From Gluconacetobacter takamatsuzukensis (GTDB taxonomy: Bacteria; Pseudomonadota; Alphaproteobacteria; Acetobacterales; Acetobacteraceae): a stretch of 64,000 bases of DNA. The notes beneath the pieces are model-generated. The model had not been told where the DNA came from and did no database searches. It saw only the letters and a program-made list of their open reading frames with translations. Below are positions 1 through 64,000 of this stretch, one piece after another. The stretch lies in NCBI RefSeq assembly GCF_014174275.1, contig NZ_JABEQK010000005.1, forward strand, positions 62,001-126,000, written 5' to 3'. The position numbers and the translations under genes are program-made. Each line of letters starts with the position of its first letter. The stretch's first letter is position 1.

Positions 1-395
1 TTTCGGTACCCGATGGATTGCTGACACCGGTCCTGCGCGATGCAGGCGGCAAGTCCCTCGCCACGATCGGCCGTGAAAGCCGGGCGCTGATCGCCCGCGC
101 CCGCACAGGCAAGCTGCGCCCCGAGGACATGCAGGGCGGCTGCTTCACGCTCTCCAACGCCGGCATGTTCGGCGTGGATTCCATGACCGCCATCATCAAT
201 CCCCCCCATGCCGCAATCCTGGCCGTGGGGGCGATCGCACGCCGCCCCGTCATTCGGCAGGACCAAATCGCCATCGCCTCGGTCATGACCTGCACCCTTT
301 CCGCCGATCATCGCGTTATCGATGGCGCACTGGCGGCACAATGGCTCGATACGTTCAGGAAATTGATCGAGCAGCCTGTCAGGCTGATGATCTGA
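1..395 (+). CDS. 2-oxoacid dehydrogenase E2 acyltransferase, C-terminal part (5' truncated)
   Basis: This is the end of a dihydrolipoamide acyltransferase (E2), the core subunit of a pyruvate, acetoin or branched-chain 2-oxoacid dehydrogenase complex that moves an acyl group from lipoamide to CoA. The open frame runs in from the window edge (first full codon at base 3), so the lipoyl and E1/E3-binding domains lie outside. What remains is the last ~130 residues of the trimeric catalytic domain. It includes the family pattern 'TPVLRDA' near the left edge, 'SNAGMFGVDSMTAIINPP', and the active-site motif 'SADHRVIDG' (catalytic His, and Asp four residues on). The acyl specificity cannot be told from this part. 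It ends 51 bases before the cyclase-family gene on the same strand and may head the same operon. Confidence 0.9.
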   Translation, partial: SVPDGLLTPVLRDAGGKSLATIGRESRALIARARTGKLRPEDMQGGCFTLSNAGMFGVDSMTAIINPPHAAILAVGAIARRPVIRQDQIAIASVMTCTLSADHRVIDGALAAQWLDTFRKLIEQPVRLMI

Positions 396-446
396 ACGAC
401 GCTTTCCACAAACGGTCCGTATCAAAAAGAGACTGGGAAACCCATC

Positions 447-1421
447 ATGTCCAGGAACAAATTGCACTGCTACATGCCCGATCTCGGGCGCCTGCTCGAA
501 CAGCTCCCCAAGAACTGGGGCCGCTGGGGCGAGAACGACGAAGTCGGCTCGCTGAACTTCCTGACGGCGGAAGAGGTCCTGCGCGGCGTCGCCTCCGTGC
601 GACAGGGCCGGCCCTTCACGCTCGGCGTCCGCATCGCCGCCCCCGAGGGCGATCCGATCTGGCCCGGCCGCGCGACGGCGCAGCGCGTCAATGTCATGGA
701 TCGCGGCCATTTCATGTGCGGCAAGGCCGAGCCCCTGTCGGGCGGCGGCGAATGGGCCGACGACATGGTCGTGATGTATCTGCAAGGTTCCAGCCAGTAC
801 GACGCGCTCGGCCATGTCTGGTACGACGACCAGCTCTATAACGGCTACCCGGCGACGACCACCGTCGGCGCCATGACGAAAGCCAGCGTTCTTCCGATCG
901 CCGAGCGCGGCGTGGTCGGGCGCGGCGTCCTGATCGATATGGCCCGCTTTCGCGGCAAGGAATGCCTGGATCGCGGCGAGACCTTCACTCACGAGGATCT
1001 GGAGGCGGCGGCCGCAAAACAGGGCGTCAGCATCGCGAAGCACGACATTCTTCTGGTCCGCACCGGCTGGATCGGAAAATTCTATCGCACGCCCAAAGAG
1101 GAATTCTACAAGGATTTCCTGGAACCCGGCCTGACCTACAGTCCGGAACTCGTGCGCTGGTTCCACGAGCGGGAAATCCCCAATCTCGTAACCGACACGA
1201 TAGCCAACGAAGTCACGGTCGATCCGCAAAGCGGCGTGACCCTGCCGCTGCATTGCGCCCTGATGCGCAATCTGGGCGTGACCTTTACCGAAATCATTGC
1301 CCTGGATGCGCTGGCGGCAGACTGCGCCGCCGATGGACAATGGACATTCCTCTACGTCGCGGCGCCGCTCAAAGTGGTCGGCGGCTCCGGCGCGCCGGTC
1401 AATCCGGTCGTGATAAAATAA
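447..1421 (+). CDS. Cyclase-family metal-dependent hydrolase
   Basis: A 324-aa protein of the cyclase family (PF04199), which includes kynurenine formamidase and isatin hydrolase. Members are metal-dependent amide or ester hydrolases. The stretch 'GSSQYDALGHVWYDD' (around residue 115) matches the metal-site region as it appears in the longer ~320-aa subfamily. 'RGVLIDMARFRGKE' and 'LVRTGW' are further conserved blocks. No signal peptide is evident, so it is probably cytosolic. It lies between the E2 gene and an SDR gene, with a 29-base gap to the latter, and the set looks like a small catabolic operon. Substrate is not predictable from sequence. The start is the first ATG of the frame; only a weak GGGA lies upstream. 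Confidence 0.82.
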   Translation: MSRNKLHCYMPDLGRLLEQLPKNWGRWGENDEVGSLNFLTAEEVLRGVASVRQGRPFTLGVRIAAPEGDPIWPGRATAQRVNVMDRGHFMCGKAEPLSGGGEWADDMVVMYLQGSSQYDALGHVWYDDQLYNGYPATTTVGAMTKASVLPIAERGVVGRGVLIDMARFRGKECLDRGETFTHEDLEAAAAKQGVSIAKHDILLVRTGWIGKFYRTPKEEFYKDFLEPGLTYSPELVRWFHEREIPNLVTDTIANEVTVDPQSGVTLPLHCALMRNLGVTFTEIIALDALAADCAADGQWTFLYVAAPLKVVGGSGAPVNPVVIK

Positions 1422-1450
1422 AGACAGGTTCCTGAAAAAGGACATCCACG

Positions 1451-2215
1451 ATGAAGATACTTTCCGGACGCAAGGCCCTGGTGACCGGGGCCGGATCGGG
1501 CATCGGGCGGGAATGCGCGCTGGCGCTCGCCGGCGCGGGGGCCCTGGTGCTGGTCAACGATGTCTCCGAATCCGCCGCCCACGCCACCTGCACCGCCATT
1601 GCCGGAGCCGGCGGCACGGCACATGCCCATGTCGCCTCCGTCGCGGACCCCGATGCGGTCCACCGCCTGTTCGAGCAGTTCGATGCCGAAGGCAACGCGC
1701 CGGATATTCTGGTCAACAATGCCGGCGTCAGCGGAAACGGACCGACGCTCGACCTGGCCGATGCCAACTGGATGCGTGTCGTCGGCATCAATCTCAATGG
1801 CCCCTTTTATTGCAGCCGCGCGGCCGGGCTGCGCATGCGCGCCGCGGGCGGCGGCACGATCGTCAATATCGGCTCGATCTATTCCGTCGTGGCGGCCCCG
1901 CAGCGCCTCTCCTATTGCACGACAAAGGCCGCGATCGGGATGATGACGAAATGCCTGGCACTCGAATGGGCGGAATTCGGCATCCGCGTCAACTGCGTGG
2001 CCCCCGGCTATGTCGACAGCGCCCTGACCCGCGAACTGGCGGCAACGGGCCGCCTCGATCTCGCGGCGGTGGAACGGCGCATCCCGCAGCACCGTCTGGG
2101 GCAGGCAAGCGAAATCGCCGATGCGGTGCTGTATCTTTGCGAACCGCGCAGCGCGCACATTACCGGCCATATCCTGACCGTGGATGGAGGCTGGACGGCC
2201 AACGGATATCTCTGA
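1451..2215 (+). CDS. Short-chain dehydrogenase/reductase (SDR)
   Basis: A 254-aa classical SDR, an NAD(P)-dependent oxidoreductase of hydroxyl or keto substrates. It shows the dinucleotide-binding glycine motif 'TGAGSGIG' (residues ~12-19), the 'NNAG' motif (~90), the catalytic Ser in 'IGSIYS', and the Tyr/Lys pair in 'YCTTK' (YxxxK). A C-terminal 'TGHILTVDGGWTANGYL' is typical of FabG-like members. AAGGA lies 9 bases before the ATG. It follows the cyclase-family gene by 29 bases. An Asp (ND) after the second beta strand hints at NAD rather than NADP preference, as known for the family. Specific substrate unknown. Confidence 0.88.
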   Translation: MKILSGRKALVTGAGSGIGRECALALAGAGALVLVNDVSESAAHATCTAIAGAGGTAHAHVASVADPDAVHRLFEQFDAEGNAPDILVNNAGVSGNGPTLDLADANWMRVVGINLNGPFYCSRAAGLRMRAAGGGTIVNIGSIYSVVAAPQRLSYCTTKAAIGMMTKCLALEWAEFGIRVNCVAPGYVDSALTRELAATGRLDLAAVERRIPQHRLGQASEIADAVLYLCEPRSAHITGHILTVDGGWTANGYL

Positions 2216-2470
2216 TCGTCCTTGGGGGGAAGGGTAACGGACATCGCCCATTGCGCGAATAGCGGACTTCGGCGTCGTCGGGCACGGCCCTCGCCCGCCC
2301 TTCCCACCAAGCCGACAGGCGCTTGCGCCGCGATTGCTATTTTACCGGAATCCATTACACGGGTTGCAGAGCCGCCGGCATTCGGGAAAGCAGCATCGTT
2401 TCCGGTCCCGCTGGATGAAGAGCCCGTGAAGTCCCGAACCGGCTGGAAACATTTCTCCATCGGATCGCTT

Positions 2471-3142
2471 ATGATCGACGACGATACGCTTCACCAGCCC
2501 TTGGCCGCGACAGCCCGCCGGATCGCGGATGCGCTCCGCTACGATATTCTGGCGGGCACGCTGGCACCGGGAACGCGCGTCAGGCAGGAGGATCTATCGG
2601 CGCATTTCGGGGCCAGCCGGATTCCGGTGCGCGAAGCCCTGAAGGCACTGCAAAGCGAGGGCCTTCTCAGGCTCAAGGCCAATACCGGCGCATGGGTTGC
2701 CAGTATGAGCCGGGTGGAATGTCTGGAGATCTATAAAATCCGCGAGCGGATCGAGCCGCTGGCATTAAGTGAAAGCATTCGCCTGATGCCGGAAAGCGCC
2801 CTGGATATTCTGGAAGATCTCGCCCAGCGGGTAGAGCAGGCGAAATCCATCGAGAGTTTCATCCTTCTGGACCGCGAATTTCACCTGCGGAGCTACGAGC
2901 ATTCGTCCCTGCCCGAACTGAATGCGATGATCGTGCGGTACTGGAATACGACACAGCAATACAGGCGCGCCTACATGCACAAGGTCGGTTTCAACCGTCG
3001 CCCGATCGTCGATTCCGAACACAGGCTTCTCGTCGATGCCATCCGCAGACGCGACGATTACAGCGCGGAGCGGCTACTTCAGGTTCATATCCGCAGAACC
3101 CGCCTGGAATTCGAGAAGAATGAGATATCCATGATCGACTGA
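2471..3142 (+). CDS. GntR-family transcriptional regulator (FadR/FCD type)
   Basis: A 223-aa regulator with an N-terminal winged helix (residues ~10-75; 'AHFGASRIPVREALKALQSEGLL' is the recognition region, with the usual VREAL) and a C-terminal all-helical FCD ligand domain ('EHRLLVDAIRRRD' carries a typical His). Such proteins are dimeric, effector-released repressors of catabolic genes and often lie beside their targets. It probably controls the cyclase/SDR/VOC cluster (inference from position). The open frame extends upstream to base 2222 through a low-complexity Arg/Pro stretch; I chose the ATG at 2471 because the GntR domain begins soon after it. No strong ribosome site supports either start. 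Confidence 0.85.
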   Translation: MIDDDTLHQPLAATARRIADALRYDILAGTLAPGTRVRQEDLSAHFGASRIPVREALKALQSEGLLRLKANTGAWVASMSRVECLEIYKIRERIEPLALSESIRLMPESALDILEDLAQRVEQAKSIESFILLDREFHLRSYEHSSLPELNAMIVRYWNTTQQYRRAYMHKVGFNRRPIVDSEHRLLVDAIRRRDDYSAERLLQVHIRRTRLEFEKNEISMID

Positions 3143-3190
3143 CCGATTTTCTCCGAGCCTGTCGATAACCAAAGATGGGGACTGACAACC

Positions 3191-3715
3191 ATGACAGGAT
3201 TGCCTGGACTGCGCGGCGTGGAGCATATCGGGTTCACCGTTCCGGACCTCGATGAGGCCACGCGGTTTTTCGTCGATATCATCGGTTGCGAACATGTCTA
3301 TTCCCTGGGGCCGTTCCAGTCCGACGACGATTGGCTCCCGGTGCATCTTCATGTACCCGCTGGTACCGTGATGCGCGAACTCCGGTTCTTTCGATGCAGG
3401 AACGGGCCGAATTTCGAGATTTTCGAATATGAGGCACCAGGACAGCATCGATCGCCGCCTTTGAACAGCGATGTCGGCGGCCATCACCTGGCTTTCTACG
3501 TCGATGATTTCGACGCGGCCCTTGCCTATCTGCGCCGCCACGGCGTCCGCCTCATGGGAACGCCGACCTGTCGGACGTCAGGCCCCAGTGGCGGACAGAC
3601 ATGGATCTACTTTCTGACCCCATGGGGGATGCAGCTGGAACTCGTGAGTTTTCCGCAGGGAAAGCTGTACGAGAAAACGTCGGACACCATACTGTGGCAA
3701 CCAGCGACAAGTTGA
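3191..3715 (+). CDS. VOC-superfamily protein (glyoxalase/dioxygenase fold)
   Basis: A 174-aa protein with two vicinal-oxygen-chelate beta-alpha-beta modules. 'GVEHIGFTVPDLDEATRFFVDIIGCE' (residues ~9-34) begins module one and 'GGHHLAFYVDDFDAALAYLRRHGV' begins module two, each supplying a His typical of a metal site; 'TPWGMQLELV' gives the C-terminal Glu. VOC enzymes include glyoxalase I, methylmalonyl-CoA epimerase and extradiol dioxygenases; which reaction applies here is unclear. It is 48 bases after the GntR regulator on the same strand and is the last gene of the catabolic set before the porin. Confidence 0.82.
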   Translation: MTGLPGLRGVEHIGFTVPDLDEATRFFVDIIGCEHVYSLGPFQSDDDWLPVHLHVPAGTVMRELRFFRCRNGPNFEIFEYEAPGQHRSPPLNSDVGGHHLAFYVDDFDAALAYLRRHGVRLMGTPTCRTSGPSGGQTWIYFLTPWGMQLELVSFPQGKLYEKTSDTILWQPATS

Positions 3716-3819
3716 TCTCCCCACCCTGCCCGGAGGATTTATATTTCGCTTCTGGTCCGTTATCTTCCACACAAGAATAAATCCACAACCTGAAAAAAAT
3801 AATAACAAGGAGTGGTGGG

Positions 3820-5511
3820 TTGCTTATCTCCCGCGCGGCGGCGTCCCCGGATGTCGCGATATCCGATTCGAAAAACTTCCGTGCTCCCCGGCACTCTGTC
3901 CGCATGGCCCGTTCGCTCGGGGTCCTGTACCTCGCCGGCTGGCTCCTGTGCCACGCCATGCCCGCAATGGCCCAGGATGCCGCGCTTCCGCAGGCGGCCA
4001 CCGCGTCCAGCCCGTCGAACCCGGTTCCGGCCAAACCCGCGCCGGCTCCCGTTCCCGGAACCGCAAAAGATTCCGATTCCCCTTCATGGTTGCGCAGGAT
4101 CGTCGGCAGCGGCAACACCCAGTCGGGTCCGCCCGTCGTCTCGAACCCGACGCCGTTCGCGGAAACGCAGCCGACGATACCGCTCTATGAAGCCATTCCC
4201 GGATTTTTGCAGGCATCCTACGGGCCACCTTCGTTCGGGCCGCCATACGGCACCACGCATATGTTCGGTGATTGGGGCGGCGTTCAGCCGTGGTTGCAGA
4301 AGCGGGGCCTCTATTTTGCGCTCGACGCGTACGAGGATATCGCCGGCAACGTCGCGGGCGGCAAAAGACGCGCCTACAGCGATGCCGGCCAGCTTGGCTC
4401 GACGCTGGATGTCGAATGGCAGAGGCTTCTCAACGCGGGCTCATGGGCAGACGATTTCTGGACGCATCTGCTCGTGGTCAACGGGCACGGCACCAATCTG
4501 AGCCGCCTGTTTGGCGACAACAGCAACCAGGTACAGCAGATTTACGGCAGCCGCGGAAACGTGGTGGCACACCTGGTCTGGGCCTATTTCGAAAAAGCCT
4601 GGCTACAGCGCAAGATCGACCTCGCCGTTGGCTGGGTTCCCTCCGGCACGTTCTTCCAGAATTCGCCCTGGGTCTGCAACTATATGAATGTCTGGCTCTG
4701 CGGCGGCGAATCTCCGACCAAATTCATGGCCGGCAGCCGTGGCTGGCCGTCGGGCAATATCGGCGCCACCCTTCGCATCATGCCGATCCGGCAGTTCTAC
4801 CTCATGGGTGGCCTCTTTGCCGTCTCGCCGCACGCCTATAACGGCGGCATCTCCGGCTGGGCCTGGGGGCAGGACAATCTTGGCAAACTCTCCAGCCAAT
4901 TCGAAGCCGGCTGGATTCCCGACTTCGGTCCCGACCACCTGATCGGGCATTACAAGGTCGGCGTCATGTACGACAATTCGCGCTACAGCGACCTCTACGA
5001 GGATATCCACGGCAACCCCTGGGTGCTCACCGGCCTGCCCCCACGGAAGCGGAGCGGGCAGACATCCGTCTGGGCGCTCGCGGACCAGATGCTGGTCCGC
5101 CATGGCCCCGGCGAACTGAACGGCGTGATCCTCGGCGGCTATTTCGGCTGGGGGTCGGGCCAGACCTCACAGATCAGCCACAGCTTCGCAGCCGTTCTCA
5201 TGGATACCGGCGCCTGGTGGAACCGCCCGCTGGACAGCGTCGGCATCGCATTTATTTGGTCGAAATTCAGCCGATCCGCCACCCTGTCGCAGGAGGCCGC
5301 CGCCGCCAACGACCTTGCCCTCCCCGGCGGCAATTACGGGCTTCCCTATGGCATCCAGGGCCACGAATCCGTCTACGAAGCCTATTACGGCTTCCATATC
5401 ATGAGCGGATTCACGATCAAGCCGGACTTCCAGTACATAAACCATGTCGGCGGAACGACCGTCTTCAAGGATGCGGTCGTCCTGAGCACTGCCGTGAACA
5501 TGGCCTTCTAG
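3820..5511 (+). CDS. OprB-family carbohydrate-selective porin
   Basis: An outer-membrane beta-barrel porin of the OprB type, for passive uptake of sugars or small polar solutes. A hydrophobic signal segment 'LGVLYLAGWLLCHAMPAMA' ends at an AMA|QD cleavage site, followed by a Pro/Ala-rich linker and then the barrel ('GDWGGVQPWLQKRGLYFALDAYEDIAGNVAGG' is the family's opening pattern). It ends in Phe ('STAVNMAF'), as expected for barrel insertion by BAM. The start is debatable. A TTG at 3820 has AAGGAG seven bases upstream, the best ribosome site nearby, and gives 563 aa with a long pre-signal region. An ATG at 3904 gives a conventional signal peptide (535 aa) but has no visible ribosome site. 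I list the TTG. Confidence 0.88.
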   Translation: MLISRAAASPDVAISDSKNFRAPRHSVRMARSLGVLYLAGWLLCHAMPAMAQDAALPQAATASSPSNPVPAKPAPAPVPGTAKDSDSPSWLRRIVGSGNTQSGPPVVSNPTPFAETQPTIPLYEAIPGFLQASYGPPSFGPPYGTTHMFGDWGGVQPWLQKRGLYFALDAYEDIAGNVAGGKRRAYSDAGQLGSTLDVEWQRLLNAGSWADDFWTHLLVVNGHGTNLSRLFGDNSNQVQQIYGSRGNVVAHLVWAYFEKAWLQRKIDLAVGWVPSGTFFQNSPWVCNYMNVWLCGGESPTKFMAGSRGWPSGNIGATLRIMPIRQFYLMGGLFAVSPHAYNGGISGWAWGQDNLGKLSSQFEAGWIPDFGPDHLIGHYKVGVMYDNSRYSDLYEDIHGNPWVLTGLPPRKRSGQTSVWALADQMLVRHGPGELNGVILGGYFGWGSGQTSQISHSFAAVLMDTGAWWNRPLDSVGIAFIWSKFSRSATLSQEAAAANDLALPGGNYGLPYGIQGHESVYEAYYGFHIMSGFTIKPDFQYINHVGGTTVFKDAVVLSTAVNMAF

Positions 5512-5742
5512 CCGCCGGCGGCGGCCTGACGGTGGTATGCGGCGCTTCGCGGCGGGCGGCCCTCAAGGCCGCCCCGCTCCCGCGGACATCGAACCAGGCG
5601 CCGGCATGCGACGGCGTCACGCACCCGTCGATCGGGCACTTGATCCCGTTAAGGGCAGATGCGCGTTCCCCCGGCTACCTCTCGCGGACATCCTTCATTA
5701 GCTCTCGCCGATACGAAGAGATGATGAGAGGACCCGACCCGG

Positions 5743-6252
5743 ATGACGACATGGGGTGATTTTCAGGCCATCACGCAATTATCCGCGGGGCTCAACGTTG
5801 CCATCCTGAGCTTTGTGGACATCAGCCTGCCCGCGATCAAGGAACGGCGCCGGGTCTTTGCCAAGGCCCGCGAGGAATTGGAAATCCACAGGAAGAACCC
5901 CCACAAGCGCACCGAGACCGAAAAGAGCGAACATGCCGAAGCCGTCGGCGCAATCGATCGGCAGCTATTCGATCTGTGGCGCGAAACAGGCGCATTCGAG
6001 AATGTCGAGGACTCCCTCATGCGTTCGACAGGGGTCTTCGGCTTCTTCGGCGCCATATTGAGCCTCGGTCTCCTGTGGTATTCAGCCACCCATTATGACG
6101 ACGTGCTTTCGCTGTCCGGAGAGGTCCTGACAAGCATTTCCTTCATTTCCCTGGCCGGCGCGTTGTGCGTCAATCTGTTCACCGCCTCCAAGGCCTCGCG
6201 TTACGCCAAACGGTGCAACGAATTACGCGAACGCATGCGGCGGGAGCTTTGA
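5743..6252 (+). CDS. Small membrane protein of unknown function
   Basis: A 169-aa protein I do not recognise. The N-terminal ~90 residues are charged and helical (Arg/Lys/Glu-rich around residues 33-75, possibly coiled coil). Two hydrophobic segments follow, about residues 97-115 and 129-147, then a short basic tail. A weaker hydrophobic stretch lies at 14-30. This suggests an inner-membrane protein with a cytosolic N-terminal domain. AGAGGA lies 10 bases before the ATG. It stands alone between the porin and a tRNA gene. Coding looks real from the balanced protein composition and the long open frame, but function is unknown. Confidence 0.6.
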   Translation: MTTWGDFQAITQLSAGLNVAILSFVDISLPAIKERRRVFAKAREELEIHRKNPHKRTETEKSEHAEAVGAIDRQLFDLWRETGAFENVEDSLMRSTGVFGFFGAILSLGLLWYSATHYDDVLSLSGEVLTSISFISLAGALCVNLFTASKASRYAKRCNELRERMRREL

Positions 6253-6403
6253 CCGCAATGCCCGGGGACGGACGCGTCACGCAGGCGCGGCGTCACGCCG
6301 CGATGCGGGGAACAATGTCGGCGATTGTCGCAGATTGTCGCAAAAACCGAGACGGCGAAGAACCGGACAAGGCCGGAACTTCTGTCTCAAGTCTTTGAAA
6401 TCA

Positions 6404-6493
<90 letters not shown>

Positions 6494-6773
6494 GTCTTCG
6501 CTAGCGGCGATGGATCGGGCTTATAGGGTGGTGCGGCAGGGCGTGCAAGAGACCTCGATGCGTTTTTTCCGACATAATATTCCCCCCGCCCCTCCGCCGG
6601 CATCAATCGGCGGTTGACGGCGCGCCGCACCCGGCAGTAAAAGCCGCACCTCGCCCCCGCGCTGACGAGGGGTAGCCGTGCCCGCACGGCCAATAAAAAA
6701 AAGCGACTGGGTCGCGTCGCCTGTCCCACCACGGGGCCGCACGCGCCAAGAGATCGGAAAGACAGGTTAGAAC

Positions 6774-7088
6774 ATGTTTGCAGTCATTCGTACCGGCGGA
6801 AAGCAGTACCGCGTTTCCCCCGACACCGTGCTGAAGGTCGAGAAGCTCGAAGCCGAGGCCGGCGCCACCATCACCTTCACCGACGTCCTCGCCGTCGGCG
6901 GCGAGAGCGGCACGACGATCGGCGCCCCGCTGGTCCCCGGCGCCACCGTGACCGCCACGGTCATCGCGCAGGATCGTCTGGACACGGTCATCATCTTCAA
7001 GAAGCGCCGCCGGCAGAACAGCCGCCGCAAGAACGGCCATCGCCAGCCCGTCACCGTGCTGCGCATCGCCGCGATCAACGCCGCCTGA
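6774..7088 (+). CDS. rplU: 50S ribosomal protein L21
   Basis: A 104-aa protein matching bacterial L21 along its length, beginning '[30 protein letters not shown]' (first 18 residues diagnostic). The RNA-binding tail has '[17 protein letters not shown]'. L21 binds 23S rRNA in the large subunit and is required for assembly. It is followed 69 bases later by rpmA (L27), the usual pair. The ~280-base stretch between tRNA-Ser and this gene carries no evident ORF and several GC-rich short palindromes, so a structured leader is possible but not shown. Confidence 0.97.
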
Positions 7089-7157
7089 ACCCGCCAGGGG
7101 GCATGAAGGCGTCCCCGGCAGGCTTATCAGGTCAGTTCAGAGTCAGGAGTTCAGGCA

Positions 7158-9728
<2,571 letters not shown>

Positions 9729-9778
9729 ACGGGCAGGCGCGCTGGTGGCAATCCGGCACGCGTCTCCGCGCCACGCGC
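9729..9778 (+). repeat. Truncated copy of the stop-abutting structured repeat (copy E)
   Basis: The block GCGCGCTGGTGGCAATCCGG, then CACGCGTCTCC, aligns with the left part of the full repeats (compare 36989-37154: GCGCGCTGGTGGCGATCCGG, GCGCGTTTCC). As in the full copies it begins directly at a stop codon, here that of proB. It is cut off at the stop codon of the convergent gene. The right arm is missing, so the outer hairpin cannot form. Confidence 0.6.
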
Positions 9779-10489
9779 TCAGGTGCGCGGCGGCCAGCGC
9801 AGGGTGGGTTCCGACCGGGGCCGGTCGTCCCATTCATCATCCCGCCTCGCCCGCATCTCGCGCTCTTCGGGCGGGCGATAGGCGGGTCGCGGCGGCTCGT
9901 CCGCCATGCCGGGCGGGGCGGGCGCGACCGGGGGCGGCATGGAGGGCGGACGCGCCGCTTCGGGCGGCACGAAGACCGGATCGCGCGGTGCCGTGGCCGG
10001 CCGGTCATGCCAGGGCATGGGCCGGCTGGCATCATGCGCGGCAGGCGCGGCGGCACGCGGGGCATAGGCCGGGGGCTCGACCGGCGGGGCGGCGCGCACG
10101 CTGGCCGGGGCGGAGGGCGGCGGATCAAACCGGGTGGGACGGGCCGAGACGGGGCGTTCGGGCCGCGCCACATAGGCATCGCTGGTCGCCACGGGCCCGG
10201 GCGGGCGCGCGGGCGGCGGTGCGGGGGCCACAGGCTCGACCACAGGGGCCGCGGCGGGCGCGGGGCGCGGGGCCGGCGCCGAAACCGGCACCCGGTCCTC
10301 GGGCTGAACGGCCAGCACGCGCAATTCCGCCTGCAGATCCTCGATCTGCAACGCCAGCGCATCCAGCCGCCCCTTCACGCCGAAAACCGCGAACGGCACC
10401 AGCATCCAGAGGAAGAGAAACAGCATCCCCAGGATCAGCAGGGCAAGCTGCAGCCACCAGGGCATCCAATCGGAAAACGGAAACGGCAT
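9779..10489 (-). CDS. Proline-rich single-pass membrane protein, unknown function
   Basis: A 236-aa protein (249 aa if the ATG at 10528 is used). One strong hydrophobic segment sits near the N-terminus ('WWLQLALLILGMLFLFLWML', residues ~10-32). A short helical stretch with a heptad look follows ('GRLDALALQIEDLQAELRVL'), then ~170 residues dominated by Pro, Ala and Arg that are probably disordered. I chose the inner start because 'MPFPFSDWMPWW' directly precedes the membrane segment; neither start has a clear ribosome site. It is convergent with proB. I do not recognise the family; a membrane-anchored scaffold or envelope protein is possible. Confidence 0.55.
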   Translation of the reverse strand: MPFPFSDWMPWWLQLALLILGMLFLFLWMLVPFAVFGVKGRLDALALQIEDLQAELRVLAVQPEDRVPVSAPAPRPAPAAAPVVEPVAPAPPPARPPGPVATSDAYVARPERPVSARPTRFDPPPSAPASVRAAPPVEPPAYAPRAAAPAAHDASRPMPWHDRPATAPRDPVFVPPEAARPPSMPPPVAPAPPGMADEPPRPAYRPPEEREMRARRDDEWDDRPRSEPTLRWPPRT

Positions 10490-10618
10490 CTGCGCACGAC
10501 CACGGAAAGAACGACCCTCGCCGCGCATGTGACCAGATCAGCCACCACCCGCGCAAGGATCGCGTGAACGCCTACAACCCAGAACGACCCTACCCCCGGA
10601 CCCGGGCCCGCGGAGTGT

Positions 10619-10781
10619 AAAATCTGCCTTGAAAGCCGGCCTGCCGAGCAAGAGCGCCGCACAGCGGCGCGCCCGGCGTGTATTTTCGAGCCTCGGCGCG
10701 GAGCGGCCTGGATGGCCGTGAGCACCGGAGCACAGGAAACGCGCGTCGGATCGCCGGCAGGGCGGCCTCCACGGCAGCTTT
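10619..10781 (-). repeat. Structured dispersed repeat, copy D (after gapR)
   Basis: On the minus strand this ~163-bp element begins at the base after the gapR stop codon. It shares with the other copies the cores GGCGATCCGACGCGCGTTTCC (split by its own changes), GTGCTCACGGCC and AGGCCGCTCCG. Its inner stem reads CCTGCCG/CGGCAGG where other copies read GCTGGCG/CGCCAGC. Its distal hairpin is CGCCGC-TGT-GCGGCG where others have GCGGCCC/GGGCCGC. The arms have therefore changed together. It is the most diverged full copy. Confidence 0.75.
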
Positions 10782-11057
10782 CTACATGCCGAGGGCGCGG
10801 CGGTAGATGTCGAGCAGCGTCTCCTGCTCTTCCACCTCGGCCGGCTCCTGCTTGCGCAGGCGGATGATCTGGCGGATCACCTTCACGTCGAACCCGGCGG
10901 ATTTCGCCTCGGTGAAGATGTCCTTGATGTCGCCGGCCAAGGCCTTGCGCTCTTCTTCCAGGCGCTCGACGCGCTCGATAATGCTGCGCAGCCGGTCCGC
11001 CGCGATCCCGCCGACCGCCGCCGCCTTGTCGTCATCACCGAAATTTTCCGCGTCCAT
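10782..11057 (-). CDS. gapR: GapR-family DNA-binding protein (DUF2312)
   Basis: A 91-aa DUF2312 protein. In Caulobacter the family member GapR is a nucleoid-associated protein that binds overtwisted AT-rich DNA ahead of forks and polymerases. The sequence is helical: 'ADRLRSIIERVERLEEERK' and 'DIKDIFTEAKSAGFDVKVIR' are the family hallmarks, ending 'LDIYRRALGM'. I chose the ATG at 11057 because GGAGG lies 11 bases upstream; an ATG seven codons earlier lacks one. It stands alone, divergent from zwf. A structured repeat starts right at its stop codon. Confidence 0.9.
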   Translation of the reverse strand: MDAENFGDDDKAAAVGGIAADRLRSIIERVERLEEERKALAGDIKDIFTEAKSAGFDVKVIRQIIRLRKQEPAEVEEQETLLDIYRRALGM

Positions 11058-11313
11058 GGAACGGCCTGCCTCCAGCATGGGAATGGAATCTCGCCCTTCC
11101 GATCCGCCCCAAATCAGGGATCGGGCCGCAACCGGTCAGGGAACGGGGGGCTTATCGTGACGTTGGCGGCCGGTCAATGGCAACTTGACAGGTCGCGGGC
11201 CCTCGGCCCAAACCCGTCGCAGGCAGGTCGTCCCCCATACCAACGGTGCCGGTCCCCCAGGGGCCATGCGCGCCCCCCTAACGCTCCGATCCGATGCAAG
11301 GAGGCCGTCTTCG

Positions 11314-12795
11314 ATGCCCCAACTCCCTCCCGTTGATGTTTTCGACTATATCGTCTTCGGTGCCACCGGCGACCTGACGATGCGCAAGCTGCTGCCGGCA
11401 CTGTATTATCGCTATCGCGACGGGCAGATCCCCGACCAGTCCCGCATCATCGGCACCGCGCGCTCGCCCCTGTCGCGCGCCGACTATCAGGGCCGCGCCG
11501 AAAAGGCCCTGACCGAGTTCGTCAAGCCGGCGGATTTCGACCAGGCCACCGCGCGCCGCTTCCTGGACCTGCTGCATTATGTCAGCCTCAACGGCGCCGA
11601 AGCCGACAGCACCTGGCCCGCGCTGAAAAGCCTGCTGGCCGAGGTGCCGGAAGACCGCATCCGCGTCTACTACCTGGCGACGGCCCCCGGCCTGTACGGC
11701 CAGATCTGCGAGAATCTCAGCAGCCACGGGCTGGTCACGGACCAGTCGCGCGTGGTGCTGGAAAAGCCGATCGGCACCGACCTGGAAAGCGCCGACGCGA
11801 TCAACGACCATGTCGGCCGCCATTTCCCCGAAAACCACATCTTCCGCATCGACCACTACCTGGGCAAGGAAACGGTCCAGAACCTGATCGCCCTGCGCTT
11901 CGCCAACCCGGTGTTCGAGCGCCTGTGGTCCAGCGACGCGATCGACTACGTCCAGATCACGGCGGCCGAGACGGTGGGCGTGGAAAGCCGGGGCCCGTAC
12001 TACGACAAGTCCGGCGCGCTGCGCGACATGATCCAGAACCACCTGCTGCAGGTACTGTGCCTGGTGGCGATGGACCCGCCCGGCTCGCTGGAGGCCGACA
12101 GCCTGCGCAACGAGAAGCTGAAGGTGCTGCGCGCCCTGCGCCCGATCGAACCCGACGACGTGGGGGCCTTCACGGTGCGCGGCCAGTATGCGCGCGGCCG
12201 CGACGGCAACGGCCACACCCTGCCCAGCTATCTGGAAGATCTGGGCGAGGACGCGACCAGCAACACCGAGACCTACGTCGCCATCCGGGCCGAGATCCAT
12301 TCCTGGCGCTGGGGCAACGTGCCGTTCTATCTGCGCTCGGGCAAGCGCCTGGCCGAGAAATGCAGCGAGATCGTCATCCAGTTCAAGGCGGCGCCGTGGT
12401 CGATCTTCCCCGGCAAGCCGCGCGCCAACCGGCTGCTGATCCGCATCCAGCCCGACGAGGGCGTGACCCTGTCGGTCTCGACCAAGGACCCGACGCCGAC
12501 CGACAGCCTGGCCCTGCGCCAGGCCGACATCAACATCGCCTTCGAAAAGGCCTTCGGCACCCGCTATCCCGATGCCTACGAGCGCCTGCTGCTCGACGTG
12601 GTGCGCGGCGACCCGATCCTGTTCATCCGGCGCGATGAAGTCGAGGCGGCATGGCGCTGGATCGACCCGATCCTGCGCGGCTGGGCCGAGGACAAGGCCC
12701 CCCTCTCCCCCTATCCCGCCGGAAGCTGGGGCCCCGAGGCCGCCCGTGCCCTGCTGGCCCAGGACGGCCACGCGTGGCACGAGGACATGACATGA
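11314..12795 (+). CDS. zwf: Glucose-6-phosphate 1-dehydrogenase
   Basis: A 493-aa glucose-6-phosphate dehydrogenase, oxidising glucose-6-phosphate to 6-phosphogluconolactone with NAD(P)+, the entry to the oxidative pentose phosphate pathway that acetic acid bacteria rely on. The nucleotide motif 'GATGDLTMRKLLPALY' lies near residue 16. The catalytic 'RIDHYLGKE' is at 178-186 (His181), and 'EKPIGTDLESA' precedes it. Start: ATG at 11314 with AAGGAGG nine bases upstream; the open frame extends further upstream without support. The last bases overlap the next gene (ATGA). No pgl or gnd is adjacent. Confidence 0.96.
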   Translation: MPQLPPVDVFDYIVFGATGDLTMRKLLPALYYRYRDGQIPDQSRIIGTARSPLSRADYQGRAEKALTEFVKPADFDQATARRFLDLLHYVSLNGAEADSTWPALKSLLAEVPEDRIRVYYLATAPGLYGQICENLSSHGLVTDQSRVVLEKPIGTDLESADAINDHVGRHFPENHIFRIDHYLGKETVQNLIALRFANPVFERLWSSDAIDYVQITAAETVGVESRGPYYDKSGALRDMIQNHLLQVLCLVAMDPPGSLEADSLRNEKLKVLRALRPIEPDDVGAFTVRGQYARGRDGNGHTLPSYLEDLGEDATSNTETYVAIRAEIHSWRWGNVPFYLRSGKRLAEKCSEIVIQFKAAPWSIFPGKPRANRLLIRIQPDEGVTLSVSTKDPTPTDSLALRQADINIAFEKAFGTRYPDAYERLLLDVVRGDPILFIRRDEVEAAWRWIDPILRGWAEDKAPLSPYPAGSWGPEAARALLAQDGHAWHEDMT

Positions 12796-13253
12796 GGACA
12801 CCTTCCGCCATGGCGACCGGATCCTCCGCACTGCCGCCGCGCCGCCCCCGGCGGACCATGCGCCAGCGTATTATCCGCCGGGTGGTCATGGTGGTGCCGC
12901 TGGTACTGCTGGCGACGGTCGCCGCCCGCATGGGCTGGCTGGACCAGGCGGCGGACCAGATCACCTTCCGCCACGCGAACTGGTTCGACGACACCGCGCT
13001 GGTCGAGCATTTCCGTACCGTGGTGACGCATGACGGCATGACCGACACCCCCGGCCGCTGCCTGCTGTTCATCGTCAACGGCAACGATCCGCCGGATGCC
13101 GCGCGCTTCGACGTGATGGAAAAACATTCCGGCTCCTGCCCGGGCGACAGCAAGACGCTGCCCAAGCTGTTCACCCTCAAGGTCAACCGCATCGACCAGA
13201 CGGTACAAACCGACTGGGGCTCGCCCGGCACCTTCCATCCCATGCCCCACTAA
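12792..13253 (+). CDS. Small membrane-anchored protein coupled to zwf, unknown function
   Basis: A 153-aa protein whose ATG overlaps the zwf stop (ATGA), so it is probably made by coupled translation. An Arg-rich start is followed by one membrane segment ('[20 protein letters not shown]', residues ~32-51). A ~100-residue outer domain then contains the Cys residues in '[12 protein letters not shown]' and 'SGSCPGDSK', which could pair. I do not recognise the family. Coupling to zwf may be positional only. A structured repeat starts immediately after its stop codon. Confidence 0.6.
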
Positions 13254-13413
13254 GCCTGCCTGGAAATGCGCGCTGGCGGCGATCCGGCGCGCGTTTCCTG
13301 TGCTCCGATGCTCACGGCCATACAGGCCGCTCCGCTACGGGGCTCGGAAACACGCGACGGACGCGGCCCGTGCCGGGCCGTTCTCGCTCGCCAGCCCACA
13401 TTTCCAGGCAGGC
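13254..13413 (+). repeat. Structured dispersed repeat, copy A
   Basis: A 160-bp element whose ends are a perfect 15-bp inverted repeat (GCCTGCCTGGAAATG / CATTTCCAGGCAGGC). Nested inside are GCTGGCG/CGCCAGC, the CGCGCGTTTCC/GGAAACACGCG pair enclosing hairpin CGGCC/GGCCG, and hairpin GCGGCCC/GGGCCG. It begins at the base after the stop codon of the preceding gene, in the same orientation. It ends 37 bases before petA. Confidence 0.85.
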
Positions 13414-13450
13414 TTCGCCACGCTCTAACGACCGAACCGGCAGATTCCCG

Positions 13451-14128
13451 ATGACAACGACCGGCCCCCTCGAGACCGACAACTCCGCGACCGACAGCCC
13501 GGCCAGCGACAGCCCGGCCACCGGCAAGCGGCGGGATTTCCTTACCCTGCTGACACTGGCGGCCGGCGGCGCGGGGGTGGCGGCGTTCTCGTGGCCGTTC
13601 CTGGACAGCTTGCGCCCGGGCGATTCCGGCGCGGCCAGGCCGCCGGTCGATGTCGACGTGTCGAAACTGCCCCCGGGCCAGCAGATCACCGTGGTCTGGC
13701 ACGGCAGCCCGGTCTTCATCACCCATCGCACGCCCCAGGCGCTGGAGCGGCTGCAACAGGCATCGCTGGCGGCCCGCCTGCGCGACCCGTCCTCGGCCGC
13801 GCTGCAACAGCCGCCCTACGCCGCCAACTGGCATCGCTCGATCGTACCCGCCTATGGGGTGGTGGTCGGAATCTGCACCCATCTGGGCTGCGTACCGACC
13901 TATTCCCCGGCGCCGGACCCCACCACGCCGGTCGCCAATTGGCCGGGCGGCTATGCCTGCCCCTGCCACGGCTCGAAATTCGACCTCGCCGGCCGGGTCT
14001 TCATCGGCGCGCCGGCCCCGTACAACCTGCCGGTCCCGCCCTACGCCATGCCCACCCCCACCACGATCCGCATCGGCGCGAACCCGCCGGGGACCGATTT
14101 CGACTTCTCGTCTATCCAGCAGATCTGA
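13451..14128 (+). CDS. petA: Rieske iron-sulfur subunit of cytochrome bc1
   Basis: A 225-aa ubiquinol-cytochrome c reductase Rieske protein. It passes electrons from quinol to cytochrome c1 at the inner membrane. The N-terminus has a Tat-like motif and membrane anchor ('[16 protein letters not shown]', residues 25-40). The cluster boxes are C142-T-H144-L-G-C147 and C170-P-C172-H173-G-S, with ligands Cys142/His144/Cys170/His173 and a Cys147-Cys172 disulfide as known for the family. The start at 13451 places the Tat motif normally. Genes for cytochrome b and c1, normally next (petB, petC), are absent; a convergent esterase overlaps its end by 17 bases. Confidence 0.92.
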
Positions 14129-15086
14129 CCGAGCCGGCGAAGGCCGCGCGCAGGCGCCGCCCCCCGAAGCGGATCGCCGCCTTGCCCCAGGGCATGAACG
14201 AATACATGTTCAGATACCCGTGGATGGTGCCGGGAAAGCAGCGGATTTCCGCCTGCCCCCCGGCGGCGCGCAGCGCCTCGGCATAGCCCGTGGCCTCGTC
14301 GTGCAGCGGGTCGAACTCGGCGGGCACGATCACCGCCGGCGGCAGGCCGGCCAGCGAATCGGCAAAGATCGGCGCCAGCAGCGGATGCGTCAGGTCCTCC
14401 GGCGTGCGGGCATATTGCTCGCCGTACCACTCCATCAGCCGCGCCGTCAGCATGTAGCCCTCGGCATAGCGCTGCCGCGACGGCACGTCCCGCGCACCGT
14501 ACAGCGACGGATAATACAGAAGCTGCATCGCCAGTTCCGGCCCGCCCCGGTCGCGCGCCAGCAGCGCCAGCACCGCCGCCAGGTTGCCGCCCGCGCTGTC
14601 CCCGGCCACCGCCAGCTTGCCGCCCCAGCGCCAGGCCTCCCCCGCCAGCCAGTCCAGCGCCGCCAGGCAATCCTCGACGGCGGCGGGGAAACGATGCTCG
14701 GGCGCCAGGCGGTAATCGTAGGACAGGACCGCCGCCCCCGATTCCCGCGCCAGCCGGCAGCAGATCCCGTGATGCGAATTCAGCCCGCAATGCACGAATC
14801 CGCCCCCGTGCAGAAACAGCACCGCGCCCCGCACCCGCCCATGGGGGACGTACAGCCGTGCGGGCCGCAATTCCTCCGCGCCGGGCACCCTCAGCGCCAG
14901 CACCCGCCGCAGCGGCAGGGCCGACAGCGCCTGCGGAAAGCAGGGCTGGTCCAACGCCCGGCGCAGCATGTCGAGCGTCCGGGGCCGGGCCACATGCCGC
15001 CCGCCCCGGCCGCGCCCGGCCAGATGCCGCATCAGCAGGCGCGCCATCAGCCCGGGCCGTTGCCGTGGTGCCGCCGACTGGTCCAT
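14112..15086 (-). CDS. Alpha/beta hydrolase, HSL-type esterase or lipase
   Basis: A 324-aa serine hydrolase of the hormone-sensitive-lipase group, acting on short acyl esters. The oxyanion motif HGGG is at residues 93-96 ('[11 protein letters not shown]'). The nucleophile is Ser164 in 'GDSAGGNLA', and the acid and base are likely in 'EFDPLHDE' and 'GTIHGY'. The ATG at 15086 has AGGAGG about 9 bases upstream; the longer frame to 15209 runs into the RNase P gene and is not used. No signal peptide. It is convergent with petA and divergent from rnpB. Natural substrate unknown. Confidence 0.88.
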
Positions 15087-15170
15087 GCGCCGCCTCCTGT
15101 CGTCTCTCCATATTCCTGATGCGGCGCATTCCCCCTTGACGCAACCCGGGGTCGCGGTCAGTTTCCGCCA

Positions 15171-15581
<411 letters not shown>

Positions 15582-15612
15582 CTCATTTTCCCTGCGTCTC
15601 CACCGCAGCGCC

Positions 15613-15639
15613 TGCCGGGCCGCGCAACAGCGCCCGGCA
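15613..15639 (+). terminator. Hairpin downstream of rnpB, possible terminator
   Basis: An 8-bp perfect stem TGCCGGGC/GCCCGGCA with an 11-base loop, 31 bases after the RNase P RNA. It is followed by GTCTTGCG rather than a clean T run, so it is only a candidate terminator or processing hairpin. Confidence 0.4.
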
Positions 15640-15825
15640 GTCTTGCGAACAATATCTGTTCTCGTTTTGATCTTCTCAAAACTAGAACAGAACATAAACA
15701 TTCATCTGCCGTTGACATTGCTCTCCCGAACTTGGGCGAAGACTGCACCCCCGCAATGTCTCGACTGGACGAATTCTCAAAAAACAGCGGTTTTCCGCCA
15801 GAATTTCCGCGCGTTTAATTTGACG
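15640..15825 (+). promoter_or_regulatory. AT-richer leader between rnpB and mraZ (probable dcw promoter region)
   Basis: No gene is visible here. The segment is clearly less GC-rich than its surroundings and holds an inverted repeat GTTTTGA-TCTTC-TCAAAAC (15664-15682) flanked by TGTTC and GAACA. Two TTGAC-like hexamers occur (15712, TTGACA; 15820, TTGACG), but neither has a convincing -10 partner. A promoter for the dcw operon is expected here; its exact boxes are not resolved. Confidence 0.4.
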
Positions 15826-15860
15826 TCCCATAAAATCCCATGATATCCCATGTGAACCCA
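15826..15860 (+). promoter_or_regulatory. MraZ-box array upstream of mraZ
   Basis: Four direct copies of (T/A)CCCA occur at exactly 10-bp spacing (CCCA at 15827, 15837, 15847 and 15857), i.e. TGGG(A/T) on the other strand. MraZ is known to bind TGGGN repeats with 5-bp spacers (10-bp period) at its own promoter and repress dcw transcription. The array ends about 70 bases before the mraZ start. Confidence 0.85.
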
Positions 15861-15931
15861 GCATGGCTCCCATCCGGAGCCCGGCCACGGCTGCGTCCGG
15901 AACCATTCCATCCAAGGGAGCATCGCATAGC

Positions 15932-16414
15932 GTGAGTGTGTTCCTTGGCACCCACCAGAACCGCCTCGACGCCAAGGGCCGCGTCTCGATCCCGGCCGCC
16001 TTCCGCACCGCCCTGCGCGCCCAGGCCGCCGCCGGCGAATCGCTGGTGATCCTGCGCCCCTCGCACCTGCATCCCTGCATCGAAGCCTGGCCGACCGCCG
16101 CCTTCGCCGCGCTCAGCCAGCCGCTGGACCGGCTGGACATCTTTTCCGACGACCATGACGACCTGGCCGCCGCCCTCTACGCCGACGCCTACCCGATGGA
16201 CGCGGACCGCGAGGGCCGGATCATCCTGCCCGACCCGCTGAAGGAGCATGCCGGCCTGACCGAGACGGTGGCCTTCATGGGCTTGGGCAAGACCTTCCAG
16301 ATCTGGGAACCCGCAGCCGCCGAACGCCGCCGGGCAGAGGCCCGCACCCGTTCGCGCCAGGTCGCACTCCCCGGCGCCCGCCCCGCCGCCCCGCGCACGG
16401 AAGCCGACGCATGA
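15932..16414 (+). CDS. mraZ: Transcriptional regulator MraZ
   Basis: A 160-aa MraZ, first gene of the dcw cluster and its repressor in other bacteria. It contains two SpoVT-AbrB-like halves: '[22 protein letters not shown]' (residues ~4-25) and '[22 protein letters not shown]' (~88-109), with the DxxGR signature in each, then a basic tail. The start is a GTG at 15932 with AGGGAG upstream; this gives the canonical 'SVFLGTH' N-terminus, whereas the frame's earlier ATG (15863) would run through the operator region. Its ATGA overlap couples it to rsmH. Confidence 0.95.
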
Positions 16415-17433
16415 ACGCCATGACCACGCCCCTCACCACCACGCCGCCCCCCGGCCACGTCCCCGTCATGCTGGCCGAGGTGCTGCAGATGCTGGCCCCG
16501 AGGGACGGCGCGACCTATCTGGACGGCACGTTCGGCGGCGGCGGCTATGCCCGCGCCATCCTGGCCGCTGCCCGCTGCACCCTGTGGGCCATCGACCGCG
16601 ATCCCGCCGCCATCCGCCGCGGCGAGGCCCTGCAGGCCGAACTGCGCGCCGCCGAAGGCACCAGCCGCCTGCACATGGTCGAAGGCGGTTTCGGCGACAT
16701 GCGCGCCCTCCTCGACGCACGAGACGCGCCGGCGCTGGACGGCGTGGTGCTGGACCTCGGCGTCTCGTCCTTCCAGATCGACGAGGGCGCGCGCGGATTC
16801 TCGTTCCGCCACGACGGCCCGCTGGACATGCGGATGGGCGATACCGGCCCCACGGCGGCCGACATCGTGAACCGCACCGACGAATCCGACCTCGCGGACA
16901 TTCTCTATCAGTATGGCGAGGAACGGCTGTCGCGCCGGGTGGCCCGCGCGATCGTCGCCGCCCGCGCCCAGGCCCCGATCCTGACGACGTTCCGCCTGGC
17001 CGAGATCATCCGCTCGGTGGTGCCGGGCGACCGCTCGGGCATCGATCCCGCCACCCGCTCGTTCCAGGGCCTGCGCATCCACGTCAATGACGAGCTGGGG
17101 CAGATCCGCTCGGGCCTCGACCAGGCGCTGGAGATGCTGGCGCCCGGCGGCCGGCTGGTCGTCGTGTCCTTCCATTCGCTGGAGGACCGGCTGGTCAAGC
17201 AGGCCATGCACCGCGCGGCCGGCCGCCTGCCCGGCCCGTCGCGCTACGACCCCCGCTCGATCCAGGCGCGGGACGAGGCTCCGGGCTTCCGGCTGCTGAC
17301 CGGGCGCACCCTGCGCCCCGGCGACGCCGAATGCCGCGCCAACCCCCGCGCCCGCAGCGCCCGGCTGCGCGCGATCGAACGCCTTCCCATCCCGGACACA
17401 TCCGACACCAGCCACGCGGAGCGCCGCCCATGA
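16411..17433 (+). CDS. rsmH: 16S rRNA m4C1402 methyltransferase RsmH
   Basis: A 340-aa SAM-dependent methyltransferase that makes N4-methylcytidine 1402 in 16S rRNA (formerly MraW). Visible blocks are '[13 protein letters not shown]' at the start, the SAM-binding '[16 protein letters not shown]' (~38-53), '[30 protein letters not shown]' (family signature, ~113-142) and '[18 protein letters not shown]'. It overlaps mraZ by four bases and ftsL by four. Length is close to the usual ~310-340. Confidence 0.97.
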
Positions 17434-18332
17434 TGCGATCCTTCACCGTCCTTTGCGCCGTGATGGCCGGCCTGTCCGGGTTCTTCCTGTATACCAAGAA
17501 GCACCAGACGACGCTTCTGGACCACCAGATCGCGCAGATCGTCGGCGACACGCAGCATATCCGCGAGCAGACGGCGATGCTGCGCGCGGAATGGGCCCTG
17601 CTGAACCAGCCCGACCGTCTGGGCAGCCTGTCCGCGCGCTTCCTGCCCGACATGCACCCGATGGCGCCCACCCAGTTCATCCAGATGGCCTCGCTGGCCG
17701 AGCGCCTGCCCGCGCCCGGCTCGCGCCCGCTGGCGGCGGTCGATCCCCGCGCCCATCTCGATGCCAGCCTGGCCTCCCACGCGCCGGCCCCCGCCGATAC
17801 CCCGGCCGAGGCCCCGGCCCCGATGGCGGCCGCGGCCCCGCCGCCCCGTGCCGCCCAGCCCCCGATTCAGGTGGCGTCGGCGCAGCCCCCGGCACCGCCG
17901 GCCGCCGAGCCGCCGCACATGGTCACGACCCATCGCCTTTATGTTGCCGATTCGACGCCGCCGGCCCGCCCCGACCGGCTGGCCGAACGCCCGGTCATGA
18001 TGGCCCAGGCCGCGATTCTGCCGGTCGCGGCGCATGCAACGGTCCCCCGGCCGCGTGCCGCCCCGGTTTCGCCCGATTTGGCGCATAATGTCGACCGCCA
18101 TGCCGCACTCTCCGTTGCCCGCGCCGCGCGCCCCGTGCTACCGCCAGCGGCCGCCTCCGATCCGCGGCTCGCAGCCGCCAGGCCGGTCCATCCGCTGCCG
18201 GTCACGGTCGCGGCGTGGAGACCGGCGACGCCCCCCACGCCCTATGAGGAGGCACGGGGATACGGCAGAGGCTCCTCTCTCGGCTTCTCGCGTTCCGGCG
18301 CGCTTCCACCCCCCGTTCCAGTCAGCAACTGA
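17430..18332 (+). CDS. ftsL: FtsL-like division protein with long Pro/Ala-rich tail
   Basis: A 300-aa protein in the ftsL position between rsmH and ftsI. It starts with one membrane span ('[19 protein letters not shown]') and a coiled-coil stretch ('[42 protein letters not shown]'; Leu zipper-like, then the LNQPDRL box). This is the FtsL/FtsB architecture that links FtsQ to FtsWI at the divisome. The first ~100 residues are therefore a normal FtsL. The remaining ~200 are Pro/Ala-rich, of low complexity, probably periplasmic and disordered; most FtsL proteins lack them. Start ATG overlaps the rsmH stop. Confidence 0.82.
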
Positions 18333-18350
18333 CGACCCCCCACAGGTGAC

Positions 18351-20432
18351 ATGACCCACGGCCCGACCGACACACCAGACGATATGCGGGACGGGCCTTC
18401 CCGGCCTGCGCGAATGGATGTGCGGGTCACCGGCGACGACCTGCGCACCCGCACGGCGCGCGAACGCACGCAGTTCCGCCTGCTCGTCATGTCGGGCGGC
18501 TTCTGCGCCCTGTTCGGCGCCGTGGCGCTGAAGCTGGCGGCGGCCACGGTCATCATGCCGATGGCACCGGAACAGCGGCAGATCGCCCCCCAGGTTCCCC
18601 CGATTCCCCGCAGCGACCCCAAGGGCATGCTGGCCGGCGACTTCGCGCTGCCGCAGGTCCACCGCGCCTCGGTCACCGACCGCAACGGGCAGGTGCTGGC
18701 CATCTCGCTGCCCGTGGCCCAGGTCTACGCCAACCCGCAGGAAATGATCGACGCGCAGGACACGGCCCGCAAGCTGCGCAGCGTCCTGCCGTCCCTGAAC
18801 GAGGCCGAACTCATCCGCCGGCTGTCGACGCAGAAGCAGTTCGTCTATCTGGCGCGCGACATCTCGCCGATGCAGGAAGTCGCGATCAACAATCTGGGCA
18901 TCCCCGGCATCTATTTCGAACCGGGCGAGCGCCGTCATTACCCTCTGGGCCGGGTCGCGGCCCACATCCTGGGCGCGGTCGATATCGACGATCACGGCGT
19001 GGCCGGAATCGAACGGTCGATGGAAAAGCGGCTGGACAGCGACCGCACGCCCCTGCGCCTGTCGCTCGACGTCCGCATCCAGGCCGTGGTGCGCGATGAA
19101 CTGGCGGCGGCGAAGGACCTGTTCCAGGCCATCGGCGCCTGCGCCATCGTGATGGACGTCAATACCGGCGAGATCATCGCCATGGTCAGCCTGCCGGACT
19201 ACGACGCCAACGATTTCGGCCGCGCCGACCCCGACACCCGCTTCAACCGCGCCGTCACCGGCATGTATGAGCCCGGATCGACCTTCAAGCTCCAGACGGC
19301 AGCCATGGCCCTGCAACTGGGCGTGGCCCATCCGTGGGACCGGTTTTCCTCCATCCCGATCCATATCGGCCGCTTCACCATCGCGGACATGAAGAGCGAC
19401 CATTTCGCGCCGTGGCTGACGCTGAACGAGGTGATGGCCTACTCCTCCAACCCCGCCGCCGCCCACATGGCGCTGGATGTCGGCGCCCAGCGCCAGCAGG
19501 CCTGGCTACGCGACATGGGCTTCTTCGCGCCGGTTCCGATCGAACTCCCCGAAGCCGGCCGCCCGATCGTGCCCCATGTCTGGGGCATCTCCACGGTCAT
19601 GACCGTCGGCTTCGGCCACGGCGTCGCCGAACCCCCGCTGGCCATCGTGCGCGGCACCGCCGCCACCGTGAATGGCGGCATCCTCCTCCACCCGACCCTG
19701 ATGGCCCGCGACGGCGCCCAGCCGGACGACACGGCCCAGCTCACCCCGGCCGCCGCCGAAGGGGCCGCCCCCACCCTGACTCCGGCCGTGCTGACCACGC
19801 CCGCCGCCGCCGAGACGGCCGATGCCGCCGCCATGCCGGGCGCAAAACGCGTCATCTCGCCCGAAACCTCGGCCCTCCTGCGCCGCATCCTCCGCCTGGA
19901 CGTGACCAAGGGCACCGGCAAGACGGCGGAATCGCCCGGCTATTTCGTCGGCGGCAAGACCGGCACCGCCGAGAAGATCGGCCCCCACGGCGGCTACCTC
20001 AAGCACGTCAACATCGCCGCCTTTACCAGCATCTTTCCGATGAACGCCCCGCGCTACGCCGTCTACGTCATGCTCGACAGCCCCAAGGCCACGCCGCAGA
20101 CCCACGGCTGGACCACGGCCGCGTGGAACGCCGCCCCCACCGTGTCGAAGATCGTGACCCGCGTCGCCCCGATGCTGGGCCTGTTCCCCAACACGACCAA
20201 CCCGCAGGCGGTCGACGACGCGATGGCGATCCCGCTGGAACCGGCCGTGCCGCGCGGCTATCGCCCGCTGGGCCCCGGCAACGACCCCGGCGACCCGCGC
20301 AACCAGCCCAAGGCGCCGGCCCGCGAGGCCGCCCACACGGCCGCCGCCCAGTCACCCCGCGCCCGGCTCCATGCCGCGCGGGCCGAACAGACCGCGCAGC
20401 AGCGGCCCGTGCATCAGGAGATCCGGGGATGA
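18351..20432 (+). CDS. ftsI: Division-specific transpeptidase FtsI (PBP3)
   Basis: A 693-aa class B penicillin-binding protein, the septal peptidoglycan transpeptidase that works with FtsW. One membrane anchor lies at ~44-66 ('LLVMSGGFCALFGAVALKLAAA'). The pedestal domain follows, then the transpeptidase domain with the three motifs: S310-T-F-K, S-S-N ('MAYSSNPAA') and K-T-G ('GGKTGTAEK'). The transpeptidase domain is interrupted by an Ala/Pro-rich insert around residues 460-500, and the C-terminal ~80 residues are also Ala/Pro-rich. Both are longer than usual. It overlaps murE by four bases. Confidence 0.95.
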   Translation: MTHGPTDTPDDMRDGPSRPARMDVRVTGDDLRTRTARERTQFRLLVMSGGFCALFGAVALKLAAATVIMPMAPEQRQIAPQVPPIPRSDPKGMLAGDFALPQVHRASVTDRNGQVLAISLPVAQVYANPQEMIDAQDTARKLRSVLPSLNEAELIRRLSTQKQFVYLARDISPMQEVAINNLGIPGIYFEPGERRHYPLGRVAAHILGAVDIDDHGVAGIERSMEKRLDSDRTPLRLSLDVRIQAVVRDELAAAKDLFQAIGACAIVMDVNTGEIIAMVSLPDYDANDFGRADPDTRFNRAVTGMYEPGSTFKLQTAAMALQLGVAHPWDRFSSIPIHIGRFTIADMKSDHFAPWLTLNEVMAYSSNPAAAHMALDVGAQRQQAWLRDMGFFAPVPIELPEAGRPIVPHVWGISTVMTVGFGHGVAEPPLAIVRGTAATVNGGILLHPTLMARDGAQPDDTAQLTPAAAEGAAPTLTPAVLTTPAAAETADAAAMPGAKRVISPETSALLRRILRLDVTKGTGKTAESPGYFVGGKTGTAEKIGPHGGYLKHVNIAAFTSIFPMNAPRYAVYVMLDSPKATPQTHGWTTAAWNAAPTVSKIVTRVAPMLGLFPNTTNPQAVDDAMAIPLEPAVPRGYRPLGPGNDPGDPRNQPKAPAREAAHTAAAQSPRARLHAARAEQTAQQRPVHQEIRG

Positions 20433-21901
20433 CGCACACCCTGTCCCGCCTGCTGGCCGCCGCCGGCCTGCCCGCGCCCGTGGCGGCGGATCCCGCGATC
20501 GCCCTGGTCACGGCCGACAGCCGCAAGGTGCGCCCCGGCGCCCTGTTCGTCGCCATCCCCGGCACGCGGGCCGACGGCCGCGCCTTCATCCCCGCCGCGC
20601 TCGCGGCGGGCGCCGCCGCCATCGTCGCCCCGTCCGACGTGCCGCCCGATGCGGCACCCGGCATCCCGCTGATCCATGCCGAAGAGCCCCGGCACGCGCT
20701 GGCCCTGCTGGCCGCCGCCTTCGCCGGCCCGCAGCCCGGGCGGGTCGTCGCCGTCACCGGCACCAACGGCAAGACCAGCACCGTCGATTTCCTGCGCCAG
20801 ATCTGGGGCTATCAGAGCCGCCTGGCCGCCAGCATCGGCACGCTGGGCATCATCGCCCCGGTGGCGCTTCCGCCCATCGGCCCCATCCTGACCACGCCCG
20901 ACAGTGTGGGGCTGGCCGATACGCTGGCCGCCATGGCGCGCGGCGGCATCACCGACGTGGCGATCGAGGCCTCGTCCCACGGGCTGGAACAGCACCGGCT
21001 GGACGGGCTGCACCTGACGGCCGCCGGCTTCACCAACCTGACCCGCGACCATCTGGACTACCACGGCACGCTCGACGCCTACCGCGACGCCAAGCTGGCC
21101 CTGTTCGACCGGCTACTGCCGGAAGGCGCGCTGGCAGCGGCGAATGCGGACATGGAGCCCGAGACCCTGGCCGCCCTGCGCGCCATCGCCGCCCGCCGGC
21201 GGTTCGACCTGCGGCTGGTCGGCACACAGGGCGACACGATCCGCCTGCTGGACAGCACCCCCCTGCCCGAGGGCCAGCGCCTGCGGCTGGAAGTCGGCGG
21301 CACGATCCAAGACATCACCCTGGCACTGCCCGGCCGCTTCCAGGCCGACAACGCCCTGCTGGCCGCCGCCCTGGCCGCGCCCGGCGCCGACGGGCTGGCC
21401 CAGACCCTCGCCCTGCTGCCCGCGCTGACCGGCGTGCGCGGCCGGATGGAGCGCGCGGCCCTGCTGCCCAACAATGCGGCGGCCTATGTCGACTACGCCC
21501 ACACGCCCGACGCGCTGGCCCGCCTGCTGGACGCGCTGCGCCCGCACGCCACCGGCCGGCTGATCGTCGTCTTCGGCGCCGGCGGCGACCGCGATCGCGG
21601 CAAGCGCCCCCTGATGGCGCAGGAAGCGGCCCGGCGCGCCGACATCGCCATCGTCACCGACGACAATCCCCGCACCGAAGACCCGGCCGCGATCCGCCGC
21701 GAGGTCCTGGCCGGCGCACCCGGCGCGATCGAGATCGGCGACCGCGCCCGCGCCATTGCCGAGGGCCTGTCGATGCTGCGCGCCGGCGACGTGCTGGTCG
21801 TGGCCGGCAAGGGCCACGAACAGGGCCAGACCATCGGCACCACCACCCTGCCCTTCGACGACGTGTCCGTGATCCGCCTGATGGCCGGGGTGGCGGCATG
21901 A
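20429..21901 (+). CDS. murE: UDP-MurNAc-tripeptide synthetase MurE (meso-DAP adding)
   Basis: A 490-aa Mur ligase adding the third stem residue to UDP-MurNAc-L-Ala-D-Glu, ATP-dependent, cytosolic. 'TGTNGKTST' is the P-loop (~110-118), 'EASSHGLEQHRLDGL' and 'TNLTRDHLDYHGT' are central-domain motifs, and the C-terminal domain carries 'DNPR' in 'VTDDNPRTEDP', the known marker of meso-diaminopimelate specificity. The start ATG overlaps the ftsI stop; the open frame upstream is an antisense-free shadow of ftsI. Overlaps murF by four bases. Confidence 0.96.
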   Translation: MTHTLSRLLAAAGLPAPVAADPAIALVTADSRKVRPGALFVAIPGTRADGRAFIPAALAAGAAAIVAPSDVPPDAAPGIPLIHAEEPRHALALLAAAFAGPQPGRVVAVTGTNGKTSTVDFLRQIWGYQSRLAASIGTLGIIAPVALPPIGPILTTPDSVGLADTLAAMARGGITDVAIEASSHGLEQHRLDGLHLTAAGFTNLTRDHLDYHGTLDAYRDAKLALFDRLLPEGALAAANADMEPETLAALRAIAARRRFDLRLVGTQGDTIRLLDSTPLPEGQRLRLEVGGTIQDITLALPGRFQADNALLAAALAAPGADGLAQTLALLPALTGVRGRMERAALLPNNAAAYVDYAHTPDALARLLDALRPHATGRLIVVFGAGGDRDRGKRPLMAQEAARRADIAIVTDDNPRTEDPAAIRREVLAGAPGAIEIGDRARAIAEGLSMLRAGDVLVVAGKGHEQGQTIGTTTLPFDDVSVIRLMAGVAA

Positions 21902-23292
21902 CGATGCTCTGGACCCGCGAGGCACTGGAAACCGCGACCGGCGGCCGCTTCGCCGGCAACGCACCGGTGGCGGTCACGGGCGTGTCGATCGACACCCGCA
22001 CGCTGGCCCCCGGCGACCTGTTCGTCGCACTGGTGGGCGACACCAGCGACGGCCACGCCCATGTCCGCACGGCACTGGAACGCGGCGCGGCAGCGGTGCT
22101 GGTCCATGACGTACCCGCCGCCGGCACCGATCCCGCCGACCCGCGCGTGCTGTCCGTGCCCGACACGCTGGCCGCATTGAACGACCTGGCCCGCCATGCC
22201 CGTGCCCGCTTCGCCGGCCGCATGGTCGCCGTCACCGGCAGCGTGGGCAAGACGACGACCAAGGACATGCTGGGCTTGGCGCTGGGCGCCATCGGGCCCA
22301 CCCATGTCGCCGCCGCGTCCTACAACAATCATTGGGGCGTGCCGCTGACACTGGCCCGCCTGCCGGCCGATGCCACGTTCTGCGTGTGCGAGGTCGGCAT
22401 GAACCATCCGGGCGAAATCGCCCCGCTGGCCGCCCTGGTCCGCCCCGAAATCGCGATCGTCACCACCATCGCCGGCGCGCATCTTGGCCATATGGGCAGC
22501 CTGGAGGCCATCGCGCGCGAAAAATCGGAGCTGATCGCCGCCCTGCCGCCCGGCGGCACCGCCATCGTCCCCGACGACGCGGCAGGCCAGCCGATCTTCG
22601 CCGAACGGGCCGCCCGCGCCGACGCCCGCCTGTGGCGCGCGGGCGAGTCCCCCGACAGCACGGCCATCCTGTCCGGCCTCACCCTCGCCGCCGACGGCAC
22701 CGACTGCGTCATCACCATCGCCGGCCGGCCCTGCACGGTGCGCCTCAACGCCCCCGGCCGCCACCTGGCGCGCAACGCCACCACCGTCCTGGCGGCGGTG
22801 GCGGCACTGGGCGCCGATGTCGCGACGGCGGCCACGGCACTGACCGCCTTCCGCCCCGGCGCCGGGCGCGGCCTGCTGGCGCCGATCCTGGGCAACCGGG
22901 CATGGCTGCTCGACGAAAGCTACAACGCCTCCACCCTCTCCATCCGCTCCTCCCTCGCGGTGCTCGACCTGCTGGCCACCGCCCGACGCGTGGCCGTACT
23001 GGGCGATATCCGCGAACTCGGCGCCTTCGCGCGCGCCGAACATGAATCCCTCCTGTCCGCCGCCCTGGCACATGCGGACCTCGTCTTCTGCTCCGGCCCC
23101 AATATGCAATATCTCTTCGACCTGCTTCCTCCTTCTCGACGCGGCGCATGGGCGCCCGATGCGGCCAGCCTGGCCCCCACGGTGCTGGCCGCCCTGGCGC
23201 CGGGCGACACCGTCCTGGTCAAGGGCAGCTTCGGCAGCCGCATGCGCGACGTCGTCGCGGCGCTGACCACCGCCGGCGCGGATACGCACTGA
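21898..23292 (+). CDS. murF: UDP-MurNAc-tripeptide:D-Ala-D-Ala ligase MurF
   Basis: A 464-aa Mur ligase that adds D-Ala-D-Ala to complete the UDP-MurNAc-pentapeptide. P-loop '[13 protein letters not shown]', '[15 protein letters not shown]' and '[11 protein letters not shown]' are characteristic of MurF. The C-terminal signature usually written DSYNANP reads '[15 protein letters not shown]' here, a mild departure after the conserved Asn. It overlaps murE (4 bases) and mraY (1 base: TGATG). Confidence 0.96.
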
Positions 23293-24383
23293 TGCTCTAC
23301 GATCTCGTCCAGCATCACGCGGGCGCCCATGTCACGGCGCTCAACCTGTTCCGCTACATCACCTTCCGCGCCGGCGCGGCCTGCCTGACGGCACTGGTCA
23401 TCTCGCTGCTGCTGGGCCAGCCGCTGATCGCGCAGCTGCGCCGCATCCAGCGCGGCGGCCAGCCGATCCGCGCCTTGGGGCCGGAACGCCACATCCTGGA
23501 AAAGGCCGGCACCCCAACGATGGGCGGCGTGCTGATCCTGATCGCCCTGTTCAGTTCCACCCTGCTGTGGGCGGACCTGACCAACGGCTTCGTCTGGGCG
23601 GTACTGCTGATCACGCTCGGCTTCGGCGCCGTGGGCTTCGCCGACGATTACCTGAAACTGTCGCGCCGCAACACGGCCGGCGTCTCCAAGCGCGCGCGGC
23701 TGGGCAGCGAATTCGCCATCTCGCTGATCGGCGGCTACTGGCTGCAAAGCCTGATGCCGGCCGACCTGGCCAACCACCTGGCCTTCCCGTTCATGAAGGA
23801 CTGGCTGCTGCCGCTGGGCCTGGCCTTTCCGATCTTCGCCATGATCACGATCAGCGGCTTCGGCAACGCCGTCAATTTCACCGACGGGCTGGATGGGCTG
23901 GCGATCGTACCGGTCATCATCGCCGCCCTCGTCTTCGGGCTGATCGCCTATCTGGTCGGCAACCACGTCTTCGCGGACTACCTGCAACTGCACGCGGTGC
24001 CGGGCACGGGCGAACTGTGCGTCTTCTGCTCGGCCCTGGTCGGGGCGGGGCTGGGCTTCCTGTGGTTCAACGCCCCGCCGGCGGCGGTGTTCATGGGCGA
24101 TACCGGCTCGCTCTCGCTGGGCGGCGCGCTGGGCGCGGTCGCGGTCGCGGTCAAGCACGAGCTGGTGCTGTGCATCGTCGGCGGCCTGTTCGTGGTCGAA
24201 ACCCTGTCGGTGATCATCCAGGTCTTCTGGTTCCGCCGCACCGGGCGCCGGGTGTTCCTGATGGCCCCCCTGCACCATCATTTCGAAAAGAAAGGCTGGC
24301 AGGAGCCCAAGATCGTCATCCGCTTCTGGATCGTGTCCATCGTGCTGGGACTGTGTGGCCTCGCCACGCTGAAACTCCGATGA
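23292..24383 (+). CDS. mraY: Phospho-MurNAc-pentapeptide transferase MraY
   Basis: A 363-aa polytopic inner-membrane enzyme that moves phospho-MurNAc-pentapeptide onto undecaprenyl phosphate, forming lipid I. About ten membrane spans are visible. Signature blocks are 'KAGTPTMGG', '[16 protein letters not shown]' (the Asp pair), '[10 protein letters not shown]', '[12 protein letters not shown]', and the cytosolic '[22 protein letters not shown]'. Its ATG overlaps the murF stop by one base; its stop overlaps murD by four. Confidence 0.97.
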
Positions 24384-25774
24384 CCCGCTTTCCCGCCCTC
24401 CTCTTCGCCGGCCGGCGCTACGCCGTGCTGGGCCTTGGCAATAACGGCGCACCGGCCGTCCGCGCCCTGGCCGCCATGGGCGCCTCGGTCCGCGCGTGGG
24501 ACGACAATGCGGACGCCCGCCAGGCACTGGCCGACATCCCGGGCGTCACCGTGGCCCCGTTCGAATCCCTCGACGGCCTCGATGCGCTGGTACTGTCCCC
24601 CGGCATCCCCCACCTGCTGCCCAGGCCGCACCCCGTGGCCCTGATGGCGCGCGAGGCCGGCATCCCCATCCTGTCCGACGCCGACCTGCTGTACCAGGCC
24701 GTGCGCCGCGCCGGATCGCGGGCCCGCTTCGCCGGCATCACCGGCACCAACGGCAAGTCGACCACCACCGCCCTGCTGACGCACATGCTGGCCACGGCCG
24801 GCATCCCCGTCGCGGCCGGCGGCAATCTGGGCCCGGCATCGCTGTCCCTGCCATGCCTGCCCGACGACGGCGTGTATGTGCTGGAAATGTCGTCCTACAT
24901 GCTGGAACGGTTGCAGGACCTGCATTTCGACGCCGCCTGCCTGCTGAACCTGACGCCGGACCATCTGGACCGCCATGGCGGCATGGCGGGCTACCTGCGC
25001 GCCAAATGGCACATCTTCGACAGCCAGCGGACGGGCGACCTGGCCGTGCTGGGCTTCGGCGACACGCCGGGCGACAGCGTCCCGCTCATGGTCGACGACC
25101 TGTCCGCCAGCGGCGGCCGGGTGGTGACGATCTCGGGCGCGTCGGACAAGGCCGACCTCTCCGGCGCCGGCGGCATCCTGCGCGACGCGGAAGGCATAAT
25201 CGCAGACCTGGCCGAGGCCCCCGCCCTGCCCGGCGCGCACAATGCCGAAAACGCGGCGGCGGCAACGGCCATGGCCCTGGCGCTGGGCGTGCCCCGCACC
25301 GCCATCGCCCCGGCGCTGCGCACCTTCTCCGGCCTGCCCCACCGGCAGAAACCGGTCGCGACCATCGCGGGCATCCTCTTCGTCGACGACAGCAAGGCCA
25401 CGAACGCCGATTCCGCCTCCCGCGCCCTGGGCTGCTACGACCGGCTGGTCTGGATCGCGGGCGGGGTGGCCAAGGCCGGCGGAATCGCCGATCTCGCGCC
25501 GCATTTCCCCCGCATCGCCCATGCGGTGCTGATTGGGCAGGACGCCCCCGCCCTGGCCGAAACGCTGGCCACGCACAATGTGCCCCACACGCAGGCCGGC
25601 ACGATGGAGGCCGCCGTTCCGCTGGCCATGCACCTGGCACGGCAGACCGGGGCCGAGACCGTCCTGCTCTCGCCCGCCTGCGCCAGCTTCGACCAGTACA
25701 AGAGCTTCGAACATCGCGGCCGGCATTTCGCCGACCTCGTCCACGGGCTGGCGACAATGGAGGAACCGGGCTGA
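24380..25774 (+). CDS. murD: UDP-MurNAc-L-Ala:D-Glu ligase MurD
   Basis: A 464-aa Mur ligase that adds D-glutamate to UDP-MurNAc-L-Ala. The N-terminal UDP-binding domain has '[16 protein letters not shown]', the P-loop is '[15 protein letters not shown]' (~119-133), 'MSSYMLERL' and '[11 protein letters not shown]' are the central motifs, and '[15 protein letters not shown]' with '[19 protein letters not shown]' are the MurD-specific C-terminal blocks. Coupled to mraY (4-base overlap) and ftsW (1 base). Confidence 0.97.
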
Positions 25775-26937
25775 TGGTCGGCATCTCGCGCGTCGATACC
25801 TCGTTCCTTGCCCGCTGGTGGCGCAATGTCGACCGGGTGACGCTGTCCTGCGTCTGCATCCTGATCGGCTTCGGCTACGTGCTGATGCTGGCCGCCAGCC
25901 CGGCCGTGGCCACGCGCATCGGCGCCTCGCGCGACATGTTCATCCTCAAGCAGGTGGTCTTCCTCTCCCTGGCCGGCCTGATCGTGGTCGCCACCTCCCT
26001 GCTCTCGCCGCGCGGAATCCGCCGGCTGGCGCTGGGCGGCTTCGTCCTGGCCATGGCCGCAACCGCGCTCACCCTGGTCCACGGGATCGAGATCAAGGGC
26101 GCACGGCGCTGGATCGCGCTGCCGATGATGTCGGTCCAGCCGTCCGAATTCCTCAAGCCCTGCTTCGCCGTCGTCACCGCCTGGCTGCTGACCGAACGGC
26201 GCAGCCGCCGCCTGCTGCCGGGCATGCCCATCGCGCTGGGCCTGTTCGCGGTCATCCTGCTGCTGCTGAAATCGCAGCCCGATATCGGCATGCTCAGCGT
26301 CATCACCACGGTCTTCATGGCCCAGCTCTTCATCGACGGGCTGAACATCTTCTTCGTCGGCGCCGGGGCCGGCTGCATGATCGCGGCCTTCCTGGGCGCC
26401 TACGTGGCCTTTCCGCATGTCCGCTCGCGCGTCGAGCGCTTCCTGCACCCCAATGTCGGCGACCATTACCAGATCGACACCGCACTGCGTGCCTTCGGCA
26501 ATGGCGGCCTGATGGGGCGCGGCCCCGGCGAGGGGCGGGTGAAGGACCTGCTGCCCGACGCCCACGCCGATTTCGTCTTCGCCGTCGCGGGCGAGGAATT
26601 CGGCATGCTGGTCTGCCTGTTCATCATCGGCGTGTTCTGCCTGATCGTGGTCCGCGCCCTGCTGAAACTGCTGCGCGAGGACGACCAGTTCATCGTGGTG
26701 GCCACCGTGGGGCTGATCACGGGATTCGGCCTCCAGGCCTTCGTCAACATGGGCTCGACCCTGCACCTGATTCCGACCAAGGGCATGACGCTGCCGTTCG
26801 TGTCCTATGGTGGCTCGTCGGCCATATCGGTGGCGCTGACCATCGGCATGGTCCTGGCCCTGACCCGCCACCGCGTGGGCGAAAGCCGGATTCCGCACGG
26901 CCGCCCCGCCTTCCGGGTACGAAAGGCCACCGCATGA
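25774..26937 (+). CDS. ftsW: Septal peptidoglycan polymerase FtsW (SEDS family)
   Basis: A 387-aa SEDS glycosyltransferase that polymerises lipid II at the septum as partner of FtsI. About ten membrane spans. Family marks are '[21 protein letters not shown]' (catalytic-loop region), 'LKSQPDIGM' (with the conserved Asp), '[33 protein letters not shown]' and '[17 protein letters not shown]'. Start by TGATG overlap with murD; stop overlaps murG by four bases. Confidence 0.97.
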
Positions 26938-28132
26938 GCACGCAAGCCCCCTCCGGCGGCCGCCGCCCGATCGTCATCGCCGCCGGCGGCACCGGCGGCC
27001 ATTTCATCCCCGCCGAGGCCCTGGCGCGCGCGCTGGCCGAACGCGGGCACCCGATCGCCCTGATGACCGACCGCCGCGCCGGCACGCGCGACCACGGCAT
27101 CTTCGCCCAAGGGGCACAATTCGTCCTGCCCGGCGCCGGCATCGCCGGGCATGGGCTGGCCCGCGCCGCCCGCGCGGCCCTGGCGCTGGCCCGTGGCACG
27201 CTCCAGGCCCGCGCCATCCTGCGCCGGCTGGACGCGGCGGCGGTGGTCGGCTTCGGCGGCTACCCCTCGGTGCCGCCGCTGCTGGGCGCGCGCCTGCTCG
27301 GCCGCCATCGGCCGCCGATCGTCCTGCACGAAGGCAATGCCGTGCTGGGCCAGGCCAACGCCCAATTGGCCCGCTTCGCCGACGGCATCGCCACCTCGTT
27401 CCCCGTAGTCGCCCGCCTGCCGGCGGGGGCCGCGACAACCCTGACCGGCATGCCGGTGCGCGACACCATCGCCGCCCTGCACGACCAGCCTTATACCCCG
27501 CCCGGAGACACGATCCGCCTGCTGGTCTGGGGCGGCTCGCTGGGGGCCCGCGTGTTCAGCGACGTCGTGCCCGATGCCATCGGCCGCCTGCCCGCCGCCC
27601 TGCGCGCCCGCCTGCACATCACCCAGCAGGCCCGCGCCGAGGATGCCGAGCGCGTACGCGCCGCCTACACGGCCCTGGGCATCCCGGCCGAGATCTCGCC
27701 CTTCTTCGCCAACGTGCCGGAATTGCTGGGCGCGGCGCATCTGGTGATCGGCCGTGCCGGCGGCTCCTCGGTCGCGGAACTGACCGATGCCGGCCGCCCG
27801 GCGATCCTGGTCCCGCTGCCCATCGCCGCCAGCGACGAACAGGGCGCCAACGCCGCCTCGCTGGTCGCCGCAGGCGCGGCATGGATGATCCGCCAGCCCG
27901 ATTTCACCGCCCCTTCCCTGGCGACACGGCTGGAGTCCCTGCTGTCCGACCCCACCGGTCTGGCCGACGCGGCAGCGGCCGCCCGGTCCCTCGGCCGGCC
28001 CGACGCCGCACGGCGCCTGGCCGATCTGGTCGAAGGACTCTTGCATCACCGCCCCGACCCCGCCTATCCGACAGCCGCCCAGACAGCAGCGACGCCAGCC
28101 GCCCAGACAGCCGCCACGACGGAGACGACCCC

Positions 28133-28136
<4 letters not shown>
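26934..28136 (+). CDS. murG: MurG N-acetylglucosaminyltransferase
   Basis: A 400-aa GT-B transferase that adds GlcNAc to lipid I to make lipid II, on the cytosolic membrane face. The N-terminal loop '[16 protein letters not shown]' (~15-30), '[12 protein letters not shown]', '[12 protein letters not shown]', '[13 protein letters not shown]' and the UDP-binding '[23 protein letters not shown]' are all present. The last ~30 residues are an Ala/Thr-rich repeat tail (AAQTAAT units) not seen in most homologues. Overlaps ftsW and murC by four bases each. Confidence 0.97.
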
Positions 28137-29568
<1,432 letters not shown>

Positions 29569-29572
<4 letters not shown>

Positions 29573-30540
29573 CCATGGCGGCCACCGCGGACCACGCCCC
29601 TTCATGGACCGACGCCGTGCGCGCGGGCCTCGCCGGCCTGCGCGGACGACTGAGCCAGGACGCGCCGCTGGGCCCGCGCACCTGGTTCCGCGTCGGCGGC
29701 CCCGCGGACCTGCTGCTGCAACCCGCCGATGCCGACGACCTGGCGCACGCGCTGCGCCACCTGCCGCCCGACCTGCCGGTCACGGTGCTGGGCGCCTGCT
29801 CCAACGTCATCGTGCGTGACGGCGGCATCGACGGGCTGGTGATCCGCCTGGGCGGTGGCTTCGCGGACATCGCGGTCGAGCCCGACGGGCTGGTCGCGGG
29901 CGCCGCGTGCCTGGACATGGTGGTGGCCGAACACGCGGCGGCGGCCGGCCTCAAGGGACTGGAATTCCTGGCCGGCATCCCCGGCTCCATCGGCGGCGCG
30001 GTAGCGATGAACGCCGGCGCCTACGGCTCCGACATGGCAACCATCCTCGACTGGGCCGAGATCGTGACCCGCGACGGCACCACAGCGCGCCTGTCCGGCC
30101 CGGCGCTGGGCTTCGGCTACCGCCGCTCGCGCCTGCCGGCGGGTGCAATCGTCACCCGGGCCCGCCTGCGCGCTACCCCGGCCGACCCTGCCGAAATCCG
30201 GCAGGCCATCGCAACCATCCGCCAGTCGCGCGAGGACTCGCAGCCCACCCGCGCCCGCACCGGCGGCTCGACCTTCCGCAACCCCGAGCACGGCAAGGCG
30301 TGGGAGCTGATCGACGCCGCCGGCTGCCGGGGCCTGGCCCTGCACGACGCGCAGGTCAGCGAGAAACACTGCAATTTCATGCTCAACACCGGCAACGCCA
30401 CCGCCGCCGACCTGGAAGAGCTGGGCGAAACGGTACGCGCGCGGGTCCAGGCCCGCACCGGCATCCTGCTGGAGTGGGAAATCAAGCGCATCGGCCGCCC
30501 CACACGCCCCGAAGCCCCCCAGACCGGAGAAACGCCATGA
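29569..30540 (+). CDS. murB: UDP-N-acetylenolpyruvoylglucosamine reductase MurB
   Basis: A 323-aa FAD enzyme reducing UDP-GlcNAc-enolpyruvate with NADPH to UDP-MurNAc. The FAD-binding part includes '[20 protein letters not shown]' and '[16 protein letters not shown]'. '[18 protein letters not shown]' follows, then the catalytic '[25 protein letters not shown]' (type II style). The start overlaps the murC stop (ATGA); ddl overlaps its stop in turn. Confidence 0.96.
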
Positions 30541-31493
30541 CCATCCGCCCCCCCGCGCGGCACGTCACGGTCCTGACCGGCGGCGTCTCCGCCGAACGCG
30601 CGGTCAGCCTGTCCAGCGGCGCCGGCATCAGCGCGGCGCTGCGCGAGGAAGGGTACGAGGTCCGCGTCCTCGATGCCGGCCCCGACCTGGGCGCCATCGT
30701 GGCGGAGCTGGGCAGCCACCGGCCCGACGTGGTCTTCAACGCCCTGCATGGCCGCCTGGGCGAGGACGGCGCGATCCAGGGCGTGCTGGACTGGATGAAC
30801 ATCCCCTACACCCATTCCGGCGTCCGTGCCTCGGCCACGGCGATGGACAAGGCGGCGGCCCGCGCCGTCTTCCGCGCCGCCGGCCTGCCGGTAGCCGAGG
30901 GCGCGGTCATCGACATCGCCGATTTCCCCGCCGCCGACCCGCTGGCCGCCCCCTATGTCATCAAGCCGCTGAACGAGGGCTCGTCGGTGGGGGTCGAGAT
31001 CGTGCGTCCGGGCTCCAACCGCCGCGCCGCCATCGCCGCCGCCTGGACCTACGGCCCGCACGCGCTGGTCGAGGAATTCATCCCCGGCCGCGAACTGACG
31101 GTAGGCGTGATGGGCGACCGCGCCCTGACCGTGACCGACATCACCCCCAATCCGGCCCAGGCGCACGAATTCTACGATTATGCCGCCAAATACGCGGCCG
31201 GCGGCTCGCAGCACATCCTGCCCGCCCAGATCCACCCTGACGCCTTCGCCCAGGCGCTGGAAATGGCGGTCGCCGCCCATCGCGCGCTGGGCTGCTCCGG
31301 CGCGACCCGCACCGATTTCCGCTACGACGACACGCGATGCGGCGACGGCCCCGGCCGCCTCGTAATCCTGGAGGTCAACACCCAGCCCGGCATGACCCCG
31401 ACCTCGCTGCTGCCCGAACAGGCGCAGACGCAGGGCGTCGGCTACGGCGCGCTCTGCCGCTGGATGGTCGAGCACGCCGCCTGCCGCACATGA
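30537..31493 (+). CDS. ddl: D-alanine:D-alanine ligase
   Basis: A 318-aa ATP-grasp ligase making D-Ala-D-Ala, the substrate of MurF. 'VTVLTGGVSAERAVSLSSG' is the N-terminal signature, 'VFNALHGRLGEDGAIQGVLDWMNIPYTHSG' the next, 'PYVIKPLNEGSSVGV' binds ATP and 'ILEVNTQPGMTPTSLLPEQA' supplies Mg2+ and substrate contacts. Length is normal. It overlaps murB by four bases and is 22 bases ahead of ftsQ. Confidence 0.96.
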   Translation: MTIRPPARHVTVLTGGVSAERAVSLSSGAGISAALREEGYEVRVLDAGPDLGAIVAELGSHRPDVVFNALHGRLGEDGAIQGVLDWMNIPYTHSGVRASATAMDKAAARAVFRAAGLPVAEGAVIDIADFPAADPLAAPYVIKPLNEGSSVGVEIVRPGSNRRAAIAAAWTYGPHALVEEFIPGRELTVGVMGDRALTVTDITPNPAQAHEFYDYAAKYAAGGSQHILPAQIHPDAFAQALEMAVAAHRALGCSGATRTDFRYDDTRCGDGPGRLVILEVNTQPGMTPTSLLPEQAQTQGVGYGALCRWMVEHAACRT

Positions 31494-31515
31494 CCGCACG
31501 CGCCATGACCCCTCC

Positions 31516-32676
31516 ATGAGACGGACAGGAGACAATCGCGACGACCGCCCGTCCCGGCTGTCGATCTTCCTGCGCCGGCGCCGGCGCATGGTGCGGCCGC
31601 TCGGGCTGGCGATCGTGCTGGCGGTCGTGGGCGCGGGCGGCGTGGTGGTGGTGCGCGACATGAAGTCCGAGGAACGGTTCGCCCCGATCCGCGCCCGGCT
31701 GGTCAGCATGCTGCCCCTGCGCATCACCGACATCCAGATCAGCGGCCGCGTACTGACCAACGAGACCGCGCTGCGCGACGCGCTGGGCGTGCGCGTCGGC
31801 GACGCGGTCCTGGGCTTCTCGGTCGAGGGCGCGCGCGAGCGGATCGACGCCCTGCCCTTCGTCGACCATTCGGTGGTCGAGCGCCACCTGCCCGGCACCA
31901 TCGTGGTGCGCCTGACCGAGCGCAGCCCCTTCGCGGTCTGGCAGAACCAGGGCCGCTTCATGCTGATCGACCGCGCCGGCAACCAGGTCCGCGACCAGGG
32001 CATGACGGGCAAGGACGCACAGGCATTCATGCAGTTGCCGCTGGTGGTCGGGCTGGGCGCCAATACCGCCGCCGGAGCGCTGATCGACGCGTTGGCGGCC
32101 CAGCCCGTGGTGCGCGACCATGTGGCCGCCGCCGTCCGCGTCGGCCTGCGCCGCTGGAATCTGGTGCTGCGCGACGGCACCACCGTCCTGCTGCCGGAAG
32201 GCGAGGAACTCCCGGCCCTGAAACGGCTGGCCGACCTCCAGGCCGCGATGAAACTGCTGGACCGCCCGGTCATCAGCATCGACCTGCGCCTGCCCGACCG
32301 CATGGTGGTGGAACAGCCGCCCCCGGCCGATGCCACCGCCGCCGACCAGCCCGCATCGGCCCCGCCGCCCTCCGGCGGCCCGAAGCCCCCCGCCCATGAC
32401 GCCACCGCCCCAACCGGCACCGGCAACGGCAACGCCACGGGCACCTCCCCGCCCCCCAGGCCGGCCCCCCGCGCCACGGCGGCGGCCGAGGACCGGGCCC
32501 CCCGTCCGCCACCCGCCGCGCAGCATGGCCTGCCGCCGCCGGTCTCCGCGCTGGCCCCGCCCACCGCGTTCCCGTCATCATCCCCATCCGGGCAGGCCCA
32601 GCCCCGCAAGGCCCTGCCCCCCCCGGTTCCCAACCTGCCGCCGAATGGCGAGCCCGAAGCGAGGAGGCGCGCATGA
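31516..32676 (+). CDS. ftsQ: Cell division protein FtsQ with extended proline-rich tail
   Basis: A 386-aa FtsQ, the bitopic divisome protein that recruits FtsL and FtsB. A basic cytosolic start ('RRRRRMVRPLG') leads into one membrane span (~29-47). The POTRA domain begins at 'LRITDIQISGRVLTNETALRDAL' (~70-92), and the beta domain runs on to about residue 265. The last ~120 residues are Pro/Ala/Ser-rich and look disordered; FtsQ normally ends soon after the beta domain. It ends in an ATGA overlap with ftsA. Confidence 0.93.
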   Translation: MRRTGDNRDDRPSRLSIFLRRRRRMVRPLGLAIVLAVVGAGGVVVVRDMKSEERFAPIRARLVSMLPLRITDIQISGRVLTNETALRDALGVRVGDAVLGFSVEGARERIDALPFVDHSVVERHLPGTIVVRLTERSPFAVWQNQGRFMLIDRAGNQVRDQGMTGKDAQAFMQLPLVVGLGANTAAGALIDALAAQPVVRDHVAAAVRVGLRRWNLVLRDGTTVLLPEGEELPALKRLADLQAAMKLLDRPVISIDLRLPDRMVVEQPPPADATAADQPASAPPPSGGPKPPAHDATAPTGTGNGNATGTSPPPRPAPRATAAAEDRAPRPPPAAQHGLPPPVSALAPPTAFPSSSPSGQAQPRKALPPPVPNLPPNGEPEARRRA

Positions 32677-34067
32677 ACGATCTGGTCGTGGTCCCGCAGG
32701 GCACCGAACCCGCCCCGCCCGCCCCCCGCCGCCGCCGTCGCGCCCGGGCGCGCGAACAGGCACTGGTGCCGGCCGCCCAGTCCGGCCGCAGCGTGGCGCT
32801 GCCGCCGCCCGACGACCCCACGCCGCCGCGCAGCTGGCGGCCGGGCACGTTCGGCGTGCTCGATATCGGCTCGACCAAGATCATGTGCCTGATCGGCCGG
32901 GGCGAGGCCGACGGCAGCCTGCGCGTGCTGGGCCATGGCTGGCGCCGCTCGCACGGCGTACGCTGCGGCGGCATCGTGAACCTGCACGAGGCCGAGGCCG
33001 CGATCCGCGCCGCCGTCGGCCAGGCCGAGGACGCCGCCGAGCGCCGGCTGGACAAGGTCTACGTCAACCTTTCCTGCGGCCATCCGGAAAGCCGGCTGTT
33101 CAACGTCCGCTGGCCGGTGGGCGGGCGCGAGATCACGGCGTCCGACGTCCGGCGCGTCGTGACCGAGGGCCAGATGCGGGCGATGTCCGAGGGCCGGTCG
33201 ACCATCCACACCATCCCGCTCGATTTCTCGGTGGACGAAACCTCCGGCGTGCCCGATCCGCGCGGCCATCTGTGCGACCAGCTCACCTCGCGGCTGCACG
33301 TCATCGACGCCTCGACCACCGCCCTGCGCAATCTGGAAACCGTACTCTCCCGCGCCGAGCTCAAGATCGAGGAACTGGTCTCCGCCCCCCTCGCCTCGGG
33401 CCTGGGGGTGCTGGACGAGGACGAGCGCGAACTCGGCGTCACCGTGGTCGACATGGGCGGCGGCACCACCTCCATCGCCATCTTCGGCGAGGGCCACCTG
33501 CTGCATACCGCCTGCCTGCCGGTCGGCGGCATGCACATCACCCGCGACATCGCCCATGTTCTGTCCACGTCGATCGACAGCGCGGAATGGCTGAAAACCA
33601 TGTATGGTTCGGCCGAACTCTCGGCCGACGACGACATGGACCTGCTGCCGGTCCAGCTGATCGGCGACAGCGAACATCAATTCGTCAAGATTTCCCGCTC
33701 CAAGGTGGTCTCCATCATCCGGCCAAGGATCGAGGAAACGCTGGAGATGGTCCGCGACCGGCTGGAATCGGCGGGCGTCGGGCGGGCAACCGACGGGCGC
33801 GTGGTGCTTACGGGCGGCGCGTCGCTGCTCGACGGGGTGGGCAGCATGGCCGCGCGCATCCTCAACCGCCAGGTGCGGCTGGGCCGGCCGAACATCATTC
33901 GCGGCCTGCCGGAAGATCCGGCGGCCTGGCCTTCCTTCGCAACCTCCACCGGCCTGCTGGCCTGGGCGGCGGGCGGCGGCGGGGCCCTGGGCGACATGGA
34001 TTTCTCCGAGCCCCGGCCACGCGGTTTGCTACGCCGCGTCGTGGAATTCATACGAGACAGGGTATAG
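32673..34067 (+). CDS. ftsA: Cell division protein FtsA with N-terminal extension
   Basis: A 464-aa actin-like ATPase that ties FtsZ filaments to the membrane. The actin fold starts near residue 59 ('FGVLDIGSTKIMCLIGRGEADG'). Domain 1C ('RRVVTEGQMRAM') and the nucleotide loop 'VTVVDMGGGTTSIAIFGEG' follow, then 'VVLTGGASLLDGV', and the sequence ends with the amphipathic membrane helix 'GLLRRVVEFIRDRV'. The first ~58 residues are an extra Pro/Arg-rich segment absent from most FtsA. Start overlaps ftsQ (ATGA); 81 bases separate it from ftsZ. Confidence 0.94.
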   Translation: MNDLVVVPQGTEPAPPAPRRRRRARAREQALVPAAQSGRSVALPPPDDPTPPRSWRPGTFGVLDIGSTKIMCLIGRGEADGSLRVLGHGWRRSHGVRCGGIVNLHEAEAAIRAAVGQAEDAAERRLDKVYVNLSCGHPESRLFNVRWPVGGREITASDVRRVVTEGQMRAMSEGRSTIHTIPLDFSVDETSGVPDPRGHLCDQLTSRLHVIDASTTALRNLETVLSRAELKIEELVSAPLASGLGVLDEDERELGVTVVDMGGGTTSIAIFGEGHLLHTACLPVGGMHITRDIAHVLSTSIDSAEWLKTMYGSAELSADDDMDLLPVQLIGDSEHQFVKISRSKVVSIIRPRIEETLEMVRDRLESAGVGRATDGRVVLTGGASLLDGVGSMAARILNRQVRLGRPNIIRGLPEDPAAWPSFATSTGLLAWAAGGGGALGDMDFSEPRPRGLLRRVVEFIRDRV

Positions 34068-34148
34068 GAAGATGATTCAGAATATCCCCTGAAAATCCGC
34101 ATGCGAATCGGTACCGAAAAATCTAACGACTCGTCCTGGGAGACGTCC

Positions 34149-35603
34149 ATGACCCTGAATCTCAGCATTCCGCAGCAGAACCACTCCGACTTCACGCCGC
34201 GGATTACCGTGATCGGCGTGGGCGGCGGCGGGACGAACGCGGTCGACAACATGATCCACCTGCAGCTCCAGGGCGTGGAATTCGTCGTCGCCAACACCGA
34301 TGCGCAGCAATTGTCGCACAGCAAGGCCGACCGCCGCGTCCAGCTCGGCCCGCACCTGACGCAGGGCCTCGGCGCCGGCGCCAAGCCCGAGATCGGCCGC
34401 GCCGCCGCCGAGGAAGCCGCCGACGAGCTGGCCCGCCATCTCGAAGGCGCGCACATGGTCTTCATCACCGCCGGCATGGGCGGCGGCACCGGCACGGGTG
34501 CGGCACCGGTCATCGCCCGCATGGCGCGCGAGCGGGGCATCCTGACCGTGGGCGTCGTCACCAAGCCCTTCACCTTCGAGGGCGGCCGCCGCTCCAAATC
34601 GGCCGATGCCGGCATCGCCGAGCTTCAGCAGTATGTCGACACCCTGATCGTCATCCCCAACCAGAACCTGTTCCGCCTCGCCACCGAGCGGACAAGCTGG
34701 AAGGACGCGTTCAAGATGGCCGACAACGTCCTCTACATGGGCGTGCGGGGTGTCACCGACCTCATGATGGCCCCCGGCCTGGTCAATCTCGATTTCGCCG
34801 ATATCCGCACCGTCATGGCCGAGATGGGCAAGGCGATGATGGGCACCGGCGAGGCCGAGGGCGAAAACCGCGCCATCTCCGCCGCCGAGGACGCGATCTC
34901 CAACCCGCTGCTGGAAGATACGTCGATGGCCGGCGCGCGCGGCCTGCTGATCAACATCACCGGCGGCGAGGACATGACGCTGTACGAGGTCGACCAGGCC
35001 GCCAACCGCATCCGCGAGGAAGTGGCCGACGACGCCAACATCATCTTCGGCTCGGCCATCGACGAATCGCTGACCGGCCGCATCCGCGTGTCGGTCGTCG
35101 CCACCGGCATCGACAGCCCGCCGGCCCGCGCGGCCGAGCCCCAGGCCGCCGAAGCCGCGCCGCAACCGGCCCCGGCCGCCGAGGCCCCGACGGCACACGC
35201 CACCACCGCCCACCCGACCGCCGAGGCCCACACCCAGGCGCAGGCCGACGCCGCCGCCCAGGCGGCCCGTCACCCGGCGCCCAATTTCATGAACACCGCG
35301 CCGGTCTCGGCCCCGTCGCCCCACTCGATGCCCCAGCAGGTGCTGCAACAGGGCGCCCGTCCCTCGCCGCGCTCGTCCCTGTTCTCCGAACAGCCGCGCG
35401 CGCCCGAGCCCCAGCCGGCCGCCCCGCGCGGCAGCCTGTTCAACATCGTCACCGGCGTCCTGCGCCGGGGCGCGACCCCGGCCGCCGACACCCAGCGCGC
35501 CGAACCCGCCCTGCCGGAACAGGAACCCTCCGCCACCGTCCGCCAGGCCTCGGCCGACGAAGTCGGGCTGGATATTCCCGCCTTCCTCCGCCGCCAACCC
35601 TGA
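34149..35603 (+). CDS. ftsZ: Cell division GTPase FtsZ
   Basis: A 484-aa tubulin homologue forming the Z ring. '[18 protein letters not shown]' starts the GTPase domain, '[15 protein letters not shown]' is the tubulin signature, '[11 protein letters not shown]' the T7 region. After residue ~320 a Pro/Ala/Gln-rich linker of ~140 residues leads to the conserved C-terminal peptide '[15 protein letters not shown]', which binds FtsA and other partners. The ATG at 34149 has GGGAG six bases upstream. Its stop codon overlaps the first bases of a structured repeat. Confidence 0.97.
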
Positions 35604-35767
35604 GACCGTGCCCGTAAATGCGCGCTGGCGGCGATCCGTCGCGCGTTTCCTGCGCTTCGGTGCTCACGGCCATTGAGGCCGCTCCGCTCCGATGCTCGGA
35701 AACACGCGACGGGCGCGGCCCTTTGGGCCGCTCTCGCTCGCCAGCCCACATTTCCGGGCACGGTCTC
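35602..35767 (+). repeat. Structured dispersed repeat, copy B (after ftsZ)
   Basis: A 166-bp element beginning inside the ftsZ stop codon (TGA-GACC). The outer arms GAGACCGTGCCCGTAAATG / CATTTCCGGGCACGGTCTC pair at 18 of 19 positions. Inside are GCTGGCG/CGCCAGC; CCGTCGCGCGTTTCC/GGAAACACGCGACGG (one mismatch) around hairpin CGGCC-ATTGA-GGCCG; and hairpin GCGGCCC-TTT-GGGCCGC. Similarity to copy C continues ~20 bases past the right arm. It probably ends or processes dcw transcripts. Confidence 0.87.
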
Positions 35768-35942
35768 CCCCCTCGCCCGGTTCAAAATTTCGGGTCGCCC
35801 GCATTCCCGCGCGCGCGCTTCCGCGCTGCCTCTCCCGTTCTGTCCGCATTGCGTATTGTGACTTAATTTCTTCTTTATGTTTCAGTCTGTTAAGTCGTAA
35901 TAGTCGGCAATAAACAGTGACTCGCGCTCCCGCTTTCCTGCG

Positions 35943-35971
35943 GTTACAGATCAGGCTGTCGGTTCTGTAAC
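35943..35971 (+). promoter_or_regulatory. Inverted repeat in the lpxC leader
   Basis: GTTACAGA/TCTGTAAC, a perfect 8-bp inverted repeat with a 13-base spacer, ends 41 bases before the lpxC start. It lies in an AT-richer stretch (35840-36000) that probably holds the lpxC promoter; no -35/-10 pair stands out. It could be a protein site or an mRNA hairpin. Confidence 0.35.
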
Positions 35972-36012
35972 GGCCAGGCAAGAAGCAGCGGAAACAACGG
36001 CAGGGGACTGGA

Positions 36013-36990
36013 ATGGACGGAATGCTGACGATGTCGGAGCAGGAATCGTCGCTCATCGGCGAGACCCTTTCCACACGTCCCCTCCCCACGCGCGTCGCCC
36101 GCCAGCATACGCTCGGCCAGAGCATTTCCTGCGTCGGGGTCGGCCTGCATACGGGCCTGCGGATCCGCCTCGCCCTGCATCCGGCGGCCGAGAATACCGG
36201 CATCGTCTTCCGCCGGACCGATCTCGACGGGCGCACCATCCCGGGCCGTTTCGATCATGTGGTCGATACCCGCCTGTCCACCGTCATCGGCGATCCCACC
36301 ACGCCCGCCCTGCGCGTCGCGACCATCGAGCACCTGATGGCCGCCCTGTCGGCCACCGGAATCGACAATGTGCTGATCGATGTCGACGGGCCGGAACTGC
36401 CGGTGCTGGACGGTTCGGCGGCCGATTTCGTCTTCCTGCTCGATTGCGCCGGACTGGCCGAACAGGCCGCCCCCCGCGCGGCGATCGATATCCTGCGCCC
36501 CGTCCGCGTGACCGACGGCGACGCCTTCGCCGAACTGCGCCCGGCGCGCGATCCCGGCCTCGCGCTGACCATGTCGATCGATTTCCCTGTCGCCGCCATC
36601 GGCGAGCAGAGCTTCACCGCCCGCCTCGACCGCCGCAGCTTCCGCGACGAAATCGCCAATTGCCGTACGTTCACCCTGCGGCAGGAAATCGAGGCCCTGC
36701 ACGCCGCCGGCCTGGCGCGCGGCGGCTCGCTGGCCAATGCCATCGTGGTCGATGGCGCCGCCATCCTCAACCCGTCCGGTCTGCGCCGCCCCGACGAATT
36801 CGTGCGCCACAAGATGGTCGACGCGGTGGGCGACCTGTACCTGGCCGGCGCCACCATCAACGGCATGTTCACCGGCCATAAATCCGGCCACGCGCTGAAC
36901 AACCGCCTCCTGCGCACCCTCCTTGCCGACACCACGGCCTGGCGCCCCCACGCGCGGGCCACGCGCGCCCCCCTCCGCGCCGCAGCCTGA
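36013..36990 (+). CDS. lpxC: UDP-3-O-acyl-GlcNAc deacetylase LpxC
   Basis: A 325-aa zinc deacetylase, the committed step of lipid A synthesis. Zinc and catalytic motifs are visible: 'VATIEHLMAALSATGIDN' (His), 'RHKMVDAVGDLYLAG' (HKxxD) and 'GHKSGHALNNRLLR' (His). The first ~30 residues precede the usual 'RQHTLGQSISCVGVGLHTG' start block, so the N-terminus is slightly long. AGGGG lies before the ATG. It follows ftsZ after ~410 bases with its own likely promoter, as in many Gram-negatives. A structured repeat starts at its stop codon. Confidence 0.95.
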   Translation: MDGMLTMSEQESSLIGETLSTRPLPTRVARQHTLGQSISCVGVGLHTGLRIRLALHPAAENTGIVFRRTDLDGRTIPGRFDHVVDTRLSTVIGDPTTPALRVATIEHLMAALSATGIDNVLIDVDGPELPVLDGSAADFVFLLDCAGLAEQAAPRAAIDILRPVRVTDGDAFAELRPARDPGLALTMSIDFPVAAIGEQSFTARLDRRSFRDEIANCRTFTLRQEIEALHAAGLARGGSLANAIVVDGAAILNPSGLRRPDEFVRHKMVDAVGDLYLAGATINGMFTGHKSGHALNNRLLRTLLADTTAWRPHARATRAPLRAAA

Positions 36991-37154
36991 GACCCTGCCC
37001 GTAAATGCGCGCTGGTGGCGATCCGGCGCGCGTTTCCTGCGCTCCGATGCTCACGGCCGTCAAGGCCGCTCCGCTTCGGTGCTCGGAAACACACGACGGG
37101 CGCGGCCCTGCGGGCCGCTCTCGCTCACCAGCCCACATTTCCGGGCAGGGTCTC
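36989..37154 (+). repeat. Structured dispersed repeat, copy C (after lpxC)
   Basis: A 166-bp element beginning inside the lpxC stop codon. The outer arms GAGACCCTGCCCGTAAATG / CATTTCCGGGCAGGGTCTC pair at 18 of 19 positions. Compared with copy B, one base pair has switched from G-C to C-G with both arms changed. The inner stem reads GCTGGTG/CACCAGC where A and B read GCTGGCG/CGCCAGC, a second compensated pair. The hairpins CGGCC-GTCAA-GGCCG and GCGGCCC-TGC-GGGCCGC are kept. Confidence 0.87.
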
Positions 37155-37168
37155 CCCTCACCCGATTC

Positions 37169-37250
37169 AGGCCGTCGAGGCGCGCCGCTTTCGTGCCTGG
37201 GAACACGCGCCGCCCAGCCATCCGGGGCGCTTCCGCTCACCGTCGCGCAT
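37169..37250 (+). repeat. Decayed partial copy of the structured repeat (copy F)
   Basis: Directly behind copy C, the stretch AGGCCGTCGAGGCGCGCCGC...GAACACGCGCCG...CTTCCGCTCACC aligns with the right half of the repeat (GGCCGTCAAGGCCGCTCCGC...GAAACACACGACG...CTCTCGCTCACC) with many changes. The outer arms are not recognisable. It may be an old tandem copy under no constraint. Confidence 0.4.
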
Positions 37251-37376
37251 GACCGGACAGGCTCCCGCCGCGCGTCCGACCGACCAAATTCAGGCCGGAT
37301 CGCATTGAAAACGACGCCATGGCCTTCACCCCGGCCCGCCGCATGATATAAGGCAAACCGAACTGGAAGAGCCGGC

Positions 37377-38360
37377 ATGTCCCTGCGCAGCATTCGAAAC
37401 CATTCCGCTGACCGTTCGGCCGGCCGTCGTGCCGCCCGATACGCCTCGATCGCCGTCATCCTGTCGCTCGCCGCGTGCAGCGGCGACAAGAAGACGATCA
37501 ACGACCTGGAATCGCATGTGCCCCCGGTCGATACGCTCTACAATAACGGCATCGACGCCCTGCGCGACCAGCGCTACGCCCTGTCGGCGGCGGAATTCGA
37601 CGTCCTGCAACAGAACTATCCCTATTCCGCCTACGTCGCGAACGCGCAGCTGATGGCCGGCTACGCCGACTACCTGCAAGACAAGTATCCCGACGCGGTG
37701 CAGCAGCTCGACCGCTTCCTGGAACTGCACCCGACCAGCCCCGATGCCGCCTACGCCTTCTACCTGCGCGCCCTGTGCTATTACGAGCAGGTGGCCGAGG
37801 TGCAGCGCGACCAGCAGGGCACGATCGAGGCGATGAACGCGCTGGAAGAAGTCATCACCCGCTTCCCGCAATCGCCCTACGCGCGTGACGCCCAGCTCAA
37901 GATCGACCTGTGCCGCGACCATCTGGCCGGCAAGGAAATGCTGGTCGGCCGCTTCTACGAGCAGCAGCGCTCCTATCATTCGGCCGTCAACCGCTACCAG
38001 CGCGTGGTGCAGGATTTCCAGACGACCAACCATGTGCCGGAAGCACTGGAACGGCTGGTCGAGGTCTATCTGAACCTGGGCCTCACCGACCAGGCCCGCC
38101 GCACCGCCGCCGTGCTGTCCTACAATTATCCGGGCAGCAAATGGTACCGCTACGCCTACGATACGCTGCGCAGCAAGCACCTGCTGTCCCCCGACACCCC
38201 GCTGCCGGGCTCGGTCCCGGGCAAGGCCCCCGCCAAATCGGCCGATGCCGACGATGCGACCGACAAGCCGCTGCCCAAGACCAAGGTCCCGCCGCCGCCG
38301 TCCCAGGCCACGCATGCCCAGCGCGGCTTCTTCTCGCGCATATGGCATTCCGTATTCTGA
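37377..38360 (+). CDS. bamD: Outer-membrane assembly lipoprotein BamD
   Basis: A 327-aa BamD, the essential lipoprotein of the BAM complex that inserts outer-membrane beta-barrels. The lipobox 'LSLAAC' puts the lipidated Cys at residue 34. Then come five TPR-like helical repeats ('LYNNGIDALRDQRYALSAAEFDVLQQNYPYS', 'YAFYLRALCYYEQVAEVQRDQ', 'RFPQSPYARDAQLKIDLCRDHLAGKEMLVGRFY'). The last ~60 residues are a Pro/Lys-rich tail ending in 'FFSRIWHSVF', longer than in E. coli. It precedes recN by 40 bases. Confidence 0.94.
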   Translation: MSLRSIRNHSADRSAGRRAARYASIAVILSLAACSGDKKTINDLESHVPPVDTLYNNGIDALRDQRYALSAAEFDVLQQNYPYSAYVANAQLMAGYADYLQDKYPDAVQQLDRFLELHPTSPDAAYAFYLRALCYYEQVAEVQRDQQGTIEAMNALEEVITRFPQSPYARDAQLKIDLCRDHLAGKEMLVGRFYEQQRSYHSAVNRYQRVVQDFQTTNHVPEALERLVEVYLNLGLTDQARRTAAVLSYNYPGSKWYRYAYDTLRSKHLLSPDTPLPGSVPGKAPAKSADADDATDKPLPKTKVPPPPSQATHAQRGFFSRIWHSVF

Positions 38361-38400
38361 CGGGCGTGGGGGCCCTCCTCGCGCCGTCCGGGGCAACCCG

Positions 38401-40110
38401 ATGCTGACCCATCTGTCGATCCGCGACGTCGTCCTGATCGAACGGCTGGACCTGCCGTTCTCCCCCGGCCTCACCGTGCTGACGGGCGAGACCGGCGCCG
38501 GCAAGTCCATCCTGCTCGACAGTCTGGGCCTGACGCTGGGCGAGCGCGCCAGCGCCGGGCTGGTTCGCGCCGGCGCCGAGCAGGCCAGCGTCACCGCCTG
38601 TTTCGACCTGCTGCCCGACCACCCGCTGCACGCCCTGCTGGGCGAACAGGGCATCGTCATCGACGACCCGCGCGAACCGCTGGTGCTGCGCCGGATCGTG
38701 ACGGTGGACGGCCGCTCCCGCGCCTATATCAACGACCAGCCGGTGGGCGTGAACCTGCTGCGCCGGGCGGCGGCATTGCTGGTCGAAATCCAGGGCCAGC
38801 ACGAACAGATGGGCCTGGCCGACCAGGGCACCCACCTCGATCTGCTCGATTCCTTCGGCGTCCCCCCCGCCCTGCGGGCCGACACCAATACCGCCTACCG
38901 TGCCTGGATGGCGGCAACGGCCGAACTGGCCGCCGCCCGCGCCACGATGGAAAGCGCGGCGCGCGAGGAAGAATGGCTGCGCCAGTCGGTCGAAGACCTC
39001 TCCACCCTCGCCCCGCAGGAGGATGAGGAAACCCACCTGGCCGGCATGCGCCAGAGCCTTCAACAGGGCGAGCGGCGCGGCGAGGCCATCGCCGCCGCGC
39101 TGGCCGAACTCTCGCCGCGCGACCGCCGCTCCTCCGGCCCCGCCGCCGCCTTGCGCGGCGCCAGCCGCACCCTGCAACGCCTCCTGCCCCCGCCCGGCGA
39201 CACCACGGCCGCCGAAGGCGCCGACCGGCTGGCGCACGAGGCCCTAGGCGCCCTGGAACGCGCCGAGGAAGCGCTGGGCGAAGCCGAAACCCTGCTCTCC
39301 CGCCTCGCGGCCGAAGCCGATTCCGACCCCCGCCTGCTGGAACAGACCGAGGAACGGCTGTTCGCGCTGCGGGCAGCCGCCCGCAAGCACGGCGTCTCGG
39401 TGCCCGAACTGCCCGGCCTGCTCGCCGCCCTGAGCGACCGGCTGGCCGCCCTCGATTCCGGTAATATCCGCATCGGCGCGCTGGAGACCATGGTCCGCGA
39501 ACGCCGCACCCGGTTCGAAGAGGCCGCCGGCCTGCTGTCGGCCGCGCGCGAAAAGACGGCCCGCCGGCTGGAGGGCGCCGTCACGGCCGAACTGAAGCCG
39601 CTGCGGCTGGAACGCGCCCGCTTCTTCGTCACCCTGCCCACCCTGCCGCCCGAGGCCTGGAACGCGCGGGGCCGCGAACAGGCCGCCTTCCAGATCGCCG
39701 CCAATCCCGGCCAGCCCCCCGGCCCGCTGGCCAAGGTCGCCTCGGGCGGCGAATTGTCGCGCCTGATGCTGGCACTGAAAGTCGTGCTCGCCGGCCGCTC
39801 CGCCGTGCCGACCCTGGTGTTCGACGAAGTCGATTCCGGCGTCGGGGGCGCCACGGCGTCTGCCATTGGCGAGCGCCTGTCCCGCGTGGGGCAGGATGTC
39901 CAGGTCCTGGTCGTCACCCACAGTCCCCAGGTCGCGGCACGCGGCAACGCCCATCTGCGCATCAGCAAATCGGTGGCCAAGGGCCGAACCGAAACCCGCG
40001 CCGAACCGTTATCGGCCGAACAGCGGCGCGAGGAAATCGCCCGCATGCTGGCCGGCGACACCGTTACCGAGGCCGCGCGGGCGGCGGCCGACAGCCTTCT
40101 GCAAGGGTAG
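38401..40110 (+). CDS. recN: DNA repair ATPase RecN
   Basis: A 569-aa SMC-like protein acting in double-strand break repair. The N-terminal 'MLTHLSIRDVVLIERLDL' and Walker A 'LTGETGAGKSILLDSLGL' (~25-42), the coiled-coil arms (~150-390, Ala/Glu/Arg-rich), and the C-terminal 'ASGGELSRLMLALKVVLA' signature plus Walker B 'PTLVFDEVDSGVGG' are all present. 'VTHSPQVAARGNAHLRISK' follows. I used the ATG at 38401; the upstream open frame is a shadow of bamD. No LexA box was seen upstream. Confidence 0.95.
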   Translation: MLTHLSIRDVVLIERLDLPFSPGLTVLTGETGAGKSILLDSLGLTLGERASAGLVRAGAEQASVTACFDLLPDHPLHALLGEQGIVIDDPREPLVLRRIVTVDGRSRAYINDQPVGVNLLRRAAALLVEIQGQHEQMGLADQGTHLDLLDSFGVPPALRADTNTAYRAWMAATAELAAARATMESAAREEEWLRQSVEDLSTLAPQEDEETHLAGMRQSLQQGERRGEAIAAALAELSPRDRRSSGPAAALRGASRTLQRLLPPPGDTTAAEGADRLAHEALGALERAEEALGEAETLLSRLAAEADSDPRLLEQTEERLFALRAAARKHGVSVPELPGLLAALSDRLAALDSGNIRIGALETMVRERRTRFEEAAGLLSAAREKTARRLEGAVTAELKPLRLERARFFVTLPTLPPEAWNARGREQAAFQIAANPGQPPGPLAKVASGGELSRLMLALKVVLAGRSAVPTLVFDEVDSGVGGATASAIGERLSRVGQDVQVLVVTHSPQVAARGNAHLRISKSVAKGRTETRAEPLSAEQRREEIARMLAGDTVTEAARAAADSLLQG

Positions 40111-42267
<2,157 letters not shown>

Positions 42268-42327
42268 GGCACAAGGTTCGGCCAAGCGCATCCGGCAAGC
42301 CCTCTACCGCCCCCACAGTCCCCGGAA

Positions 42328-43053
42328 TCAGGCAGACGCGTTCCGGCGAAAGATGCGGGCAGCATCGGCAACCAGTTCAGCGTTCGAACCCGCGACGGCT
42401 CCATCCGCGCGCCGGCACCCATCCTCCAGCCCGACGCGTGCGGACCAGCACCGCCGACGTGCCTGTTCGACAAAATGCCAGACGGTCGCATCGAGCCCAT
42501 GCAACAGGACGGGGCACGCAACGCGCGCCTCCTGCAAGACCCGCGCCATGTCCTCCGTCACTCGGTCGGCCTCATCGAGATTCTGCTCTTCGATCTCGAT
42601 GAGAACCCGAAAAACACGATGGCAGTCCGGCAGCGCGACAAACCGCCTTGCATCCCCAACCGTCGCCAGCCCAGCCTCGACACCAACCCCCATAGCCTGA
42701 AGCAGGGACATCACGGCCGGCGCATCCGGCTCGGAAAGATTGACCGAGGCATAATCCGGCAGCACCCGCCAGCCGGATATACGCTCGCGTGTCAGCGTCT
42801 CGTCGGCTTCGATCCAGGCCCCCGTCGACACCCCGACCAGGGTCCCCGGACATATGCGACGCACCGCGATCATCAATGCGTCCACGGCAGCCAGGCTTTC
42901 ACGCCCATCGGGCCCGCGCGGATGAACATGCAGTTCGGCGGCCCCGGCCCCGATACAGGCAAGGCCGTCACGTGCCATCGCTTCAATCGTCAGCGGCAAG
43001 CGTGGATGATACCCTGCCGGGCGCGCACCATTGAGACATGCCTGAACGATCAT
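42328..43053 (-). CDS. BKACE-family beta-keto acid cleavage enzyme (DUF849)
   Basis: A 241-aa protein of the DUF849/BKACE family, whose founding member cleaves 3-keto-5-aminohexanoate with acetyl-CoA in lysine fermentation; others act on various beta-keto acids. The TIM-barrel pattern and the metal-binding 'AELHVHPRGPDGRESL' (HxH, residues ~40-55) are clear, and 'VSTGAWIE' and 'ASVNLSEPDAP' match the family. It belongs to the shorter subgroup (typical BKACE ~270-310). GGGAG precedes the ATG. It stands alone, convergent with ligA. Substrate cannot be assigned. Confidence 0.82.
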   Translation of the reverse strand: MIVQACLNGARPAGYHPRLPLTIEAMARDGLACIGAGAAELHVHPRGPDGRESLAAVDALMIAVRRICPGTLVGVSTGAWIEADETLTRERISGWRVLPDYASVNLSEPDAPAVMSLLQAMGVGVEAGLATVGDARRFVALPDCHRVFRVLIEIEEQNLDEADRVTEDMARVLQEARVACPVLLHGLDATVWHFVEQARRRCWSARVGLEDGCRRADGAVAGSNAELVADAARIFRRNASA

Positions 43054-43121
43054 CCAGATCTCCCGAACATCCGGTCAGCAGAGAGAGGATGAAAAAATAT
43101 CCTTTCTGCCAAATCACTTTC

Positions 43122-43283
43122 TCAATCAGTCATCCTCCCCGTCCGCACGCCATGCGCAATCTCGGGCCTGCCCGCCTCTTCGGCCTGCCTTGCGGCCGCT
43201 TCGAAATCATAGGCAACCGCCCGAAGGTCGACAGCCCACCCGACACCGCTACGGACTGCCGTGACAGGCAAACACCCGTCCAT
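43122..43283 (-). CDS. Possible 53-aa small protein
   Basis: An ATG-started minus-strand frame of 53 codons with a natural-looking composition: it includes 'AVDLRAVAYDFEAAARQAEEAG' split as a soluble amphipathic helix, ending 'HGVRTGRMTD'. An in-frame stop lies four codons upstream of the ATG, and there is no good ribosome site. It could be a real small protein or the tail of a broken gene. I recognise no family. Confidence 0.25.
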   Translation of the reverse strand: MDGCLPVTAVRSGVGWAVDLRAVAYDFEAAARQAEEAGRPEIAHGVRTGRMTD

Positions 43284-43382
43284 CCACAAGGGTCAGGGTC
43301 CCGGGAAGTGACCCGAGCCAGTTCCCGTGCCTTTCGTTCAGGCGCGGTCGCGCGAACCTTTCGGACGCCCCCGTCCCGCCCG

Positions 43383-43568
43383 TCAGCAATTGCCGTTCGT
43401 GGTTGCCCGCAGAGTATACGCGGCAAGTCCCATCTGAAGATCCGCGCCGGCCGCCGGATCAAACGGTCCGGAGACCAGATCGCCCAGATTGACGTGATTA
43501 CGCAACATCCCCACGGCAACCCAACGATCCCGCAACGACGGCGGACGAATCCACCCTGCGCGAAGCAC
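43383..43568 (-). CDS. Possible 61-aa small protein or gene remnant
   Basis: A 61-codon minus-strand frame 15 bases downstream of the secreted-hydrolase gene. 'LVSGPFDPAAGADLQMGLAAYTLR' reads like authentic protein, but no family is recognised and the length is short. Together with the frame at 43122-43283 it may mark a decayed gene, or be chance coding in GC-rich DNA. Confidence 0.2.
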   Translation of the reverse strand: MLRAGWIRPPSLRDRWVAVGMLRNHVNLGDLVSGPFDPAAGADLQMGLAAYTLRATTNGNC

Positions 43569-43583
43569 GCAGGTCTTCCCGTA

Positions 43584-44465
43584 TCAGTGCTGAAACTGCT
43601 CCAGCCACATCACCAGCCTTCCGGCCAGCGCAATCCGCGCATCGGAAAAACTGTGGTCGGTCTCGAACGTCTCGGCATCCAGATGCCGCGCACCCGCCTT
43701 GCGCGCGGCGCGCGCGGCAGCCTCGGCCATGAAGCCGATGCCGCGCGTCGTACCCAACAGCGCCAGCGGCCGCCCGGCCAGCGCGGGCATCGCAGCAACC
43801 AGGTCCAGCGGCCGGCCGGCATGCGCCGTCTCCGCCATGATCGCATCCTCGCTGGTCCCCGCCAGCGGCGGCATGTCGCCGCGCACTTCGTCGAGCAGGA
43901 AAGCCTGCCGCTTCGCCGGATCGGCAAAGCTGCGGCCAATGGCGGCAAAGTCGGCAGGGTCGATCAGAAAGGCCCCGATCACGCGCGGATCGTCCGCGCC
44001 AACCCGCGCGGCCACGATCCCGCCCATACTATGCCCGGCCACCGCGATCCGGGACGGGTCGATCCCGAACCGCGCAACCACTTCCGGCCGCCGCAGATAA
44101 GCCAGCGCGGTGGCACCATCCTGCAGGCAATTGGCGAACGAGAACCGGCCGGGGCTGCCCCACGATCCGCGATAATGGAATGTCAGCACATTCCACCCCG
44201 CCCGCCGCGCCGCCTGTGCCAGGTCCAGATTCTGCTCGTTCCCCGGAAACCCGTGGAACAGCAGCAATGTCGGATGCGGCCCCACGCCGGCCGCGCGATA
44301 CATCACGGCATTCAGCGCGCCCTCCTGGGCAGGGATCACGAACGCCGCCATCGCCGCCGGATGCGCCCTGTCGGCCGGCGGATCGGCGATCACGGCCACC
44401 GGCGGCGGGGCAGCCAGCACGGCGGCCGGTGCGATAAGAAAAAGCGGAAAAAGAAAATATCGCAT
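43584..44465 (-). CDS. Exported alpha/beta hydrolase
   Basis: A 293-aa serine hydrolase with a cleavable signal peptide ('MRYFLFPLFLIAPAAVLA'|APP). The core shows 'LLFHGFPGNEQN' (oxyanion loop), the nucleophile elbow 'VAGHSMGGIVAARVG', an acid in the 'LLGTTRG' to 'ETFETDHSF' region, and the catalytic His in 'TDHSFSD'. This resembles dienelactone-hydrolase or prolyl-oligopeptidase-like esterases. The ATG at 44465 has AGGAG nine bases upstream; the longer frame lacks a signal. It follows the GH39-like gene by 34 bases on the same strand, so the two are probably an operon of exported enzymes. Substrate unknown. Confidence 0.83.
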   Translation of the reverse strand: MRYFLFPLFLIAPAAVLAAPPPVAVIADPPADRAHPAAMAAFVIPAQEGALNAVMYRAAGVGPHPTLLLFHGFPGNEQNLDLAQAARRAGWNVLTFHYRGSWGSPGRFSFANCLQDGATALAYLRRPEVVARFGIDPSRIAVAGHSMGGIVAARVGADDPRVIGAFLIDPADFAAIGRSFADPAKRQAFLLDEVRGDMPPLAGTSEDAIMAETAHAGRPLDLVAAMPALAGRPLALLGTTRGIGFMAEAAARAARKAGARHLDAETFETDHSFSDARIALAGRLVMWLEQFQH

Positions 44466-44499
44466 CAACACGCTCCTGTCCTGCCCCTCGCAACCTGCT

Positions 44500-46116
44500 T
44501 CACTTCGGCACGCCCGGCACCAGCAACAGGGCCAGACTTTCGGGCGGCAGCGTGACATCGCACCGGCTCGCCCGCGCACAATCCGCCACAGGTTGCGGCG
44601 CGGGCAGGCGGGCCGCGGCCATCAGCGCGCCGGCCTGCTGCGATGTCGGCGACACCGGGCGCCCCATGGATTCGAACACCGCGGCAGGCGTGCCATGCGT
44701 GCGATCGATCACGATCATCGTTGCGCCATCGACCGATTTCACGCCCCTGAACGCCAGATGCTGCGCCCGCGCCCGCTGCGGGTCGCGGTTCCACAGCGCG
44801 ACCGCAATCGCACCATCCTCCCGCCGGGTCGCGAGGATATCGTCACCGCCCGACCCGGCCGGCAACCGCCGGTCTCCCAGACGATGCAGCAGCGCAAAGG
44901 CATTGAACGCAGGCTTGGGAATGCCATGGGTCGTCAGCAACCCATAGGCGCCCGGAATCTCGTTGGCCATCACCCCCTGCTCCTCGAAATCGTCCGAAAA
45001 CGTCCAGTAGGACATGATCGGCGCCAGCCCGTCGCAGTCGTGCACCGTCTGCGCAATCCACGGCGCGATCCATGGACGATCGGCGCTGCCGTTATGAATA
45101 TCCCAATCCGCACCGAATTCGGTGATGTAGAGCGGCAGGTCCGGATGCCCCGAACGATCGATCGCCCGCCGCGCCGTCCGCGTCGCATCGCAGACCGTGT
45201 TGCCCGTATTGTCGGGCGATTTCGGCAATCTGAGCAGATCGGGCGGATCGTTGGCATAGATATGTGTCGAGACGAAATCGACCGGCACATGCGCGCGGGT
45301 CACATGCTCGACAAAATCGCCAACCCAGTGAATGGCCCCCGTCGCAGGCCCGCCGACACGCAGGGCCGGATCGACCGCCTTGATGGTGCGGGCGGTATTG
45401 TCGTAGAGGGCGAAATAGGTCGCCATCCGGGGCTGCGCCACCCAGGTCGCCTGGTCGGGCTCGTTCCAGACTTCGAACGGCCATTGCCGGACTTCCCCGG
45501 CGCCGTAACGCTGTTCCAGATGTTCAACGAAGGCGCGGATCAGCGCGTTCCAGTCCTCCATATGCGCCGGAAAGGTCACATTGGCCCGGTACCACAGCGT
45601 CCCGCCGCTATAATCCGTGATCGGCCGCGCCGCCTCGTCCGCCTTGCGGTGCACCAGCGGCTCAAGCCCGCCATCGCGGCGCAGCACGTCGCTGCCAATG
45701 GCGCTCGGCATGAACGAAAGCTCGACCAGCGGCCGGATATGATGCGCCAGCAGCCCGTCATACACCGCATCGACCTTGCGGAAATTGTAATGCATGTGCC
45801 CGGCATCGTCCGGCGCCATGATGCCCATCGTGTCGTCGAAGATGCCGTGGAACCGCACATATCGGAAACCGGTCTCCTGCCGCGTCCTGTCGGCATTCCG
45901 CAGATAGCTCTCCGTCAGGACCATGTCGGCGCGGTCCGACCCGAACGCCTGCTCCCAACTATGCCGGAACGGTTTCCCGGCGCCGGACGCATCGATCTCT
46001 ATGGCGGGCACATTGTCGGCCGCCCCGGCCCGGGCAGGCCACGACACGCCCCCCGCCACCAGAACCGCCGCCGCCGAGCAGACCCGAAAAATCCGAAACG
46101 CCGTCACCTTCTTCAT
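44500..46116 (-). CDS. Exported GH39-like glycoside hydrolase
   Basis: A 538-aa protein resembling glycoside hydrolase family 39 (beta-xylosidase / alpha-L-iduronidase type). A signal peptide ('FRIFRVCSAAAVLVAGGVSWPARAGA') suggests export. The TIM barrel contains 'FEVWNEPDQATW' with the likely acid/base Glu (NEP), and 'LYITEFGADWD' with the likely nucleophile Glu. A beta-rich C-terminal domain follows ('GAIAVALWNRDPQ'). I chose the ATG at 46116, with GGGAG eleven bases upstream, over a GTG four codons earlier. It would attack plant or bacterial glycans; the sugar is not predictable. Confidence 0.8.
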   Translation of the reverse strand: MKKVTAFRIFRVCSAAAVLVAGGVSWPARAGAADNVPAIEIDASGAGKPFRHSWEQAFGSDRADMVLTESYLRNADRTRQETGFRYVRFHGIFDDTMGIMAPDDAGHMHYNFRKVDAVYDGLLAHHIRPLVELSFMPSAIGSDVLRRDGGLEPLVHRKADEAARPITDYSGGTLWYRANVTFPAHMEDWNALIRAFVEHLEQRYGAGEVRQWPFEVWNEPDQATWVAQPRMATYFALYDNTARTIKAVDPALRVGGPATGAIHWVGDFVEHVTRAHVPVDFVSTHIYANDPPDLLRLPKSPDNTGNTVCDATRTARRAIDRSGHPDLPLYITEFGADWDIHNGSADRPWIAPWIAQTVHDCDGLAPIMSYWTFSDDFEEQGVMANEIPGAYGLLTTHGIPKPAFNAFALLHRLGDRRLPAGSGGDDILATRREDGAIAVALWNRDPQRARAQHLAFRGVKSVDGATMIVIDRTHGTPAAVFESMGRPVSPTSQQAGALMAAARLPAPQPVADCARASRCDVTLPPESLALLLVPGVPK

Positions 46117-46360
46117 CAACGCAAACACTCCCGGTCGAGGAAGCGGGACAGCATCGCAATGAACACGAACTTGTCAAATCCGCGATTTTTGCGCCACGCA
46201 TGCCGCCCCTTCCCCCATCCGGCTGGCCGAACGGGGCGCGGATGCGCTAGCGTGGATGCCTCATGACACATTCCGCCCAGGGGCGTCCCGCCCCCATCCG
46301 CCTTCCCGCAGCCCCGCCGCCCCCCGGCCCCGGCCTCGCCGCCCGGGCGGAGGCACGGCC

Positions 46361-47707
46361 ATGATGCTGCTGGCCGGGCTGGTCGCGGTCGTCATCCTGA
46401 TCGGGTTCAGCATCCTGATCGCCCTGTCCGAAATCTCGTTCGCGGCAGCGCGCGAGGTACGGCTGCGCACGCGGGCCGAGGCCGGCGACAGCCGGGCGGT
46501 GAATTTCCTGCGCCTGCGCCGCAACAGCGGGCAGGTGGTCACGGTGCTGCAGATCTGCCTCAACGCGGTGGGCGTGCTGGGCGGCGTCATCAGCAGCGAC
46601 ATGGTCACCCCGCCGCTGGCCGACATCCTGCGCCGCGCGGGGCTGGACGGCACCCTGGCCGGCCATGTGGCGTCCACCGCCTCGTTCGTGCTGATCACCA
46701 GCCTGTTCGTGCTGTTCGCCGACCTGCTGCCCAAGCGCATCGCCATGAACGCGCCCGACCGGGTGGCCCTGAGCATCGGCTGGTTCCCCGCCATCGCGCT
46801 GAAGGTGCTGTACCCGTTCGTCTGGATCTTCTCCAAGATGTCGGACGTCATTCTCCGCGCCCTCAAGATCCCGGCCGCCTCGGCCGTCGAGCCGGTCACG
46901 CCCGAGGACCTGCGCGCCATCCTGGCCGCCGGCACCGCGTCGGGCGTCCTGCTGGAGCAGGAACACCAGATGATCCAGAACGTCCTGGGCCTGCAGGACC
47001 GTTCGGTGACCTCCGCCATGACCCCGCGCGACGAGATCGTGTTTCTCGACATGCAGGAAAGCGCCGAAATCCAGCGCGACAAGGTGCGGGCCAAGCCCTA
47101 TTCCCGCTACCCGCTCTGCAATGGCGGGCTGGACAATGTCATCGGCTCGATCCGCGCCGAGGACGTGCTGGCCGCCGTGGTGGAAAAGCCCGAGGACGTC
47201 GACCCCACGGCCACGATCCTGCCGGTGGCCAAGCAGATCTCCCGCATGCGGCGCGACGTGCTGTCGCTGCCCGACACGCTCAATCTGTGGGACACGCTGG
47301 CCCAGTTCGACACCCACGGCGCGGGCTTTGCCCTGATCGTCAACGAATACGGGCTGGTCGTGGGGCTGATCACCTTCAAGGACATCATGGGCGCGCTGAT
47401 GGACGGGCTGGCCAACCCGTTCGAGGAACAGGCCATCGTCCGCCGCGACGAGAATTCGTGGCTGATCGACGGCGCCGCCCCGATCGGCGACGTGATCCGC
47501 GAACTCGGCGTGCCCGACCTGCCCGACAGCCATAATTTCGATACGATCGGCGGCTTCGTCATGCACCGCCTGCGCCGCATGGCCCGCAAGGCCGACAAGG
47601 TCGAGGCCGCCAATTTCCTGTTCGAGGTCGTGGACGTCGAGGGCTTCCGCATCAACCAGCTTCTGGTCACGCGCCGCCCCCGCCGGCCCGATGCCGATCA
47701 GCCGTAA
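46361..47707 (+). CDS. CNNM/CorC-family membrane protein (hemolysin-C-like)
   Basis: A 448-aa protein with the CNNM transmembrane domain (DUF21; residues ~1-190, about four spans; 'LIALSEISFAAAREVRLRTRAEAGD' early on), then two CBS domains (~215-335; 'SVTSAMTPRDEIVFLD', 'GFALIVNEYGLVVGLITFKDIM') and a CorC/HlyC C-terminal domain (~350-435; 'SWLIDGAAPIGDVIREL', 'TIGGFVMHRLRRM'). The family is linked to Mg2+/Co2+ transport or efflux; the old name 'hemolysin' is misleading. The ATG at 46361 has GGAGG about eight bases upstream. Convergent with the GST-like gene (10-base overlap). Confidence 0.9.
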   Translation: MMLLAGLVAVVILIGFSILIALSEISFAAAREVRLRTRAEAGDSRAVNFLRLRRNSGQVVTVLQICLNAVGVLGGVISSDMVTPPLADILRRAGLDGTLAGHVASTASFVLITSLFVLFADLLPKRIAMNAPDRVALSIGWFPAIALKVLYPFVWIFSKMSDVILRALKIPAASAVEPVTPEDLRAILAAGTASGVLLEQEHQMIQNVLGLQDRSVTSAMTPRDEIVFLDMQESAEIQRDKVRAKPYSRYPLCNGGLDNVIGSIRAEDVLAAVVEKPEDVDPTATILPVAKQISRMRRDVLSLPDTLNLWDTLAQFDTHGAGFALIVNEYGLVVGLITFKDIMGALMDGLANPFEEQAIVRRDENSWLIDGAAPIGDVIRELGVPDLPDSHNFDTIGGFVMHRLRRMARKADKVEAANFLFEVVDVEGFRINQLLVTRRPRRPDADQP

Positions 47708-48324
47708 TCGGGAATGCCGGGCATGGTGACAAAGCCCGGCAGCGCCCGCACCGCGCGGACCCAGCGCCGCAGCGCGGGATAGGCGGCATGCTCCTCGCCC
47801 CAGTCGCGACACAGCGCGGCGGCGGGGAACAGCGCAATATCTCCCACCGTCGGCCCCTCTCCCACCACCCAGCATCCTCCCTCCAGTCGCCGATGGGCCA
47901 GATGGTCCTCCACGATCCGCAACGCCGCCACCGCCGCGCGCCGGCGGTCGGATTGCGCATCTCCCGCACCTTCGAACAGGCAGGCCCGCCGCATCCGCGC
48001 CGCCGCACGCAACGGCCCGCCGGCAAACTGCAACCAGTGCGCAACCTGCGCGAATTCCGCCCGCCCCTCGGGCAGCCACGCCGGCCGCCCATGCGCCAGC
48101 GCCAGCAGCGCAGCCTCGGCCCCACACACCGCCTGCCCGTCGATATGCAGCACCGGCAACATCCCGGCCGGCGAGATCACGCGAAAAGCCGGCCCATCCT
48201 GCTGGCCGCCGGGCACGACATCGACCGCGACCCGCCGCGCCTGAAGCCCCAGCAGCGACAGGAACAGCCGGACCCGATAGCAATCCTCGTCCAGTTCGTC
48301 GTCGTGCAGCACCAGTTCGCTCAT
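47698..48324 (-). CDS. Glutathione S-transferase-like protein
   Basis: A 208-aa GST-fold protein. The N-terminal thioredoxin-like domain has 'CYRVRLFLSLLGLQ' and the cis-Pro block 'SPAGMLPVLHIDG'. The helical C-terminal domain has 'LEGGCWVVGEGPTVGDIALFP', the N-capping region typical of GSTs. It is the last gene of a three-gene minus-strand unit; its ATG overlaps the stop of the Rieske-protein gene by four bases. In the caffeine N-demethylase system a GST-like protein (NdmE) holds a Rieske-less oxygenase and a Rieske-bearing reductase together, and this one may play that part for the split oxygenase here (inference). Alternatively it is a plain GST. Confidence 0.82.
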   Translation of the reverse strand: MSELVLHDDELDEDCYRVRLFLSLLGLQARRVAVDVVPGGQQDGPAFRVISPAGMLPVLHIDGQAVCGAEAALLALAHGRPAWLPEGRAEFAQVAHWLQFAGGPLRAAARMRRACLFEGAGDAQSDRRRAAVAALRIVEDHLAHRRLEGGCWVVGEGPTVGDIALFPAAALCRDWGEEHAAYPALRRWVRAVRALPGFVTMPGIPDYG

Positions 48325-48995
48325 GCCACGCTTCCCGCCAGAAAAACCTGCCCGGCCCGTTCTTCCGCCCGCGCCCGCACATCCTGCGCCCAATCGGCCA
48401 GGTCATGCAGACGCTCCACTTCGGCAGGCGCCGCCGCCTGCACATGCAGCATGCACGCCCCCGCCCCGACCGGCAGCAGCGCCGCCAGCACCCGGCCCTC
48501 GACATCCCGATCCAGCACACCGGCCCGATGCCCGTCCGGCATTCCGATCGCCCGCGCCACATCATCCCACGGGGCCTCGATCCGCAGCGACCGCACCGGC
48601 AGCCAGGTCTCCTTCGCCGCCTCATCGCCCGGCAGCGGCCCCGCATCCTGGACCGAGGCCCAGACCAGCCCATGACCCTCCGCGACGCGCAAGGGCGCGG
48701 CCCGGATCGTGCCGGGCGGCGACAGGTCGGGATGGGCGGGGATATGCACGCACCGCCCGTCCGCCCCAAAGCGCCAGCCATGATACAGGCAGGCCAGCGC
48801 GCCCTCGCGCACAAAGCCCAGGCTCAGCCGCATGCCGCGATGCGGGCACCGATCGTCCCAAACATGCGCCTGCCCCTGCCCGTCACGCCAGACCGCGAGT
48901 TCCCGCCCGTGCACAACGCTGCCGACCACCGTACAGGGCTCCAGATCCGCCGACAGAACCAGCGGATACCATCCGCCGTCGCGACTCATACCCAT
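48321..48995 (-). CDS. Stand-alone Rieske [2Fe-2S] protein of oxygenase type
   Basis: A 224-aa protein whose first ~115 residues match the Rieske domain of ring-hydroxylating oxygenases ('GWYPLVLSADLEP', 'GRELAVWRDG'). Cluster ligands are C50-x-H52 and C69-x2-H72 ('CPHRG', 'CLYHGW'). The following ~105 residues are unlike the oxygenase catalytic domain: there is no DxxHxxxxH iron motif and no ferredoxin-reductase signature. It may therefore serve only as an electron carrier. Genes on both sides overlap it (10 and 4 bases). The ATG at 48995 has GAGGGGGG upstream. A matching Rieske-less catalytic subunit lies at 54793-55671. Confidence 0.85.
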   Translation of the reverse strand: MGMSRDGGWYPLVLSADLEPCTVVGSVVHGRELAVWRDGQGQAHVWDDRCPHRGMRLSLGFVREGALACLYHGWRFGADGRCVHIPAHPDLSPPGTIRAAPLRVAEGHGLVWASVQDAGPLPGDEAAKETWLPVRSLRIEAPWDDVARAIGMPDGHRAGVLDRDVEGRVLAALLPVGAGACMLHVQAAAPAEVERLHDLADWAQDVRARAEERAGQVFLAGSVA

Positions 48996-49279
48996 CCCGC
49001 ACCCCCCTCTTTCCACCCCGACACCCCACCATGATCCGATAGCGGCAGGCAGCGCATGACGGGCACCGGGCACCCTGCCGGCCCCAGGCTGCATGCCATT
49101 TCGAAGGCACCGACCATCGGTTCCGGCCCTGCGACCTCAAACACCACCCGCGCCGCCCCCGCCTCCACCACCACGCATTCCAGCCCCATCAGGGCGGCGC
49201 GCTCATGGGCAAAACACAGGATCGCGTCGACCGCCGTGCAGCCGTCCAACTCCAGACGCATCCGCTCCCGCCGGCTCAT
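48986..49279 (-). CDS. 97-aa protein of unknown function, first gene of the Rieske/GST unit
   Basis: A 97-aa protein I do not recognise. It has a mixed alpha/beta look ('AVDAILCFAHERAALMGLECVVVEAGAARVVFEVAG') and a Gly-rich tail, with Cys at residues 14 and 22 and several more near the end, but no known metal motif. Its stop lies 10 bases inside the Rieske-protein gene, so the two are probably translationally coupled. It heads the minus-strand unit, 92 bases from the divergent nicotinamidase-like gene. An earlier ATG at 49336 is possible but would enter the divergent promoter region. Confidence 0.6.
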   Translation of the reverse strand: MSRRERMRLELDGCTAVDAILCFAHERAALMGLECVVVEAGAARVVFEVAGPEPMVGAFEMACSLGPAGCPVPVMRCLPLSDHGGVSGWKEGGAGWV

Positions 49280-49371
49280 GCCTGCCTCCGCGCTGTCCCC
49301 GAATCCCCGATAGCCCGGCCTTTGGAAACGTGCCATCCCTGTTCCGAAACCGTACCGAACCGAGAGCGGCC
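49280..49371. promoter_or_regulatory. Divergent intergenic region of the split-oxygenase locus
   Basis: Ninety-two bases separate the start of the 97-aa/Rieske/GST unit (minus) from the start of the nicotinamidase-like gene (plus). Promoters for both must lie here or in the coding edges. No clear -35/-10 boxes or palindrome were resolved by eye. Confidence 0.35.
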
Positions 49372-49974
49372 ATGATCCATGTCACAAGCCATGACGCGTT
49401 GCTGGTCATCGATCTCCAGAATGATTTCCTGCCCGGCGGCGCGCTGGCCGTGCGGGACGGCGATGCGGTCATCCCGATCATCAACCACCTGACCCTGCTG
49501 CCTTTCGGCCAGCAGGCCGCCAGCCAGGACTGGCACCCGCACGGCCATGTCTCCTTCGCCAGCACGCACGGGCGCAGAGCCGCCCCCGATCACTGGCCCG
49601 ACCATTGCATCGCGGGAACGCACGGCGCCGAACTGGCCGCCACGCTGCACCAGGCACGAATCGGCATGGTCATCCGCAAGGGTCGCGACCCGGATATCGA
49701 TAGCTATTCGGCCTTCATCGACAATGATCGCGCCACCCGGACCGGGCTGGATTCTTGGCTGGCTGGCCTGGGCATAAGCCGCGTCTTCATTACCGGGCTG
49801 GCGCTGGATTATTGCGTGCGCTTCACCGCCATCGACGCAAAGGCCCTTGGTTTCGAGACGATCGTGGTCGAAGATGCATGCCGCGCGGTCGGCCCCGATC
49901 CGCAGGAGACATGGCAGGTCCTGGCCCGGCACGGCATCGCGCGTGCCCAGGCCAGCGAACTCGCCGGCCTGTAG
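49372..49974 (+). CDS. pncA: Nicotinamidase-like isochorismatase-fold hydrolase
   Basis: A 200-aa protein close to bacterial nicotinamidase PncA (nicotinamide to nicotinate + NH3, NAD salvage). The catalytic triad is visible: Asp14 in 'VIDLQNDFLPGGALAV', Lys103 in 'VIRKGRD' and Cys148 in 'GLALDYCVRFTAIDA'. Metal-site residues sit in 'SQDWHP' and 'WPDHCI', and 'DSYSAFIDN' is also conserved. Its placement before an ABC importer and a split Rieske oxygenase leaves open that it deaminates or hydrolyses another heterocyclic amide. 107 bases separate it from the binding-protein gene. Confidence 0.87.
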   Translation: MIHVTSHDALLVIDLQNDFLPGGALAVRDGDAVIPIINHLTLLPFGQQAASQDWHPHGHVSFASTHGRRAAPDHWPDHCIAGTHGAELAATLHQARIGMVIRKGRDPDIDSYSAFIDNDRATRTGLDSWLAGLGISRVFITGLALDYCVRFTAIDAKALGFETIVVEDACRAVGPDPQETWQVLARHGIARAQASELAGL

Positions 49975-50081
49975 AGCAAGGGGGCGACCCGTTTCCGGGG
50001 GGAACCGCCCGGCGCCGGGTGGGACCGGCCCGGGCGATCATCGAGAGGGGAATGCGGAACCATGACCATTCCGGGTCAGGT

Positions 50082-51206
50082 ATGACCACGCACGCGCCGA
50101 CCAGGCGGCTTCTGACATCACGACGACATATGCTGGGACTGGCCGCCGGAGCGGCCGGCAGCGGGCTGCTGCGGCCACTAGGCCTACGGGCGCAGCCCCG
50201 GATCCTGCCCCCGGTGGCCGAGGCCGACGCACTGGTCGCCTTCGGCCATACCAGCCCGGTCACCGACGGCGGCTGGACGATGGCGCACGACCAGGGCGTG
50301 CAGGCGGTGCGGAAGGCCTTTCCGCGCCTGCGCACGGTATTTGTCGAAAGCGTGCCCTATTCGGCCGATGCCACGCGCATCTTCCGCCAGTTCGTGGCCG
50401 AGGGCGCGCAGATGGTCATCTCGACCTCGAACTATGGCGATTTCATCCGCGACGTCTCGGACCGCGCGCCCGAGGTCGCGTTCATGGAATGCGACGGCCA
50501 TGCCGTCAGCGGCAATCTGGGCTGGTATTACATCACCCACTGGTATGCCAGCTACGTCATCGGCATCGCCGCCGGACTGATGACCCGCACCAACAAGCTC
50601 GGCTTCGTAGGCTCGTTTCCCATCCCGTCGGTCTATGCGGGGGCCAACGCCGTGCTGCTGGGCGCGCGTTCGGTCAACCCGGCGGTCACGTTGCAGGCGA
50701 TCTCGATCAACGCCTGGTTCGATCCGCAGGCGGCCACCCAGGCCGGCACCGCGCTGGCCGAGAATGGCTGCGATTTCCTGTGCGGCATCATGGACGAACC
50801 GGCTTATCTGCGCGTGGCCGAACAGCGCGGCATCAAGGCCGCGATGTGGAACACCGACATGCGCCAGTATGGGCCCGAGGCCTATGTCAGTTCCGTCACG
50901 CTGGATTTCCGCGATTATTATGTCGATCTGGTCCGCGCCCGCCTCGCCGGTACCTGGCAGCCCGAAGGCCGCTTCCTGACCCTGGGCTGCGGTGTGGACC
51001 GCGACCCGTGGGGCCGCACCGTACCGCCCGAAATCGCTGCCCAGGCCGATGCGATGCGCACGCAGATCATGGCGGGCTACAACCCGTTTCGCGGTCCGAT
51101 CCACGACGCCGCCGGCCGCCTGCGCGTGGCAGCAGGCGAGGTGATGGACGATGCCCTGATCTACCAATGGGACTGGGCTGTCGCGGGAGTCACCGGCCTT
51201 GACTGA
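50082..51206 (+). CDS. BMP-family ABC transporter substrate-binding protein
   Basis: A 374-aa binding protein of the BMP/Med family (PF02608), whose members bind nucleosides, purines or similar compounds for import. A twin-arginine signal ('TSRRHMLGLAAGAAGSG') suggests Tat export. 'FGHTSPVTDGGWTMAHDQGVQAVRKAFP' begins the mature fold. The start is uncertain: ATG 50082 (listed) or ATG 50052, which has GAGAGGGG too close for normal initiation. It is followed with an 8-base overlap by the ATPase gene. First gene of a complete importer (binding protein, ATPase, two permeases). Confidence 0.88.
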   Translation: MTTHAPTRRLLTSRRHMLGLAAGAAGSGLLRPLGLRAQPRILPPVAEADALVAFGHTSPVTDGGWTMAHDQGVQAVRKAFPRLRTVFVESVPYSADATRIFRQFVAEGAQMVISTSNYGDFIRDVSDRAPEVAFMECDGHAVSGNLGWYYITHWYASYVIGIAAGLMTRTNKLGFVGSFPIPSVYAGANAVLLGARSVNPAVTLQAISINAWFDPQAATQAGTALAENGCDFLCGIMDEPAYLRVAEQRGIKAAMWNTDMRQYGPEAYVSSVTLDFRDYYVDLVRARLAGTWQPEGRFLTLGCGVDRDPWGRTVPPEIAAQADAMRTQIMAGYNPFRGPIHDAAGRLRVAAGEVMDDALIYQWDWAVAGVTGLD

Positions 51207-52791
51207 CCTGCTCCACAGCGTAGGCGACACGCCGCCCCCGGTGGCGCCGGGCACGCCGCCGATCCTGCAATTGCAGGGTATCTGCAAATATTTCCCGGGC
51301 GTGATCGCCAACCAGGATGTCAGCCTGGACATCGCCCCCGGCGAAATCCACGCCCTGCTGGGCGAAAACGGCGCCGGCAAGTCCACGCTGATGAACGTGG
51401 TCACCGGCATCTACCAGCCCGATGGCGGCGAAATCATCCTAGACGGCTACGGCCAGAACTTCGCCGGCCCGCAGGATGCGATCCGGGCCGGAATCGGCAT
51501 GGTCCACCAGCATTTCAAACTGGTCCCCGCCTTCACGGTGGCGGAGAACATCCATCTGGGCTGGCGCGAGACCCCGTTCCTGGCCTCGGCCAGGGTGCTG
51601 GAGGCCCGCACCCGCGCGCTGTCGGAGCGGTTCGGCTTTTCCGTCAGGCCCGACGCCATCGTGGCCGACCTGTCGGCGGGCGAGCAGCAGCGGGTGGAAA
51701 TCCTGCGCGTGCTGGCCCGGCAGGCGCGGCTGCTGATCCTGGACGAGCCGACGGCGGTGCTGACGCCGACCGAGACGCGCGACCTGTTCCGCGCCCTGCG
51801 CGCCTTCCGCGCCCAGGGCAATGCCGTGATCCTGATCAGCCACAAGCTGGACGAGGTCATCGACATCTCCGACCGGATCAGCATCCTACGTGCCGGCCGC
51901 AATGTCGGCACCTATCGCACGGCGGACTGTACCGCCGGCGGACTGGCCACCATCATGGTAGGGCGCGAGATCGTGCGCCGCGACCTGCGCGCCCGCGCGC
52001 CCGGCGCCGCCCCCATCGCCGCCGCCCCGGTCCTGAGCCTGCGCGGCGCCACCTGCCGCGATCCGCGCGGCGTCGAGACCCTGCGCGACGTGACGCTGGA
52101 CCTGCATGGCGGCGAAATCCTCGGCATTGCCGGCGTGGCCGGCAACGGGCAGCGCGAACTAACGCAGGTGCTGACAGGCATGATGCCCCTGTCGTCGGGC
52201 CGGATCCTGCTGGACGGAACCCCCGCCCCGCTGGCCGACCCGGCCGCTTTCGCCCGCGTGGGCATCGGCCATATCCCCGAGGACCGTCTGCGCAGCGGCC
52301 TGGCGCCGTCGCTGGACATTACCGACAACATGGCGCTGCGCGAATATGACCGGCCGCCGATCGGCCGCCATGGGCTCTACGACCGAAACGCCGCCGGCCG
52401 CCTGGCCCAGACGATCGTCGAAGCCGCCGAGGTGCGGGTGCCGGACCTCGCAACCCCCATCCGCAACCTGTCCGGCGGCAACCAGCAGCGGCTGGTGGCA
52501 CGGCGCGAAATCCGCATCGCCAGTCGGGTGTTGGTCGCCGCCTACCCCAGCCGGGGGCTGGATATCGGTGCGATCGCCACCGTGCTGCGCTACCTGACCG
52601 ACCTGCGTGACCAGGGGGTGGCCGTGGTGCTGGTGTCCGAGGATCTGGAGGAACTGCTGAACGTGGCCGACCGAATCGGCGTGCTGTTCCACGGCCAGTT
52701 GATGGCCACGATCGACGCCGCGACGGCGGATATGGAAACGATCGGCCTGCTGATGGGCGGCCGTTCGGCACATGGCGGAGGAGATGCCTGA
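51199..52791 (+). CDS. ABC transporter ATPase with two nucleotide-binding domains (nucleoside/BMP-type)
   Basis: A 530-aa ATPase with two fused NBDs, the arrangement used by BMP-type and sugar importers. NBD1 is complete: Walker A 'GENGAGKST' (~55-63), signature 'LSAGEQQRVEI', Walker B 'LLILDEPTAVLTP'. NBD2 has the usual degenerate P-loop 'GVAGNGQREL' but keeps signature 'LSGGNQQRLV' and 'SRGLDIGA'. The start appears to be a TTG at 51199 with GGGAG about nine bases upstream, inside the end of the binding-protein gene; no in-frame ATG is near. Its stop overlaps the first permease by one base. Confidence 0.92.
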   Translation: MTDLLHSVGDTPPPVAPGTPPILQLQGICKYFPGVIANQDVSLDIAPGEIHALLGENGAGKSTLMNVVTGIYQPDGGEIILDGYGQNFAGPQDAIRAGIGMVHQHFKLVPAFTVAENIHLGWRETPFLASARVLEARTRALSERFGFSVRPDAIVADLSAGEQQRVEILRVLARQARLLILDEPTAVLTPTETRDLFRALRAFRAQGNAVILISHKLDEVIDISDRISILRAGRNVGTYRTADCTAGGLATIMVGREIVRRDLRARAPGAAPIAAAPVLSLRGATCRDPRGVETLRDVTLDLHGGEILGIAGVAGNGQRELTQVLTGMMPLSSGRILLDGTPAPLADPAAFARVGIGHIPEDRLRSGLAPSLDITDNMALREYDRPPIGRHGLYDRNAAGRLAQTIVEAAEVRVPDLATPIRNLSGGNQQRLVARREIRIASRVLVAAYPSRGLDIGAIATVLRYLTDLRDQGVAVVLVSEDLEELLNVADRIGVLFHGQLMATIDAATADMETIGLLMGGRSAHGGGDA

Positions 52792-53846
52792 TGGCCGGCA
52801 CGCTGCAACGTCTGCCCACCGTCACGCCGGGTCGCCGGCTGGCGTGGCGCGCGGGTGCCGTCGTCACCGCGCTGGCGATCACCACCCTGTTCCTTGCCCT
52901 GTCGGGGCGCGATCCGCGCCTGCTGGCCGATCTGGTGGTGCGCTCCACCGTGGGCTCGCGCTTCGGACTGGAAGACCTGGCCCTGTTCCTGACCCCGCTG
53001 CTGCTGACCGGCGCCGCCGTGACCGTGACCGGGCGGATCGGGGTGTGGAACATCGGTGCCGAGGGCCAGTTCTATGCCGGGGCCATCGGCGCCACGGCGG
53101 TCGGCCTGTACCTGCCCGGCCCGGCGTGGCTGGTGCTGCCGCTGATGGCCGCCAACGGCATTGCCTGCGGCATGGGGTGGATCCTGGTCCCGGCGCTGGC
53201 GCGCGCCTATGCCGGGGTCAACGAGATCATCACCACACTGCTGCTGAATTTCGTCGCCGGGCTGCTGACCACCTATCTGGCGGTCGGCCCCTGGCATGAC
53301 CGCGTGACCGGCGCCCTGGCCTCCACCGGCCGGCTGCCGGTGCGCATTCCCGAAATCTGGGGCGTGGTGCATTGGGGCTTCCCCATCGCCCTGGCCGTCG
53401 TGCTGGGTCTGGCGTGGCTGACCACCCGCACGCGCTGGGGCTACCAGATCACCATCAGCGGCGCGAACGAGCAGGCCGCCCGCTATGCGGGCATGAAGGT
53501 ACGCGCCCGCATCCTGGGCGTGATGCTGCTGTCCGGCGGGCTGGCCGCCTTGGCGGGGGTGTTCGAGGTCGCGGGTACCGTGCACCGGCTGCAAGGCGGG
53601 CTGGCCAATAATTTCGGCTATTTCGGCATCGTGGTCGCGGTGCTGGCGCGCGGATCGTGCCTCAACGTGCTACCCGCGGCCCTGCTGATGGCCTTTATCC
53701 TCAATGCCGGCATCGTGCTGCAGACCGAGCAACTGACGGCCTCGGCCGTGCTGGCCATTACCGGGCTGGTGCTGTTCATGATCGCGATCGCGGACGAACT
53801 GGCCCACTACCGCCCTGTCACCATCCGCGCGGAGGCCCGGCCATGA
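52791..53846 (+). CDS. ABC transporter permease 1 (BMP-type importer)
   Basis: A 351-aa polytopic permease of the BPD_transp_2 group, with about ten hydrophobic segments. 'GRIGVWNIGAEGQFYAGAIGA' (residues ~82-102) is the family's conserved loop, and 'VNEIITTLLLNFVAGLLTTYL' and 'YQITISGANEQAARYAGMKV' follow; the last is the coupling-helix region that contacts the ATPase. TGATG overlap with the ATPase gene; four-base overlap with permease 2. Confidence 0.91.
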   Translation: MAGTLQRLPTVTPGRRLAWRAGAVVTALAITTLFLALSGRDPRLLADLVVRSTVGSRFGLEDLALFLTPLLLTGAAVTVTGRIGVWNIGAEGQFYAGAIGATAVGLYLPGPAWLVLPLMAANGIACGMGWILVPALARAYAGVNEIITTLLLNFVAGLLTTYLAVGPWHDRVTGALASTGRLPVRIPEIWGVVHWGFPIALAVVLGLAWLTTRTRWGYQITISGANEQAARYAGMKVRARILGVMLLSGGLAALAGVFEVAGTVHRLQGGLANNFGYFGIVVAVLARGSCLNVLPAALLMAFILNAGIVLQTEQLTASAVLAITGLVLFMIAIADELAHYRPVTIRAEARP

Positions 53847-54781
53847 TCGACCTGCTGACCGGCACGCTCTCCACCGCTGTTCTCGCCGGCGGCGTCCTGG
53901 CCCTGGCCGCGTTGGGCGAGGTCCTGGCCGAACGCGTGGGCGTTACCAACCTGGGCGTCGAGGGGCTGATGTCGCTGGGTGCGGTCATCGCCATCATCAC
54001 CGTGGTCGCAACCCCCGACCCATGGCTGGGCCTGCTGGCGGCAACCCTGGCCGGCGCTGTCGGGGGCATGGTCTTTGCCTTCGCCACCGTCATCGTCCGC
54101 GCCAATCAGGTGCTGTGCGGACTGGCCGTCACCTTTCTCGGCCTCGGCCTGTCGGCCAGTGTCGGCCATGATTACGCCGGCGTGCCGTCGCCCGCGACCT
54201 TCGGCCGCGTGCCGATCCCCGGCCTGTCGGCCTTGCCGGTGATCGGGCCGGCCTTCTTCGGCCAGAATCTGCCGGTCTACCTCATCTATCTGGTCCTGCC
54301 GGGGCTGGCGCACTGGGTGATGTTCCACACCCGCCACGGGCTGGCGATGCGGGCGGTGGGCGAAAACCCGGCGGCGGCCGATGCGGCGGGCCTGCCGGTC
54401 ACCGCGCTGCGCTTCTGGTATGTCACGCTCGGCGCGGGACTGGCCGGGGCGGCCGGCGGCTACCTGACCCTGACCTATGTCCCCGTCTGGTCCGAAGGGC
54501 TGATCGCGGGGCGCGGGTGGATCGCGCTGGCACTGGTGATCTTTGCCGGCTACCGGCCCTTCGGCGCCACATTGTCGGGCCTGCTGTTCGGGCTGATCAC
54601 GGCCCTGTCCTTCGTCGGGCAGGCCCGCAACTGGCCAATTGCGCCCGCCTTCCTGAACATGCTGCCCTATCTGGGCACGATAGCGTTCATCATCGTCCCG
54701 GTCGTCGTCTGGCACCGCATGCGCCGCATCATGGCGGCCCCGGCGGCGCTAGGCGTGCCTTACCACCGCGATGTGAGATAA
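53843..54781 (+). CDS. ABC transporter permease 2 (BMP-type importer)
   Basis: A 312-aa second permease of the same importer, with about eight to nine membrane segments. It shows the paralogous loop 'GVTNLGVEGLMSLGAVIAI' (~35-53) and the coupling-helix block 'HGLAMRAVGENPAAADAAGLPV'. The pairing of a longer and a shorter permease is standard for nucleoside/BMP importers. It starts by ATGA overlap and ends 11 bases before the Rieske-less oxygenase gene, tying import to oxidation. Confidence 0.91.
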   Translation: MIDLLTGTLSTAVLAGGVLALAALGEVLAERVGVTNLGVEGLMSLGAVIAIITVVATPDPWLGLLAATLAGAVGGMVFAFATVIVRANQVLCGLAVTFLGLGLSASVGHDYAGVPSPATFGRVPIPGLSALPVIGPAFFGQNLPVYLIYLVLPGLAHWVMFHTRHGLAMRAVGENPAAADAAGLPVTALRFWYVTLGAGLAGAAGGYLTLTYVPVWSEGLIAGRGWIALALVIFAGYRPFGATLSGLLFGLITALSFVGQARNWPIAPAFLNMLPYLGTIAFIIVPVVVWHRMRRIMAAPAALGVPYHRDVR

Positions 54782-54792
54782 GGAGTCCTGCC

Positions 54793-55671
54793 ATGATCCC
54801 GACCTCTCGCGTGGCCCCCGAAGACCGCGCCGTGCTGGATGCCTGGCACGCGGTCAGTTTTCTCGAAACACTGGGCGCAGACGCCACCCATACATGCCTG
54901 CTAGGCACGGATCTGACGATCCGGCGCGGGGCAGACGGCACGATGCAGGTCCAGGCAGAGGGGCGTGAGGCCCCCCTGCCGGTCGCCGAACGCTATGACT
55001 GCCTGTGGACCAGTCTGGGCACGCCGCCCGCCGTCCCGCTCGCCATCCCGGAGGCCGATGAACCCGATCGCCGCCTGGTCTGTTGCGGCTCGATCGATGT
55101 CCATGCCTCGGGCCTGCGCGTGGTCGAGAACTTCCTCGACATGGCGCATTTTCCCTTCGTCCATACCAATATCCTGGGGGCCGAGCCGCAGACCGAAGTC
55201 CTGCGCTACCACACCGAATGGCGGCGCGACGTCGATGAAATCTGGGCCACCGACTGTCGTTTTCATCAACCGCAGGCCGCCCTCTCGGCCGAAGGCGGGC
55301 AGGACACGGGCTATATCTACCGCGTCGCCTCGCCCTTCGTGACCCTGCTGTACAAAACCTGCCCCAACGACGCGCTACGGCCCGACGTCATCGCCCTGTT
55401 CGTCCAGCCGACGGCGCCCGACCGGTGCCGGGCGCATCCGGTGATGTTCCTGATCGACGACGTCTCAGCCCAGGCGGACCTGATCCAGTTCCAGCAGAAG
55501 ATCTTCCTTCAGGACCGGATCATCCTGGAAAACCAGCGCCCCCGCCTGCTGCCGCTGGACGCGCGCGCCGAAATCCCGACCCGCGCCGACTCCCTTTCCG
55601 TCACGTATCGCCGCTGGCTGAAGGAAAAGCAGGTCCGCTACGGCGCCACCGGTGCCCTGCCCGCCGCCTGA
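54793..55671 (+). CDS. Rieske-less ring-hydroxylating oxygenase catalytic subunit
   Basis: A 292-aa protein with the mononuclear-iron catalytic domain of Rieske oxygenases (VanA/NdmA-like). The 2-His-1-carboxylate ligands are His119 and His124 in 'VENFLDMAHFPFVHTN' and probably Asp241 in 'FLQDRIILENQ'; Asp116 is the bridging Asp. No CxH/CxxH Rieske motif exists: the N-terminal ~95 residues keep a Rieske-like edge ('CLLGTDLTIRRGADG') but jump past the cluster region. Upstream sequence is a permease in another frame, so nothing was cut off. AAGGAG precedes the ATG. It probably depends on a separate Rieske donor, with 48321-48995 the obvious candidate. Confidence 0.85.
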   Translation: MIPTSRVAPEDRAVLDAWHAVSFLETLGADATHTCLLGTDLTIRRGADGTMQVQAEGREAPLPVAERYDCLWTSLGTPPAVPLAIPEADEPDRRLVCCGSIDVHASGLRVVENFLDMAHFPFVHTNILGAEPQTEVLRYHTEWRRDVDEIWATDCRFHQPQAALSAEGGQDTGYIYRVASPFVTLLYKTCPNDALRPDVIALFVQPTAPDRCRAHPVMFLIDDVSAQADLIQFQQKIFLQDRIILENQRPRLLPLDARAEIPTRADSLSVTYRRWLKEKQVRYGATGALPAA

Positions 55672-55978
55672 CACCAACGAGCGGCGTGAATACGCTGCAT
55701 GAACAGCGCCATCCCGTAGAACAGAGGGTCAGCCCCGACGGATTTCCGAGAATTGTCCGCCAGCACACGGGTGATTGAGCCCATGCAAAAGTAAACTTTC
55801 ACGGAATTCAAACGACGCCGAGAATATTTCATTCTTCAATGGCAACAAGACAGACGCCGCGATGGCAGGGGACCAACCCGTCACACCTCTGTGTAAGCGG
55901 ATTTTCTGTTCTTCCCAAGGCCCATTTCACGCTGCGATCCAAACGTCGTTCATTGCGGAATCTAGCAAGGCAGCCATC
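55672..55978 (+). other. 307-base intergenic region before the GGT-like gene
   Basis: No secure gene. The GGT-like frame stays open back to 55775, but the signal peptide at 55979 marks the real start. The region is AT-richer than its surroundings and probably contains the promoter of the downstream gene; no clear hexamers, repeat or terminator were identified. Confidence 0.4.
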
Positions 55979-57721
55979 ATGCACATTCAGCGGCTCGCAT
56001 TTTCGACATTGATCGCCTTCACCACGCTCCTGTCTGGACACGCCCACGCCGCGCCGCCTTCACCGGCGGCCACATCAGCAGCCCCTTTTGACCCGGTGCG
56101 GGGCGATCGGGGATATGGCTGGACCGGCCAGACCCGCTCCGAAGTGCTGGGCACACACGGGCTGGTGGCAACCAGCCAGCCCCTTGCCGCCGGGATCGGC
56201 CTCGATATCCTCAAGCGTGGCGGCAATGCCTTCGATGCCGCCATTGCAACCGCAGCGGCGATCAATGTCGTCGAACCGGAATCAGCTGGTATCGGCGGCG
56301 ATCTCTTCATGATTGCCTGGGTGGCAAAGGAGCACCGGCTCGTCGCGCTGGATTCCGCCGGGCGAGCAACTTCTGGCGCCACACCGGACCATTTCCGGGC
56401 CCGCAAACTCGATGCGGTTCCCTATACGGGGATCGAGTCGGTCGTCGTCCCCGGCACCGTGGCCGGCTGGGATGCCATTCAAAACCGCTACGGGACCATG
56501 CGGTTCAAGGAAACATTGGAGCCGGCGGCCCGCCTGGCGGAAGAAGGCTTTGCCGTAACCGAGCGCGTTGCGGGAGAATGGCAGGAATATGCCGCATTAC
56601 TGGGAAAAGACCCAGATACCAGATCGGTCTATCTTCCCCACGGCAAGCCGCTGCCACTCTACGGCATCTTCCGCAATCCCGATCTCGCCAGAACATTCCG
56701 GCTGCTTGAACAGGGCGGTGCCGATGCATTCTACAAGGGCCCGATCGCGGAAAGCATTCTGAGAAAATCCCTGGCGCTGGGCGGAACATTCGCGCGATCC
56801 GACTTCGAGAAGATCAGGCCCCAATGGGTAACACCTCTCACCACCTCCTATCGCGGATACGACATCTATGAGATGCCCCCCAGCACGCAGGGCGTCGCCG
56901 TGCTGGAGGCCCTGAATCTGATCGAACAATGCGGCCCCCGGATCGGTATCGAGCCCCGCAAGGAAGGCCCCCGCTCCCCTCTCTACTGGCACCTCCTGGT
57001 CGAGGCCAAGAAGATCGCCTATGCCGATTTGCGACGCTATGTCGGCGATCCCGATTTCGTTTCGGTGCCGACCAAAAAACTGATCAGCAAGGCCTACGCC
57101 GCCGCGCAATGCCCCAGGATCGATCCGCATCACGCAGCCATCATCGAGGCGAATCGCGATCCTGTCGGCGGCACCGTCTATCTCACGACAGCCGACCGCT
57201 TCGGCAATGTCGTCTCGCTCATCTTCAGTGTCTATGATGAGTTCGGCTCCGGCATCACCGTGCCCGGCTACGGCTTCCTTCTCAATAACCGCGGTGCCCA
57301 ATTCAATCTCGACGACAAAAGCCCCAACGTCATCGCTCCCGGCAAACGCCCCTTCTATACGATCATCCCCGGCTTCGTGATGAAGGATAACAAGCCGTTT
57401 CTCAGCCTGGGCGTGATGTATGGCGATCAGCAGGCGCAGGGGCAGATGCAGGTGTTGGAAAACATGCTCGATCTCGGTGCCAACCCACAGGCGGCCTCGG
57501 ACGCCGCCCGTTTCTCGCATTCCCAGGAAACCAATGATCTGGTCCTGGAATCCGAGCTCTACCGCATCGTCGGATCGTCCCTGAAAGCCATGGGGCACAA
57601 GGTGCACGAAGGAAACGGCCTCATCATGGGCGGCTATCAGGCGATCATGATCGATCCCCGGTCCGGGGTCTATCGTGGTGCATCCGACCACCGCAAGGAT
57701 GGCGCGGCCGTGGGATATTAA
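55979..57721 (+). CDS. Gamma-glutamyltransferase-family protein, exported
   Basis: A 580-aa member of the GGT family (Ntn hydrolases that autocleave to release an N-terminal Thr nucleophile; classic members act on glutathione in the periplasm). A signal peptide ends near 'SGHAHAAPP'. 'GGNAFDAAIATAAAINVVEPESAGIGGDLF' is the family signature. The autocleavage region reads 'GGTVYLTTADRFGNVVSL' where classic GGTs have a TTH pattern, so the Thr nucleophile is kept but its neighbours differ, as in the non-classical branch. Substrate may not be glutathione. No ribosome site is strong. Codon use is less GC-biased than in the neighbouring transporter genes. Confidence 0.85.
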   Translation: MHIQRLAFSTLIAFTTLLSGHAHAAPPSPAATSAAPFDPVRGDRGYGWTGQTRSEVLGTHGLVATSQPLAAGIGLDILKRGGNAFDAAIATAAAINVVEPESAGIGGDLFMIAWVAKEHRLVALDSAGRATSGATPDHFRARKLDAVPYTGIESVVVPGTVAGWDAIQNRYGTMRFKETLEPAARLAEEGFAVTERVAGEWQEYAALLGKDPDTRSVYLPHGKPLPLYGIFRNPDLARTFRLLEQGGADAFYKGPIAESILRKSLALGGTFARSDFEKIRPQWVTPLTTSYRGYDIYEMPPSTQGVAVLEALNLIEQCGPRIGIEPRKEGPRSPLYWHLLVEAKKIAYADLRRYVGDPDFVSVPTKKLISKAYAAAQCPRIDPHHAAIIEANRDPVGGTVYLTTADRFGNVVSLIFSVYDEFGSGITVPGYGFLLNNRGAQFNLDDKSPNVIAPGKRPFYTIIPGFVMKDNKPFLSLGVMYGDQQAQGQMQVLENMLDLGANPQAASDAARFSHSQETNDLVLESELYRIVGSSLKAMGHKVHEGNGLIMGGYQAIMIDPRSGVYRGASDHRKDGAAVGY

Positions 57722-57790
57722 TCCCCATCCTCATGGCCGCCCGGGCCGGAGTGGGCAGTCGCCACGACCGGCCGCCGTTCCACCTGCTTT

Positions 57791-58810
57791 TCAGGCAGCA
57801 AAACCCTCCAGCACGATCTTGCCCCGCGCCCGCCCGCTTTCCAGCAGCGCATGCGCCCGTTTCAGATTGGCGGCGCAGATCGGGCCGAACTGCTCGGCCA
57901 TCGTGCTGCGCAGCGTGCCCGCATCCACCAGCCGCGCCACCTCATCCAGAATTTCGCCCTGCCGCCCCATGTCGGCGGTGCCAAACATCGACCGGGTGAA
58001 CATCAATTCCCAATGCACCGCCACGCTCTTGGTCTTGAAGGGCAGGATGTCAAAAGCCGGCGGATCGTCGATCAGCCCCAGATGACCCTGCGGCGCGATC
58101 AGCTCCGCGATCTCGGCCAGATGCCGGTCGGTCTGGGTCGTGGAAAAGACGAAGCCGGGCGCCGCACCCGGCAGGGCCGCCACCTGCGGGGCAAGCGGCT
58201 GCGCATGGTCGATAATCTGCGTGGCCCCCAGGCCCGCCACCCAGTCCCGCGTCTGCGGCCGCGAGGCCGTTGCGATCACTTCCAGCCCTGTCAGGGCGCG
58301 CACGAGCTGGATGGCCATCGACCCGACACCGCCCGCGCCGCCGATGATCAGGATCGCGGGCCCGGCACCGGGGACCGTGCGCCTGATATCCAGCCGGTCG
58401 AACAGCATTTCCCACGCCGTGAGCGCGGTCAGCGGCAGGGCGGCGGCCTGTGCCCAGTCGAGCGTGCGCGGCATGTGCCCGACGATGCGTTCATCCACCA
58501 GATGATATTCCGCGTTCGTCCCCTGCCGCCCGAGCGCGCCGGCATAGAAGACCGGATCGCCGACCTTGAAGCGCGTCACCTCGGGCCCGATGGCCGTGAC
58601 CACCCCGGCGGCGTCCCAGCCCAGGATTTTCCATTCGCCCGGCGGGGGCTGCGCGCGCAGGCGCACCTTGGTATCGACCGGATTGACCGACACCGCACGG
58701 ACCGCGACCAGCAGGTCGCGCCCGGTGGCGACGGGCACCGGCAGGTCGATGTCCAGCAGCGCATCGCCGACGCTGATGGGGCGGGAGAACTGATAGCCGA
58801 CGGCGCGCAT
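57791..58810 (-). CDS. Zinc-type alcohol dehydrogenase / quinone oxidoreductase-like protein
   Basis: A 339-aa MDR-superfamily oxidoreductase of the zinc-free quinone-oxidoreductase group. The GroES-like N-terminal domain has 'VRAVSVNPVDTKVR' and 'GWDAAGVVTAIGPEVTRFKVGDPVFYAG', and the Rossmann domain has 'ILIIGGAGGVGSMAIQLVRAL' (~150-170) for NADPH. The structural-zinc Cys cluster is absent. AAGGAAGGAG lies six bases before the ATG. It is divergent from an HxlR regulator 99 bases away, the usual arrangement for QorR/YodB-type control by electrophiles or oxidants (inference). Confidence 0.88.
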   Translation of the reverse strand: MRAVGYQFSRPISVGDALLDIDLPVPVATGRDLLVAVRAVSVNPVDTKVRLRAQPPPGEWKILGWDAAGVVTAIGPEVTRFKVGDPVFYAGALGRQGTNAEYHLVDERIVGHMPRTLDWAQAAALPLTALTAWEMLFDRLDIRRTVPGAGPAILIIGGAGGVGSMAIQLVRALTGLEVIATASRPQTRDWVAGLGATQIIDHAQPLAPQVAALPGAAPGFVFSTTQTDRHLAEIAELIAPQGHLGLIDDPPAFDILPFKTKSVAVHWELMFTRSMFGTADMGRQGEILDEVARLVDAGTLRSTMAEQFGPICAANLKRAHALLESGRARGKIVLEGFAA

Positions 58811-58858
58811 GGGATGCTCCTTCCTTGTCGTGCCGCCAGATGAACCCCTATGATGCGC

Positions 58859-58876
58859 TGTGCGCAAGAACGCACA
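58859..58876. promoter_or_regulatory. Inverted repeat, candidate HxlR operator
   Basis: TGTGCG-CAAGAA-CGCACA, a perfect 6-bp inverted repeat with a 6-base spacer, lies in the 99-base gap between the oxidoreductase and the HxlR gene, 33 bases before the HxlR start. HxlR regulators bind such dyads as dimers. Confidence 0.5.
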
Positions 58877-58909
58877 TTTATCGCTCATAGTGTCGGAAAT
58901 GATACCGTC

Positions 58910-59263
58910 ATGGCCCGGACCCGCCACCTGCAGACAGACTGCTCGCCCGGATGCGCCGTCGAGGCCGCGCTCCAGGTCATCGGCGGGAAGTGGAAGGGAG
59001 TGATCCTGTATCACCTGTTCGAGCGGACCATGCGCTTCAACGAATTGCGGCGGCGCCTGGCCAGCGTCACCCAGCGAATGCTGACCACGCAATTGCGCGA
59101 ACTGGAACGCGACGGGCTGATTACCCGCACCATCTTCCCCGAAGTTCCGCCCCGGGTGGAATACAGTCTGTCCGAGCACGGGCGCACCCTGCACGCCGTT
59201 ATCACGGCGCTGAAAGACTGGGGCGACCACCATGCCCCGGCCGCCGCCGACCGCGCGGCCTGA
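58910..59263 (+). CDS. HxlR-family transcriptional regulator
   Basis: A 117-aa winged-helix HxlR protein. 'AALQVIGGKWKGVILYHLFERTMRFNELRRRLASVTQRMLTTQLRELERDGLI' covers the DNA-binding domain (given here as family pattern; W-K near residue 30 and the 'TQRML' turn are typical), and 'VPPRVEYSLSEHG' the wing. Two Cys near the N-terminus (in 'TDCSPGC') match the position of the redox-sensing Cys of QorR/YodB-type members. I used the ATG at 58910; the frame opens 20 codons earlier, across the operator. It likely controls the divergent oxidoreductase. Confidence 0.88.
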   Translation: MARTRHLQTDCSPGCAVEAALQVIGGKWKGVILYHLFERTMRFNELRRRLASVTQRMLTTQLRELERDGLITRTIFPEVPPRVEYSLSEHGRTLHAVITALKDWGDHHAPAAADRAA

Positions 59264-59274
59264 CACCCCGCACC

Positions 59275-60291
59275 GTGCCGCCCGCGCGCCCGCCCCATCC
59301 GCCGGTCTCCTCGATCGATGTCGCCCGGCTGGCCGGCGTGTCGCAATCGGCGGTATCCCGCGCCTTCTCGCCGGGCGCCAGCGTCTCGCCCAAGATGCGC
59401 GCGAAGGTGCTAGAAGCGGCGGCGGCGCTGGGATACCGGCCAAGCGTGATCCCCCGCATTATGCTTTCGGGCCGTTCGCGGATGATCGGGATCGTGGTCG
59501 GCGGGCTGGACAATCCGTTCTATGCCGCCGTGCTGGACCATTTCGCGACCGCGCTGCAAACGCGCGGGCTCCAGACCCTGATGATGCGGGTTCCCCACGC
59601 CCTGTCGCTGGATGGCGCGCTGGACCAGTTGGCCGGCTATCGGGTCGATGCGGTGGTGACGGCGCTGGCGGTGGGCAGCCGGCAGGCGGCCTCGGCCCTG
59701 TCGGCACTGCGCATCCCGATCGTCTGTTTCAACTCGCGCCTCACCGCGCCGTGGATTTCCACCATCCGCTCCAACAACCGTGCCGCCGGGCGGCTGGCCG
59801 CCGAATTGCTGGCCGATCGTGGCGTGCGGCGTGCCGCATGGCTTGCCGGCCCGGCGGACAGTGCCGCCGCCCGCGAGCGGGGCCGTGGCTTTGCCGACGG
59901 CCTGGCCGCACGCGGCCTTCTGCCCCCCATCGTGCTGGCGGCCGATGACAGCTATGACGGTGGATATGCCGCCATGGGCGCCCTGATGCACCGGGAGCCG
60001 CCGCCGGCCGGCCTGTTCTGCAGCAACGACCTGATGGCCTGCGGCGCCATCGACGCGCTGCGGGCACGCGGCCTGTCGGTGCCCGGCGACGTGCTGGTGG
60101 CCGGGTACGACAATATTCCCCAGGCGGCATGGCACGGATACGACCTGACGACCTTCGACCAGCAGGCAGAGCAGATGGCCGCCGCCGCTTTGGAACTGCT
60201 GGACGACCCCGCCACCGCGACCGGAGGCCAGTCGCGCACAATCCCCGCCCGCCTGATCGAACGCGGCAGCACTTCTGGGTTAATAACCTGA
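59275..60291 (+). CDS. LacI-family transcriptional regulator
   Basis: A 338-aa LacI-type regulator. The helix-turn-helix is 'SSIDVARLAGVSQSAVSRAFSPG' (residues ~12-34) with hinge 'ALGYRPS', followed by the periplasmic-binding-protein fold ('IGIVVGGLDNPFYAAVLDHF', 'GLFCSNDLMACGAIDAL', 'VAGYDNIPQAAW'). The start is a GTG at 59275, since no in-frame ATG lies before the HTH; it is 11 bases after the HxlR stop. The effector is probably a sugar or similar small molecule; target genes are unclear, as no catabolic operon directly follows. Confidence 0.88.
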   Translation: MPPARPPHPPVSSIDVARLAGVSQSAVSRAFSPGASVSPKMRAKVLEAAAALGYRPSVIPRIMLSGRSRMIGIVVGGLDNPFYAAVLDHFATALQTRGLQTLMMRVPHALSLDGALDQLAGYRVDAVVTALAVGSRQAASALSALRIPIVCFNSRLTAPWISTIRSNNRAAGRLAAELLADRGVRRAAWLAGPADSAAARERGRGFADGLAARGLLPPIVLAADDSYDGGYAAMGALMHREPPPAGLFCSNDLMACGAIDALRARGLSVPGDVLVAGYDNIPQAAWHGYDLTTFDQQAEQMAAAALELLDDPATATGGQSRTIPARLIERGSTSGLIT

Positions 60292-60308
60292 TTTAATTAA
60301 AGTTTTTT

Positions 60309-60331
60309 GGTTCTTTTTTCAAAAAAGAACC
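60309..60331. terminator. Palindrome between convergent genes, possible bidirectional terminator
   Basis: GGTTCTTTTT-TCA-AAAAAGAACC forms a perfect 10-bp stem between the LacI gene and the convergent FMN-reductase gene. It lacks a conventional T run after the stem on either strand (TTTTTT precedes it on plus), so termination is likely but not of the textbook form. Confidence 0.5.
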
Positions 60332-60338
60332 CCTTCCC

Positions 60339-60908
60339 TCACGCTTTCATCTTCCGTGCCAAAGCCGCCAATGCCACCAGCTGCCGTCCCAGAAACTCTC
60401 GCGTGGCGGCATCGTTGAGTTCCTGCGCCTCGGCATCGATCTTCTGCGCGGCCTGGCCGATCATGGCTTCGGGCTTGTTGAGCACCATGGCATCGAGGAA
60501 GACCAGGCTCTGGCGCAGATGATACTGGGCCCGCGCGCCGCCGATCGCGCCCGGCGAGGCCGTCTGGATCGCCACCGGCTTTCCCGCCAGCGGCTGCGGG
60601 GTGACGCGTGACAGCCAGTCGATGGCATTCTTGAGCACGCCGGGTACCGAGTAATTATATTCCGGCGTCACGATGATGACCCCGTCGGCCGAGCGGATCT
60701 GCTCCGCCATGAGCAGAACGGGCTCCGGAAACCTCTGGTCCTGCACGTCGGCATTGTAGAGCGGAAACGCGCCGACCGAACCCAGGGGGCTGATGGTCAC
60801 GCCCTCCGGCGTCAGGGCGGGCAGCGCCTTTGCCACGGCGGCATTCAGGGATTTTTCGCGCAGGCTTCCCAGCAGGGTCACGAAATGAAGCGGAACCTGA
60901 TCAGTCAT
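60339..60908 (-). CDS. NADPH-dependent FMN reductase (chromate/quinone reductase type)
   Basis: A 189-aa flavodoxin-fold reductase. The phosphate-binding 'LLGSLREKSLNAAVAKALP' and the FMN-contacting 'TPEYNYSVPGVLKNAIDWLS' are diagnostic of the NADPH:FMN/quinone reductase family, which includes ChrR and YieF. Likely role: two-electron reduction of quinones or supply of reduced flavin. The second of two adjacent ATGs (60908) is best placed for the GGAGG upstream. It stands alone. It could in principle serve as electron source for an oxygenase, but there is no direct evidence. Confidence 0.9.
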   Translation of the reverse strand: MTDQVPLHFVTLLGSLREKSLNAAVAKALPALTPEGVTISPLGSVGAFPLYNADVQDQRFPEPVLLMAEQIRSADGVIIVTPEYNYSVPGVLKNAIDWLSRVTPQPLAGKPVAIQTASPGAIGGARAQYHLRQSLVFLDAMVLNKPEAMIGQAAQKIDAEAQELNDAATREFLGRQLVALAALARKMKA

Positions 60909-61137
60909 CATGTGCCTCCGGCAAGGAGCCGAATGGTCTCGGCCCTTTTTGCCATGTCTCACGGAGGCGCGGGGCCGTGCAATCACGATGCGGGGCCGCC
61001 TGCGTCCGGCAGGGCGCGCCGCGCCGGGGAACCGCGGCAGGCTTCAGCCGTAAAAGATTGAACCTCATCACTTTATGGCCGGACGCACGTTTGCGGCACA
61101 CCGCCCGGCGAGCCGGGCCCTGCACGGAGATCCCTGC

Positions 61138-63234
61138 TTGACCACACAGCGCGGCACGCCCACCCACCCGTCCCCGGCCCGCAGGATACCGGTCATTCTG
61201 GCCGGTGTGCTGGCGCTTGCGATCGTCCTGCTGATCGTGCTGTGGAACTGGGACTGGTTCGTGCCCCTGATCGAACGCCGGGCCTCGGCGGCGCTTCATC
61301 GCCCGGTGACGGTCGCCCATCTGCATGTGCGGCCGGGCTGGACGACCACGATTACGCTGGACGATCCGCATATCGGCCAACCCGATGGATTTACTTCGGA
61401 AAAAGAGGAATTCGCCAGCGCCAGATCCCTGACCGTCGCGGTGAAGCCCTGGCCGTACCTCGTCGGGCGGGGACTGGTGCTGCCGCTGGTCGCGCTTGAT
61501 GCGCCGCGCGGCGATATCGTGGCGCTGAAGGACGGGCGCAGCAATTACAGCTTCACGGCGGACGGCAAGCCCGCGCCGGACAGCGGCGCGGGCCCCGGCC
61601 TGCCGGCTATCGGGGAATTGCGGATTACCGACGGCGATATCCGCGTCGCCCTTGCCCGGTTGCGCAGCGATTTTCGCCTGGCGATGCACACCACGCCGCC
61701 GGCGGACGGCAAACAGGGCACGATCGTCGCCGAGGCGAAGGGGCGCTACGCGGCGCAGCCGATCATCGGGCATTTTGTCGGGGGCGCGCTTCTGACGCTC
61801 GCGGATGTCCGGAATCCCTATCCGGTCGATCTGCATGTCGCCAATGGCCCGACATCCGTTACCCTGCGCGGGACGGTGGACGACCCGATCCATTTCGCGG
61901 GCGCGCATCTGAACCTGACGCTCGCCGGCCCCGACATGTCGCTGCTCTATCCGCTGACGGGCATTCCGATTCCACAGACGCCGCGTTATTCCGTGGCGGG
62001 AAAGCTGGACTATACCGAGGCCAGGATCCGTTTTACCGGCTTTGAAGGGCATCTCGGCAGCTCGGATATCGGGGGCGATATCAGCGTCGATCCGCACCAG
62101 AAGGTTCCCTTCGTGGAGGCCGGCCTGCATTCACATCTGGTGGACCTGGCCGACCTGGCCGGCTTTGTGGGGGGCGAGCCGGGCCATGCGAAGACGGAGA
62201 GCGCGGCGGACAGCAATGTGCTGCCCGACCAGCGGATCAATGTTCCGAAGCTGAACGCCGTCAACGCCCATATCGCCTATCATGGCGACCATATTGAAAA
62301 CAAACGCGTGCCGCTGGACAATATCGATGTCGATGCCACGGTCCAGGATGGCGCTATCGATGTCCATAAGCTGAATTTCGCCGTCGGCAGCGGCACGCTG
62401 GCTTCCGCCGCGACACTGAACCCGGCCGCGAACGATGATTTCAGCACGCGCTTCAGGCTCGATGTCTCGCGCGTTCCGGTGACGCGGCTGATGAAGGGGG
62501 CCGGGTCGCTGGAGGGACAGGGCACGATCGGCGGCCATGTCACGCTGGCAGCCACCGGCCATTCGGTGGCCGACCTGGTGGCGCACGGCACGGGCGGGAT
62601 CACGCTCGTGCTCGATCAGGGTGGCCATCTGTCGGCCATTCTGCCGGATCTTCTCGGATTGCAGTTGGGCAATGCGATCCTGTCGGCGCTGGGGCTGCCG
62701 GACCGGACGCCGCTGCAATGCTTCATTGCCGACATGCCGCTGAAAGACGGTATCCTGTCCACGCATTCTTTCCTGATCCAGACGGGTGACACGCGCACGA
62801 CGGGCGATGGCACGGTAAATTTCCGTGATAATACATTGGATTACGCCATCACGACCCGCGCCGTTCACTTCACCGTCGCATCGTTTCCCGGCGCGGTCCA
62901 TATCACGGGGCCGCTGCGCAGCCCGACGATCCTGCCGGGGGCCGAGATCGCCGGCCGCCTGGCCGCGACGGGCGCGCTGGCGGCCGTGTTTCCGCCTGCC
63001 GCCATCATTCCGACCATCCAATTCGGTGTCGGCAAGGGCTCGGTCTGCGAGCAGGCTGTGGAACAGGCCAATGCCAACCCGGCCGCGGGCATTGCCCCCG
63101 GTGCCACGACCGGGCCCCATCCTTCGGCCGCCGCCAAGGCCGGGCGAGCGCGGGCGACGCGCCGCGATGCCGGGAAATCGGCGGCGCAGGTGCGGGCCGC
63201 GTGGGAGCGGAAGCAGCAGCAGAACGGCCACTGA
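61138..63234 (+). CDS. AsmA-family envelope protein
   Basis: A 698-aa AsmA-like protein: a short cytosolic start, one membrane span ('VILAGVLALAIVLLIVLWNWDWF', ~17-39) and a long beta-rich periplasmic body. 'LIERRASAALHRPVTVAHLHVRPGW' begins the AsmA N-terminal domain, and the AsmA C-terminal region includes 'GTGGITLVLDQGGHLSAILPDLLGL' (~480-505). AsmA-type proteins are bridge-like and linked to phospholipid transport between membranes and outer-membrane assembly. The start is probably a TTG at 61138 preceded by GGAGA; an ATG at 61075 has no ribosome site. The last ~60 residues are basic and Ala-rich. Confidence 0.86.
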   Translation: MTTQRGTPTHPSPARRIPVILAGVLALAIVLLIVLWNWDWFVPLIERRASAALHRPVTVAHLHVRPGWTTTITLDDPHIGQPDGFTSEKEEFASARSLTVAVKPWPYLVGRGLVLPLVALDAPRGDIVALKDGRSNYSFTADGKPAPDSGAGPGLPAIGELRITDGDIRVALARLRSDFRLAMHTTPPADGKQGTIVAEAKGRYAAQPIIGHFVGGALLTLADVRNPYPVDLHVANGPTSVTLRGTVDDPIHFAGAHLNLTLAGPDMSLLYPLTGIPIPQTPRYSVAGKLDYTEARIRFTGFEGHLGSSDIGGDISVDPHQKVPFVEAGLHSHLVDLADLAGFVGGEPGHAKTESAADSNVLPDQRINVPKLNAVNAHIAYHGDHIENKRVPLDNIDVDATVQDGAIDVHKLNFAVGSGTLASAATLNPAANDDFSTRFRLDVSRVPVTRLMKGAGSLEGQGTIGGHVTLAATGHSVADLVAHGTGGITLVLDQGGHLSAILPDLLGLQLGNAILSALGLPDRTPLQCFIADMPLKDGILSTHSFLIQTGDTRTTGDGTVNFRDNTLDYAITTRAVHFTVASFPGAVHITGPLRSPTILPGAEIAGRLAATGALAAVFPPAAIIPTIQFGVGKGSVCEQAVEQANANPAAGIAPGATTGPHPSAAAKAGRARATRRDAGKSAAQVRAAWERKQQQNGH

Positions 63235-63404
63235 GACCGGGCATTGAGACCGACCGGAGGATGGGGGTGCGTGGTGGGTGCGGGAGAGGCGCCGGGGAGT
63301 GCCGGCGGGGGCGGGCCGGTTTATGGTGATGGACCTGCCGGAGGAACGGCCGCACGATCCGGGTGGTAATGCGGGGGGCCGCAATCGAGGAAAGGGACAA
63401 TCGC

Positions 63405-64000
63405 ATGGACCATATTCGACTGGGCCGTACCGGGCTCCAGGTCTCGCGGCTTTGCCTGGGCTGCATGACCTACGGCGTGCCCGATCGCGGCAACCATTCC
63501 TGGACGCTGGACGAGGAGCATAGCCGCCCGCTGATCCGCCAGGCGCTGGAAGCGGGGATCACTTTCCTGGATACGGCCAACAGCTATTCCGACGGGACGT
63601 CGGAGGAGATCGTCGGGCGGGCAATCCGCGATTTCTCGCGGCGCGAGGATGTGGTGCTGGCCACCAAGGTGTTCTTTCCGACCCGTCCGGGGCCGAACGG
63701 ATCGGGCCTGTCGCGGCGGGCCATCCTGGCGGAGATCGATAACAGCCTGCGGCGGCTGGGGACGGATTATGTCGATCTGTACCAGATCCATCGTTGGGAC
63801 CCGCATACGCCGATCGAGGAGACGCTGGAGGCGCTGCATGATGTCGTGAAGGCGGGCAAGGCGCGCTATATCGGCGCATCGTCGATGTATGCTTGGCAGT
63901 TCGCCAAGGCGATCTATACCGCGCGGCTGCATGGCTGGACCGAGTTTGCCAGCATGCAGGACCATATCAACCTGCTGAACCGCGAGGAGGAGCGCGAGAT
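63405..64000 (+). CDS. Aldo/keto reductase, YajO-like (3' truncated)
   Basis: The first 198 residues of an aldo/keto reductase very similar in pattern to E. coli YajO. 'LGRTGLQVSRLCLGCMTYGVPDRGNHSWTLDEE' starts it. Active-site residues are Asp and Tyr in 'DTANSYSDGTSEEIVG', Lys in 'LATKVFFP' and His in 'QIHRWDPHTPIEETLEALHD'. NADPH-dependent reduction of aldehydes or ketones is expected. GAGG and AAGGGA lie before the ATG. The reading frame is still open at the window edge. Confidence 0.92.
   Translation, partial: MDHIRLGRTGLQVSRLCLGCMTYGVPDRGNHSWTLDEEHSRPLIRQALEAGITFLDTANSYSDGTSEEIVGRAIRDFSRREDVVLATKVFFPTRPGPNGSGLSRRAILAEIDNSLRRLGTDYVDLYQIHRWDPHTPIEETLEALHDVVKAGKARYIGASSMYAWQFAKAIYTARLHGWTEFASMQDHINLLNREEERE

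Follow-up and report, generated by a model that had tools for sequence, protein, structure and literature searches.

A predicted three-part Rieske oxygenase with a free-standing Rieske subunit, encoded beside a BMP-type importer in Gluconacetobacter takamatsuzukensis

Organization of the locus

We analyzed a 64,000-nucleotide stretch of the Gluconacetobacter takamatsuzukensis genome (the window). It encodes a Rieske-only protein (RSK) and a GST-like protein on one strand, and a BMP-type importer and an NdmC-like catalytic subunit (CAT) on the other (Table 1). The importer is complete, comprising a BMP binding protein, an ATPase and two permeases; its last gene stops at 54781, leaving 11 bases to the start of CAT. 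The GST-like gene overlaps the RSK stop codon (ATGA, 48321-48324). Both the overlap and the importer abutting the catalytic gene had been described in an initial annotation of this DNA, and both were borne out. Overlap with the Rieske gene is the usual state in relatives: among 80 loci, all 76 that hold the Rieske gene have the GST gene on the same strand, overlapping RSK or no more than 8 bases away. A GST-like subunit is encoded in 108 of 109 gene sets, the exception (L123) having a Rieske-reductase gene that reaches the locus edge.

Table 1. Coordinates of the genes at the locus (window positions).
Feature	Coordinates	Strand	Remarks
GST-like protein, NdmE-like structural subunit	47698..48324	-	Pfam GST_N/GST_C
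RSK, Rieske-only subunit	48321..48995	-	Rieske domain 8-115, C-terminal domain 116-224
Small acylphosphatase-like protein	48986..49279	-	First gene of the Rieske unit; relatives annotated acylphosphatase
Nicotinamidase/isochorismatase-fold hydrolase	49372..49974	+	NF008623, 197 bits (cut-off 174)
BMP-type substrate-binding protein	50052..51206 (later start 50082 possible)	+	Pfam Bmp, 96.4 bits
Importer ATPase	51199..52791	+	Profile matches
Importer permease 1	52791..53846	+	Profile matches
Importer permease 2	53843..54781	+	Profile matches
CAT, NdmC-like catalytic subunit	54793..55671	+	Complete non-haem iron domain

RSK and CAT carry complementary parts of a Rieske oxygenase

RSK (224 residues) matches the Pfam Rieske family with 78 bits and no further family at E values up to 0.1. 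Both halves of the cluster motif, C50/H52 and C69/H72, are present, and the C-terminal domain lacks an oxygenase iron motif. CAT matches VanA_C (73.7 bits) and gave no Pfam match to a Rieske domain. D116, H119, H124 and D241 are present without exception in all 109 sequences, and the surroundings of the iron ligands (residues 106-125) hardly vary. The initial annotation had paired a Rieske-only gene without an iron motif with a catalytic gene without a Rieske cluster, and both descriptions hold well beyond the window: in each of the 109 gene sets, RSK has the Rieske motif without iron ligands and CAT has the iron ligands without the Rieske motif. Because its iron ligands are intact and its Rieske motif is absent, CAT would need a cluster from outside. 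Residues of about 12-75 of CAT are a Rieske-domain remnant without the cluster loops, supported by one single-pair profile comparison (E 1.6e-8, probability 94.5).

Independent searches with RSK and CAT led to SxtDIOX/SxtT as the top solved relatives of both, matched over complementary parts. The full-length oxygenases that match best are likewise shared, each protein covering the opposite half. Judged from these sequence comparisons, the division of one oxygenase into RSK and CAT is far beyond chance. SxtT/GxtA (SxtDIOX) are full-length single chains, solved with saxitoxin analogues according to the structure titles, whereas the window enzyme is split; its proteins do not have the classical alpha-subunit layout of a Rieske and an iron domain in one chain. 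In a tree, CAT and the NdmC-like proteins separate with 100/100 support from the three full-length oxygenase rows left in it, a weak result because the outgroup is small and distant. L178 holds a close full-length relative.

Sequence alone gave no proof that RSK ends in a degraded catalytic domain: in profile comparison its C-terminal domain scored E values of 0.96 with full-length oxygenases and 0.87 with CAT. The fold of RSK resembles chains of SxtT/GxtA and dicamba monooxygenase (TM 0.65-0.75, normalised by RSK), with a loose rmsd of 5.7-8.1 Å. A shrunken catalytic domain remains a hypothesis, since only this fold similarity backs it.

The two halves co-occur across genomes

Of 385 genomes of the class, 8 hold RSK and the identical 8 hold CAT, the window's genome among them. 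Two extra Rieske hits from the search behind this count were confirmed. RSK is present in all 80 genomes with a close CAT, within the locus examined in 76 and elsewhere beside a GST in the remaining 4, so that the Rieske domain is available on a separate polypeptide of the same genome. The initial annotation would have been refuted had this co-occurrence been lacking or had another oxygenase accounted for each half. Neither proved to be the case in the genomes and frames examined. The only other match to CAT in the genome (E up to 1e-10) is a 366-residue frame (L004) that also holds a Rieske match; as both halves match one frame, L004 is an ordinary oxygenase and no spare partner. Eight places in the genome have Rieske matches, including RSK and L004. 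One, in the ORF at window positions 13370-14128, reads as a respiratory Rieske protein, one in a 121-residue ORF resembles a Rieske ferredoxin, and one lies in a 418-residue oxygenase that is followed by a reductase; three, in frames of 385-526 residues, lay outside our reading. The complementary matches, mutually exclusive motifs and strict co-occurrence support the proposal that the oxygenase comes in two pieces and has a GST as its partner.

Relation to known systems

NdmCDE of Pseudomonas putida CBB5, the N7-demethylase of 7-methylxanthine, likewise has a cluster-less catalytic subunit, a Rieske domain on another polypeptide and a GST-like subunit, and has been called very unique among Rieske oxygenases (PMC4408171). 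A second report gives a 3:3:3 complex and places NdmC alone in inclusion bodies (PMC10380055). NdmC-like proteins that adjoin NdmD-like and GST genes are 45-48% identical to CAT, and CAT versions from purine-linked loci are 59-70% identical. The BMP importer does not set the window apart, as some NdmCDE-like clusters carry the importer or a BMP binding protein. The window differs from NdmCDE in that its Rieske protein is free-standing and lacks the reductase fusion of NdmD; under a strict definition, with the Rieske domain fused to a reductase, it does not qualify. In addition, many relatives are tied to purine deaminases and not to NdmA/NdmB-like or formaldehyde genes. By sequence, we place the enzyme in the NdmCDE type but with a separate, unfused Rieske subunit, and found no description of this variant in the literature searched. 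An Ndm variant with an unfused Rieske domain is what the initial annotation had inferred; the absence of a reductase domain from RSK supports it, and the arrangement is real and recurs in other genomes.

No reductase gene is present at the window locus, and searches with two queries found no match in the flanks of the 80 loci. The sole oxygenase-type reductase recognised in the genome sits behind another oxygenase. Relatives encode the reductase in three ways: as a separate protein, as a fusion with the Rieske protein, or as a fusion with the catalytic protein. One locus has RSK, CAT, GST and reductase in one row (L192, genome G884), and Variovorax has a reductase-catalytic fusion of 604 residues; a recheck confirmed the fused reductases. 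Tentatively, the NdmD fusion may derive from the free RSK form. VanA has a Rieske domain of its own; CAT matches VanA_C without one, and a reductase adjoining a related set is annotated PDR/VanB family.

Purine genes adjoin the module in many relatives

A guanine- or 8-oxoguanine-deaminase-like gene lies within 200 bp of CAT on its strand in 34 of 80 loci, and with every amidohydrolase type counted an adjoining gene is found in 42. Of the 80 loci, 22 carry the 8-oxoguanine type, and in 18 loci it is no more than 200 bp away from CAT. An adenine-deaminase-like gene shares the strand of GST and lies at most 300 bp from it in 36 of the 80. Among 20 genomes with a single guanine deaminase, 16 carry it no farther than 4 kb from CAT, where about 0.07 would be expected. 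Curated cut-offs are exceeded by the 8-oxoguanine, guanine and adenosine deaminase names in L118 and by 8-oxoguanine deaminase in L117; the adenine-deaminase name falls below its cut-off. Rhizobium johnstonii 3841 and Shinella have RSK, CAT, GST, an amidohydrolase and the BMP importer in a single-strand row; the three oxygenase genes of R. johnstonii 3841 are RL_RS29070-29080. A term search of the main text of PMC11103875 turned up nothing on the fitness effect of this R. johnstonii row.

The association is not universal. In 31 of 80 loci (flanks were shortened in 11 of the 80) no guanine, 8-oxoguanine, adenine or adenosine deaminase reached 40% identity; the window holds no Amidohydro_1 protein, and the flanks of the 7 other Gluconacetobacter loci contain no purine deaminase. 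A search for purine riboswitches was negative in window positions 46000-57000 and in the whole genome, a scan in which no control genome gave a signal either. Of 21 other loci scanned, one had xanthine riboswitches (L118, with two copies near another transporter). Because purine deaminases adjoin the module in many relatives, purine oxidation by the three-part oxygenase is likely, with substrate and reaction inferred. The purine-like substrate proposed in the initial annotation draws its support from the same neighborhood.

Proposed function and alternatives

The split, its conservation, the gene module and the purine neighborhood in many relatives are observed; the complex, its stoichiometry, the electron path, the substrate and the reaction are inferred, and no activity is known. 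We consider it probable that the locus encodes a three-subunit NdmCDE-type Rieske oxygenase, with all parts separate, acting on an imported purine base. RSK would hold the [2Fe-2S] cluster and CAT the mononuclear iron, and the GST-like protein would bind the two together, probably as 3:3:3 by analogy with NdmCDE. Electrons would pass from a reductase encoded elsewhere in the genome to the Rieske cluster, then across the subunit boundary through the bridging D116 to the iron, which would activate O2; the usual distance between cluster and iron in such enzymes is about 12 Å. The substrate would be the purine base taken up by the adjacent importer, and the reaction most likely demethylation of an N-methylated purine, with 7-methylguanine and 7-methylxanthine as examples. 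With the methyl group removed, guanine deaminase and xanthine dehydrogenase could complete the breakdown. N-demethylation is weakened by the absence of frmA or fghA relatives at 40% identity from the 80 loci, unlike some NdmCDE clusters, which contain formaldehyde genes.

That absence speaks for hydroxylation of the purine ring by the same oxygenase, for example of guanine at C8 to 8-oxoguanine, a molybdenum-free route like that of HpxDE. The neighboring 8-oxoguanine deaminase would turn the product into urate, and Klebsiella HpxDE takes part in the oxidation of hypoxanthine to xanthine and of xanthine to uric acid (PMC7373994). We regard this as unlikely: HpxD is only a distant relative, with annotated HpxD 28-29% identical over about 80% of CAT (against 45-48% for NdmC-like proteins) and the orthologue test not met. 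The route would also be partly redundant, since molybdenum-hydroxylase-type genes are also present in the genome, and one lies 2.4 kb away from an amidohydrolase gene. Less likely again is a shift of the importer and oxygenase, in this genus, to a non-purine heterocycle such as a nicotinamide-related compound. A nicotinamidase-like gene is indeed kept with the importer (12 of 80 loci at 40% identity, all Gluconacetobacter or Acetobacter) and the window locus has no deaminase, but the high identity of CAT to purine-linked versions and the near-invariant segment around its iron ligands argue otherwise.

Many of the host bacteria come from plant-associated genera, and this habit, together with the adenine-deaminase-like genes near GST, would suit a purine with another N-substituent, for example N6-prenylated adenine (a cytokinin), removed oxidatively for the adenine-deaminase-like enzyme. 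We give this little credence, as guanine and 8-oxoguanine deaminases are equally common beside CAT, the adenine-deaminase name is under its cut-off and direct evidence is absent. Free-standing Rieske ferredoxins are common, and RSK might be merely the ferredoxin of an ordinary three-component oxygenase, with CAT decayed or unrelated. We rejected this reading, which we hold to be very improbable, on the mutually exclusive motifs of the 109 sets, in which CAT keeps every iron ligand, the extra domain of about 110 residues in RSK and the strict co-occurrence of the two.

Beyond the preferred three-subunit purine oxygenase, it is possible, if rather less than an even prospect, that these systems form an undescribed class of purine-oxidizing Rieske oxygenases made of two complementary broken copies of one ancestor, RSK retaining a shrunken catalytic domain without iron and CAT a Rieske remnant without a cluster. 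The separate form would be ancestral, and the NdmD and Variovorax fusions would have come later. In plant-associated Alphaproteobacteria the class would channel guanines and adenines, methylated or modified, into purine catabolism after their import. If the assignment is true, split oxygenases are natural modular systems in many genomes, and a reductase that is free, Rieske-fused or CAT-fused with the same catalytic subunit is well suited to studies of electron transfer and to enzyme design. Under the same condition, genes of many rhizobia and acetic acid bacteria that so far bear only the name 'aromatic ring-hydroxylating dioxygenase', those of the model strain R. johnstonii 3841 among them, would gain a function and a purine route open to testing.

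Small neighboring genes

The acylphosphatase-like ORF and the nicotinamidase-like gene were absent from the initial annotation. The former overlaps the RSK start by 10 bases. A Pfam search gave no match for this ORF in the window; a match to Acylphosphatase, under the cut-off, was obtained in L118.

Organization of the locus

We conclude that the locus encodes a three-part Rieske oxygenase that is both real and conserved and is accompanied by an importer of its own. The Rieske-only subunit (RSK) has no Pfam match besides its Rieske domain, and the NdmC-like catalytic subunit (CAT) gave no Rieske match in the Pfam search. Together with the motif comparison below, this bears out the initial annotation, which had read one protein as a Rieske protein without the catalytic iron motif and the other as a catalytic iron domain without the Rieske cluster. 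As also annotated, RSK and the GST-like gene overlap (four bases, ATGA), and a complete BMP importer stops 11 bases upstream of CAT. In the window's own genome (3.78 Mb) the importer lies between RSK and CAT.

Features of the split-oxygenase locus in the window
Feature	Position	Strand	Description
GST-like protein gene	47698-48324	-	NdmE-like
RSK	48321-48995	-	224 aa; Pfam Rieske domain
Acylphosphatase-like small gene	48986-49279		overlaps RSK start
Nicotinamidase-like gene	49372-49974		precedes importer
BMP importer genes	50052-54781	+	ABC importer
CAT	54793-55671	+	292 aa; VanA_C catalytic domain

The acylphosphatase-like gene has a relative in 69/80 genome loci at a lenient threshold, within 600 bases of RSK in 81 of the 82 loci having both. 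Elsewhere in the window, an ORF of 252 aa (13370-14128) reads as a Rieske protein of the respiratory type, with no connection to the split oxygenase.

Conservation and co-occurrence of the subunits

Related loci were found by CAT similarity, and the best 80 of 541 relatives were used. The closest named among them belong to seven Gluconacetobacter species (CAT identity 78-91%). RSK lies inside 76 of the 80 loci, always on the same strand as GST and overlapping it or at most 8 bases away; a single overlap of 350 probably reflects a wrongly called start codon. The remaining four genomes have RSK elsewhere, always adjoining a GST gene, and in one (L097) also a second CAT copy.

Motifs were compared in 109 sets: the window, the best 80 of 541 relatives and 28 further chosen sets, with RSK and GST of the four genomes just described drawn from their other loci. 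Excluded were loci without RSK in short flanks (L009-L011, L122, L139), fragments (L038, L125), near-copies (L143, L144) and full-length oxygenases. CAT retains N113, D116, H119, H124 and D241 in 109/109 sets and has a Rieske motif in none (0/109); RSK retains C50, H52, C69 and H72 in 109/109 and has a catalytic motif in 0/109. In five annotated plasmid sets and L123, RSK forms the N-terminal portion of a Rieske-reductase fusion. The pairwise distances of the three proteins (CAT, RSK and GST) correlate at 0.87-0.90 (81 sets), part of which is expected from shared descent alone.

Because the 109 sets were picked by CAT similarity, the less selected test in class genomes weighs more. CAT occurs in 8/385 class genomes, the window's own and seven others (E up to 1e-40), and RSK in the same eight plus two more (E up to 1e-22, a threshold that would miss weaker lone Rieske proteins). 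We rejected the two extra genomes as cases of lone RSK, as their matches read as full-length oxygenases (355 and 378 aa). The lack of conserved co-occurrence that would have refuted the initial annotation was not observed. In the seven other genomes the RSK and CAT matches sit side by side on the same contig, RSK of G390 being part of a 575-aa fusion with a reductase. In a phylum sample CAT occurs in 15/398 genomes, including three from beyond the class.

RSK and CAT as complementary oxygenase halves

Among solved structures, both proteins match the SxtDIOX chain: RSK residues 8-115 at 11-120 (E 1.6e-25), and CAT residues 63-285 at 108-333 (E 3.7e-17). The predicted CAT model (mean pLDDT 85.6; residues 121-134, adjoining the iron ligands, below 50) can be superposed on entire SxtT/GxtA chains with TM 0.77-0.82 by query. 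The first 75 residues of CAT look like a Rieske domain stripped of both cluster loops, and a single-pair profile comparison matches the N-terminal part of CAT to the Rieske part of RSK (E 1.6e-8, probability 94.5). The predicted RSK model (pLDDT 89.2) aligns past its Rieske domain to SxtT/GxtA and dicamba monooxygenase chains (TM 0.65-0.75, rmsd 5.7-8.1 Å), its C-terminal part running strand-helix-three strands-long helix; profile comparison gave no sequence signal tying this part to the catalytic domain. The idea that two copies decayed in complementary ways is therefore supported for CAT, where there is a profile signal, and only suggested for RSK, where there is a model fold but no sequence signal.

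Electron supply and relation to NdmCDE

Searched with two queries, the L145 reductase (from a Komagataeibacter plasmid) and an NdmD-like protein, the flanks of the 80 loci yielded no reductase; the only match to the NdmD query reaching residue 275, in L071, was rejected because it overlaps RSK. The window's own genome has four NAD_binding_1 places: at one, a reductase of the oxygenase type, bearing a plant-type ferredoxin motif, lies behind another oxygenase, and a second reads as a flavohaemoglobin. With no reductase found in the flanks and these places elsewhere, the electron donor is most likely encoded in trans.

For NdmCDE, the 7-methylxanthine N7-demethylase of Pseudomonas putida CBB5, a review describes NdmC as lacking a Rieske cluster, NdmD as carrying the extra one, and NdmE as GST-like, its role being postulated as structural (PMC4408171); another review gives a 3:3:3 complex (360 kDa) and NdmC that is insoluble alone (PMC10380055). 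According to the first, homologous clusters, whose function is unknown, occur chiefly in Sinorhizobium and Mesorhizobium. Window CAT is 45-48% identical to NdmC-like proteins of NdmD-like plasmid clusters; the CBB5 NdmC sequence itself was not used, and the Klebsiella cluster compared is from another strain of a species named among the closest in PMC4408171. Whereas the Rieske domain of NdmD is fused to a reductase, the 224-aa RSK is free, and we agree with the earlier reading of the system as a variant of NdmCDE whose Rieske subunit stands alone. No description of this free-standing form was found in the papers searched, a scope that left out most subscription journals and the primary NdmCDE papers.

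Purine neighbourhood and substrate

At least one relative (≥40% identity) of guanine, 8-oxoguanine, adenine or adenosine deaminase lies in the flanks of 49/80 loci (best 80 of 541), and of 46/69 having full flanks. A guanine- or 8-oxoguanine-deaminase-like gene lies on the same strand within 200 bases of CAT in 34/80 loci (42/80 with the addition of two amidohydrolase types that are less specific), and an adenine-deaminase-like gene within 300 bases of GST, on its strand, in 36/80. In L118 the NCBIfam cut-offs are exceeded for the names 8-oxoguanine, guanine and adenosine deaminase; in L060, where the name adenine deaminase was tested, the score falls below. As a control, guanine deaminases (E up to 1e-60) were counted in 30 hand-picked, non-random genomes of the 80: 20 have exactly one, which lies within 4 kb of CAT in 16, where the expected number, taking a 20-kb window in 5.5 Mb, is about 0.07. 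BMP importers (≥40% identity) accompany 60/80 loci.

The system thus most likely acts on imported purines, and the neighbourhood in relatives supports the purine-like substrate first proposed. Against this, the window itself has no Amidohydro_1 protein, and a deaminase is likewise missing from the site in the seven other Gluconacetobacter loci; the window's own genome does carry a guanine-deaminase-like and an 8-oxoguanine-deaminase-like gene away from the locus. Which purine, and which reaction, remains open. Kinship to NdmC favours N-demethylation; the neighbours, with 8-oxoguanine deaminase adjacent, favour hydroxylation of the purine ring, as does the lack of frmA/fghA relatives at 40% identity (0/80 loci; two weak matches at 27%).

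Xanthine riboswitches were found near the cluster in 1/21 loci scanned, L118 of Mesorhizobium xinjiangense, whose two copies (16387-16436 and 20557-20606; RF03054, 49.8 and 49.0 bits) lie near an additional ABC transporter, next to the genes of the split oxygenase.

Arrangements and fusions

The same set of parts recurs across relatives in differing fusions. All are free, in a single row with importer and amidohydrolase, on R. johnstonii 3841 pRL10 (RL_RS29065-29105) and in Shinella. G884 adds an adjoining reductase (L192: RSK, CAT, GST, reductase with NAD_binding_1 and Fer2); this row offers a minimal natural system for reconstitution. In it (L192:822-3652), CAT as called has 230 aa, without nearly all of the Rieske remnant. 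Komagataeibacter nataicola plasmid pKNA08 (L145:2902-9453), typed as conjugative, carries all-free sets, with one reductase between a normal set and a second whose Rieske-like protein (L145:4742-5314) is missing the motif's second cysteine; an ordinary oxygenase also lies around this single reductase.

NdmD-like RSK-reductase fusions (585-588 aa) occur on Klebsiella, Pseudomonas, Paraburkholderia caffeinilytica and Sinorhizobium plasmids, with Rieske at ~7-91, NAD_binding_1 within ~374-473 and Fer2 at ~502-580 in the four checked by Pfam. Variovorax instead joins CAT to the reductase (604 aa; VanA_C, NAD_binding_1, Fer2) beside a free Rieske protein. According to a 2025 review, no self-sufficient Rieske oxygenase had yet been identified (PMC12445004); this natural fusion is close to one. 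On the Variovorax paradoxus VAI-C plasmid (fusion at L146:7914-9728) the Rieske protein and GST are separate, with a BMP binding protein upstream. Sinorhizobium meliloti pSymA (L147:7977-12237) has a tandem pair of NdmC-like genes with one NdmD-like gene, one GST and a divergent BMP importer; CAT is likewise paired in L186, L188 and L190.

In the CAT tree, NdmD-type rows fail to group together and are placed among free-standing ones, well-supported branches forcing at least three changes; the RSK tree, under a long-branch warning, also places them among free-standing rows (at least two changes). Row L123, labelled free, is actually fused. That the free form preceded the fusions is only tentative, since the motif filter removed seven full-length rows from the CAT tree and the remaining three sit on a very long branch. 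A 355-aa full-length oxygenase of G530 (L178:886-1953), with both motifs and a catalytic stretch closely resembling CAT, may be an unsplit relative with which the family could be rooted.
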